The notes beneath the pieces are model-generated. The model worked only from the letters and a program-made list of their open reading frames with translations. It did no database searches and had not been told where the DNA came from. Source: Kushneria indalinina DSM 14324 (GTDB lineage: Bacteria; Pseudomonadota; Gammaproteobacteria; Pseudomonadales; Halomonadaceae). From it: a stretch of DNA of 37,903 nt. The position numbers were made by a program, and so were the translations under genes. Below, piece after piece: positions 1-37,903 of the stretch. The stretch spans positions 1-37,903 of the forward strand of contig NZ_QRDJ01000013.1 of NCBI RefSeq assembly GCF_003385845.1, given 5' to 3'. Position 1 is the first letter of the stretch; each line of letters starts with the position of its first letter.

Positions 1-167
1 GCCACGGCCGGCAAGCCGAAGGCGCGCACCGAGCGCAGCGAGAGGAGAAGGGGGCGGCAAGCGGAGCGCTGCAGGAGCGCAGCGACGGAGGAGCCCAGGG
101 ATCGTGACCGAAGGCCGGGACACGCGGGGGTTGGCGTGGCCCGGGGAGCGTAGCGAGTAGAGCCCGT
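1..167 (-). repeat. Long GC-rich repeat, copy A (partial)
   Basis: This is the right-hand ~167 bp of the repeat seen in full at 2467-3132 and 5293-5959; it matches them almost base for base up to the shared end AGAGCCCGT. The window begins inside the copy. The other full copies carry a promoter at their left end pointing left, so the missing part of this copy should drive a gene lying before position 1. Confidence 0.9.
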
Positions 168-183
168 TAAGGGCAGAGTGTGA

Positions 184-363
184 TTACCCAATAACGGATA
201 TAAGCCAAGCAGAAACATGAGGTGAAGCTACCATGGACGCTACTCCAACAACTGTTAAAACCAAAACTGCATTCATCAGGACAGCCTCGCCTGTGCGAAT
301 GGCACACAGAAGGCATAAGCACATAACGACGATGAACGGGCCGACAACGAAAGGGCTATCCAT
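184..363 (-). CDS. Small two-helix membrane protein (59 aa)
   Basis: I do not recognise this protein. It starts at ATG 363 behind a strong ribosome site (AGAGGGAGG, about 6 nt upstream) and stops with TAA at 184. Residues 5-21 (FVVGPFIVVMCLCLLCA) and about 30-46 are hydrophobic and separated by a short charged turn (RTGEA), so it is predicted to be a small inner-membrane protein with two helices. It lies downstream of the parB-like gene and another tiny hydrophobic frame, and ends just before repeat copy A, so it is probably the last gene of that transcript. Supported by the ribosome site and the membrane pattern only; no function can be assigned. Confidence 0.55.
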   Translation of the reverse strand: MDSPFVVGPFIVVMCLCLLCAIRTGEAVLMNAVLVLTVVGVASMVASPHVSAWLISVIG

Positions 364-405
364 AAACGCCTCCCTCTTTACTGAATGAATTGGCCTTGCG
401 GTAAA

Positions 406-586
406 TCATAGCAAGTAGTTTTCAAATACTGGCCCGATCCAGTCCCAAGATACTGATACAGCGAAGAAAGCAGTTCCACCGTAAAACAGCGCAATACCGA
501 ACTGGCTTGTTACGATGCCTGTACAATGACGACAGCATAAGAATGCCAATGCCCAAAACCATGAAGAGGGCTGCAGTAGTAACCAT
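406..586 (-). CDS. Small hydrophobic protein, reading frame uncertain
   Basis: Two overlapping frames are open here. One starts at ATG 586 behind GGAAGG and encodes 54 aa (stop at 422); its first 20 residues (MVTTAALFMVLGIGILMLSS) look like a membrane helix, but its second half is cysteine- and arginine-rich and unlikely. The frame shifted by one base stays open to 406 and has a convincing second helix (FGIALFYGGTAFFAVSV). A single frameshift near 490-530 would join the two helices into a ~59-aa two-helix protein, much like its neighbour at 184-363. I see no slippery sequence. It may be a sequencing error, a decayed gene or an atypical protein. Confidence 0.35.
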
Positions 587-639
587 CCTTGATACCTTCC
601 TTGTTGGGCTGCCCCCCGCATGGCGAGGGGCAAAGGTGC

Positions 640-2439
640 TTATTTGAAAAAGCCGGGCACGACCTTGTTATCACTCATGACGCCATCCGCGTACTCAGCC
701 AGCTCGTCGCGCTTCATGCGACTATCAGTCCCGACTTCCAGGCGCTCGTTTTCGAGCATCCGCATAAGCTGTTTCTTATTCAGCCTGCCATAGAAGTTTT
801 CAGCATTGAGCATTTCAGCAGCATCCGCAGAAACATCATGCCCAATGTCATGCTGCATGCTTGAGAGCGGGCTATGCGACGGATCGTAGTGCTCACCGGC
901 AACGGCCCGAGACATGACATAAGCAAACATCTCAAGCAGGCGCGTCATATCAAGCGTCATCAGCCATTCAAGGACGTTTTCGCTGTCTTCCGGCAAACCC
1001 TCAAAAACAGTCTGGGCCTTGGCCTTGAGATCCTTGTAGCGGAGTGTGGCAGCGGCATATTGATCCACCTGTTCGATGTCATAAGCCTCGAACATTGCAC
1101 GTTGCACTCGCGGCCGCGAAAAGGAGTAGCGCTGGTAAAGGAAGTCGATATTGCTGGTGATATAGAGCGCAAGTGCTGATTTTGAATCGTCTGCCACCGC
1201 GCTTTGCAGTGCAAGCGTATGCATCGCACACATTGAATGGCGCACTGACTTTGAATAGGCAGACTTGTCATCGGTATCGGCACCAGGGGCATCATCACCT
1301 GCCTCATTACTGGATGCTTCATCATCAACACCGGCTGAAGTCTCGGGCTCTTCAGGGCGAATGATCCCACGACTTATTTTCAGTTCGCCGCTCCGGTCAA
1401 TGTGATAGGCCACACCGAAACGCATCTTGTCTTCATCCGTAAAGACAACCGTGAGATAGCGCGCCTCCGCCCTGTCGGCCAGCTCTTGCAGTTCATCAAG
1501 GTGCTTTTGAGTATCGTCGCTTTTGTCACCTGCTTCCTGCTGCGCCTGAAGCATCTCGATCTGCGAATGAAGGTTTAGCCAACGCTGATGATTTTCTACG
1601 CTATCCCATTCAGGATCGCGCTCATGAGTTTTCAGCGTCCAGAAGTGCTCGCACTCCTCAACCCATGCCCAGCCTTCTTCAGCAAGATCAGCCTCGACCT
1701 TAGAAACCGCGGATAAATAAAGCTGATCGAGTAGATCAGTGTTTTTGAACAAAACAGTGTCAGAAAAAAGGTCGCGTTCGATTTCGCCGCCGGCCGCAAC
1801 ATAGGCGGCCTCACCCACAAACAGGGCCTTTTGCTCCCTGCCGGTAACACCACGGCGCTGCCAGATTGAGCGAATCTGAAATGCCGAATGCCCCGCCTGC
1901 TCAAACACCTGAACCTGCGTTTCATGATCTTCAAAGAGCGCCAGCGCCTTCATTGTCTCAAGAGACACCTGATCTGCCCTGAATTTTTCCATCAGAGAGG
2001 GGGCAACTCTGCCCAACTTGAGAATTTGAGCAACGTGATTCTTGGAGTATCCGAAACGAGTGGCGATTTCGTCAGTAGAGCGCTTGCCTGAAATAGCTTT
2101 GAAAGCCTCGTACTGATCGGCAGGATGCATATCATTGCGCTGCGTATTTTCGACCAGCGATGCCTCTACCGCTTCATTCGTGGAAATGACTTTGCACTGC
2201 ACCGGGTAGCCCGCCCTGACTCGCTTTTGCGAGGCCAGTAGCTGAAGAGCCAAAAAGCGTGTCCCGCCGCCGGTGACGCCGTACTTTCCCCTGTGTTTAT
2301 GTACCACCAGATTTTGCAGCATCCCATGTGCGTCGATGCTCTCAGCCATCGACTCGATCGATTTCTGGGAGCGCTCGGTGCGCCGGGTCTGGTAAGGCGA
2401 CATTACAAGTTGCGAAAGAGGAATGGACTGCATCGTCAT
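640..2439 (-). CDS. Large ParB-like partition/DNA-binding protein
   Basis: A 599-aa ParB/Spo0J-type protein. Residues ~3-100 form the ParB N-terminal domain, with SPYQTR near residue 14 and the motif VENTQRNDMHPADQYEAF near residues 96-113 (the ENxQR box used for CTP binding and clamp formation in ParB). A helix-turn-helix follows at ~118-145 (STDEIATRFGYSKNHVAQILKL). The rest is a long acidic extension, with an Asp/Ser-rich linker near 375-400, far longer than chromosomal ParB (~300 aa); similar long versions occur on plasmids and integrative elements. The start at ATG 2439 has TAGGAG about 8 nt upstream. The promoter is in repeat copy B just upstream. No ParA partner lies beside it, so it may act as a regulator, nuclease-like accessory protein or half of a partition pair outside the window. 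Confidence 0.85.
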   Translation of the reverse strand: MTMQSIPLSQLVMSPYQTRRTERSQKSIESMAESIDAHGMLQNLVVHKHRGKYGVTGGGTRFLALQLLASQKRVRAGYPVQCKVISTNEAVEASLVENTQRNDMHPADQYEAFKAISGKRSTDEIATRFGYSKNHVAQILKLGRVAPSLMEKFRADQVSLETMKALALFEDHETQVQVFEQAGHSAFQIRSIWQRRGVTGREQKALFVGEAAYVAAGGEIERDLFSDTVLFKNTDLLDQLYLSAVSKVEADLAEEGWAWVEECEHFWTLKTHERDPEWDSVENHQRWLNLHSQIEMLQAQQEAGDKSDDTQKHLDELQELADRAEARYLTVVFTDEDKMRFGVAYHIDRSGELKISRGIIRPEEPETSAGVDDEASSNEAGDDAPGADTDDKSAYSKSVRHSMCAMHTLALQSAVADDSKSALALYITSNIDFLYQRYSFSRPRVQRAMFEAYDIEQVDQYAAATLRYKDLKAKAQTVFEGLPEDSENVLEWLMTLDMTRLLEMFAYVMSRAVAGEHYDPSHSPLSSMQHDIGHDVSADAAEMLNAENFYGRLNKKQLMRMLENERLEVGTDSRMKRDELAEYADGVMSDNKVVPGFFK

Positions 2440-2466
2440 CTTATAGCTCCTAGCCGTTTAAATCGC

Positions 2467-3132
2467 TCCGGGCGCGGTTGCCGCCGCTGGTGCCCGGTGG
2501 CCAGCCCCTCGCTGACCACCCCTGTATTATCGTTGATCCTGCCCTTTGTGTCAATACTGCCGTCATTTTATTTATCGGGTGATTGTCGGTATCAACCCCG
2601 GTTAATCAGGGCCAGGGGCTTGTGTTTCCGGGGTGCCGAGCATGCCTGGTGGAGGAGGGCTGGTGAGCGGTAGGGAAAGGGTGAAGCGGAAGCGCGGAGC
2701 GCTGACCACCCCTTTCCATCAGGCCGGGGCGCAGCTGCCCCTGCTGGGGCTGGTGATCATGCCCGGCGGTATCGGGAGGCGTCGCGGTAATACCCGACTG
2801 CGCCCGCGAGGAGGCGCGGTCAAACGATGGAGCGTATACCGGACCGAGCGGAGCGACAGGAGGATATGCCGCTCGAGCGCTTGACCGGACAAGCCGACGA
2901 TCGGGCGAGGTTCCAGGGTATTGCGGCGCCGGCACGGATACCGCCAATGATCACCCGCACAGGGGCGCGCCACGGCCGGCAAGCCGAAGGCGCGCATCGA
3001 GCGCAGCGAGAGGAGAGGGGCGGCAAGCGGAGCGCTGCAGGAGCGCAGCGACGGAGGAGCCCAGGGATCGTGACCGAAGGCCGGGACACGCGGGGTTGGC
3101 GTGGCCCGGGGAGCGTAGCGAGTAGAGCCCGT
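2467..3132 (-). repeat. Long GC-rich repeat, copy B (full, ~666 bp)
   Basis: A complete copy of the family, nearly identical by eye to 5293-5959. It fills the gap between the DUF4942 and parB-like genes. The end nearer parB carries a promoter and operator; the rest is GC-rich and holds at least four copies of the motif GAGCGNAGCGA with an AGGAG-like tail. Frames open through it are present only because of its composition, and I see no ribosome site for them. I read it as non-coding and regulatory or structural. No transposase or terminal inverted repeats are evident. Confidence 0.9.
2496..2554 (-). promoter_or_regulatory. Promoter and operator of the parB-like gene (repeat B)
   Basis: On the minus strand TTGACA (2549-2554) and GATAAT (2526-2531) are separated by exactly 17 bp, a near-perfect sigma70 promoter. 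The predicted transcript start is ~2519. Covering +1 to about +24 is an inverted repeat with 10-bp arms and a 5-bp spacer (GGTGGTCAGC ... GCTGGCCACC, one mismatch), placed as a repressor site would be. The same half-site (GCTGACCACCCCT on the plus strand) recurs at 2701-2713. Confidence 0.8.
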
Positions 3133-3172
3133 TGGGGCATTGGCTATTGAGCGGAATAGAGCTTTACCAGGT

Positions 3173-4003
3173 CTATCGACCCCGACCCCAATCCAATGCG
3201 TTCGGGTAGTGCTTGATCAAAATATCATTCAGCTTTTGGACCAAGTGAGGCTGCTTAAAGGTAATGTGGCCATTGCCATTTTTGAACCAGCGCATGTGCA
3301 AATAATCATTCTCGATTTCGGTTTTACGCTCCCATACCGCTTTCTGAAAAGCGGCATACATTCCATCGCGATGATCTGCCTGCGGCTTGTCGTCAGCGAT
3401 ATGAAAAAGGCGTAGAAGGTCATCCAGAATGTTTGACCGTCCGTGGTTTGCAGTGCCGTTGTCACTCAAAACGCTGCGTATGATGATCTTGTTGCCAAAC
3501 TTGAACGGCTGATTGGTTTTATGATCCCAGCTCAAATTTTTGAAGCAATTGATAATACCCTGTTCAACCATTGCGCCCCGACCGTCATACATCTGACCGA
3601 ACGTCGCCACAATGGCATCTTTTGTCAGCGCTGGAACGCCATCGCCATCGCCATCGCCATCGGCAAGAGCCTCTTCCCATTCCCGCCGCGTCTCAGCATC
3701 CATAAAGCTGCGCATACCGCTTTCTGACATAAGATGCTTCCAGCCTGAACTATCAACAATATGTGTGATTTTAGTCATGGCCCATGCTTTCTGAGCCTGG
3801 GAAGCATTGCTCAGGTTAACGGCGTCAGATCCCAGGATGCGCACCCTTTGATCAAAAATCAGCCTGGGCATTGCCATATTAGCCTTTGCGGCAATAGCGG
3901 ACGCTCGATCTATAGCATCAAAAGCCTGCTCCAAATGCTCGATGACAGCGGCACGCTGATTCACAATATTTTCAATACTGACGCTCTTGATGAGTTTGCT
4001 CAT
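3173..4003 (-). CDS. DUF4942 domain protein
   Basis: A 276-aa protein matching the plasmid family DUF4942, recognised by the C-terminal block containing WDHKTNQPFKFGNKIII, a LDDLLRLF helix and RWFKNGNGHITF followed by LVQKLNDIL. The molecular function is not established; family members sit on plasmids and integrative elements near antirestriction and ParB genes, as here. The start at ATG 4003 has GGGAGTAAGG upstream. Residues ~115-122 are a run of Asp-Gly pairs (DGDGDGDG) from a hexanucleotide repeat near 3639-3663, which may be length-variable. It is preceded by the promoter in repeat copy C and followed by copy B, so it looks like a single-gene transcription unit. Confidence 0.8.
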   Translation of the reverse strand: MSKLIKSVSIENIVNQRAAVIEHLEQAFDAIDRASAIAAKANMAMPRLIFDQRVRILGSDAVNLSNASQAQKAWAMTKITHIVDSSGWKHLMSESGMRSFMDAETRREWEEALADGDGDGDGVPALTKDAIVATFGQMYDGRGAMVEQGIINCFKNLSWDHKTNQPFKFGNKIIIRSVLSDNGTANHGRSNILDDLLRLFHIADDKPQADHRDGMYAAFQKAVWERKTEIENDYLHMRWFKNGNGHITFKQPHLVQKLNDILIKHYPNALDWGRGR

Positions 4004-4027
4004 CCTACCTTACTCCCTTTTACCAAT

Positions 4028-4214
4028 TCCGGGCGCGGTTGCCGCCGCTTGTTCCCGGTGGCCAGCCCCTCGCTGACCACCCCTGTATTATCGTTGTTCC
4101 TGCCCTTTGTGTCAATACTCCCGTCATCTTATTTATCAGGCAATGGCCGGTATCAACCCCGGTTGATCAGGGCCAGGGGCTTGTGTTTTCCGGGGTGCCG
4201 AGCATGCCCGGCGG
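4028..4214 (-). repeat. Long GC-rich repeat, copy C (left ~187 bp only)
   Basis: Only the promoter-bearing end of the family is present. It follows copies B and D, with scattered substitutions, from TCCGGGC to GAGCATGCC, then diverges into sequence resembling the leader of the neighbouring antirestriction gene. It is the most diverged copy, yet the promoter hexamers, their 17-bp spacing and the inverted repeat are unchanged. Confidence 0.85.
4057..4115 (-). promoter_or_regulatory. Promoter and operator of the DUF4942 gene (repeat C)
   Basis: TTGACA at 4110-4115 and GATAAT at 4087-4092 on the minus strand with a 17-bp spacer. The 10-bp-arm inverted repeat lies at 4057-4081 across the expected transcript start. 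Arms and hexamers match those of copies B and D although the flanking repeat has drifted. Confidence 0.8.
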
Positions 4215-4255
4215 CGCCGGATACGAGATGTGTGATGCATTGTGGTTCTCCTCTG
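4136..4255 (-). pseudogene. Orphan gene leader with ribosome site and ATG, body lost
   Basis: On the minus strand AGAGGAG is followed 7 nt later by ATG at 4240, but the frame runs straight into repeat copy C and stops after 34 arginine-rich codons at 4136. The segment 4230-4318 resembles 4757-4850, which carries the ribosome site and start of the antirestriction gene at 4319-4756. The simplest reading is a third cassette of the same type whose body, with the right part of repeat C, was deleted by recombination. Confidence 0.45.
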
Positions 4256-4318
4256 CAAAGGATCGACGCGCGGATGCGGCCGCGCGCCGATGGGGCGGGC
4301 CGTTTATCAACCCACGGG

Positions 4319-4756
4319 TCAGTTAAGTACGTCGCAAGTGGCGCAAAAGATCTGCTGGTGTTCGGGGTGCGCTCTGGCGTATTCCTCGAGCCGGTAATAG
4401 CGATCATGCATAACGTCGGCGCCAGTGTTCCACTGCATCAGGTAGTAGGCATACAGGCAGGCAGTGATACCGGCTGCATCCGGGCTCATGAAACCGACGT
4501 ACTCGCTGGCCCATATCAGGACATGCATGTCCTCGGTGCGCGTGGGGCGCATGTAGAAGCCGGCGTTATCCAGATCGAAGCACTCCAGCTCGCCGCCGTC
4601 GTAATCCCGGCTCATGCGCTGTAGCAGTGTTTGAACGGTTGGCACCACAAGCGCGTGATGGCGCTCGAAGTGACGCTTTAACTCCTCGGCGTGACGGGAG
4701 GGATCAATTTTTTCTGCCTGAACCAGGCGGGGATGAGTCATCTGGGCATAGCTCAC
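4319..4756 (-). CDS. ArdB/KlcA-type antirestriction protein, copy 1
   Basis: A 145-aa member of the ArdB/KlcA family, which protects plasmid DNA from type I restriction without mimicking DNA. The family core is clear: DYDGGELECFDLDNAGFYMRP near residues 51-72 and MSPDAAGITACLYAYYLMQW near 93-112. It is a diverged paralogue of the protein at 4848-5270. The start is GTG 4756 with GAGGAG 7 nt upstream. It lies second in a two-gene unit behind the promoter of repeat copy D. The N-terminal third is less conserved than in the neighbour, so it may have a different target or be partly decayed, though the frame is intact. Confidence 0.8.
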   Translation of the reverse strand: MSYAQMTHPRLVQAEKIDPSRHAEELKRHFERHHALVVPTVQTLLQRMSRDYDGGELECFDLDNAGFYMRPTRTEDMHVLIWASEYVGFMSPDAAGITACLYAYYLMQWNTGADVMHDRYYRLEEYARAHPEHQQIFCATCDVLN

Positions 4757-4810
4757 GGGCTGTCTCCTCTGCAGGGGATCAGGGCACGGATGCCGCCGCG
4801 TCCTGATGAG

Positions 4811-4833
4811 AGCGGGCCGCCGGGCGGCCCGCT
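4811..4833 (-). other. Strong hairpin between the two antirestriction genes
   Basis: AGCGGGCCGC and GCGGCCCGCT form a perfect 10-bp stem with a 3-nt loop. No T-run follows on either strand, so it is not a classical terminator. It may stabilise the upstream mRNA or reduce expression of the second gene. Confidence 0.5.
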
Positions 4834-4847
4834 GGTGAGTCGTTGGG

Positions 4848-5270
4848 TTAATCGATGGCGCGCATGATCAGCGACGATTCTTCATGATCCATCGCGTAGT
4901 CCCGCAGCGCGTGATAAAGATCGATGTGTTTGGTTGATCTTGTGATCCAGGTCAGATGGTTAATGGCGAACAAGCAGGCTGTGATGCCGGCCGCATCAGG
5001 GCTCATGGTCACGTCACAATAGTTATCCGGCACGCAAACGTGCATCTTCTCCTGCCCCTTTGGGTGCATGTAAAAACCGCCATTGGAAAGCTCGTAAAAC
5101 TCCCAAATGCCACCCTCATAGTCGGCACAAAGCTTCCGCATGTGCTGATTGATCATGACTTCCACCTGCAGATACTTCGAACCGAAGTAGGCGGGAAGGC
5201 AGTTTGTGCGGTGCGCATGAGGAACTGCGGTCGCGGTAATGACGGGCTCAGTTGATTCAACTTCTGACAT
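4848..5270 (-). CDS. klcA: ArdB/KlcA-type antirestriction protein, copy 2
   Basis: A 140-aa protein with the full ArdB/KlcA core: LPAYFGSKYLQVE near residue 25, DYEGGIWEFYELSNGGFYM near 50-68 and MSPDAAGITACLFAINHL near 88-105. ArdB/KlcA proteins block type I restriction in vivo and help conjugative plasmids establish in new hosts. The start at ATG 5270 is chosen because AAGGAG lies about 8 nt upstream; an upstream in-frame codon near 5345 would put the start inside repeat copy D. It is the first gene after the copy D promoter and is followed by the paralogue at 4319-4756. It is closer to the typical family than the paralogue. Confidence 0.88.
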   Translation of the reverse strand: MSEVESTEPVITATAVPHAHRTNCLPAYFGSKYLQVEVMINQHMRKLCADYEGGIWEFYELSNGGFYMHPKGQEKMHVCVPDNYCDVTMSPDAAGITACLFAINHLTWITRSTKHIDLYHALRDYAMDHEESSLIMRAID

Positions 5271-5292
5271 TTTGACTTCTCCTTTAGCCGAT

Positions 5293-5959
5293 TCCGGGCA
5301 CGGTTGCCGCCGCTTCTGCCCGGTGGCCAGCCCCTCGCTGACCACCCCTGTATTATCGTTGATCCTGCCCTTTGTGTCAATACTGCCGTCATCTTATTTA
5401 TCGGGTGATTGTCGGTATCAACCCCGGTTAATCAGGGCCAGGGGCTTGTGTTTCCGGGGTGCCGAGCATGCCTGGTGGAGGAGGGCTGGTGAGCGGTAGG
5501 GAAAGGGTGAAGCGGAAGCGCGGAGCGCTGACCACCCCTTTCCATCAGGCCGGGGCGCAGCTGCCCCTGCTGGGGCTGGTGATCATGCCCGGCGGTATCG
5601 GGAGGCGTCGCGGTAATACCCGACTGCGCCCGCGAGGAGGCGCGGTCAAGCGATGGAGCGTATACCGGACCGAGCGCAGCGACAGGAGGATATGCCGCTC
5701 GAGCGCTTGACCGGACAAGCCGACGATCGGGCAAGGTTCCAGGGTATTGCGGCGCCGGCACGGATACCGCCAATGATCACCGGCACAGGGGCGCGCCACG
5801 GCCGGCAAGCCGAAGGCGCGCATCGAGCGCAGCGAGAGGAGAGGGGCTGGCAAGCGGAGCGCTGCAGGAGCGCAGCGACGGAGGAGCCCAGGGATCGTGA
5901 CCGAAGGCCGGGACACGCGGGGTTGGCGTGGCCCGGGGAGCGTAGCGAGTAGAGCCCGT
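5293..5959 (-). repeat. Long GC-rich repeat, copy D (full, ~667 bp)
   Basis: A full copy, almost identical by eye to 2467-3132, filling the gap between the klcA-like gene and the end of the seven-gene operon. Its left end carries the promoter and operator for the klcA pair. It ends at AGAGCCCGT 14 bp before the stop codon of the upstream gene. The near identity of B and D against the drift of C implies recent duplication or gene conversion. Confidence 0.9.
5322..5380 (-). promoter_or_regulatory. Promoter and operator of the klcA pair (repeat D)
   Basis: TTGACA at 5375-5380 and GATAAT at 5352-5357 on the minus strand with 17-bp spacing; the inverted repeat with 10-bp arms is at 5322-5346. Layout is identical to copies B and C, so all three units should be switched by one regulator. 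Confidence 0.8.
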
Positions 5960-5972
5960 CAGGGGCGCAAGG

Positions 5973-6317
5973 TTAGGATGGTAAAAACTCATGGATGACT
6001 GGAAAGCTGTTCGGACTCGATTCGGAGCGGCACAGCCAGCCCATGTGCAAGCGGTAGCCCAGAACATGGCCAGCCATTTCAGTTTCCAACGCCCGGACTT
6101 CTTCTTTTTTGGCCAAAAGGTAGTCCTCATTATCAAGTGCCCGCGTCACGTAGTCCCACAATGAAATGTATAGCGAATGCTCTGCAATTTCTGATCGCCA
6201 AAGGGTCGAAGAGCGTGAATCGAGAACCTTGCGCACCAAAACTTCTGCTTCGCAGAAATCTCCTCGCACCACGGCTTTTAGACGATCTGCCAGATGTTCA
6301 AGAGAATTCCTATCCAC
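5973..6317 (-). CDS. Hypothetical protein (114 aa)
   Basis: Not recognised. It starts at GTG 6317, with AAGGAG about 8 nt upstream, and overlaps the end of the preceding 58-aa gene by 8 bp. It is predicted soluble and mostly helical, rich in Leu, Glu and Arg, without membrane segments or clear motifs; two Cys (22 and about 95) are far apart. It is the last gene of the seven-gene unit and ends 14 bp from repeat copy D. The overlap suggests translational coupling and a job linked to the small upstream proteins. Confidence 0.6.
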   Translation of the reverse strand: MDRNSLEHLADRLKAVVRGDFCEAEVLVRKVLDSRSSTLWRSEIAEHSLYISLWDYVTRALDNEDYLLAKKEEVRALETEMAGHVLGYRLHMGWLCRSESSPNSFPVIHEFLPS

Positions 6318-6486
6318 TGCAGGACTCCTTTTTCAGGCTGGGGTGGTCCGCCCAGCAGTAACGATCCGAGTCCGCCCTGAGCCCAACGCTGGCAGCTGCT
6401 GCAACAAGACCACGCTTTATATCCCCTTCGCTCTTGTCACCCCAATAGTCTTTATCGTCTTCATAGAGTTCGCAAATGTTGATCAT
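6310..6486 (-). CDS. Small hypothetical protein (58 aa)
   Basis: A short gene starting at ATG 6486 that overlaps the stop of the upstream zinc-ribbon gene (ATGA) and itself overlaps the GTG start of the next gene. GGAGA lies ~8 nt upstream. The N-terminus is acidic (NICELYEDDKDYWGDK), followed by a short helix and a C-terminus containing RYCWAD. I do not recognise it. The tight overlaps on both sides and the ribosome site are the evidence that it is real. Confidence 0.55.
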   Translation of the reverse strand: MINICELYEDDKDYWGDKSEGDIKRGLVAAAASVGLRADSDRYCWADHPSLKKESCSG

Positions 6487-6749
6487 GAGCTTTCTCCGGG
6501 TGATCGATTGGCATCAGTTTGAGGAGACCATCGGTGTTTGGTGGGCTTTAAGGTAACGCGCGGCCATTTAAAGCCCTCTCGATGAATCCGGCCGTCAATA
6601 TCGAAGATTAAAGCCTCTTCGCAGGCTGGGCAGGAAGTTGGATAGCAATCACTCCCGGTCAGGTTCTCAAGGGGCGCATCCAACACTTGAGCGCGCCCGC
6701 ATGAGGGGCAAGCGAAAGCGATTCGATCTGGCCATTCCATGGCTTTCAT
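6483..6749 (-). CDS. Zinc-ribbon protein (88 aa)
   Basis: An 88-aa protein with two CxxC knuckles, CPSCG near residues 14-18 and CPACE near 40-44, spaced as in a zinc ribbon, followed by an acidic-hydrophobic stretch (ALIFDIDG) and a basic proline-containing tail. Such ribbons bind nucleic acid or hold a protein fold; the family is not recognised. It starts at ATG 6749 overlapping the stop of the ATPase gene (ATGA), so it is probably translated with it. A later Met at residue 4 is possible. Confidence 0.65.
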   Translation of the reverse strand: MKAMEWPDRIAFACPSCGRAQVLDAPLENLTGSDCYPTSCPACEEALIFDIDGRIHREGFKWPRVTLKPTKHRWSPQTDANRSPGESS

Positions 6750-7207
6750 TGCACGGAGGTAGAAGCGCTAGCGCGAACCAGCCCTACGCGAAGGGCATGC
6801 AAGCAGTCGTTGAGCGCGCCCTCCATAAAACGCTTCACTTCTGCTGGGGTGAAATCCATATTAGATTTTTCTGAGAGGGAATGGCTGTAAATAAGAGTGT
6901 TTTCGGCAAGCACATCTTGCCAATAAGAATCTACAGTTGTCTGACCGACAAGAATTACCGCTTTGATATCAACCCCATTTTGAACAAGGGATTCGATGCG
7001 CTTTAGCCACTCCAGGGCTAATTTGCCGCCATGGCGGTGGGAGTGGTCAAGAATGATGATTGAGCCATCAAGGCCATGAACATCAATATCCTGTTCTTTT
7101 TCCAAATCGACAACGTGTACATCAGGTTTTTCCTGATTACTGATGTATTTCTCTATGGCTAAACTCTTGCCCGCGCCCGTAGGCGCAACGATTCTTCCAA
7201 TGTTCAT
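6746..7207 (-). CDS. Small P-loop ATPase (153 aa)
   Basis: A 153-aa protein beginning almost at once with a Walker A motif, APTGAGKS at residues 8-15, and a Walker-B-like strand, GSIIILDH, near residues 49-56. A further strand, KAVILVGQT, near 83-91 may be the sensor. The C-terminal third is helical. It is far smaller than most AAA+ proteins and resembles a minimal P-loop core that probably works with a partner; the neighbouring membrane proteins are candidates. The start at ATG 7207 has GGAGAAG ~6 nt upstream. The exact family is not recognised; phage or plasmid packaging-type ATPases (Zot-like) are an alternative. Confidence 0.65.
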   Translation of the reverse strand: MNIGRIVAPTGAGKSLAIEKYISNQEKPDVHVVDLEKEQDIDVHGLDGSIIILDHSHRHGGKLALEWLKRIESLVQNGVDIKAVILVGQTTVDSYWQDVLAENTLIYSHSLSEKSNMDFTPAEVKRFMEGALNDCLHALRVGLVRASASTSVQ

Positions 7208-7245
7208 TTTTTACTTCTCCGCGAATTCTAAACCGATGAAAAGTT

Positions 7246-7383
7246 TCAATAACGATCAGCGTGATCGCTGGTTTCTGGATCGCCGCGCTTAACAATGAGA
7301 AGCACAACAGGCATCCATGCCAAGAGAGCAGCCCAGACCCACCAAGGGGCGTTCTGCAGGTAAAAGGGATCAACAAGCGGCAT
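7246..7383 (-). CDS. Single-helix membrane peptide (45 aa)
   Basis: A 45-aa protein starting at ATG 7383 with GAAAGGA about 9 nt upstream. Residues ~13-32 (PWWVWAALLAWMPVVLLIV) form one tryptophan-rich membrane helix, followed by a charged tail rich in Asp and Arg (KRGDPETSDHADR). The helix begins after a short N-terminus and the positive KR follows it, so the C-terminus is probably cytoplasmic. It lies between a larger membrane-anchored protein and the P-loop ATPase and could be a small subunit of the same complex. Confidence 0.6.
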   Translation of the reverse strand: MPLVDPFYLQNAPWWVWAALLAWMPVVLLIVKRGDPETSDHADRY

Positions 7384-7418
7384 TTGAAAAATCCTTTCGG
7401 GTTGATGGTGTTTTGAGA

Positions 7419-7805
7419 TCACCCAAAAATTTGAGTGAGGATCGGCCCTGCAATGAACCAGCCAAAGACAGCTGCAAAGAGCATGGACAACACAGTCCAA
7501 TTAAAGGACGCAATGGTCCAATTAAATCCTTGCCCCGACTGGCGTACAGCTTCATTTTCATTCTTACCTGACTCAGCGGTTGGTAGATCGGGCCAGCTGC
7601 CGCCGTAAAGCATGATGCGCTCGATGGAGTATGCAGGGCGTTCAACATCAAAGGCACCCCAATAGCGCTTTACTCCTTCGACTCTGGTATCGATTACCTG
7701 GATGAAAGCGTAAGTGCCGCTGTCATTTCGGCTATGGATACACTTGCACTCGGAACGCCGGTCGTCATACAGCAGGCCATCGAGTTCAATACGAATAATC
7801 GACAT
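7419..7805 (-). CDS. C-terminally anchored membrane protein (128 aa)
   Basis: Not recognised. The N-terminal ~95 residues look like a small soluble beta-rich domain (MSIIRIELDGLLYDDR...) with two Cys near residue 21, and the last ~25 residues (VLSMLFAAVFGWFIAGPILTQIF) form a tail anchor. ATG 7805 is chosen because it lies just outside the upstream gene's stop (7819); an in-frame GTG at 7844 would overlap it. No ribosome site is strong for either. The position before the 45-aa helix and the ATPase suggests a membrane-linked complex. Confidence 0.6.
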   Translation of the reverse strand: MSIIRIELDGLLYDDRRSECKCIHSRNDSGTYAFIQVIDTRVEGVKRYWGAFDVERPAYSIERIMLYGGSWPDLPTAESGKNENEAVRQSGQGFNWTIASFNWTVLSMLFAAVFGWFIAGPILTQIFG

Positions 7806-7818
7806 GGACAGGCCCCTA

Positions 7819-8382
7819 TCAGCGGCTGGGATAATCGTCTTCACCAGTTACCGGGATGGTGCCGGTGTATGCAGCGCCAGTAATTGTGCGCAGCCCCCAT
7901 TCCGCCGGAACGTCTCCCCCGCTCTGAATATGCTCAAGGATCTCTACATCGCGGTCGTTTTCCGAACATCCTTTAGGGGCATTTTTTCGGGCACAGCGCA
8001 ACATCACATCAATGACTGCCAGGCGCGCTCCAGGGCGAACAACACGGGAGAACGCCCCTTGGTAATCCCTTACATGCAGCAGGGAGGCAACAGTCTCCCA
8101 GTTCTCATGAAAGTCGATTTCTTCTGCAGCGCCTTCCGGCGGAGCCTTTCTTAACTCCTCGGCGCCGTAAAGGGCCGACAACAGCGCCATGCCTTCTGAT
8201 TCGCCAATGCAATCATCTACCGATGTGAAGTCGGGCAGCTCGTCCCGCAGCAGCTGGACATAAGCACATGCCAACATGAGATCCTCTGGGATCAATGAGG
8301 TGCGCACCCCATAGAACTCATCCTTGAGGAGGGAGTAGTGGTGCGTAAGTTTTACGATGCGCGACTCGTTCAACCTATCCAT
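7819..8382 (-). CDS. Hypothetical protein (187 aa), first gene of operon
   Basis: A 187-aa predicted soluble, acidic, mainly helical protein; no known motif recognised. It starts at ATG 8382 with a weak AAAGGG upstream and is the first gene of a seven-gene unit running to 5973, separated from the plus-strand genes by an AT-rich spacer that should hold its promoter. Two Cys around residues 131-140 (RCARKNAPKGC) could be a metal or redox pair, but nothing more supports this. Confidence 0.6.
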   Translation of the reverse strand: MDRLNESRIVKLTHHYSLLKDEFYGVRTSLIPEDLMLACAYVQLLRDELPDFTSVDDCIGESEGMALLSALYGAEELRKAPPEGAAEEIDFHENWETVASLLHVRDYQGAFSRVVRPGARLAVIDVMLRCARKNAPKGCSENDRDVEILEHIQSGGDVPAEWGLRTITGAAYTGTIPVTGEDDYPSR

Positions 8383-8655
8383 AAAAGCCCTTTTGTTAAT
8401 ATATATAATATAGCCTCTATACTAATCTGTTTATGGCCAATTTTAAAGATATTTAAAGGTTTTTGCCAAAAAATCAATTTTGTATTGGTTCTATATTATA
8501 AACAATTTTATCAACAGATATCTGAAGTGCGGCTATGCCCTGGACAATCCGGTTCAGGCGCATTATGATAAAGCCTGAGTTTACTAAGGTCTTTGTCAAC
8601 ATTCTCCTTAGCCAAGCCCCTCGAATATCAGAGCCTTGCCGGGCCTGTATTCACT
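8383..8655. other. AT-rich intergenic spacer
   Basis: This gap opens with a run of TATATA-like sequence (8400-8530) far more AT-rich than its surroundings. It should contain the promoter of the leftward operon, but I find no convincing pair of hexamers; the best is TTGGCA with a 17-bp spacer and a poor TTAAAA. No gene with a ribosome site is visible on either strand. Confidence 0.5.
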
Positions 8656-8694
8656 GAACCCCCGCAAGGATAATCCCTTCGGGGGTTCTTTCAT
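8656..8694 (+). terminator. Rho-independent terminator
   Basis: GAACCCCCG (8656-8664) pairs with CGGGGGTTC (8680-8688); an inner AAGG/CCTT extends the stem; TTTC follows. It reads on the plus strand but has no plus-strand gene in front of it, so it may be a leftover from a rearranged gene or end a small transcript. Confidence 0.65.
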
Positions 8695-8725
8695 TTCTGC
8701 CCTTACAGCTTTCCTACCTCCTTAC

Positions 8726-8872
8726 AGCGAAACCGTGGCAATCAGCACCGCTGGATCTCATACGGTGGCCACGACCGCTAATCGTGTCATTCCTGATAAC
8801 GAGGCACTTCCTCGATAGCTGCCGGCAACGACAACGTTTCTCGATGCCCTGACACTGGATCTGCCATTGAAG
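8726..8872 (+). repeat. Decayed copy of the 180-bp repeat
   Basis: Aligns by eye with the 180-bp units at 14127-14486: shared blocks include GCTGGATCTC, GGTGGCCACG, TTCCTGAT/CCCTGATG, CTTCCTCG, GCCGGCAACG, CACTGGATCTGC and TTGAAGG/CTGAAGG, in the same order with many substitutions and small deletions. No gene is seen in it. Confidence 0.6.
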
Positions 8873-8944
8873 GTTGATAGAAAATCAATCAAGTCAGATG
8901 ACTTGGCTGTTGTTCGCCTTCACTTTTGGTAACGGTATATCGAT

Positions 8945-9199
8945 ATGGCACGTCAGAGCAGCGCCGAAAAGTGGTATTCGCATGCAACGCTGCAGGGCAT
9001 GAACGCCCATACAGCCCGCACAGGCGCTTGGCTGATCGATGTCATGGAAGCAGACACGCGCAACGGCGATCGACGATTGAGCGAGCTTCTAGGGCGTGAC
9101 TACTACGAACGGATGTTGCGGTTTGGCTTGAACAAGTATCGAACAGCGGAACGGGTATGGCGCCACATGATCGAGCGGCGACAGCTTCCGCCAAAATAG
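8945..9199 (+). CDS. Hypothetical basic protein (84 aa)
   Basis: An 84-aa, Arg-rich, predicted helical protein with no family that I recognise. Motif-like stretches are LLGRDYYERMLRFGLNKYRTAERVW and a basic C-terminus. The ribosome site is weak (GGTAACGG upstream of ATG 8945). It sits alone between a decayed repeat and the replication origin; the basic, helical character would suit a small DNA-binding or copy-number protein, but this is only inference. Confidence 0.45.
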   Translation: MARQSSAEKWYSHATLQGMNAHTARTGAWLIDVMEADTRNGDRRLSELLGRDYYERMLRFGLNKYRTAERVWRHMIERRQLPPK

Positions 9200-9212
9200 C
9201 CAAGTGTGGCCC

Positions 9213-9281
9213 GGGGTCTGGGGTCTGGGGTCTGGGGTCTGGGGTCTGGGGTCTGGGGTCTGGGGTCTGGGGTCTGGGGTC
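9213..9281 (+). repeat. Tandem heptamer GGGGTCT, ~10 copies
   Basis: Nine full units of GGGGTCT plus GGGGTC, perfect throughout. The G4 runs every 7 nt can fold as G-quadruplexes on the plus strand. It starts 14 bp after the 84-aa gene and precedes the origin iterons. Perfect identity implies slippage-prone, length-variable DNA. Confidence 0.9.
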
Positions 9282-9403
9282 AAATAAAAACAAAAAAGGG
9301 GTTGGGGTTTCCTCCTCTTGCCCCTTTTCTTCGTGGTCAAAGTCACGTTTCGGTGTGTCAGCGCTTGCGCTGTCCACGGAAACTGACGGTGCGCGATAGC
9401 GCA

Positions 9404-9635
9404 TTGTCCACATGAAGGGGGGCTCATGCTAAAGGCCAAATTTTTTTATTTTTAAAGGACAAACTACAGGCAAAAACTATAAGGAGGGGTTGCTACAGGT
9501 TTAGGGGGGGTCCGATTCACCGTACCAGGGGGGTCCGATTCACCGTGCCAGGGGGGTCCGATTCACCGTGCCCAGGGGGGTCCGATTCACCGTAAAAAAG
9601 GGGGTAGGGGGGTCCGATTCACCGTGGATAAATCC
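9404..9635. other. Candidate replication origin (oriV)
   Basis: The segment combines a DnaA-box-like TTGTCCACA (9404-9412), an AT-rich stretch at 9436-9475 that could melt, five iterons and a second DnaA-box-like site (TTATCCACG on the minus strand, 9623-9631). It lies just beyond the 3' end of the rep gene. The arrangement is typical of iteron-controlled plasmids, though iterons more often lie upstream of rep. Confidence 0.75.
9505..9625 (+). repeat. Five iterons, core GGGGGGTCCGATTCACCGT
   Basis: Direct repeats begin near 9505, 9528, 9551, 9575 and 9607. Steps are 23, 23, 24 and 32 bp, so most copies lie about two helical turns apart. The 13-bp core TCCGATTCACCGT is invariant. They are the expected binding sites of the Rep protein encoded at 9683-10582. 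Confidence 0.88.
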
Positions 9636-9654
9636 TTTTATAAACAAAGTTATA

Positions 9655-9684
9655 CCCAAAAAAACGGCCCGAAGGCCGCTTTTT
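9655..9684 (-). terminator. Terminator of the rep gene
   Basis: CGGCC-CGAA-GGCCG hairpin (9665-9678) just after the rep stop codon; on the minus strand it is followed by seven T. A five-T run follows on the plus strand too, so it can act in both directions and shield the origin from transcription. Confidence 0.8.
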
Positions 9685-10582
9685 AGTCATTAATACATTT
9701 TTGTGCGATCGGAGGCGGAGATTGTTTCAGGGATAGCCCGCCTGTGATCAGTTCTACGCGCGCTTGAGGATATACAGTCAAAACTTGTTTCAGCGATTCC
9801 TTGAACTTCCTCTTGAAGCTGCGTTCGGAGTCCTTGCCGGTATACTCCTGCCCAAACTGCTCTCGCAGGTTTTTCCAATAAACGCGCACTGGTTTGCCGC
9901 TGATACGATAAAGGCGATGAGCAAGCCAAAAATAGATATCCAGTGCCAGCGATGACCCGCCTAGCGCTTCAAGTGCGCGGTTGTCCAATGGTACGGCGGA
10001 TCGCTCAAGCTCGTTGAAGTAGCCTTCGCTCAGGATCATGACTCCTGGCCATCTATAATTGCCATGTATACCGTTATCGTTAATCCATGCGTCAAACTGC
10101 TCAACAGGTTGACCGTTGAACGTTCTTCCTTGGTATCCAATCTGGATTCTGCAGGCAGCTAGCGCATTGATCTGAGTTCTTAGGTTTTTCAGTGTCGTGC
10201 CGGCATATGATTTTCCGATCAAGGAAAGAAATTCGTATGCGGAATTGCCAGTTGGGATCTCTCTCGTCTTATGGCGCTTTGCATACGTCGTTATCCACGC
10301 CATCGTGAGCCGTGGCGTTACGCCATAGGGTACTGGTTGAGCTACTGGAGTGTTGTCACCTTCATCCAGATACCCTGCCTGTACATTGATCCAGGCATCA
10401 CCACAACGGCGCATAAACTCCCGCTCAGCTACCTTGGATCGAGGCAGTCCTACTTGGCAGAGGATCGCATTGTTGAATGCCATATCGTTCGGAGAAGGCG
10501 GGGTTTCTTCAATTTTCAATCCGGTGTCGATCAGTTTGCGTTGATTTTTTGTAATTTTCATCGATGGCTTGCTATCGGTCAT
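9683..10582 (-). CDS. repA: Plasmid replication initiator, RepA (RPA family)
   Basis: A 299-aa initiator of the plasmid RepA/RPA type (PF04796-like). Recognisable blocks are FNNAILCQVGLPRS near residues 36-49, the segment PYGVTPRLTMAWITTYAKR near 85-103 with a following T/S-x-E-I-P-x-GNSAYEFL block, and a C-terminal winged-helix-like region with LDIYFWLAHRLYRI near 213-226. It should bind the iterons at 9505-9625 and recruit DnaA and DnaB. ATG 10582 overlaps the stop of the resolvase gene (ATGA), so translation of the two is coupled. Length is normal for the family. No partner helicase or primase is nearby. Confidence 0.85.
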   Translation of the reverse strand: MTDSKPSMKITKNQRKLIDTGLKIEETPPSPNDMAFNNAILCQVGLPRSKVAEREFMRRCGDAWINVQAGYLDEGDNTPVAQPVPYGVTPRLTMAWITTYAKRHKTREIPTGNSAYEFLSLIGKSYAGTTLKNLRTQINALAACRIQIGYQGRTFNGQPVEQFDAWINDNGIHGNYRWPGVMILSEGYFNELERSAVPLDNRALEALGGSSLALDIYFWLAHRLYRISGKPVRVYWKNLREQFGQEYTGKDSERSFKRKFKESLKQVLTVYPQARVELITGGLSLKQSPPPIAQKCIND

Positions 10583-11181
10583 GCCTCGCCCTCCCCTTTG
10601 CTCTGCGTTTCATTAGGCGATTTCGGTTTAACGCCACCCGGGAAATACCTGTATAGCGTGGTGCGTGATATGCCAAATCTCTTTGCAACGTCACTGACCT
10701 TCATGCTGGGATCGCTTAGTAGAATCCCCATGCTATGTATATCGTCCTTGCTAAGCCCTTTGGGGCGCCCTCCTACACGGCCACGCGCCCGCGCGGATTC
10801 TAAGCCTTCGCGAGTTTTTTCACTGATCCATGCTCTCTGCCAATCAGCCATGACCGCCAAAAAGTTGATGTGAAGCCGGCCGGTGGCCGTATGTTGATCG
10901 ATGTTGTCTTGGATGGATTCAATCTGGACCCCTTCGCCCTGCAGCTGGTTGACCAGTTCTACAAGATGGATCAGGGAGCGGCCCAGCCGGTCCAAGCTCA
11001 AAACAACAACGGTGTCGTCGGGTCTGATAGTCATTAAAAGCTTTTCTAGCTCCGGACGATCTTTGCGGGCACCAGATATGCGCTCTTGAAAGATGCGCTC
11101 ACACCCAGCTTTTTCTAGGGCATCAATCTGGCGCTCAATTCGCTGATCTTCACGGCTTACTCGGGCGTAACCTATTCTCAT
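10579..11181 (-). CDS. Serine recombinase (resolvase/invertase family)
   Basis: A 200-aa small serine recombinase. It begins MRIGYARVS, with the catalytic serine at residue 9; ISGARKDRPELEKLL (35-49) and VVVLSLDRLGRSL (58-70, with the conserved RS pair) complete the active site. The E-helix segment normally AEFERELI is here ADWQRAWI, then SEKTREGLESARARGR and GGRPKGL lead into a C-terminal helix-turn-helix (MKVSDVAKRFGISRTTLYRYF). The role is probably multimer resolution for plasmid stability. It has an AGAGG ribosome site and is coupled to repA. No transposase or Tn3 ends are nearby, so it appears domesticated by the plasmid. Confidence 0.9.
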   Translation of the reverse strand: MRIGYARVSREDQRIERQIDALEKAGCERIFQERISGARKDRPELEKLLMTIRPDDTVVVLSLDRLGRSLIHLVELVNQLQGEGVQIESIQDNIDQHTATGRLHINFLAVMADWQRAWISEKTREGLESARARGRVGGRPKGLSKDDIHSMGILLSDPSMKVSDVAKRFGISRTTLYRYFPGGVKPKSPNETQSKGEGEA

Positions 11182-11235
11182 CCCTAGCCTCTGAATTAGT
11201 TTCTATTTATGTGTTGCAAACAGTGTAAACTAAAC

Positions 11236-11344
11236 GTACCTTATAGGTACACAGGAAAAGTAACGAGTTTTGTTGCAAAAGGTAGTGGCAAAATGCCTTT
11301 AAAAAAGCATTTTTTTCTGATGCACCAAAAACGATCGTTTTTGG
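11236..11344. promoter_or_regulatory. Palindromes in the resolvase upstream region
   Basis: Two dyads lie between the divergent resolvase and the 46-aa gene: GTACC-TTATA-GGTAC (11236-11250) and the perfect 20-bp palindrome CCAAAAACGATCGTTTTTGG (11325-11344). Between them AAATGC...GCATTTTTT (about 11291-11316) is terminator-like. The dyads may be operator or res subsites for the adjacent recombinase. A promoter is expected here; TTTACA with a 16-bp gap to AATAGA on the minus strand is the best but weak. Confidence 0.45.
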
Positions 11345-11370
11345 GTCGCATTAAATTAGAGGAGTGCGTT

Positions 11371-11511
11371 ATGTTTTATGTAGCGGCTGGTTTCTTTGCG
11401 CTGATGACTTACAGTTGTTTCGCTAACAGCAATTATGTTACGGGTTCTTTTTTTGCATTTGCGCTTATGTCAAGCGTTATCAATTTCATTAGAAGAAGGG
11501 TTGGATTTTAA
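11371..11511 (+). CDS. Small membrane protein (46 aa)
   Basis: Starts at ATG 11371 behind a strong AGAGGAG 7 nt upstream. It encodes 46 residues with two hydrophobic stretches (FYVAAGFFALMTYSCF and VTGSFFAFALMSSVINF) and a basic end (RRRVGF). Upstream in-frame Met codons lack a ribosome site and would read through the palindromes. Function is unknown. It is the first of a set of small plus-strand orphan genes. Confidence 0.55.
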   Translation: MFYVAAGFFALMTYSCFANSNYVTGSFFAFALMSSVINFIRRRVGF

Positions 11512-11525
11512 AATAACTATTGAAT

Positions 11526-11633
11526 TTGGACGAGCAGCTGGAAAGAATCATTACCGTCGAAGACGCGCCATTTATGGAACTGGTAGAGCGCATTTATACC
11601 CGCAAGGAAAAGTATAGCGATGCAAAGTGTTGA
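11526..11633 (+). CDS. Possible small protein (35 aa), TTG start
   Basis: A frame from TTG 11526 to TGA 11631 reads DEQLERIITVEDAPFMELVERIYTRKEKY, an ordered acidic-helical peptide overlapping the start of the next gene by 14 bp. No clear ribosome site precedes it. It may instead be the 3' remnant of a longer gene. Confidence 0.25.
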   Translation: MDEQLERIITVEDAPFMELVERIYTRKEKYSDAKC

Positions 11634-12078
11634 CGAAAACTATTTGCGTGATCTTAAGCGTATCCGGCACCGTGCCCAAAAAACTTTAAATTATGCAAGA
11701 CCATTCGGTTCACAGCTTCTTGACTCTTATGGGCCTATGGAAGCCAAAGGCAAGGCCGCACTGATGGCCGGAGGATTGTGTTCCATAATTGTTTTTTTTG
11801 TGGTGCTTTATTCAGGCTTTGCCACTAAAGAAATCGTGACTTGGTGTTTAGTGGCAGCGTTTACGGGTGGATTACTCAGTCTATTTATTTTCCCATGGAA
11901 GACTTATCAGCAATATCTTTCTGGGGTATTGGCCAAGTGTAGCGACGATTCAAGACTTGCGTCATTACGTGAAACCATTAACCGAACTGATATGGCAATA
12001 GATGAACAATGCCATACGATCCTCGATAAGACTGCTACCGAAATCAATAATTATAGGCTAGACCATAAAGTAAGCTGA
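11620..12078 (+). CDS. Hypothetical two-helix membrane protein (152 aa)
   Basis: Not recognised. A basic helical N-terminus of ~45 residues is followed by two membrane helices (about 50-67, GGLCSIIVFFVVLYSGF, and 74-92, VTWCLVAAFTGGLLSLFIF), then a ~55-residue helical C-terminus (LRETINRTDMAIDEQ...). Both ends are predicted cytoplasmic. The start at ATG 11620 has AAGGAAA ~8 nt upstream. The coiled, symmetric layout around a helical hairpin resembles small membrane regulators, but no function can be inferred. Confidence 0.55.
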   Translation: MQSVDENYLRDLKRIRHRAQKTLNYARPFGSQLLDSYGPMEAKGKAALMAGGLCSIIVFFVVLYSGFATKEIVTWCLVAAFTGGLLSLFIFPWKTYQQYLSGVLAKCSDDSRLASLRETINRTDMAIDEQCHTILDKTATEINNYRLDHKVS

Positions 12079-12101
12079 TATAGGAAAGGGCCCGCGTCTT
12101 T

Positions 12102-12139
12102 GCTGCCGAACAGGCAGCCCCGGCACTACACCAGTGCCG
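12102..12139 (+). other. Two consecutive leader hairpins
   Basis: GCTGCC-GAACA-GGCAGC (12102-12118) and CGGCACT-ACACC-AGTGCCG (12121-12139) are perfect stems just upstream of the ribosome site of the gene at 12159. They could end the preceding transcript or shape the leader; no T-run follows. Confidence 0.5.
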
Positions 12140-12158
12140 AATCAACGGAGGACCACTG

Positions 12159-12767
12159 ATGGCGACGATTCCAAAGCACTTGCAGACGGTAGCGGTACAG
12201 GTCACAGGCAACGACAACCCCACCGGCCGCTTTTGGGTTAGTTTGCTCAATGGTGACGGTTCTACTGCGCCGAGCTGGACATTCACGACCATTCAGGAGC
12301 GTGACGACAAGGCTCGCTTACTGGCTGTCGAGTACGGCGTCGAGGTCAAAGAGCGGGAAGTCATCAACAGAGAGCGACGCGCTCGAGTAGAGCAAGCCCA
12401 TCAAGCCGAGCTGGAAGCTATTCGATCGGCACCGATGGAATTTGTCGATCGTGAGAGCCTGGTTGCCGCGCCCACGCTCTGCGGCATTCTCTCCGATCTT
12501 GGCCTGTCCAGATTGCGCGAGAGGTTCCCTGACAACTTCCTACTGCCTGTTTCCCAGCGTGTGGCAAAACGATTTGAGAGGGAGGGACGGGCCAGCTACA
12601 TGATCGTTTCGTGGGGAGGCAAAGGTGTTGCCATGAACCCGCGAGAGGCAGAAGCCTTCGGGCTGGAAGAAGCACCGAATTGGTTGCCGGACACAGGCTT
12701 CGTCCCAACAGTCCCACAACTAAGCGACTTTGAAGCAGAGGGTTTCGATATCGCTGCGCGATACTGA
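12159..12767 (+). CDS. Hypothetical protein (202 aa)
   Basis: A 202-aa predicted soluble acidic protein with a strong ribosome site (CGGAGG, ~8 nt before ATG 12159). The first ~60 residues look beta-rich (GRFWVSLLNGDGS, SWTFTTIQE), residues ~62-95 form a charged helix (VKEREVINRERRARVEQ) and the C-terminus carries SYMIVSWGGKGVAMNP. No known family is recognised. It is the largest of the small orphan genes in this stretch. Confidence 0.6.
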   Translation: MATIPKHLQTVAVQVTGNDNPTGRFWVSLLNGDGSTAPSWTFTTIQERDDKARLLAVEYGVEVKEREVINRERRARVEQAHQAELEAIRSAPMEFVDRESLVAAPTLCGILSDLGLSRLRERFPDNFLLPVSQRVAKRFEREGRASYMIVSWGGKGVAMNPREAEAFGLEEAPNWLPDTGFVPTVPQLSDFEAEGFDIAARY

Positions 12768-12827
12768 TAGATCGAGCCAGGCTGACCCTACTTGACGACG
12801 CCTCCCGACAGCAACTGATCAAGGGAA

Positions 12828-12854
12828 AAAGCCCCTGGGCAGCCAGGGGGCTTT
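12828..12854 (-). terminator. Hairpin, likely bidirectional terminator
   Basis: AAAGCCCCTGG pairs with CCAGGGGGCTTT (one bulged G) around a GCAG loop. Five T follow on the minus strand; the plus strand has only the paired CTTT before CGC. It most likely ends the 12159 transcript and separates it from the gene at 12907. Confidence 0.6.
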
Positions 12855-12906
12855 CGCTAGCAGCCTATGGGGCTACTGCCGAAAGCAAAATGATCGAGGA
12901 AAAGTG

Positions 12907-13284
12907 ATGGATGACGAATTTGAAACAAGGCTCGAGGAGCGCTGGCAGGATTACCAGGCAGCCGTGGATAGCACCATAGCGAACCTCAAGGCCGATCCGG
13001 CCAATCGGCATGCCCACCCGAAAGCCTGGGTTGGGTATGTAGCGAAGATGGTGCTTTTTTCACTGGTGGGAAGCGCCGCTTCGTTGATCGCCCTCTACGT
13101 GGCGATGCCCCAGGTATGGGCCGGTTCCTCCGTTGGCCTTGTTTTCAATATCTGGTGCTGGGCATCAATGATCGGCCTTATGTTCTCCCCTCTCGTCTTT
13201 TCGCCGCCAGTGCGCTATTGGGAGCAGCGTGCCGATAGATTGTTGGAAGGAACTGACGTGCCTCCTAAGCACAAAGCATTCTGA
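12907..13284 (+). CDS. Hypothetical two-helix membrane protein (125 aa)
   Basis: The start at ATG 12907 is preceded by GAGGAAAA; the GTG one codon upstream is less likely. Residues 1-40 are acidic and helical, then two membrane helices (VAKMVLFSLVGSAASLIALYVAM and VGLVFNIWCWASMIGLMFSPLVF), and a charged C-terminus. The layout is similar to the 152-aa protein at 11620, without visible sequence identity. No function is recognised. Its stop codon is part of a 14-bp sequence (TGATCGAGGAAAAG) also found before this gene. Confidence 0.55.
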   Translation: MDDEFETRLEERWQDYQAAVDSTIANLKADPANRHAHPKAWVGYVAKMVLFSLVGSAASLIALYVAMPQVWAGSSVGLVFNIWCWASMIGLMFSPLVFSPPVRYWEQRADRLLEGTDVPPKHKAF

Positions 13285-13302
13285 TCGAGGAAAAGCTCAG
13301 AT

Positions 13303-13521
13303 ATGACCAATATTCTTGAAATGGCAAAAGCCTTTGAGGCCAATGCCAAGAGAGACAGCGCGGCTATCTCAGCCATCGAATTCGCGCTAGATGCTGACGA
13401 AGGAATGGTGTTCTTACGGTGCTGGATTCAAGGCGATTTTGATGTAATACGTAAAGAATGGCCAGAAGCGCCCGAAGCTGTGTTCATCGGTGCCGACCCG
13501 TTCTACAAGCCAGCTCAATAG
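13303..13521 (+). CDS. Hypothetical small soluble protein (72 aa)
   Basis: A 72-aa acidic protein (MTNILEMAKAFEANAKRDSA...) with an N-terminal amphipathic helix and a C-terminal mixed segment (MVFLRCWIQGDFDVIRKEWPEAPEAVF). The ribosome site GAGGAAAAG lies ~10 nt upstream inside a repeated 14-bp motif. No family is recognised. Confidence 0.5.
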   Translation: MTNILEMAKAFEANAKRDSAAISAIEFALDADEGMVFLRCWIQGDFDVIRKEWPEAPEAVFIGADPFYKPAQ

Positions 13522-13537
13522 TTAAAGGAAAACGCCA

Positions 13538-13885
13538 ATGAAAACCACCATGACACCAGACGAATTCACCACCGTACTTGAGCGGGCTACTGAGGCCGAG
13601 CGTGAAACGCTCGATGGGGCTCATTGGCGGTACATTAGCTTGATCGGGCTTGTTCACGATGCCCTGCCAGCAGAAGTGGTTGCTGCTGACCAAGAGGCGT
13701 TCCCGCACTTCATCAAGCAGATGGGTGGACGCCCTCTCTTTAGCGATGCTGATTGCACATCGTTCATGGTTGAGGTCACCGGGCTTTCGGCAGAGTTCTG
13801 TGAGGCTTGGAAGGATCACGATTTCTACGAGTTGCACGGTGAAACCGCCGAGGAAATGGCAGCTCGTGAAAGTGCAGCCAATTAA
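13538..13885 (+). CDS. Hypothetical acidic protein (115 aa)
   Basis: A 115-aa strongly acidic protein, predicted helical (MTPDEFTTVLERATEAERETL...), ribosome site AAAGGAAAA ~7 nt upstream of ATG 13538. No motif is recognised. It follows the 72-aa gene by 16 bp and precedes the 75-aa gene by 16 bp, so the three are co-transcribed. The acidic composition fits a host with an acidic proteome, as in moderate halophiles, but is weak evidence. Confidence 0.55.
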   Translation: MKTTMTPDEFTTVLERATEAERETLDGAHWRYISLIGLVHDALPAEVVAADQEAFPHFIKQMGGRPLFSDADCTSFMVEVTGLSAEFCEAWKDHDFYELHGETAEEMAARESAAN

Positions 13886-13901
13886 AGGAAAAGGAGAGAG
13901 C

Positions 13902-14129
13902 ATGTCCAATCGAAAGCTACCAGACGGGGCGTATGTCGCACTCGAAGGGCTCCAGGGTCAAGCTAAAGCCGCGATGGCAATGCTTCCTGGCCAAGACAAG
14001 ACCCAAGCTAGGGAAGCACTCGGGGTAGCCCAGGCGAAGATGGCAGCAAATGAGGAATGGACTCGAAAGATCGTCAAAGCACTCATGTCTGGCGATGGCA
14101 CAACAACGGCTGAGACGGCTGACGCTTGA
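13902..14129 (+). CDS. Hypothetical small helical protein (75 aa)
   Basis: A 75-aa Ala-rich helical protein (NRKLPDGAYVALEGLQGQAKAAMAML...). ATG 13902 has AAGGAGAG 6 nt upstream. Its stop TGA at 14127-14129 is the first triplet of the 180-bp repeat that follows, so the original 3' end may have been replaced when the repeat arrived. Confidence 0.5.
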   Translation: MSNRKLPDGAYVALEGLQGQAKAAMAMLPGQDKTQAREALGVAQAKMAANEEWTRKIVKALMSGDGTTTAETADA

Positions 14130-14486
14130 AGGAAGTAATGCGCCGGCACCGGAACGGTGGCCAGCGTCTCGAGCTCAATGCTGCTGGATCTCTCGCTCAG
14201 GGTGGCCACGGCCGCCGATCACGTTCCCTGCCCTGATGAACCGGGGTGCTTCCTCGCCGGCCGCCTGCGCCGGCAACGCCCGATCGCGCCCGGGCACTGG
14301 ATCTGCTGAAGGAAGTAATGCGCCGGCACCGGAACGGTGGCCAGCGTCTCGAGCTCGATGCTGCTGGATCTCTCGCCCAGGGTGGCCACGGCCGCCCATT
14401 ACGTTCCCTGCCCTGATGAACCGGGGTGCTTCCACGCCGGCCGCCTGCGCCGGCAACGCCCGATCGCGCCCGGGCACTGGATCTGC
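14127..14486 (+). repeat. Two tandem 180-bp repeats
   Basis: Units 14127-14306 and 14307-14486 differ at only a few bases. Each runs from TGAAGGAAGTAATGCGCC to CACTGGATCTGC and contains palindromic blocks such as GCCGGC. The first unit appears identical to 37683-37862. Two long frames read through the array on each strand, but they have no ribosome site and simply repeat with the unit. I see no gene. Confidence 0.92.
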
Positions 14487-14493
14487 GAACGCT

Positions 14494-14527
14494 AAAAGGC
14501 GCCTGCAACGGGAGTCACAAGCGCCTT
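14494..14527 (-). terminator. Terminator of the mobilisation operon
   Basis: On the minus strand AAGGCGC and GCGCCTT (18-nt loop) followed by TT lie ~25 bp beyond the stop of the gene at 14551. The long loop makes it a moderate candidate. Confidence 0.5.
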
Positions 14528-14550
14528 GACAACAGGTTTCATACGGAATT

Positions 14551-15891
14551 TTAATCCATGCCGTATCCCTGATCGACATGACGAGTTTCGACCGTAGGTA
14601 AGGATCTAGGGCTTCTGCTGATGGTGTCCAGTCGTTCATTCGCCTGTTTAAGCAAGGCATCTGCTCTTGAGACATCTTCCTGAAAACCATCAATAAAATG
14701 TTGATCTAAAGAGCGGTCGCGCTCGATGTGCTCCGGCTCCCAGGGTTCGTTGTCTGGCGTATCGAAGAAATTTTGAGCGGCTTCCTTCATGCCTACTGCT
14801 TCTTCGCGGGCAGTCTCTAGTCCATTGATATATGAAAAAGTCGCAGTCTTAGATTCTTTTAAATGACCGGGTATGTCTTTGAGTTGATTGCCGGCTTGCC
14901 AAGCTGATCGATTATCAAGAGAGCCTTCGCGCATTGCTTCAAATGTTTGGTGTGAGAAGTCTTCAAGAAGCTGATTTCCTTTTTCGATATTTGATTTGAT
15001 TTGATCAGGGTTGTATTCAAAACCTGAATAATTTGTATTTGAGCCAATGTCGTGCAGTTTCCTTTCTTCGGCCAGCATTACCTTGCGAACATTTGTTTGA
15101 TAAACATTTACGCCACCATTATTTCTGGCGATATTGTCTGTGGCTGGTAAAAGGTTCTGACCTCGATGCCGGGCACTTTCAGCGATCGTATTTTGAACCA
15201 GTTCCTGAGATTTTTGGATTTTTGAATACTCATGATTTGGGAAGCTATCCATCATTGATTCTAATTTTCCAAGGTATGCACCTTCAGCGCCATCGTTACC
15301 CAAGAAATTTTCTGGCATAGTTTTGAGGTTTTTTGCCGCTTCTATAGCTGTAAAATCTGCTTCTGAAGAACTTGAATGTTCTTTTAAAGCATCACGTCTT
15401 GATTGAAGATTTTCGTTCATTGCCGGATCTGAGAACTCTATTTTTAAATTATTTTTATTGGCGGCAATAATAATATTGAGTTTAAAGCTATCCGACCCAG
15501 ATACTTCTAAATTACTGCCATACTTTTTTGTTGCGTAATCTAAAGAAAGTTCCGAGCTTATCTCGTTAGAAGGAGAGTGGGCGGAGACAAAATCGCCATG
15601 GTCACTAAATATTTTTTCGCCATTGTGGTAGTGATCGGAGCCCGTTGTAAGTTTTTCTAGTTTAAGGTCGTGGATAGTTGGGTATGGTTCGCCAAAAGTG
15701 CCAACCTTGGCTTTGGCAATAGCTTGTGAGTTGTGATGTGCTTTTTCTAATTTTGTTTTTAGATTTTCTATTGAATCTTTTTCAGATGACGCTCTTATAG
15801 CACCTTCTTGATCATAAAAAGTTGCATCTTTCATTTCTTGAGACTGTGCAGATTGATTTTTGGAGGCGTTAAAAATATCAACAAATTTCAT
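14551..15891 (-). CDS. LPD7-domain protein, relaxase-linked paralogue
   Basis: A 446-aa protein that shares a ~100-residue domain with the relaxase upstream: IFSDHGDFVS, LSLDYATKKYGSNLEVSGSD, AANKNNLKIEFSDPAMNENL at ~residues 94-165 match FRDHGDYLSFG, LSYAVNRYGKNLDINGSQ and AADNNLDVSFSDSKMNEKL of the relaxase. This fits the LPD7 type of large polyvalent protein domain. The remainder is helical and coiled. ATG 15891 follows AAGGGAG. It lies after the relaxase in one leftward transcript, separated by a hairpin. It probably acts with the relaxase, perhaps as a protein carried into the recipient; that is inference. Confidence 0.7.
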   Translation of the reverse strand: MKFVDIFNASKNQSAQSQEMKDATFYDQEGAIRASSEKDSIENLKTKLEKAHHNSQAIAKAKVGTFGEPYPTIHDLKLEKLTTGSDHYHNGEKIFSDHGDFVSAHSPSNEISSELSLDYATKKYGSNLEVSGSDSFKLNIIIAANKNNLKIEFSDPAMNENLQSRRDALKEHSSSSEADFTAIEAAKNLKTMPENFLGNDGAEGAYLGKLESMMDSFPNHEYSKIQKSQELVQNTIAESARHRGQNLLPATDNIARNNGGVNVYQTNVRKVMLAEERKLHDIGSNTNYSGFEYNPDQIKSNIEKGNQLLEDFSHQTFEAMREGSLDNRSAWQAGNQLKDIPGHLKESKTATFSYINGLETAREEAVGMKEAAQNFFDTPDNEPWEPEHIERDRSLDQHFIDGFQEDVSRADALLKQANERLDTISRSPRSLPTVETRHVDQGYGMD

Positions 15892-15924
15892 GACCACTCC
15901 CTTCTCTAAAGTTTATTTAAATGA

Positions 15925-15957
15925 CGCTGGGCCACTAATTATATAGATAGCCCAGCG
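15925..15957 (-). other. Hairpin between relaxase and LPD7 gene
   Basis: CGCTGGGC and GCCCAGCG form an 8-bp stem around an AT-rich 17-nt loop. No T-run follows on the minus strand, so it is more likely a processing or attenuation site than a full terminator. Confidence 0.45.
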
Positions 15958-15972
15958 CTCCAATAACAGCCC

Positions 15973-18900
15973 TCACTCCATACCGTGATCATGATCTTTT
16001 TTGTTGGGAGCAGTCTCATGTGCATGAGGTTTAGTTGCTATTTCATAATCGATCATTAACTCCATCGCTTTATCATAAGTTTGCTTGTCAGCTGGATCGA
16101 TCTGGGGCTCGGTGCCATTTTTCGCAGCTTTTGTATGCGCTTGAGCTATATTCTGGTCGGCAGTAATGACCTGTTGTGCCAAAGAATCCTTATAGGCAGC
16201 AGAAGCGTTTTTATCAGCTAGAATATCGTTCGATGGGTGCTTTAAATCTTGGCCGCGAGCTTTGGCGCTGTTCGTAAGCATTTCTTCTCTTAACCCCATG
16301 AATTTGTCATGAGTGAAACGATCAGCACTTTCGGCAGTGGCATGTCGAAACATTTCCTTCGAGTACATCGATTCGAGTTTGTCATTACCAAAATGCTTGG
16401 ACGGGTATGATTCACCGCTCATGGTGGCCTCTGTTACATCCCTGACTCCCTCAAGATCCCTCGCCCTGGCCTTCTCTCTTTCAGCCAAGCTGTTTTCAGT
16501 TGCAGTATTTGTACTTTCCGTTGCGCCTGTATCGGCTGTGCCCGCATTCGCTGTCGCACCTGTGGCCGCCGTTGCGCCTGTATCGGCTGTGCCTGCATTC
16601 GCTGTCGCACCTGTGGCCGCCGTTGCGCCTGCGTCTGCTCTCGGTGTCGCGCCCTGCCCTTTTTGACCATAAGAGTCATTCGCTGGTGCTGTAACGCCTG
16701 ACTCGTTGGGAGTGCTTCCCATTTCTGCTTTTCTGATTTCGTTTTGATGCTCCCGCAGCTGTTCCAGCTTTTCATTCATCTTGCTGTCAGAGAACGAAAC
16801 ATCGAGGTTGTTATCTGCTGCAGATTGAACAATTTTATCCTTGAAGTCTTGAGAGCCATTAATATCAAGGTTTTTACCGTACCTGTTAACGGCGTATGAA
16901 AGAGTAACGTCTACCAATTTTTGGTCCTTGGTGTTTTTTCCAAAAGAAAGATAGTCGCCATGATCTCTGAAAACAGTTGAGCCCTGATAAGAAAAATCAG
17001 CGCCATGCTTGTTTTTCTTAATATCGAGCTGACCCACTTTAAGCGACGTTTTTTGAGAGTTTTCAAAAGAATTTTCAAGATTCTTTTTAAGATTTTCTAC
17101 TCCTGCGCTTCGGTTATCGCCGGTGTAATCGATGCCGATAGGCCGAATAGAGTTTTTATGTGAATAAAACTCCTTATCTTTTTTTCGCTGATCTTGAGAG
17201 TTGGTGTCTTTCTGTTTTTCGTATGCTTCAAGGTTTTGCATGGTGTGAACCTCTTCTTTTCCAAAAGGACGAATAGAATTTCTAATAGAGTGAATTGTAT
17301 CTCGCTCATAATCTTTCAGACTGTCCATCTGTGTCATTTTGGAGCGAGTTGCCAGTGCAAGTTTATAAGCTTGCTCTGGCTTCGAGAGCCGTTGTTCACG
17401 GATGTTGCGTTTATTATTATAATATCTGTCGAGGACATTTTGTCGTTGTAAACGTAAATCGGTTTTGAATTCCTTTAAGGAATTTTTCATTTCATTGTTA
17501 CGTTTCTTGTAGTCCTCGTTGAACGTTTTCCAATGGTTTTTTACTTCTGGTAGATTGCGGACTCTGAAAGTCTTATTCTCAGATTCGTCACTATGCAACT
17601 TCTCAAGTACATTTTTTGCTTCTGGCCAGCTCAGGTTTAAACGCTTAGTTAAAAAATCGCTGTTAGAATAATTTCTATTGCCTGTTTTTATGCGGGGTTC
17701 GCCAGACTTGTTTCGAGTAGAGTGAAAATCCTTGCTATCAAGGTTGTACTGCTCCACTGCATAAGCCAATACCCGCGAAGCGGAAATATTATTATTCAAT
17801 TTGTTAATCGAGACAGAGTTATCGGGCTTGTTGGAGGTAGCGTTTTGGGTCAGCTGACTGATATAGCTGTCCGCTTGTTTAAAGCGGCTCGAAGTCGTAT
17901 TTATTCCTCCCAATCCGGGGCCAGTTCCTCGCCCTCCTCTTCCTCCAGATAAAGCCCGTCGCAGTCCATCATCTTGATCTGCTCCTCTTCCTTGGGAGTG
18001 TAAGTGTGTGTGTGCATGACCATGCAATAGTTGTAGAGTCCGTCCTTGGTTTTGTACCAGAGTGCTTTTTTGCAACTTTTGCAAACTGTCTGTTCGGGGG
18101 TGATGAGGGAGTTCTGTTCTTCTAGTGCTAACACGACTTCGCTGGTTGTTGGACGATCTACGGTCTGTTCTGACTGGTCGCTCGGCCCCTCCTGCTGATC
18201 GCTCGGCTCCTCCTGCTGATCGCTCGGCTCCTCCTGCTGATCGCTCGGCTCCTCCTGCTGATCGCTCGGCTCCTCCTGCTGATCGCTCGGCTCCTCCGGC
18301 GGAATGATTTCTTCTTCGTGGATATCTGCCATTAAAATGCTCCTCTGAATAATTATGTTTCTGGTAAAAGCTATTGGCGCGCTGTCTGAGAAAACTGTTT
18401 TTTTCTCGATTTTCTAAATTCGAGTATTCGGAACGTACACCTTTAGAGGCGTCTGCTACGTATTTTATTTCCAGCGATCTAGTGTTTCGCCAGTAATCAA
18501 GAACACGGTTGTTTTGCTCCTCATTGAAATGAAGTTTGCCTTCGTCTAAAAAATCTTTTCGGAAAATGCTTTCTCTGAGGTTCGTAAACTGTTTTTGACC
18601 TTCAAATTTCACAGCCAAATGCTCAGTATCACGCCCAGCATTTCTGATGCGAACTTCGCCAACTTCTTTCAATGAATCAATAAAGCTTGAATAGCTCTGG
18701 TCTTTCGATATTTCAAGTGCCTTTTGTTTTAGTTGGTTGGCATTACTTTTGCTGCCAGATAGCTCATTGCCATATCTGGCAATGGCTTCAGTCTTGCCTT
18801 TTAAAACGTCTCGCTTGTTTTCATCGGGAGACTCTAAGCCGAAGCGGTGGTTTATATCGGCTTGTATCGAGTTGAAATAATCTACGTTTGATTGGTGGCG

Positions 18901-19332
18901 ACCTATCGGATTGAGCCGACCGTCACTGACTAAATTCCTTTTGGGAATGACAATATGAATATGGGGGTATCTTTCATCCATCGTATCAGTTGATGGATTG
19001 TAGATATTCTGGAGCTTGGGTCGATGAACTTCGGCATAATAATTGTATTCATCATCTTTATAAGCCGACATCAGATTGTTCACGTAGGTATCCGTGACCT
19101 TGCAAAGAGTGTCATGGTCGATCTCTTTTTCTTTGAAAGAGAGAGTGACATGCAAGTATCGTTCTTGCCCACGGTCTGCGATACTATCAATAACTGATTC
19201 TGTCAGTGATAGATTGCCGTAAATGATTTCACGCTTATCCATATCGTCGCGGGAATAATGGCGGCCGGATTTCATGCCTTCGCGCAAATATTCCCCAATG
19301 CCAGATTTTCCGCCAGATATGCGAGCCAACAT
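15973..19332 (-). CDS. Conjugative relaxase with LPD7-like domain
   Basis: An 1119-aa relaxase that should nick oriT and lead the transfer strand. The N-terminal domain has candidate catalytic tyrosines at 15, 26 and 38, RYLHVTLSF at 58-66, H103 and the metal-binding pair YPHIHIVIP at 122-130 (H124, H126), the three-histidine arrangement of MobA/TraI-type relaxases. Residues ~344-384 are six GGAERSA repeats; ~520-680 is coiled and basic; ~790-870 is the LPD7-like domain; ~900-960 is an Ala/Thr/Gly-rich linker from a 51-bp DNA repeat. It ends histidine-rich (HAHETAPNKKDHDHG). ATG 19332 lies 1 nt after the stop of the MobC-like gene, so translation is coupled. A separate gene is nested at 17901-18332 in another frame. 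Confidence 0.88.
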   Translation of the reverse strand: MLARISGGKSGIGEYLREGMKSGRHYSRDDMDKREIIYGNLSLTESVIDSIADRGQERYLHVTLSFKEKEIDHDTLCKVTDTYVNNLMSAYKDDEYNYYAEVHRPKLQNIYNPSTDTMDERYPHIHIVIPKRNLVSDGRLNPIGRHQSNVDYFNSIQADINHRFGLESPDENKRDVLKGKTEAIARYGNELSGSKSNANQLKQKALEISKDQSYSSFIDSLKEVGEVRIRNAGRDTEHLAVKFEGQKQFTNLRESIFRKDFLDEGKLHFNEEQNNRVLDYWRNTRSLEIKYVADASKGVRSEYSNLENREKNSFLRQRANSFYQKHNYSEEHFNGRYPRRRNHSAGGAERSAGGAERSAGGAERSAGGAERSAGGAERSAGGAERPVRTDRRSSNNQRSRVSTRRTELPHHPRTDSLQKLQKSTLVQNQGRTLQLLHGHAHTHLHSQGRGADQDDGLRRALSGGRGGRGTGPGLGGINTTSSRFKQADSYISQLTQNATSNKPDNSVSINKLNNNISASRVLAYAVEQYNLDSKDFHSTRNKSGEPRIKTGNRNYSNSDFLTKRLNLSWPEAKNVLEKLHSDESENKTFRVRNLPEVKNHWKTFNEDYKKRNNEMKNSLKEFKTDLRLQRQNVLDRYYNNKRNIREQRLSKPEQAYKLALATRSKMTQMDSLKDYERDTIHSIRNSIRPFGKEEVHTMQNLEAYEKQKDTNSQDQRKKDKEFYSHKNSIRPIGIDYTGDNRSAGVENLKKNLENSFENSQKTSLKVGQLDIKKNKHGADFSYQGSTVFRDHGDYLSFGKNTKDQKLVDVTLSYAVNRYGKNLDINGSQDFKDKIVQSAADNNLDVSFSDSKMNEKLEQLREHQNEIRKAEMGSTPNESGVTAPANDSYGQKGQGATPRADAGATAATGATANAGTADTGATAATGATANAGTADTGATESTNTATENSLAEREKARARDLEGVRDVTEATMSGESYPSKHFGNDKLESMYSKEMFRHATAESADRFTHDKFMGLREEMLTNSAKARGQDLKHPSNDILADKNASAAYKDSLAQQVITADQNIAQAHTKAAKNGTEPQIDPADKQTYDKAMELMIDYEIATKPHAHETAPNKKDHDHGME
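16520..16632 (-). repeat. 51-bp tandem repeat inside the relaxase gene
   Basis: Units begin at 16520 and 16571 and a partial third at 16622; they differ at one visible base. Each encodes 17 residues of the type GATAATGATANAGTADT, a flexible linker. The length is a multiple of three, so copy-number change keeps the frame. Confidence 0.85.
17901..18332 (-). CDS. Overprinted acidic zinc-knuckle-like protein nested in relaxase
   Basis: A 143-aa frame on the same strand as the relaxase but shifted by one base, lying wholly inside relaxase codons ~334-477. ATG 18332 has AGAGGAG ~7 nt upstream, a better ribosome site than the relaxase itself. The protein has an acidic N-terminus, six copies of SDQQEEP (residues ~15-55), then a folded-looking part: CKSCKKALWYKTKDGLYNYC, then HTHTYTPKEEE, MMDCDGLYLEEEEGE and a tryptophan near the end. 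The Cys pairs and His could bind metal. In the relaxase frame the same DNA gives a low-complexity Arg/Gly/His-rich linker, which implies that the nested gene is the constrained one. Partner or regulator of the relaxase by position, similar in layout to mobB within mobA of IncQ plasmids. Confidence 0.7.
   Translation of the reverse strand: MADIHEEEIIPPEEPSDQQEEPSDQQEEPSDQQEEPSDQQEEPSDQQEGPSDQSEQTVDRPTTSEVVLALEEQNSLITPEQTVCKSCKKALWYKTKDGLYNYCMVMHTHTYTPKEEEQIKMMDCDGLYLEEEEGEELAPDWEE
18180..18300 (-). repeat. 21-bp tandem repeat read in two frames
   Basis: About six units of 21 bp (GCTCGGCTCCTCCTGCTGATC on the plus strand is one unit less a shared base pattern). Since 21 is divisible by three, the array gives GGAERSA in the relaxase frame and SDQQEEP in the nested frame. 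Confidence 0.9.
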
Positions 19333-19333
19333 A

Positions 19334-19684
19334 TTATTTACGAGATTTCTTGCGAAATTCTCGCTCTATAGATTCCAGAGCGATAACAGCCCTGTTGAGC
19401 ATTGAGCGCGACATGACACCAGACTTGGCGGCATAGTTAAGCTGTCTCGCGATCTGGTTCAGGTTATTTGATGCCTTGTTGGCATAAAAAAGCATCTGCT
19501 TGTTAGCAGTAGGAGCTTGGGAAGTTTGTTTTATCTCGACGGTCGGCGAAAGTTGTAGAAAAACATCGCGGAAGAAAGCGCTTTTGTTAGTGCCACTGTC
19601 ACTGATGGCTTTCCCATAAGGCGCATAGTCGCTTTGCGACAGTCTGAATGTGATTACTTCATCCTTGTTCGTTTCATCGGCCAT
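19334..19684 (-). CDS. MobC-like relaxosome accessory protein
   Basis: A 116-aa protein with an N-terminal ribbon-helix-helix-like segment (DEVITFRLSQSDYAPYGKAISDSGTNKSAFFRDVFL) and the MobC hallmark NNLNQIARQLN near residue 75-85, followed by a basic C-terminus. MobC-type proteins bind oriT and help the relaxase open the strands. It lies directly beside the candidate oriT and 1 nt before the relaxase. ATG 19684 is chosen; GTG 19690 is equally placed, and neither has a good ribosome site, so initiation may be weak or depend on another signal. Confidence 0.78.
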   Translation of the reverse strand: MADETNKDEVITFRLSQSDYAPYGKAISDSGTNKSAFFRDVFLQLSPTVEIKQTSQAPTANKQMLFYANKASNNLNQIARQLNYAAKSGVMSRSMLNRAVIALESIEREFRKKSRK

Positions 19685-19713
19685 GTTCACGTCATCGGGG
19701 TTTGGAGGGTTTA

Positions 19714-19803
19714 GCGCACGTCAGTGCGCAGGGATTCAAAGGGATTTCCCTTTGGCACGATCGGATTATACAAATAGCGCGAAGCGCTTGTATACATCCG
19801 TGG
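19714..19803 (+). other. Candidate origin of transfer (oriT)
   Basis: Three nested dyads lie between the divergent mob and stb operons: GCGCAC-GTCA-GTGCGC (19714-19729), CAAAGGGA-TT-TCCCTTTG (19737-19754) and an imperfect repeat TATACAA(ATA)GCGC-GAA-GCGCTTGTATA (19767-19794). The last is followed at once by ACATCCGTGG, which resembles the ATCCTG-type nick region of P-type relaxases. The position beside MobC and the relaxase supports it; the nick position is inferred. Confidence 0.65.
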
Positions 19804-19883
19804 CGTGCCTATGCCACCACTGCAGCAAGGCTCCACCATAGCTGACAGCCAGAGCTAGTCAAATGGGCTCAGAAAAAGGGGCT

Positions 19884-19980
19884 TTAGGGAGGTTTTAAGG
19901 AGCCTTTTAGGATGCTTCTTGGAGTCAAAATCTCAATAAGGAGGTTTCTAGGAGTCTTCTAGGAGGGTTCTAGGAGGTTT
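19884..19980 (+). repeat. Two sets of four 11-bp phased direct repeats
   Basis: The core GGAG (once GGAT) begins at 19888, 19899, 19910, 19921 and again at 19940, 19951, 19962, 19973: steps of exactly 11 bp within each set and 19 bp between sets. The second set follows CTAGGAGNNTT most closely. All copies face the same side of the helix. The array is just upstream of the promoter of the stb-like operon, like the stb direct repeats of plasmid R388 that StbA binds. Confidence 0.85.
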
Positions 19981-19986
19981 GTAGAC

Positions 19987-20015
19987 TTGTTATTCGTTCT
20001 GAAGTTGCGTATAAA
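19987..20015 (+). promoter_or_regulatory. Promoter of the stbABC-like operon
   Basis: TTGTTA (19987-19992) and TATAAA (20010-20015) with a 17-bp spacer, immediately after the phased repeats. A protein filling the repeats would reach the -35 box, so the first gene product probably represses its own operon. Confidence 0.7.
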
Positions 20016-20083
20016 GGAAAAACAACGAAACAAGCTGGCCCGGACAAGCTTCGATTGCCTGTCTAGCTGGATCGGGGAGCTAA

Positions 20084-20602
20084 ATGGAATTTGATACTTT
20101 AGTAACCAAGCTCGCAGAAAAAATCGCTAAAGAAAAAAGCAAGCGTAGCTATGGAGCCGTTTCAGCAGGAGTAAGGTTTTACTCCTCTGAAATATCAGAA
20201 CTACTCTATGAATCGAACATAAAGGTTACGGATATACATAGAGCGTTACAAGAATGCATGGGACACACACCTTGCAATGTTCGCTCATTTAGAGAGCATT
20301 GTGATAAGTATTGCGGTCCCAAACGGACTAAAGAAAAGATAGATTTCGAAAAACCAGCAGAAATAGAAAGATTTTCTATCTTAGATAAAGAAATGCAAAC
20401 AGACGGCAAAGAAGAGGTTGTTCCAAATGATAACCAGGTATCTGAAGATTGGCAGCTTATATACAATCAGCTAGGCCCAATGATGAAACCGAAACTTTCT
20501 ATAGCCATAGATAAGGGTTTGACGCTGGAAAGAGCGTACAAATCGTTAGAAAAAAGTCAAAGAGATTTGAGAGAGCTTGTAAGTCAGTTTTATCTCAGAT
20601 AA
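20084..20602 (+). CDS. stbA: StbA-like DNA-binding stability protein
   Basis: A 172-aa protein with a basic N-terminal ~70 residues (KLAEKIAKEKSKRSYGAVSAGVRFYSSEISELLYESNIKVTDIHRAL) that look like a small helical DNA-binding domain, an acidic middle, and a helical C-terminus. It is the first gene after phased 11-bp repeats and the oriT candidate and is followed by an StbB-type ATPase, the order of stbABC in R388 and of traKLM beside oriT in IncP plasmids. I therefore infer that it binds the repeats, positions the plasmid at division and autoregulates. Sequence alone would not identify it. ATG 20084 has GGGGAG 5 nt upstream. Confidence 0.6.
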   Translation: MEFDTLVTKLAEKIAKEKSKRSYGAVSAGVRFYSSEISELLYESNIKVTDIHRALQECMGHTPCNVRSFREHCDKYCGPKRTKEKIDFEKPAEIERFSILDKEMQTDGKEEVVPNDNQVSEDWQLIYNQLGPMMKPKLSIAIDKGLTLERAYKSLEKSQRDLRELVSQFYLR

Positions 20603-20651
20603 CTAATCTCAAGCGTCGCTTGTTTAACAGCCCGGCAAAAGGTAATTTAAA

Positions 20652-21380
20652 ATGGCAGCAAAAGTAACAATCAAACAGGTAGCAGACAAAAAAGTCGTTG
20701 TTTTTGGTTTTAGCGGTAATGTTGGAAAAACCGTGATTGCCAGCGAATTACTCTACCCTAGAATTAAAAATGCAGAGTTTTACAGCATTGAAACTATTAA
20801 TAGTGATAGCACTCACGGTGAAAAACTTGCTGGCAATCAGTTCAGTGAATTGCTTGAAGCAATTGAAATGTCAGATTCCTGTGTTGTTGATGTGGGATCT
20901 TCTAATATTGAAGCTTTCCTTACAAGAATGAGATCTTTTAAGAACAGCCATGAAGAAATTGATTATTTCGTAATTCCCGTAACTCCTAGTTCTAAAGAAA
21001 TGCGTGACTCAGAAGCTTTAATTGATTATATTTTAGAAATGGGAATTCCTAAAAATAAAATAAAAGTCGTTTTCAACAAAGTTGAAAGAGATTTTTCTAA
21101 TCCGGCATCGGAATTGGCTTTTTTCAAAAACTCAATCGCTGAGGAAATAGCAGGAAACAATCCTCCAGTTGTTTACCTTTCTGACTATTACCCGATGCTT
21201 CGAGACTCTGAGAAAACCCATAGCGAAGTAATCAGCGATACTAGGGACTTCAATGCCCTTAAGAAATCAGCAGAAACTAAGGATGCACGTTTTCAAATTG
21301 TACTTGAGAAAAAACTGCAGCAGGCTGGCCTTAGTGCCGAAGAGGATCTAGCTAGTGCTTTTACGGCTTTAAAACTATAA
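20652..21380 (+). CDS. stbB: StbB-like ParA-superfamily ATPase
   Basis: A 242-aa ATPase recognised by the StbB-type opening VVVFGFSGNVGKTVIASELLYPR, in which GFSGNVGKT (residues ~19-27) is the P-loop, followed by SIETINSD and the strand SCVVDVGSSNIEAFL (residues ~78-91) as Walker B region. FVIPVTPSSKEMRDS is the switch that precedes the base-recognition strand IKVVFNKVE. Family members act in plasmid stability and in balancing conjugation against stable inheritance. The ribosome site AAAGGTAA precedes ATG 20652. It is co-transcribed with the StbA-like gene and the membrane protein that follows. Confidence 0.8.
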   Translation: MAAKVTIKQVADKKVVVFGFSGNVGKTVIASELLYPRIKNAEFYSIETINSDSTHGEKLAGNQFSELLEAIEMSDSCVVDVGSSNIEAFLTRMRSFKNSHEEIDYFVIPVTPSSKEMRDSEALIDYILEMGIPKNKIKVVFNKVERDFSNPASELAFFKNSIAEEIAGNNPPVVYLSDYYPMLRDSEKTHSEVISDTRDFNALKKSAETKDARFQIVLEKKLQQAGLSAEEDLASAFTALKL

Positions 21381-21390
21381 GAGGTAACTC

Positions 21391-21882
21391 ATGGGCAGAA
21401 AGCTTGATAGTTTAACTGATGGGCTCATCCGTGAAATATCTGAGGATATTTTTGAGCTTAACAAAGAAGTTGTGAATGCTCGTGAATCAGTAGAGGGTTA
21501 TCACAAAGCTACCTTGCAATCTATTGAATATGCACAAAAAGAGTTTACAAATTTCTTGGTCAAAAGCGTAGACGATCTTGATGAGCATATTGCCCAGAGA
21601 AAAAAACAATCAGACGAGGATATACGTCAAGCATTCTCTGACAATTGCAATGTAGCGGTTAAGGAATTTTCAGAGAAAATTACAGCGGTTAGCCAAAAAG
21701 CTGAAAATCGAGTTTTATCGCTTGCTGAGTCGCTTGATGAAATCGAAACGCGCTGCAAAACCATAGAATCATATGCCGGCAATAATAAAATGCCTAAATG
21801 GGCAAAAATTCTTTTTGCTACCATGACAATTTTAACATTGGTATCGATTTGTACGGCATTTTTAGTTGGTATGTATTTATAA
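21391..21882 (+). CDS. StbC/TraM-like coiled-coil membrane protein
   Basis: A 163-aa protein: residues ~1-135 are a long charged coiled coil (IREISEDIFELNKEVVNARESVEGYHKATLQSIEYA...), ending in one membrane helix (~139-162, ILFATMTILTLVSICTAFLVGMYL) with a short or no periplasmic tail. It starts 10 bp after the ATPase gene, with AGAGG before ATG 21391. The third place in the operon corresponds to stbC or traM, whose molecular functions are not defined. A tail-anchored coiled coil beside a ParA-type ATPase could tether the plasmid to the membrane; that is inference. Confidence 0.6.
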   Translation: MGRKLDSLTDGLIREISEDIFELNKEVVNARESVEGYHKATLQSIEYAQKEFTNFLVKSVDDLDEHIAQRKKQSDEDIRQAFSDNCNVAVKEFSEKITAVSQKAENRVLSLAESLDEIETRCKTIESYAGNNKMPKWAKILFATMTILTLVSICTAFLVGMYL

Positions 21883-21903
21883 TCAAGTTGATGGAGATAG
21901 GGC

Positions 21904-22275
21904 ATGACCAAAATCGCGCAATACCTTGAAATTGAAAAGCGCTTGAAAGAACTTCAAAGTGAAATGGAGGCTTTTCACAGCGATGAAAAATTTCAGGATG
22001 ATTTGAAATTTAAAAGCGCTTTAGAAGAATTGTGTAATTCCTATAATCGTAGCCATGACGATGCGATCGTTGCATTGGGTGGCCACCTGAAAAGCAACGA
22101 CACTACCGCATCTGATGGTTCAACGGATGGAAGGCGTAAGAAAAGAAAGCTGAAAAAATACAAAAACCCACACACCGATGAAATCGTTGAAACCAGAGGT
22201 GGAAACCAAAAAACATTGAAGGCCTGGCGTGATGAATATGGCGCAGATGTAGTTGAGTCTTGGCTGCAGGAGTAA
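21904..22275 (+). CDS. MvaT-family xenogeneic silencer
   Basis: A 123-aa H-NS-like protein of the MvaT/MvaU family. The N-terminal coiled coil (MTKIAQYLEIEKRLKELQSEMEAF...) makes dimers; a basic linker (RRKKRKLKKYKNPH) leads to the DNA-binding end with the family signature KKYKNPHTDEIVETRGGN-QKTLKAWRDEYGADVVESW, including the RGGN loop that reads the AT-rich minor groove. Plasmid copies of this family silence horizontally acquired AT-rich genes and mute the plasmid's own cost to the host. It follows the stb genes by 22 bp with GGAG before ATG 21904 and ends at a strong terminator. The mob and stb regions nearby are AT-rich and are natural targets. Confidence 0.88.
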   Translation: MTKIAQYLEIEKRLKELQSEMEAFHSDEKFQDDLKFKSALEELCNSYNRSHDDAIVALGGHLKSNDTTASDGSTDGRRKKRKLKKYKNPHTDEIVETRGGNQKTLKAWRDEYGADVVESWLQE

Positions 22276-22305
22276 ACCCCATTTTATCGGGCCTTCGGCC
22301 CTGAA

Positions 22306-22336
22306 GCGGCGTGCCGCTAAAGCACGCCGCCTTTCT
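22306..22336 (+). terminator. Terminator of the stb-mvaT operon
   Basis: GCGGCGTGC (22306-22314) and GCACGCCGC (22322-22330) form a perfect 9-bp stem followed by CTTTCTT. A smaller GGGCC-TTC-GGCCC hairpin lies just upstream. Confidence 0.8.
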
Positions 22337-22421
22337 TACATGCATCGCCCTTGGTATGAGCACGAAGCGCCTATCGGCGCCTGTTTATCAAGTCGATGGC
22401 GTAGTGGGGTAGGGCTGCTCG

Positions 22422-22667
22422 TCAGCTGTCTTTGTCCTGAGCGCTGATAGCCTCTCGCGGTATGATCACATCCACTTTCCCTGCCAGTACAAGATACGCT
22501 TTCAGATTGCGTAAAGCGCTCTCCTGGACAGGATTTGCGCTCGCCTCCCAGCTGCGTATCGTCGCATGACTCACTCCCAAATGTTCTGCCATTTCTCTCT
22601 GAGTTTTCCCGGAAATTCGGCGCAGTAGCCTGAATTGCTCGGTCTTGTCTTTTGATCGGGCGTCCAA
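22422..22667 (-). CDS. XRE-type transcription regulator
   Basis: An 81-aa protein that is almost entirely a lambda-repressor-type helix-turn-helix: RLLRRISGKTQREMAEHLGVSHATIRSWEASANPVQESALRNL at residues ~13-55, with a short C-terminal extension. It starts at TTG 22667 (no ATG is available), with a weak AGG upstream, so expression is probably low. It is divergent from virB1 across a 157-bp gap that holds the T4SS promoter, so it most likely represses the transfer operon and itself. Confidence 0.8.
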   Translation of the reverse strand: MDARSKDKTEQFRLLRRISGKTQREMAEHLGVSHATIRSWEASANPVQESALRNLKAYLVLAGKVDVIIPREAISAQDKDS

Positions 22668-22755
22668 AGCTATAAACCTAGTTGAGTGGTTTTTTGTATG
22701 ACTAAAGTATCAGGAGCATCTGGTACAAAGAAGCTTTAAATACATAAAATATCAC

Positions 22756-22783
22756 TTGAACCTTAGGATCACGGTGATATAAA
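22756..22783 (+). promoter_or_regulatory. Promoter of the type IV secretion operon
   Basis: TTGAAC (22756-22761) and TATAAA (22778-22783) with a 16-bp spacer, 42 bp before the virB1 start. ATCAC (22751-22755) and GTGAT (22774-22778 region) flank the -35 and spacer as an interrupted dyad that could be the operator of the divergent XRE protein. Confidence 0.65.
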
Positions 22784-22824
22784 ATAGCATCAGCGTCAAT
22801 TCAGCCACCTTGGAGCTGATGCAA

Positions 22825-23469
22825 ATGTTCGATGTTGCGCTTGTGGAGCAGTGTACGACAGAAGTTGCTCCTCAGACCATGCAAACCCTTATCGATGTTG
22901 AGTCTAGCGGCAATCCTTTTGCGATTGCCGCCGTTGGTGTTGATGTGATCTCTACCCCTGAAGGGAAAGAAGAAGCTATTGAATCAGCAAAAAGTCTTAT
23001 GAGCCAAGGCTACAATATATCACTAGGTCTTGGTCAGATTAATATGCACAACTTCGAAGCCTTGGGGCTTACGTTATCTAATGTTTTTGACCCATGCACC
23101 AACATCCAAGCGGCCGACAAGATCCTTTCGGACTGCTATCAGCGCGCTGCCGCCGAGTTTGATGATGGGCAGCGCGCACTTCAAGCAGCATTTAGTTGTT
23201 ACTACTCAAACAACTTCTCTAGGGGCTTCGAGCCTGATGACTCCAATGGCAATAGCTATGTCCAGCGTGTGGCCGCAAGCCACGAGCGGCTGAGTGTGCC
23301 GCAGATAAATTTCGATCGAAGCGATATTGATGACCACAGGGGAGGTGAGACCTCAAAACAAGACGATGGCAATACCGAAGAAGAGCCGCACAAAGAAATT
23401 CGTGCAATAGAAAATTTTGAATCTTCAGAAAAGGGTGGATGGGATGTATTTCAAGACTTCACTGGTTAA
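22825..23469 (+). CDS. virB1: VirB1 lytic transglycosylase
   Basis: A 214-aa lytic transglycosylase that opens peptidoglycan for the channel. The catalytic glutamate is E26 in IDVESSGNPFAI; LGLGQINMHNFEALGL (~residues 70-86) and AFSCYYSNNFSRGF (~125-138) are the other lysozyme-like blocks. The last ~60 residues are acidic and variable. ATG 22825 is chosen because GGAG lies 9 nt upstream; TTG 22810 and ATG 22819 would overlap it. No signal peptide is visible from any of these starts, as in several VirB1 proteins, so export may depend on the complex. First gene of the operon. Confidence 0.85.
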   Translation: MFDVALVEQCTTEVAPQTMQTLIDVESSGNPFAIAAVGVDVISTPEGKEEAIESAKSLMSQGYNISLGLGQINMHNFEALGLTLSNVFDPCTNIQAADKILSDCYQRAAAEFDDGQRALQAAFSCYYSNNFSRGFEPDDSNGNSYVQRVAASHERLSVPQINFDRSDIDDHRGGETSKQDDGNTEEEPHKEIRAIENFESSEKGGWDVFQDFTG

Positions 23470-23773
23470 AAAGGCTGGATCGGCAGTAACAAGATCGTTG
23501 ATGGCGATAAGCCTGTCTTTGCTGCCTGCGGCTGCTTTTGCTCAGGGCTTGGACCAGGCAGATCAAGCCATGGATGACTTCCGAGTGTGGGCTTATGGCG
23601 CTCTGGCCATCGGCTGCCTGATCTACATGCTGTACCAGGTCTCGATGGCTCTGTTGCAAAAGCAGCCTTGGGCAGACGTTCTCATGGGTCTGGTCTACTG
23701 CGCTATTGCCGGCGGCATTATGGTAGCTGCTGATTTTGCATGGAGCATCTGGGGTACAGGGGGCGCGCTCTAA
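23444..23773 (+). CDS. virB2: VirB2 major pilin
   Basis: A 109-aa pilin precursor. A long basic N-terminus (KTSLVKKAGSAVTRS) leads to a hydrophobic signal ending AAAFAQ-GLDQ near residue 34; mature residues have two membrane helices (WAYGALAIGCLIYMLYQVSM and VLMGLVYCAIAGGIMVAADFAWS), as in all VirB2/TrbC pilins. ATG 23444 overlaps the end of virB1 by 26 bp with AGGGTGG upstream. It should form the transfer pilus. Confidence 0.88.
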   Translation: MYFKTSLVKKAGSAVTRSLMAISLSLLPAAAFAQGLDQADQAMDDFRVWAYGALAIGCLIYMLYQVSMALLQKQPWADVLMGLVYCAIAGGIMVAADFAWSIWGTGGAL

Positions 23774-23774
23774 A

Positions 23775-24152
23775 ATGGCAGAAGAGAGGCCACGTTTTGC
23801 CACATATCGCGGCGCAGGTCACGTTGCATTGGTGTGGGGCGTGCCTCTCATGCCAATGCTGGTTCTCTGTGGACTGCTGGTAGCGACACTCTTCCTTTTC
23901 ATTCTCCTGCTCAAGATGGTCAAGACGGGCTTGGCCATTGCCGCGCTGGTTGCCTGCGTGATGGTTTGGATGAAGGTCGAGTGTGCTGGGCATCCAAAGG
24001 CGCTCGAGATAAGAAAGCGGGAGCTGAGGGAGTTATTTCGACGCCTGAAGCTTAAAAGCAAAACGATTGTCGTCACCAGCATGAAAGGACGAAAGAGGAA
24101 AGATAGCGATGGTATACAGCGATATATTAAAAGACGCTCTCGCATTCGCTGA
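23775..24152 (+). CDS. virB3: VirB3 inner-membrane protein
   Basis: A 125-aa VirB3. The N-terminal family box RPRFATYRGAGHVALVWGVPLMPM is present, followed by two close membrane helices to about residue 65 and a basic C-terminus (KALEIRKRELRELFRRLKLKSK). It works beside VirB4 at the inner membrane. Slightly longer than typical (~100 aa); its last 44 bp overlap the start of virB4 in another frame, and the tail (GIQRYIKRRSRIR) is therefore probably an extension of convenience. It begins 1 nt after the virB2 stop. Confidence 0.87.
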   Translation: MAEERPRFATYRGAGHVALVWGVPLMPMLVLCGLLVATLFLFILLLKMVKTGLAIAALVACVMVWMKVECAGHPKALEIRKRELRELFRRLKLKSKTIVVTSMKGRKRKDSDGIQRYIKRRSRIR

Positions 24153-26505
24153 CTGTGTTCCAGGTTATGGCCTGCAAGTTGATGAGCGAATTATTTCTCT
24201 GGACAAAGAGCGTTTGATGGCTGTTGTTCAGTTTGGGGGCATTTCGTTCAATACGCTTGATAATGAAACGCTTGAGCGGGCAGCTACGCGATTGACTCGT
24301 GTTTTAAGCGTAGCCGGCACAGTAAATGGGCCTCGGTTGGCAGTATGGGCTCATGTCATCAAAAAAGAGGTTGGCGTTGACCAGGATTACCATTTCAACA
24401 ACGACTTTCTTGACTCTTTCAATGAAAAATATATCGAGCGGTTCGATTCCGGCCGCTTTTATCAAACCCGATATTATTTAACCTTTGTCTATAAATACAG
24501 AGATAGCATTGATGATGGCATCAATGAGTTGAATCTGCTTTTGGATTCAGTCTTGAACAACACGGCTGAATTTGAGCCGATCGCTTTGGGCGTTGGGCGA
24601 AACGTCTATGGGGCAAATACATCCGAAATTGCCAGCTTCCTTGGCTATCTCGCTTCAGGTAGTGAAACCGAAGTGCTGCTGGGAAGAGATCCGGTGGTGG
24701 ACTTGATTGATCAGGGGTCAGCGCATTTTGGGTATGACGTGGCCGAGTTTCGCAGCAGCAACGGGACTCGAAAATTTGCTTCATTCTACGACCTGAGAAC
24801 GCATCCGCCGGAAGGTTCTACCGGCCAGTGGGACTTTATCCTTTCCCAGCCAACCGAGTTTGTTTTCAGTCAGTGCTTCCACTACTTCAATACCGATACC
24901 ACTCAAAAAATGCTTGATTCTGCGACGAACAAGCTTGTCTCCGGTCAAAATACGCCTGATCGCCTGGTCGATGAGATGTCTAGGGCAAAGGAGTACGTTG
25001 CTACTGGTGATGTGGTTTTTGGCATGTTGCAAGGAGCCCTCATTGTCTATGGCTCAACCCCCAAGGCTGCAGTCGATGCCGGAAACCGAATGGTTTCCGA
25101 GTTTGCAGGCTCGGGCGACAGCGATTTCAGGCGCGCCACACTGTCTGCAATAGATACCTACTATTCGGTGTTTCCCGCGTCACCTGTCAAACCCTTTCAG
25201 GAGCCTAAAACGACTCGTAATTTGGCGTGCGGCTTTAGTCTGCACAGCTATCCCTCTGGCAAGGCGACAGGGAATCCTCTCGGTGATGGTTCTGCTGTCA
25301 TTCCGTTATCCACAGAGGACGGTGGTCTTTATTTTTTCAATCTGCATGACACTCCTCTGGGAAGAGATAATCGGGGCGATCCCGAACCGGGCCACATGAT
25401 GACGCTTGGCATGACGGGCGCCGGTAAAACCACATTTGAAGCAGTTGTCATTAACTATCTCTCAAGGTTCGATCCAGCAATTTTTGGCATCGATTACAAC
25501 GAGTCGATGCACAACAATTTCCGAGGTCCGCTGGGTGGGGAATATTTTCGTATTCGCGAAGGCGAATATACAGGGATTCAGCCGTTCCAGTGGGATGATT
25601 CTGCCGAGCAACGAGATTTTCTGTATCAGCTGGTTATCACGCTGGCTGGAACAGAAACAACTTCGGAAGAAAAGGGGCAGGTGAAGCTTGCAGTCGATAC
25701 TGTCATGTCTTTTCCCGAAGTGACTGACAGGCGTTTGAGCACGGTTGTAGAAAACATTCCTCAAGGGGCAGGTAATAGCCTGAGAACTCGCCTTGCCGAG
25801 TGGTGCGCAAATGAAGGAGGGCGTCATGCATGGGCACTGGATAGCCCTGAAAATCGCTTCAATCCGTCCGAAATGTTTCGGGTAGCCTTCGACGCCACTA
25901 GGCTGCTGACCCATAACAACCCTGTCACCGAACCTCTATTGCTGACTCTTTTTGCAATGAAAAGTCGTATGCAACAGGCGCGCAAGGGGCATCCACTGAT
26001 CACTATGGTGGCCGAGTTCTGGGCGCCGGCCAATTATCCAGCGACCGCTGCTGAGCTAAAGAAAATCCTTCTAGCAGGACGTTTGAGGGGGGAAATATGC
26101 ATGCTGTCATCGCAAACGCCACAATCAGCCCTGACCTGCATGATCGCCAGTGAAGTTATTCAACAGACCCCGACCAAAGTGCTTTTGCCCAATCACGATG
26201 CTCAGTATGAGTCATACAAGAGCATCGGGGTCAGTGAAAAGGACTTCGAGACAATAGTTGAATTACCACGCGAATCTCGCAGATTTGTTATCAAGCAGGG
26301 AACCAAGTCATCGTTGGCATCGTTGGATCTGTCGGGATTTGATGAGTTCCTTCCAATTATCTCTTCAACAGATTCATCAATCGCGGCAGTTGACTCTCTT
26401 ATTGAGGAAATGGGCACCAGCGACCCGGCAGTATGGCTGCCTGAATACCAGAAAAGGTTGCGTCAAAAAGCTGCTCAAAAGAAGGAGATTCTTGAAGATG
26501 ACTAA
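24109..26505 (+). CDS. virB4: VirB4 secretion ATPase
   Basis: A 798-aa VirB4, the large ATPase that energises pilus assembly and transfer. The N-terminal half has the family layout with NTAEFEPIALGVGRN and the link to the membrane; the Walker A motif GMTGAGKTT is at residues ~433-441, and the Walker B strand reads PLITMVAEFWAPANY near 632-646, with Ala where many VirB4 proteins have Asp (DEFW). SSQTPQSALTCMIASEVIQQTPTKVLLPN is the conserved C-terminal block. ATG 24109 has GAGGAAAG upstream and overlaps virB3. Confidence 0.92.
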   Translation: MVYSDILKDALAFADCVPGYGLQVDERIISLDKERLMAVVQFGGISFNTLDNETLERAATRLTRVLSVAGTVNGPRLAVWAHVIKKEVGVDQDYHFNNDFLDSFNEKYIERFDSGRFYQTRYYLTFVYKYRDSIDDGINELNLLLDSVLNNTAEFEPIALGVGRNVYGANTSEIASFLGYLASGSETEVLLGRDPVVDLIDQGSAHFGYDVAEFRSSNGTRKFASFYDLRTHPPEGSTGQWDFILSQPTEFVFSQCFHYFNTDTTQKMLDSATNKLVSGQNTPDRLVDEMSRAKEYVATGDVVFGMLQGALIVYGSTPKAAVDAGNRMVSEFAGSGDSDFRRATLSAIDTYYSVFPASPVKPFQEPKTTRNLACGFSLHSYPSGKATGNPLGDGSAVIPLSTEDGGLYFFNLHDTPLGRDNRGDPEPGHMMTLGMTGAGKTTFEAVVINYLSRFDPAIFGIDYNESMHNNFRGPLGGEYFRIREGEYTGIQPFQWDDSAEQRDFLYQLVITLAGTETTSEEKGQVKLAVDTVMSFPEVTDRRLSTVVENIPQGAGNSLRTRLAEWCANEGGRHAWALDSPENRFNPSEMFRVAFDATRLLTHNNPVTEPLLLTLFAMKSRMQQARKGHPLITMVAEFWAPANYPATAAELKKILLAGRLRGEICMLSSQTPQSALTCMIASEVIQQTPTKVLLPNHDAQYESYKSIGVSEKDFETIVELPRESRRFVIKQGTKSSLASLDLSGFDEFLPIISSTDSSIAAVDSLIEEMGTSDPAVWLPEYQKRLRQKAAQKKEILEDD

Positions 26506-27109
26506 TCGAACCCAGACGCGCTCGCTTCTGCTGGCCTTGTGCCTTTTGAGCGCTGACGCCCATGCCCAGGTGCCCACTACAGACGTTGCCAATCTGGCGC
26601 AGGCGGTCAAGGCAGTAGAGGAAGCCCAGCGACAGTATGACCAGGTAAAAAATAACTTTGATACACAGATGCGGGCTATCAAGGGTAATAACTGGGGCCG
26701 GGTCATCAGAAACGTTCGAAACAATGTGGATTACATCCCTGTAGACAACTGGCGCGATATCGACAGTATCGATGTCGCTGCTCTGAGGCAGCGATACGAT
26801 CTCGTATCAGACGACCCGCAGCAGCAGCAAGTTTACGACAAGGAAATGCGTTATCTGGCAGCCAATGAGGCTGCCTATAGGTCTCAGCAACAGCGGCTGG
26901 CCAACATTGAAGAGTACAAGCGCCGCGCGGCTGATGCTCAGACGCCCCAGCAGCGGGAGGAGCTACAAAACGCCATATCGCTCGAGGTTGCTGCGATGCA
27001 AAGCGATCAGAACAGGCTCGATAACCTCAACAGGAACATGGACCGGGAGGCGAAGCTGCGTGAGCGCTCTGCAAACCGTGAGCTGGCTTCCATGTTCGAA
27101 GCTGACTAG
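26498..27109 (+). CDS. virB5: VirB5 minor pilus protein
   Basis: A 203-aa VirB5. A signal peptide (RSLLLALCLLSADAHAQ) ends near residue 24, followed by a helical bundle with the family feature of coiled Gln/Asn-rich helices (QYDQVKNNFDTQMRAIKGNNWGRVI). It lies at the pilus tip and helps contact with recipients. ATG 26498 follows GAAGGAG and overlaps the virB4 end by 8 bp. Confidence 0.85.
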   Translation: MTNRTQTRSLLLALCLLSADAHAQVPTTDVANLAQAVKAVEEAQRQYDQVKNNFDTQMRAIKGNNWGRVIRNVRNNVDYIPVDNWRDIDSIDVAALRQRYDLVSDDPQQQQVYDKEMRYLAANEAAYRSQQQRLANIEEYKRRAADAQTPQQREELQNAISLEVAAMQSDQNRLDNLNRNMDREAKLRERSANRELASMFEAD

Positions 27110-27118
27110 GAGGCTGCC

Positions 27119-28117
27119 ATGGCTGCGATTGATACCACCACGCCAGGTGCCTATGTGTTCGACTGGCTGGACAACGAACTATTGCCAATGCTGGCAAATA
27201 GTGTTGGTGGGCTGATGCAGGCTATCTCTCCAGTGATGGGGGCAGCCGTTATCACATGGTTTGTATTGTGGGCGTGGCGTTACATAAGAGAGCAGCAGCC
27301 TATAACCGATCTTCTATACAAATTCTTTGTTTTGGCATCGGTCTGCTTTTTTGCTTTTTCTGCGCCTTATTACGCCAATACCATCATCCCTATGGTCAAT
27401 AATCTTCCGTTTGATTTATCCGAGCCTTTCATTGGTAGTGGCCAAGATATTCAAAACGCCGCTGACAATCTCATTAATGAGAACAGCCAAATAATAAAAA
27501 GGATGTGGGACAAAGCCAAATTTGTTTCATGGTCTGGTGTCGATTTGAACAACTTTGCAAATGTGACCTATGCCACTCTGATTGTAGGAGTGCTTGGGAA
27601 TGTTTATGCGGCTATTGGTCTGTTCTTTATGGTCGTGGCAAAGTTGATGGTGAATGTGCTGCTTGCTATCGGTCCCGCGTTTATTGCCTGCGCCTTTTTC
27701 CCGGCTGTCCGTAACTATTTCAATCTATGGATAAATCAGGTGGTCAACTATGTGATCTTGGCAACCATATTCGCAGTTATCTTTTCGATCCAGCTGACCC
27801 TGATAAATGATCTTGTTCAGTTCGATGATGGCAAGCTACCTCCTGACCGGATCGATAAAATCATGGTGGTTTACATCATTGCCTTGGCGACATTAACGGC
27901 CATCCCCATGATCGCCTCTTCGCTTTCTGGCGGCATGGGGCTGAATGGGCTTGTGGGCAATACAGTGAGCACGGTCATGTCGATGGTTAATCCTGCAGCA
28001 GCTGCAACACGAGGGCTTGGAAAAATGGCCGGGGGCCTGGGCGGCGGCGGAGGTCTTGGTAGAAACCGGATAACGCCCGGGCCAGGCGGCGGCGGAACCC
28101 CGCCAAGGGCCGGGTAG
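27119..28117 (+). CDS. virB6: VirB6 polytopic channel protein
   Basis: A 332-aa TrbL/VirB6 protein with about six membrane helices, including SVCFFAFSAPYYANTII, LIVGVLGNVYAAIGLFFMVVAKLMVNVLLAIGPAFIACAFF and YVILATIFAVIFSIQLTL. A Gly-rich, low-complexity C-terminus (LGGGGGLGRNRITPGPGGGG) follows residue ~300. It forms part of the inner-membrane pore. TAGGAGG precedes ATG 27119. Confidence 0.88.
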   Translation: MAAIDTTTPGAYVFDWLDNELLPMLANSVGGLMQAISPVMGAAVITWFVLWAWRYIREQQPITDLLYKFFVLASVCFFAFSAPYYANTIIPMVNNLPFDLSEPFIGSGQDIQNAADNLINENSQIIKRMWDKAKFVSWSGVDLNNFANVTYATLIVGVLGNVYAAIGLFFMVVAKLMVNVLLAIGPAFIACAFFPAVRNYFNLWINQVVNYVILATIFAVIFSIQLTLINDLVQFDDGKLPPDRIDKIMVVYIIALATLTAIPMIASSLSGGMGLNGLVGNTVSTVMSMVNPAAAATRGLGKMAGGLGGGGGLGRNRITPGPGGGGTPPRAG

Positions 28118-28153
28118 CTAGTTTGAATTTATTTACATAGTTTGGAGTTTGAC

Positions 28154-28480
28154 ATGAATATCAAAACCATTTTTGCTACAGCTGCCATTTCTTTTGCCAT
28201 CGCAGGATGCGGTAATGATGACGGTGAATCATTTGTCGGCACATGGAAAGGGTATAGCGATTCGAAGGACGCTGATTTTACCTATCAGATTGAAAAGGAA
28301 AGATCGACGTTCAATGTCCATCGGCAAATGCTGTCTTACGAACCTGACTTTTATAAAGCCACGGCGATCGACAAGAATACTCTGAAACTCGAAGACGGTG
28401 ACGTTCTTTCGTACAACGAAGAGAACGACACCGTTTTTGCTCGCGCTGATGATGTAACCCTCGATAGAACCCAGCAATAA
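28154..28480 (+). CDS. Small lipoprotein, possible entry-exclusion protein
   Basis: A 108-aa lipoprotein: signal IFATAAISFAIAG with lipobox IAGC, Cys at residue ~19, then a charged ~88-aa mature domain with FVGTWKGYSDS and DFTYQIEKE resembling a small beta-barrel lipoprotein. GGAG lies before ATG 28154. Its place between virB6 and virB7 matches where eex entry-exclusion lipoproteins lie in related VirB operons, and I suggest that role. The sequence is not close to any Eex I know. A hairpin after it may insulate its expression. Confidence 0.6.
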   Translation: MNIKTIFATAAISFAIAGCGNDDGESFVGTWKGYSDSKDADFTYQIEKERSTFNVHRQMLSYEPDFYKATAIDKNTLKLEDGDVLSYNEENDTVFARADDVTLDRTQQ

Positions 28481-28498
28481 CCTGAAATTATAACCTTT

Positions 28499-28523
28499 AC
28501 CCATTGCGTATATCGCAATGGGT
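28499..28523 (+). terminator. Hairpin before virB7, possible attenuator
   Basis: ACCCATTGCG and CGCAATGGGT form a perfect 10-bp stem with a TATAT loop, followed by TTGGGGG. The T-run is short, so it may only partly stop transcription and lower expression of virB7-B11 relative to the lipoprotein gene. Confidence 0.5.
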
Positions 28524-28554
28524 TTGGGGGAGCTTTGGCTTGGAGAATGACCAG

Positions 28555-28710
28555 ATGGAAAATTCAAAGAAGTTTTTATTACTTATCGTAATTTCAATCA
28601 TGGCTGGTTGTGCCTCGTCACCCCCGGAGGCTCCCATGCCAAAAGGCCAGCCGTTTCAAATAAACCATTTCCATCCGGTTACTGGCGAGGATCTTCGAAA
28701 TGAAAAATAA
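28555..28710 (+). CDS. virB7: VirB7 lipoprotein
   Basis: A 51-aa lipoprotein with signal KKFLLLIVISIMAG and lipobox IMAGC, a short proline-rich mature part (SSPPEAPMPKGQPFQIN) and the length typical of VirB7. It anchors the outer-membrane core with VirB9. ATG 28555 follows TTGGAG; it overlaps virB8 by 11 bp. Confidence 0.8.
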   Translation: MENSKKFLLLIVISIMAGCASSPPEAPMPKGQPFQINHFHPVTGEDLRNEK

Positions 28711-29482
28711 CCCGTTCAAGCGCCGATCCAAGCAACAAAAAATGCAGGAGAATCGGCAGGCCGTCGAAGACCAGAATACTCCTGACGGCGGCAAATTATC
28801 GAAAGAGGCGCAGCGCCTCATTGAAGAGTCGCGCGATTTCGAAAAGTCAAAAGCAGAAAATGCCGATCGCAAGTCGAAACTGGCCTTCAAGATCGCAATG
28901 GGAGCCGGAGCTATTGCCGTGGTGGAGGCGATTGCGTTGGCCAGTCTGGTGCCGCTCAAAACCGTCGAGCCTTATGTCATCCGCGTTGATAACGCGACAG
29001 GATTTACTGATGTGCAACGCCCCTTGGCGGATGCCGTAGATACCAATGAGGCCATGAACCGGTTTTTTGTCAGGACATATGTCAACGCCCGCGAGTCATA
29101 TGACTGGAACAGCATCGAAAGTGACTTCAGCCGTGTTCGCTTAATGTCTACTGCCGACGTGTTTTCGCGATATTCAAATATCGTTCAGTCCGATGAAGGG
29201 GTTCTTGAAGTTCTGGGAGAAAGAGCCCGCGCGGTAGTGAATATCAAGAACATCACCTTCATCGATAGCGGCAAGCAGACAGTTGCTCAGGTCAGATTTT
29301 CGAAAAGCTTCCAATCGAATGATGGCACTCCTTTGACAGGCAGAAGCGGCGGGGAGTGGCTGGCATCACTGACTTTCAACTATCCCAACGCTGATCTTAG
29401 CGATGTAGAACGTGCAATCAATCCTTTGAATTTCAGGGTAAACAGCTATCGCCTTGATCGGGTAAGCGGGGGTGATCAATGA
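28700..29482 (+). CDS. virB8: VirB8 scaffold protein
   Basis: A 260-aa VirB8. A charged cytoplasmic N-terminus of ~65 residues is followed by one membrane helix (~70-88, IAMGAGAIAVVEAIALASLVPL) and the periplasmic domain with TVEPYVIRVDNATG, RFFVRTYVNARESYDW and FRVNSYRLD. It nucleates assembly of the complex. Starts inside virB7 and ends overlapping virB9 by 4 bp (ATGA). Confidence 0.92.
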   Translation: MKNNPFKRRSKQQKMQENRQAVEDQNTPDGGKLSKEAQRLIEESRDFEKSKAENADRKSKLAFKIAMGAGAIAVVEAIALASLVPLKTVEPYVIRVDNATGFTDVQRPLADAVDTNEAMNRFFVRTYVNARESYDWNSIESDFSRVRLMSTADVFSRYSNIVQSDEGVLEVLGERARAVVNIKNITFIDSGKQTVAQVRFSKSFQSNDGTPLTGRSGGEWLASLTFNYPNADLSDVERAINPLNFRVNSYRLDRVSGGDQ

Positions 29483-30282
29483 GGGCTCCTGTTGCGTTTG
29501 CAGCACTGACGGTAGTAGTCAGCCTGACAGTTCCAGGCATTAGCTGCGCAGCCATCAATCCGGCCGGCACAAAGTACGACAGCCGGGTCAAAACCGTTTT
29601 TTACAATCCTGATGACGTTGTTCGCGTAAAGGTTCGACAGGGCACTTCGACGTTAATCCAGCTCGAGGATGATGAAACGCTTGAGGCTGCCAATGGTGGG
29701 ATGGGGATAGGCGATTCCGAGGCGTGGACGATCGGGGTCCGTGGAAACAATATCTTCATGAAACCCAAGGCTGCGTCGCCCGATACCAATATTACGCTTG
29801 TGACCAACAAGCGCACCTATGCATTCGCGCTTGAGTCGGTCAAAAACGACAGTAACGCTGCTTATATCGTTCGATTCAACTACCCGGAAAAGCCCGAGCC
29901 GAAGCCTAATCCAGCCGCGAACAGACAGCCGTGCACGGATTTGCCGGACCCGACCGCGGTTAATGTTTCCTACCAGGCCTGGGGCGACGGGGCGCTGACA
30001 CCTACAGCCATGTGGGATGACGGGCGCTTCACGTGCATGAAGTACCCACGAACAAATGATTTGCCAGCGATTTACCGGATTGCAGGCGACGGCTCCGAAA
30101 CACTGACCAACTACAACGTGGAAGGAAACATTGTCGTTGTTCACAGCGTGGCGAAGGAGTTTCGTTTACGCCTCGGAGAGCAGGTGCTGGGGATACGCAC
30201 TGATGGACTCAAAAAGGCGAACTTCAATCGCAGAAACACAACTGTGCCGGGCGAGTATCGAGAGGTGACGGGCGATGAGTGA
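29479..30282 (+). CDS. virB9: VirB9 outer-membrane core protein
   Basis: A 267-aa VirB9. The signal peptide (PVAFAALTVVVSLTVPGISCA) ends near residue 25; the N-terminal domain begins YDSRVKTVFYNPDDVVRV and contains IFMKPKAASPDTNITLVTNKRTYAF; the C-terminal domain has ADGTETL-like GDGSETLTNYNVEGNIVVVH. It pairs with VirB7 and VirB10 in the core complex. Overlaps both virB8 and virB10. Confidence 0.92.
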   Translation: MRAPVAFAALTVVVSLTVPGISCAAINPAGTKYDSRVKTVFYNPDDVVRVKVRQGTSTLIQLEDDETLEAANGGMGIGDSEAWTIGVRGNNIFMKPKAASPDTNITLVTNKRTYAFALESVKNDSNAAYIVRFNYPEKPEPKPNPAANRQPCTDLPDPTAVNVSYQAWGDGALTPTAMWDDGRFTCMKYPRTNDLPAIYRIAGDGSETLTNYNVEGNIVVVHSVAKEFRLRLGEQVLGIRTDGLKKANFNRRNTTVPGEYREVTGDE

Positions 30283-31546
30283 TCCATATAGCAACATGAG
30301 TGATGACAAGGATCTGGCACCCATTGCTGATGAGCATGAAGAAGAGCGAGGAGAACCGGATACCAGTGCCCCCCGACGCAAAGGCCAGACCGGAAAAATC
30401 TTCGTGATCGTTGTTGTCATGGTTTTGGCAGCTCTTGCCGGGGTGGGCGGCATCCTCTATTTCATGGTTTCAACTACCAGCAGCAACAATACGGAAAACG
30501 TCCCCGATACCACTCTGGAGCGTGACAGCAACCAGCCCAGCTCCAATACAGATTTATCTCGAACGAAGGAGCGGCTTGAGCGTGAGCGTGCGCGTGAAGC
30601 TGCCAGGGCTCGTGATGCGGAAGCAGAGGCAGAGCGCCAAAAGCGAATGGCACAGCAGGCTCGTGAAAATGCAGACAGCGTGCTCAACAATAGCGAATCA
30701 AATGCGCCTCCCACAGGCCCTTATGCAGGTGGGCAAGGGGCAAATTCAGAATCTTCGCGTGGAGACGAGGAGATAACGCCTGCAGACCGAAAAATGCAGG
30801 GCGATGTCCTGGTGTCATCGGGGTCTTCATCGAGTCCTGCAGGGGCTCTGCAGGAGGCATCGAATTCAGATGGTTCATTGACGGGGGGCAGTAAATCCAG
30901 TGCCGGTTCAATCGGTGAGTCGTTAAAGGGTGAAACCTATGCCGCTGGCTCTGCAAAAGTCATGCAGAACATGGATATGTTGCTGCGGCGTGGCACCGTT
31001 ATTCCCTGCGTCATTCAGAATCGCGTGGTTTCTACGTATTCAGGATTGTCCTCTTGCCAGATCACTCAGGACGTCTATAGCGCCGATGGCAGAACACTGC
31101 TGATTGAAAGGGGCAGTATTGCTTACGGCGAGCAGAAAGTGTCTCTACACCAAGGCCAGGCTCGCTTGTTCATGACATGGAATGAGATTGATACAGCCGG
31201 TGGTGTCCGCGTCAAAATTGATTCCCTCGGCGTTGATCCCCTCGGAGCCAGCGGTGTTGATGCCTACGTTGACAAGCATTTTTGGGACCGATTCGGAGGC
31301 GCGATCATGCTCTCATTTATTGACGACGGCCTTGAAGCGCTTGCAAGTCGATTGGAGAAAAACCGCGACCAAGATATTTCATTCGACAGCTCTACAGACA
31401 ACGCCGAAAACATGGCCGAAATCGCCTTGAGAGATTCGATCAATATTCCGCCGACGGGATATGTCAATCAGGGCACGCTCATGAACATCCGTGTAGCTCG
31501 CGATGTTGATTTTTCCGATGTTTACCACGTTCGAGGACGCCGATAA
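30275..31546 (+). CDS. virB10: VirB10 energy-sensing core protein
   Basis: A 423-aa VirB10. Residues ~44-64 (IFVIVVVMVLAALAGVGGILYF) are the inner-membrane helix; ~90-140 is a charged coiled region (RTKERLERERAREAARARDAEAEAER); the TrbI-type C-terminal domain starts near residue 220 with MLLRRGTVIPCVIQNRVVST and includes RSGRA-like GRTLLIERGSIAYGEQK and the pore loop region near SGVDAYVDKHFWDRFGG. It spans both membranes and senses ATP use by VirB11 and VirD4. Confidence 0.92.
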   Translation: MSDPYSNMSDDKDLAPIADEHEEERGEPDTSAPRRKGQTGKIFVIVVVMVLAALAGVGGILYFMVSTTSSNNTENVPDTTLERDSNQPSSNTDLSRTKERLERERAREAARARDAEAEAERQKRMAQQARENADSVLNNSESNAPPTGPYAGGQGANSESSRGDEEITPADRKMQGDVLVSSGSSSSPAGALQEASNSDGSLTGGSKSSAGSIGESLKGETYAAGSAKVMQNMDMLLRRGTVIPCVIQNRVVSTYSGLSSCQITQDVYSADGRTLLIERGSIAYGEQKVSLHQGQARLFMTWNEIDTAGGVRVKIDSLGVDPLGASGVDAYVDKHFWDRFGGAIMLSFIDDGLEALASRLEKNRDQDISFDSSTDNAENMAEIALRDSINIPPTGYVNQGTLMNIRVARDVDFSDVYHVRGRR

Positions 31547-32565
31547 TGGATAAAAGCACATCATCCAAGAACATGCTCAAGTCTCTGGGCATTACACAGC
31601 TGCTGGAAACCGATGGCCTTACAGAAGTAGCCATCAATAAGCCGGGTGAAATATGGACCGAGGTCGATGGTCAATGGCAACGCCATGAGGCGCCAGCTAT
31701 TACGCACGATTCATTTCATCAGCTGGTCAATGCTCTCGCCGTATACAACGGTGGCTACGTCAACGCCAGTCAACCAATCGCCTCCGTCACGCTTCCTGAC
31801 GGAGAGCGAGGCTGGATCGTTATGCCGCCTGCCTGCGCGCCTTTCAACTGCTCCCTGACGATAAGAAAACCCTCGAAGAAGCGCTTCACGCTGGAAGACT
31901 ACCGCTCTACAGGGCGATTCTCTGCTGCTCGTGAAGTTGAGCCCCGGAATGACGACATTGAGCCATATCAGAAGAAGCTGAAGGCTGCTATCCAGGAGCG
32001 GGATATTGAAACGGTTTTTCGGATGGCCGCGGATTATCGACTGAACGTACTCATGGGCGGTGGTACTGGTTCAGGTAAAACGACCTCCATGAAAACGCTG
32101 GCCGACCTTTACCCGCACGACAAGCGTTATCTGACTCTTGAGGACTCTCTGGAGCTGGATCTGCCCAACCATCCAAACCATGTCCGCTTGCTCTATAGCG
32201 ATGTGCCGGGTGGCGTGACGTCCAAGAAACTGATCGAGTCATGCATGCGCATGAAGCCGGACCATATTTTTCTCACCGAGCTGAAAGGGGATGAAACCTG
32301 GTCTTATCTCACGTTGCTCAACACTGGCCACAACGGTTCCGTGACTTCCTCTCACTTCAATAACGCAGCATCGGGGCACTCGCGCATTGCCGATCTGGTC
32401 AGGCAGTCTCCGATCGGGCAGACGCTTGATCAGGATTTCATCCTGAGCACGGTGCGCAGAACGATTGATTTGGTCATTTTTTGGGACAGAACGCATCTGC
32501 AAGAGATTTATTACAATCCGGAAGGCCAGCTGCGACTGGCCAGAGGAGAGCCCTATGAAGGCTAA
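31546..32565 (+). CDS. virB11: VirB11 hexameric ATPase
   Basis: A 339-aa VirB11. The N-terminal domain ends near residue 150; Walker A GGGTGSGKTT is at ~169-178; the Asp box LTLEDSLELDL and the His box GHNGSVTSSHFN with the final SGHSRIADL follow. It switches the machine between pilus building and DNA transfer. The start overlaps the virB10 stop by one base (TAATG). Confidence 0.93.
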   Translation: MDKSTSSKNMLKSLGITQLLETDGLTEVAINKPGEIWTEVDGQWQRHEAPAITHDSFHQLVNALAVYNGGYVNASQPIASVTLPDGERGWIVMPPACAPFNCSLTIRKPSKKRFTLEDYRSTGRFSAAREVEPRNDDIEPYQKKLKAAIQERDIETVFRMAADYRLNVLMGGGTGSGKTTSMKTLADLYPHDKRYLTLEDSLELDLPNHPNHVRLLYSDVPGGVTSKKLIESCMRMKPDHIFLTELKGDETWSYLTLLNTGHNGSVTSSHFNNAASGHSRIADLVRQSPIGQTLDQDFILSTVRRTIDLVIFWDRTHLQEIYYNPEGQLRLARGEPYEG

Positions 32566-34315
32566 ACAGGTAATCCTTCTCGGGTTTGTATTCCTGCTGA
32601 TGTTCGCCTTGTGCGCGTTTCTCGGCCAGATCGGCGCGGGCCTTTTGCTGTTAAAGCTTTTTGATCTTCCTTTGTCGGATATAAGGCCCAATACATACAT
32701 GCAATATGTGATGTATTACGGATTTGATTCTTCGATCAAAAAACCTTTGGGGTTTGCTACTGCGATCGCAGCTGGATTACCTGCATTGGCAGCTCTTTTT
32801 GTTTTGATCGGAGTATTGCCCAGCAATGCCAAAAAAATGAAAGCTATTCACGGTGAAGCCAGATTCACAACCCTGTCCGAGTTAAAAAAGCACAAGCTTT
32901 TGCTTGATGCAGAGGGCGATAATAAAAGTAAGAGGGAATACCCGCCCGTTCTTTTGGGTAAATATAAAGGTAAGTTTATTGCCGATTATTCCCAATTATA
33001 CACCAGCGTTGCTGCTGCGCCCGGGGCAGGTAAAGGCGTCGGTTTCGTTATACCGAACCTTTTAATGTATCCACATAGCTGTGTGGTGATGGACCCCAAA
33101 AAGGAAAACTGGTCCATTACAGCCGGTTTTCGTAGCGCGATTTTAAAGCAGGATTGTTTTTTGTTTGCGCCTGATGCTGATGCGGCTTCCGGTTATTGCT
33201 CGCATCGATGGAATCCGCTTGATTATGTCAGTGAAGATGAAATCGAGCGGCTGGCCAGCGTAAAGCGGATAACGACCATCTTGATACAGGCGCCCGAAGG
33301 CGAAAATCAGTCGTTTTATCTTGGGGCTCAGGATCTCGTTAACGGTTTGATCATGTTCCTCGTCGAAACCGAATCGCTTGAGAGGAACTTCAAGGAAGTC
33401 CTTCGCTTGATGCGCCATGAAATGGGATTGGAAAATTGGATAAAAGCTGCAGTTAAACAGCATCGAAGCAACCTGTCAGACGACACGGTTGGCCTGCTGC
33501 TGGGGTATGCCAATAATGAAAATCCGAAAGGAAGAGACTCCATTAAAAGCATCACGCTATCGGCTTTAAGCGTTTTTGACACTAAAACCGTTGCAGAAGC
33601 AACCCGGTATAGTGATTTCAGGTTTGAGGATCTGCGTCGAAAACGTATATCAATATACGTTGGTGTTTCACCACCGAGCATTGGTGTTTACCAACGCCTT
33701 TTGAATCTGTTCTTTTCTCAGTGCATTGTTGTTAACACGCAAACTCTCCCCGAGAGTGCCACAAAAAAAGACCCGCTTCCTTATCAGTGCTTATTAATGC
33801 TTGATGAGTTCCCGGCTCTTGGTAAGGTTGATATAATAAGAACATCTTCTGGCTATACTCGCGGCTATAATATGAGATATGCACTCATATATCAGAACCG
33901 CTCTCAGTTGGAAGATAATGCGCTTTATGGAAGGGAAGGTGCGTCATCATTGTTGGAAACAATGCACAATGAACTTTTGCTAAGTACCGACAATCACCAA
34001 GACGCCAAAGATTATAGCGAACGTCTTGGCAACACTACTTTTATTGAGCACACGCGCTCAAATAGTAGCGGGAAATCTTCATCAGTAACTCGTGGTAAAC
34101 AGCACCATTCTCGAGCACTGATGTTGCCGCAAGAGATTATCAATATGCCGGATCAGGACGCCATTATTTTTAAAATGGGGCTGCATCCGATAAAAGCCGA
34201 AAAAATTTATTGGTATAAGGACAAGTTTTTTAAAGATCGAGGCAATCTGCCTTTGCCCAAAGTCCCGAAGCTCATAAAAAAACCGGAAAAGGAGCAACCC
34301 CATGCCACTGCTTAA
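32555..34315 (+). CDS. virD4: VirD4 coupling protein
   Basis: A 586-aa coupling protein that brings the relaxase-DNA complex to the channel. Two N-terminal helices (~8-38 and ~70-92) anchor it; Walker A is AAAPGAGKGVGFVIPNLL at ~151-168; VVMDPKKENW follows, and Walker B is LLMLDEFPALGKVDII near 412-427. The C-terminal block ends with MPDQDAIIFKMGLHPI. ATG 32555 follows AGAGGAG; the frame opens further upstream but only inside virB11. Confidence 0.92.
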   Translation: MKAKQVILLGFVFLLMFALCAFLGQIGAGLLLLKLFDLPLSDIRPNTYMQYVMYYGFDSSIKKPLGFATAIAAGLPALAALFVLIGVLPSNAKKMKAIHGEARFTTLSELKKHKLLLDAEGDNKSKREYPPVLLGKYKGKFIADYSQLYTSVAAAPGAGKGVGFVIPNLLMYPHSCVVMDPKKENWSITAGFRSAILKQDCFLFAPDADAASGYCSHRWNPLDYVSEDEIERLASVKRITTILIQAPEGENQSFYLGAQDLVNGLIMFLVETESLERNFKEVLRLMRHEMGLENWIKAAVKQHRSNLSDDTVGLLLGYANNENPKGRDSIKSITLSALSVFDTKTVAEATRYSDFRFEDLRRKRISIYVGVSPPSIGVYQRLLNLFFSQCIVVNTQTLPESATKKDPLPYQCLLMLDEFPALGKVDIIRTSSGYTRGYNMRYALIYQNRSQLEDNALYGREGASSLLETMHNELLLSTDNHQDAKDYSERLGNTTFIEHTRSNSSGKSSSVTRGKQHHSRALMLPQEIINMPDQDAIIFKMGLHPIKAEKIYWYKDKFFKDRGNLPLPKVPKLIKKPEKEQPHATA

Positions 34316-34628
34316 AAACAGAACAGTCAGGCTTTTTTCAGCTGCTGCAATGATGACGTGTCTGGGTACGGTATCGGCGCCCAGCCACGCCTCTGACCCA
34401 TGCGAAACCGTCCTGTGCCTGGCTGGCATGGCCATGGGGGCAGGGATGGCCAGCGAGTGTTCGAGCGCCGTCAGCGATTACTTCAGCATTGTCAAATTCA
34501 AGCATGGTCGTCCGAGCCTGAGCCGCACAGCGAAAGCGAGGGAAAGTTTTCTTGACGGCTGCGCCGGCGCCGATTCCGACACGCTTGAGCTGGTTAATAG
34601 TAGCTTTGGCCGCGTACTGAGCCTGTAA
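34302..34628 (+). CDS. TrbM/KikA-like exported protein
   Basis: A 108-aa protein with a signal peptide (LFSAAAMMTCLGTVSAPSHA, cleavage near residue 30) and the TrbM/KikA family block DPCETVLCLAGMAMGAG, then CSSAVSDYFSI and RESFLDGCAGAD. Four mature cysteines are placed to form disulphides in the periplasm. Family members accompany VirB systems and aid transfer; the mechanism is unknown. AAAAGGAG precedes ATG 34302, which overlaps the virD4 end by 14 bp. Confidence 0.82.
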   Translation: MPLLKNRTVRLFSAAAMMTCLGTVSAPSHASDPCETVLCLAGMAMGAGMASECSSAVSDYFSIVKFKHGRPSLSRTAKARESFLDGCAGADSDTLELVNSSFGRVLSL

Positions 34629-34640
34629 GGAGAGCAGTAA

Positions 34641-36728
34641 ATGCGTTTATTTATAGCCGAGAAGCCTTCTGTTGCGGCAGCCATTGCTACAGGCCTGGGC
34701 GGCGGAAAAAAACTCAAGGGATACTACCAATGTGGCGAGGATCGAGTAGCGTGGTGCTTTGGTCACATGCTTGAGCAGGCCATGCCTGATCATTACCTGC
34801 CCGATGACGTCCCATTGACGCCCAAGGGCAGCAAGATCTGGCGTGCTGAGGATCTGCCGATTGTTCCCAAAAGCTGGAAGCTTCTACCCAAGGAAGAAGC
34901 CGCTGAGCAGCTGGGAGTGATTTGCAATCTTCTCAGTGAAGCCGCCGTGATCGTGAATGCGGGCGATCCTGACCGGGAAGGGCAGCTTCTAATTGATGAG
35001 ATACTTGACGAGTATGAGTGCAATAAGCCTGTCAAACGATTTATTTCGGCATCGCTTGATGAAGTGACGGTCAAAAAGGCGCTTTCCAAGCTCGAGGACA
35101 ACAACGACTACCGGTCCATGGGGCACGCCGCGCTGGCACGCTCGCGCGCTGATTGGTTGGTCGGCCTGAACCTGACTCGTGCATACACGCTCGCCAATCG
35201 GGCTGCCGGCAATCAAAACCTGATGACCGTTGGCCGCGTACAGTCACCCACGCTGCGCCTTGTCGTCGAGCGGGATCAGACGATTGCCAATTTCAAGCCG
35301 ATTCCGTTCTTCAAGCCTTTTGCAGACATTGATACCAGCGAAGAGGGTGCCCCTGCATATCGCGCCTGGTGGATGCCTGAAGAAGACCAGACAGGCATGG
35401 ATGACAATGGACGACTTCTTGACGAAAGCGTTGCCAAAGCGCTCTCCGGGGGTTCTGAAGGTACAGTTGTAGAGCGCTCTGTCACGCCTCGCGAGCAGCG
35501 GCACCCGACCTGCTACAGCTTGGCGGATATCCAGTTTTCAGCATCCAAGATTTTCGGCTACGGTGCCGAGCAGACGCTGAAGATCTGCCAGTCGCTGTAC
35601 GAAACCCACAAGCTGGCCACATATCCGCGTGTCGATACGGGCTATCTGCCGGAGTCGCAGTTTCAGGAGGCTGCAACCGTGATGGAGGCTCTAAAAAAGG
35701 CCGCGCCGGTATACGCTCCTCTGGTGGCCACCTGCGATCTTTCGATCCGGTCAAAAACGTGGAACGACAAGAAGGTGTCGGCGCACCACGGCATCATCCC
35801 AACGCTCTCGTCGCGCTCAACGATCGATGACCTGAGCGACGAAGAGCGCAATGTGTACGATTTGATCGTGCGCCGCTATATCGCGCAGTTCCTGCCGCCC
35901 CATCGATATGAAGAAACCATCATCATCCATGATGTAGCAGGCAAGAAGTATCGCGCTCGCGGCCGTACCGTCGTTGACGCAGGCTGGCGCGCTGCGCTGG
36001 AAGCCGAGACAGCCAACCTCACCGAGAAAGCCGATGACGAGAGCGCCAGTCTGCCCGTCGTCGAGCAGGGGCAATCCGTTTCAGCAGCATGCGACTACAC
36101 CCGGTCAAAAACGACGCCGCCGGCGTACTTCACTGAAGGCACTCTGATCCGGGCCATGGAGCAGATGCACAAGCACATCGATGACCCTGAAATGCGAAAG
36201 CTTTTGAAGGCATCCGACGGACTTGGCACCTCTGCAACCCGCGGCAACATCCTTGCCGATCTACAAAGGCGCGGCTTTTTGGCCACTCAGAAGAAGAATC
36301 TTGTCAGCACTGATATAGGCCAGGCGCTGATCGCCGCACTTCCGTCCTCGATCACAGATCCTGTTCTGAGCGCCCGGGCAGAAGAAATGCTCAAGGCGAT
36401 AGAAGAGGGCACGTTGACCGTTGATGATTTTCTGGCCAGGCAAACGGATTTTGTGGCCCATCAGACAGCGACAGCTGCCAATGCCCAGATAGAGCGGGTG
36501 CCGGAAAAAACCTATACGTGCCCCAGCTGCGGCAATTTCGAGTTGATGCGCAAAAAGTCGAAAGACGGCAAGGGGCATTACTGGTTGTGCAAGGGCGTCT
36601 TTGAGCCTGAAGAGGCTAAAAAATGCAAAACCTTTCTGGATGACAAGAACGGCAAGCCTGTAAAGCCAGCCGCCAAAAAGAAAAGGGCGTCAAGTTCAAA
36701 TAAAGCCACAGGGAAAAAACGGGCATGA
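34641..36728 (+). CDS. topB: DNA topoisomerase III (TraE/TopB-like)
   Basis: A 695-aa type IA topoisomerase III. The Toprim domain starts MRLFIAEKPSVA, with DPDREGQLLIDEIL near residue 112-125; the active tyrosine is Y328 in LATYPRVDTGYLPE, the same number as in E. coli TopB. The C-terminus has a zinc-finger-like CPSCG...C...C element (~627-660) and a Lys-rich tail. Plasmid copies decatenate replicating or transferring DNA. It starts 12 bp after the TrbM-like gene, with AAGGAGAG before ATG 34641. Confidence 0.93.
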   Translation: MRLFIAEKPSVAAAIATGLGGGKKLKGYYQCGEDRVAWCFGHMLEQAMPDHYLPDDVPLTPKGSKIWRAEDLPIVPKSWKLLPKEEAAEQLGVICNLLSEAAVIVNAGDPDREGQLLIDEILDEYECNKPVKRFISASLDEVTVKKALSKLEDNNDYRSMGHAALARSRADWLVGLNLTRAYTLANRAAGNQNLMTVGRVQSPTLRLVVERDQTIANFKPIPFFKPFADIDTSEEGAPAYRAWWMPEEDQTGMDDNGRLLDESVAKALSGGSEGTVVERSVTPREQRHPTCYSLADIQFSASKIFGYGAEQTLKICQSLYETHKLATYPRVDTGYLPESQFQEAATVMEALKKAAPVYAPLVATCDLSIRSKTWNDKKVSAHHGIIPTLSSRSTIDDLSDEERNVYDLIVRRYIAQFLPPHRYEETIIIHDVAGKKYRARGRTVVDAGWRAALEAETANLTEKADDESASLPVVEQGQSVSAACDYTRSKTTPPAYFTEGTLIRAMEQMHKHIDDPEMRKLLKASDGLGTSATRGNILADLQRRGFLATQKKNLVSTDIGQALIAALPSSITDPVLSARAEEMLKAIEEGTLTVDDFLARQTDFVAHQTATAANAQIERVPEKTYTCPSCGNFELMRKKSKDGKGHYWLCKGVFEPEEAKKCKTFLDDKNGKPVKPAAKKKRASSSNKATGKKRA

Positions 36729-37075
36729 ATGGATCAGAGCAGAAAGAAAAATTTCTCGTGTCGGCGTTTTACGTTGCTCAGGACAGCCGAAAAAGATATG
36801 AGACCGGACTGGTCTCGGGGTTGTTTGGCGCGGAACCGAAAGAAAGAACAATTCACGATCCCAAGGCTCCCGATCTTGATGCGCTCGCGGAGCAGCTGCA
36901 GGAGCAATGCAATTATTATGATCAGCAAGGATATGATGTTTTTAACATTATGCCCCTCAATATAGGCAGCCACGAAAACCTTCTCAGCGAAAAGGGGCAG
37001 ACTGTAGGGCATGCTGGATATTCGGTCACTCGGGGAGTCATGGTTGTTGCAAAGCTCAAGGAGCCACGGAAGTGA
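36725..37075 (+). CDS. Hypothetical protein (116 aa)
   Basis: Not recognised. ATG 36725 overlaps the topoisomerase stop (ATGA), and its own stop overlaps the next gene (GTGA). The N-terminal half is basic and polar, the C-terminal half contains GYDVFNIMPLNIG and a final GYSVTRGVMVVAKLKE, suggesting a small mixed alpha-beta domain. No signal peptide. The coupling places it with the transfer genes. Confidence 0.6.
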   Translation: MNGSEQKEKFLVSAFYVAQDSRKRYETGLVSGLFGAEPKERTIHDPKAPDLDALAEQLQEQCNYYDQQGYDVFNIMPLNIGSHENLLSEKGQTVGHAGYSVTRGVMVVAKLKEPRK

Positions 37076-37548
37076 AAATAAAAAAACCAAAGACCCTTTT
37101 GGCCGGCGCTTGCGCCGGCCTTCTGCTGGCCACCATGGCTGCCGTCTCATCGAGCAAGTTCGGTGATGGCCACTGCGATGTCGAGATTGGCGGGTATGCT
37201 GCAAGCTTGGCTCTCGCCGCAACGCCAAATGCACGGCTCAATGGGCTTTCGAATCAGTCCGCTGACAAGATTGGTTCCGGGATGATCTTTATCTGGCCCG
37301 AAAGCACTTGGGCGCCGGTCTGGATGAAAGACACTGAAATAGACCTGTCTGTCGCGTTTTTCGACAGCGATCGACGGATAACAAGCATCCAGAAAATGGA
37401 TGCACACAGTGAACAGTTCCATTATCCGCCGTCTGAAGTATTGGGCATGATAGAAGTTCCGGCCGGCGATTTTGAAAGGAATGGTGTCGCGGTGGGCGAT
37501 CAGGTGGTATCTCAATGCATCATGAGCAAAGAGGCGAGAACACAATGA
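37072..37548 (+). CDS. Exported DUF192 protein
   Basis: A 158-aa protein with a signal peptide (LLAGACAGLLLATMAAVSS) and a DUF192 domain (~residues 55-150): ARLNGLSNQSADKIGSGMIFIW, WAPVWMKDTEIDLSVAFFDSDRRITSIQKM and EVPAGDFERNGVAVGDQV correspond to the family's GL...GMLF, FWMKNT...LDIIF and GxxxxxGIxxGD. The family function is unknown. GTG 37072 has AAGGAG ~8 nt upstream. It is the last intact gene of the T4SS operon in the window. Confidence 0.78.
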   Translation: MKIKKPKTLLAGACAGLLLATMAAVSSSKFGDGHCDVEIGGYAASLALAATPNARLNGLSNQSADKIGSGMIFIWPESTWAPVWMKDTEIDLSVAFFDSDRRITSIQKMDAHSEQFHYPPSEVLGMIEVPAGDFERNGVAVGDQVVSQCIMSKEARTQ

Positions 37549-37685
37549 CAACTATCCCCGATGAGAATGACAAGCATGAAATGGCCGGACGCATGTATCA
37601 GGCAGGTCGATACTGCTGGATCTCGCGCCCAGGGTGGCGCCGGCCACGGCAACGCCCTATCGCGCCCGGGCACTGGATCTGCTGA
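37545..37685 (+). pseudogene. Truncated gene fused to the 180-bp repeat
   Basis: ATG 37545 overlaps the preceding stop (ATGA) and starts with MTTIPDENDKHEMAGRMYQAGRY, which looks like a real N-terminus. From ~37607 the sequence is the 180-bp repeat and the frame stops at 37685 after 46 codons. The original gene is probably interrupted or replaced. Confidence 0.5.
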
Positions 37686-37903
37686 AGGAAGTAATGCGCC
37701 GGCACCGGAACGGTGGCCAGCGTCTCGAGCTCAATGCTGCTGGATCTCTCGCTCAGGGTGGCCACGGCCGCCGATCACGTTCCCTGCCCTGATGAACCGG
37801 GGTGCTTCCTCGCCGGCCGCCTGCGCCGGCAACGCCCGATCGCGCCCGGGCACTGGATCTGCTGAAGGAAGTAATGCGCCGGCACCGGAACGGTGGCCAG
37901 CAT
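37607..37903 (+). repeat. 180-bp repeat array, three copies to window end
   Basis: A short first unit (37607-37682) lacks ~60 bp between GGGTGGC and GCCGGC, a full unit (37683-37862) appears identical to 14127-14306, and a third starts at 37863 and is cut by the window end. In the short unit a frame DLAPRVAPATATPYRARALDL remains open, possibly the ancestral form. Confidence 0.9.

Follow-up and report, generated by a model that had tools for sequence, protein, structure and literature searches.

The closest described relatives of the locus analyzed here are the CUP-type ('conserved upstream') promoters of IncN and IncW plasmids, which are controlled by ArdK, a repressor of the KorA family (PMC9723621, PMC6289460). 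ArdK of an IncN plasmid was reported to bind a CUP-like site and to repress through it (PMC6289460), and the ArdK target was described as TTGACA direct repeats at -35 (PMC9723621). In the IncW plasmid R388, five promoters are reportedly under ArdK repression, most ArdK targets are also repressed by StbA, and the network overshoots after conjugation (PMC3937220).

The window, i.e., the whole 37,903-nt stretch of DNA analyzed, is part of an IncN-like conjugative plasmid. Its minus strand encodes a RepA with 62% identity to RepA of the IncN plasmid pN-Cit (9683..10582), an adjoining resolvase with 40% identity to the recombinase that occupies this position in pN-Cit (10579..11181), a relaxase with an LPD7 domain (15973..19332), and a MobC/NikA-like protein (19334-19690). 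An StbB-like protein (38% over 148 aa to IncN StbB) is encoded on the plus strand (20652..21380). The oriT is presumed to lie upstream of 19690, with the type IV secretion system (T4SS) separating it from the module genes described below. Tandem repeats are present at 9213-9593, on the 3' side of repA.

Two full copies of a long repeat were found on the minus strand, 2467..3132 before the parB-like gene and 5290..5965 before a klcA-type gene; their alignment is identical in 658 of 676 columns, 10 columns being gaps. A short, promoter-proximal copy (4026..4214, minus; 93% over 189 bp) precedes the DUF4942 gene, and the distal end of another long copy (1..173, minus; 96%) is cut off by the contig edge. 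The sequence-only reading had placed such copies before these three genes and a fourth at the window start with its promoter past the left edge, as is indeed the case, and had taken ~666 bp as the repeat unit, which requires correction. The unit common to all copies is a proximal promoter and leader of ~128 bp, nested within a longer copy that continues into a GC-rich distal extension of ~550 bp; short copies keep the regulatory part alone.

The first gene behind a module encodes a ParB_N/HTH_ParB protein of 599 aa (640..2439, minus), and the second a DUF4942 protein (3173..4003, minus), whose counterpart on the P. shirazica plasmid CP075568 likewise lies behind such a leader. The third encodes a KlcA/ArdB-type antirestriction protein (4848..5270, minus), with its start set at the ATG after the leader in place of the listed ORF start at 5345. 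The proposal that a copy stands before each maintenance gene needs one correction: a second KlcA/ArdB-type gene (4319..4756, minus) has no module.

Across the genome, 18 matches to the repeat were detected, all of them on contigs C8, C10, C11 and C12. The plasmid contigs carry 13 full promoter modules, all on the same strand and each directly 5' of a start codon, which upholds the earlier idea of a multi-gene regulon built from one copied regulatory module. The genes behind them include those for ParB-like, DUF4942, KlcA-type, DUF932 and RadC proteins; the module heads about a dozen gene groups of the conjugative plasmid, putative helpers of settling in a new cell. Each of the four contigs opens on the repeat's distal end and stops inside its promoter half. 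The plasmid assembly breaks at these repeats, and the missing promoter of the 1-173 copy therefore sits across an assembly break. A covariance model (CM) built from the 13 modules and run against 151 genomes of the family matched in this genome only.

All 13 modules carry TTGACA-17-GATAAT, by sequence a sigma-70-type promoter; the three described above lie on the minus strand at 2526..2554 (parB-like gene), 4087..4115 (DUF4942) and 5352..5380 (klcA-type gene), as had been read from the letters. These three are the top promoter-like sites within 1-9500 (11 of 12 letters), where the number of such sites is not above chance (9 vs 6.6 +/- 2.6 in shuffles); the significance of the promoters comes from the copying of the module, not from site number. 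Conservation points to a putative ArdK-type direct repeat, ATGACGGNNGTATTGACA, overlapping the -35 box on the minus strand (2549..2566, 4110-4127 and 5375-5392), in which ATGACGG and GTATTGACA are invariant in 13/13 modules. Its operator role is suggested by analogy with R388 (PMC9723621). The TGAC-to-TGAC spacing is 12 bp here, 10 in R388 and 11 in the Pseudomonas relatives; in the same spacing check, the second TGAC was absent from the IncN element and from one NAH7 promoter.

An ArdK HMM run against 1067 ORFs returned two homologues as its sole matches at E<=10 (C11:545-925 and C8:38868-39230; E 1.4e-10 and 1.6e-10). Both are encoded in same-strand gene runs downstream of modules (C11:1513 and C8:40636, respectively). 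The C11 protein was also compared by hhalign, giving a Prob of 95.4, where a control HTH protein scored 0.13, and its best PDB matches are structures of ArdK itself. The homologues are distant: one reaches a phmmer E of 0.04 and matches nothing in Pfam at E<=0.01, and the other matches Pfam KORA at E 0.089, under the cut-off. Since StbA co-represses most ArdK targets in R388 (PMC3937220), a Stb-type protein could be the second or main repressor here.

We consider it very likely that the repeat is a CUP-type module heading a regulon that is repressed by ArdK and released in a burst when the plasmid enters a new cell, with the repression and its timing inferred. Each module comprises a sigma-70-type promoter, a candidate direct-repeat operator across the -35 box, and a two-hairpin leader reaching up to the ribosome-binding site. 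The two KorA/ArdK-family proteins, themselves made from module-headed gene runs, would keep the modules repressed in an established cell. On entry into a repressor-free cell the modules would fire together, and antirestriction and other establishment proteins would be made in a burst lasting until ArdK builds up. The first hairpin, at the 5' end, would probably stabilize the transcript, and the second would probably affect how each cistron is translated or processed. The distal extension is a probable insulator between neighbouring operons and probably also makes the region prone to recombination.

Hairpin 1 lies at the predicted transcript start on the minus strand (2497..2519, 4058-4080 and 5323-5345). 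The core of hairpin 2, GCGGCGGCAACCGC (minus strand; 2474..2487, 4035-4048 and 5300-5313, the last ending in CCGT), combines an invariant CGGCAA loop with stems that covary, and is located directly 5' of the ribosome-binding site, 22-43 nt 5' of annotated start codons. Covariation within the 13 copies of this plasmid is weak (term -0.28) because they are too alike, and it is informative only across plasmids. Promoterless copies of hairpin 2 precede genes not only in IncN and IncW plasmids but also in several Pseudomonas plasmids; in NAH7, 0 of 3 hairpin-2 copies lack a promoter. With mononucleotide shuffles and hand-chosen leaders, hairpin 1 folded below p 0.05 in 25/25 leaders of the eight other plasmids vs 1/6 unique Marinobacter leaders, in which its sequence is similar to hairpin 1 elsewhere. 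The CGGCAA hairpin 2 was missing from the Marinobacter leaders inspected.

In the plasmid stretches scanned with Rfam (L011-L013 and L052-L053 at E<=1, L047-L051 at gathering), no family reached its threshold on the leader. In R388, a sub-threshold match to ctRNA_pGA1 on the opposite strand (E 0.34; L053:26882-26935) overlaps a hairpin-2-like copy. We tentatively propose, at somewhat less than even odds, an undescribed structured mRNA leader common to the establishment regulons of this plasmid, IncN, IncW, IncP-9, pCT14-like and P. syringae plasmids, in which hairpin 2 would be a common element of post-transcriptional control. Translation across the entire establishment programme could then be set at entry by a single factor, be it a protein, a small RNA or a feature of the ribosome. 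The 1997 CUP paper of Delver and Belogurov may already describe the hairpins.

The CM from the 13 modules alone matched five elements upstream of genes in the IncN plasmid pN-Cit, with E-values from 6.5e-10 to 7.5e-6 under a short calibration. These elements are taken to be CUPs from their position and architecture in the IncN record, whose gene table names no CUP. The same model matched 10/10 Marinobacter loci, preselected by the module pattern, revealing related modules in Marinobacter; the ArdK HMM found no homologue in the Marinobacter stretches examined. Searches of plasmids by blastn at E<=10 gave 206 records with the module and 254 with a 76-nt piece, a threshold that takes in chance matches; we relied on the CM and on a query with the Pseudomonas-type leader, which at E<=0.01 matched 829 places in 179 records.

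The large size of the modules, which had been singled out, is not special to this plasmid, as long copies occur in pN-Cit (about 430-500 bp) and as pairs alike over about 560-640 bp in pCT14 and a P. aeruginosa plasmid. In NAH7, a toxin-antitoxin pair lies between one of two distal copies and the nearest module, and this copy was accordingly not used as a long copy. The distal extension resembles the Pseudomonas long copies at ~70% over 95 nt, a likeness that 2/100 block shuffles also reach and that is only suggestive. The distal end of the repeat also resembles Roseibium and Jannaschia plasmid sequence.

If transfer follows the general rule, beginning 5' of mobC with the relaxase gene last to enter, the plus strand is the T-strand and the template of all module genes. 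This, like the gene content (antirestriction, ParB-like, DUF932, RadC), would fit a single-strand promoter of the Frpo/ssi type, where a hairpin of the incoming T-strand holds both promoter boxes (-35 and -10) and its transcription precedes synthesis of the second strand. Frpo/ssi elements of F-like plasmids are likewise found upstream of leading-region anti-defence genes (PMC11541004), but they act by folding of single-stranded DNA, and the module is not predicted to fold so. Among the 6 of 13 modules folded as plus-strand DNA, neither box was wholly paired in any prediction (0, 0, 0, 0, 2 and 1 of 6 bases for -10; 0, 0, 0, 4, 4 and 0 of 6 for -35), and fold energies were near those of shuffles (z -1.83 to 0.16). 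The module promoter is moreover of the canonical duplex type, and R388 relatives were described as repressed by ArdK as duplex DNA (PMC9723621). Box pairing and fold energies leave T-strand folding unsupported, and we regard this explanation as unlikely.

The kil-kor control of IncP-1 plasmids works through operators and is not known to use a copied promoter-leader module. The ParB-family protein (640-2439, 599 aa) could in principle be a KorB-type repressor binding the repeats, with klcA-type genes also present, but its gene is itself headed by a module, its relatives are ParB/RepB/Spo0J-type or hypothetical plasmid genes at ~30% identity (among 25 matches listed of at least 5000 records), and ArdK homologues are encoded; we find such control highly improbable. 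The kil-kor likeness first proposed was close, with many promoters under few repressors and KorA and ArdK in one family (PMC9723621), yet the CUP-ArdK regulon is the better relative, given the matches to the pN-Cit elements and the ArdK homologues. An ordinary mobile or selfish element with an incidental outward promoter is a still less probable identity for the long repeat. Its long copies are near-identical at several sites, but at E<=1 Pfam matched none of the 7 ORFs inside or overlapping them, leading us to reject this interpretation; no transposase was found among them, as the sequence-only reading had stated. In addition, the promoter end always abuts a start codon in a single orientation, and short copies consist of the regulatory part alone.

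Together, our results carry the CUP-ArdK establishment switch beyond the MOBF plasmids that enterobacteria and pseudomonads harbour, to a plasmid whose relaxase is of another type. The promoter module and hairpin 2 provide a sequence handle for unannotated establishment and anti-defence genes, and raise the question of why one hairpin loop, right before the ribosome-binding site, recurs in mRNAs of several plasmid groups.

Outside these plasmids, the candidate STAXI RNA (RF01728) also occurs near ssb and antirestriction genes (PMC2864571), but it forms tandem pseudoknots and was not among the Rfam matches of the scanned stretches. In the pLS20 family of Bacillus, establishment operons are preceded by copied EGeRS1 (400-600 bp) or EGeRS2 (promoter, operator and two short inverted repeats) (PMC8708921). 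These plasmids are from Gram-positive hosts, EGeRS2 is under the Reg repressor, and EGeRS1 has no strong sigma-A promoter. R388 has a direct-repeat operator at -35 (TTGACA-N4-TTGACA), where the candidate operator lies here, and shares hairpin 1 at both promoters checked and hairpin 2 before leading-region genes; its repeat spacing differs. With the IncN CUP-ArdK regulon (pKM101/R46 and IncN2 in papers; pN-Cit compared here), the plasmid shares one-strand upstream modules before establishment genes in long and short copies, the promoter, two hairpins and ribosome-binding site, a TrfB/ArdK-family gene, DUF932, RepA adjoining a resolvase, and stb genes. Unlike it, the plasmid has an LPD7-type instead of a MOBF relaxase, a T4SS separating stb from the regulon, two ArdK homologues, a different candidate operator, and 13 promoter modules vs 5 CM matches in pN-Cit. 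The CUP switch of IncN plasmids is already known; new are this further example of it and the two-hairpin leader that recurs in other plasmid groups.

The sequence-only reading had proposed a long, promoter-carrying repeat ahead of several maintenance genes, and the repeat comparison bore this out: the minus strand holds two long copies in full, at 2467-3132 and at 5290-5965, together with a partial copy of the proximal part at 4026-4214 and a fragment of the distal end at 1-173. The full copies are identical at 658 of the 676 columns of their pairwise alignment. The three promoters assigned to the copies were recovered at the expected positions as the top three sigma-70-like sites in window 1-9500, where the total count of sites of this kind showed no excess over chance. 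At its distal end (5849-5958), the long repeat resembles unannotated plasmid DNA of Roseibium (~110 nt, 76%) and Jannaschia (69 nt, 80%).

Across the genome, the repeat gave 18 matches confined to contigs C8 (41,077 bp, with the window covering bases 1-37903), C10, C11 and C12, each of which opens with the repeat's distal end and closes in the promoter half. We infer that the four are one plasmid, split by the assembler at near-identical repeats. The plasmid encodes an IncN-like RepA (62%) with an adjoining resolvase (40%), an StbB-like protein (38% over 148 aa), an LPD7-type relaxase with a MobC/NikA-like partner, and, by Pfam, VirB4-, VirB6-, VirB10- and VirB11-type T4SS genes plus a coupling protein. 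The relaxase and T4SS region is bracketed by a 180-bp tandem repeat family (14127-14525 and 37683-37901), in which a 219-nt stretch is 100% identical at 14127 and 37683, in the same orientation 23.6 kb apart; these are possible module junctions, and an N run (37904-37995) directly follows the second. Tandem repeats of 7 and 23 bp lie on the 3' side of repA (9213-9593), where the 23-bp units might be iterons, and others (51 bp and 21 bp) lie within the relaxase gene (16518-16631 and 18174-18297).

The plasmid contigs carry 13 modules sharing ~128 bp, which run from ATGACGG--GTATTGACA (including the -35) through 17 bp to the -10 GATAAT, hairpin 1, hairpin 2, the RBS and the start codon. Hairpin 1, 23 nt at the predicted transcript start, is exact in 12 of the 13, and hairpin 2 is missing from the module at C10:3291. 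The targets are ParB-like, DUF4942 and KlcA/ArdB genes inside the window, and elsewhere on the contigs DUF932 and RadC genes plus others that no Pfam family matched.

When trained on these 13 modules only, a covariance model matched one of 151 family genomes, Kushneria's own, as well as five elements upstream of genes in the IncN plasmid pN-Cit, which was chosen for comparison because the leader had four matches in it; its genes include a TrfB-related gene (ArdK family), ssb and DUF932. The model also matched 10/10 Marinobacter loci. These had been preselected with a DNA pattern for promoter plus hairpin 1, whose 10 hits in the genome collection all fell in Marinobacter records from three named species and one MAG, mostly close to the end of a contig. 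An antirestriction gene follows one Marinobacter module (L038:227-646, Pfam E 5.5e-16); in these loci the second hairpin differs, and other ORFs also lie downstream. Long copies recur as well: pN-Cit has three, each of about 430-500 bp, pCT14 has a pair that resemble each other over about 560 bp, and a P. aeruginosa plasmid has a pair that do so over about 640 bp.

Hairpin 2, with its CGGCAA loop, is the shared element of remaining interest. In 215 kb comprising the Kushneria plasmid stretches and six plasmid loci, GGCGGCAACC occurred 48 times, 41 with both flanking pairs, and by a permissive criterion all 41 paired occurrences were followed by an RBS-like string and then a start codon. Judged by the annotation in the deposited records, for a set extended by R388 and without the unannotated Kushneria plasmid, a CDS started 22-43 nt downstream of 26/36 paired hairpins, compared with 1/9 unpaired ones and 5.1% of random positions. 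The stems covary: among 23 unique rows, preselected for both inner pairs, two-sided changes affected 7/8 stem pairs (shuffle mean 3.0; reached by 0/1000 shuffles). When rows were picked by RBS and start only, permuting entire 3' arms with register choice allowed gave 6.27/8 pairs against 7.13 observed (0/2000 reached it). Both kinds of shuffle leave kinship among rows in place. The loop stays constant across the inner stems GCGG/CCGC, GAGG/CCTC, ACGG/CCGT and GGGG/CCCC. In the 3.75-Mb Kushneria genome, GCGGCGGCAACCGC occurs 10 times, on plasmid contigs only, versus once for a reversed-pattern control. Hairpin-2-like sequences on the R388 minus strand (23532, 22231, 22000, 21028, 19525 and 18442) precede leading-region genes, including ardC and the ssb operon.

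A promoter-like site lies 20-115 nt upstream of 35/47 paired hairpins (11 from Kushneria, 36 from others). The 12 lacking one comprise one in Kushneria, two each in pN-Cit, R388 and P. syringae, one each in pCT14 and P. aeruginosa, and three in P. shirazica; no promoterless paired hairpin 2 was found in NAH7. A degenerate Kushneria copy (C12:1717-1765) keeps both hairpins but has no promoter-like site; promoterless copies at the compared plasmid loci include L047:20747 and 26569 (the latter retaining hairpin 1), L049:13925, L050:10964, L051:14547 and 17486, L052:10802, 11088 and 14389, and L053:22231 in R388, one of whose two lies within a gene and on the wrong strand. Such promoterless copies point to an RNA rather than a promoter function.

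A Pseudomonas-type leader query matched plasmids at 829 places in 179 records; among the 40 rows listed, 39 had no annotation under the match and the remaining record was unannotated. Rfam scans gave no family at threshold on the leader in the stretches scanned, and the exact string GCGGCGGCAACCGC was not found in the literature text searched. The portions of the CUP and ArdK literature consulted held no description of this leader as an RNA; PMC3937220 contains none of the words "hairpin", "stem-loop" or "leader". Three consensus sequences, left unnamed, appear in a figure legend of PMC5371602 as features of the promoter-proximal regions of CUP (conserved upstream) elements and could be the hairpins seen here.

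The best-supported reading of the repeat system is a CUP-ArdK establishment regulon, whose modules would be repressed while the plasmid is resident and give a burst of expression upon entry. Predicted folds of 6 of the 13 modules did not support the alternative, that the repeats act as single-strand promoters. For the CUP-ArdK regulon, the computations show the copying, the relationship to IncN elements, the gene set, the ArdK homologues and the covariation of the leader; we infer binding, repression and timing, as well as what each hairpin and the distal extension do. An HMM from five ArdK/TrfB proteins, run against 1067 ORFs (contigs C8-C14 and the Marinobacter loci, E<=10), matched only two, at C8:38868-39230 (E 1.4e-10) and C11:545-925 (E 1.6e-10). 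The latter was supported by hhalign at Prob 95.4 and E 1.9e-8 (control HTH protein, Prob 0.13), and its top PDB matches, weak at E 0.04, were the ArdK structures 7BCA and 7BBQ. It counts against the assignment that neither protein came above the Pfam cut-off.

According to PMC5371602, IncN2 plasmids carry a CUP regulon, each operon with an ArdK site and promoter, and an inversion there is attributed to CUP-CUP recombination; PMC3490853 likewise explains a lost 5.2-kb CUP region by recombination between CUPs. R388 ArdK is described as binding TTGACA direct repeats beside the -35 (PMC9723621), and the invariant block of the Kushneria modules holds a candidate operator, a TGAC repeat. This assignment stays provisional because a second TGAC was not found in the checked IncN string or in one checked NAH7 string and because the spacing varies, being 12 bp in Kushneria, 10 in R388 and 11 in Pseudomonas relatives. 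PMC3937220 reports that the R388 network overshoots after conjugation, that StbA represses most ArdK-repressed promoters too, and that ArdK represses five promoters, its own among them; both Kushneria homologue genes lie downstream of modules, placed as for an autoregulated repressor.
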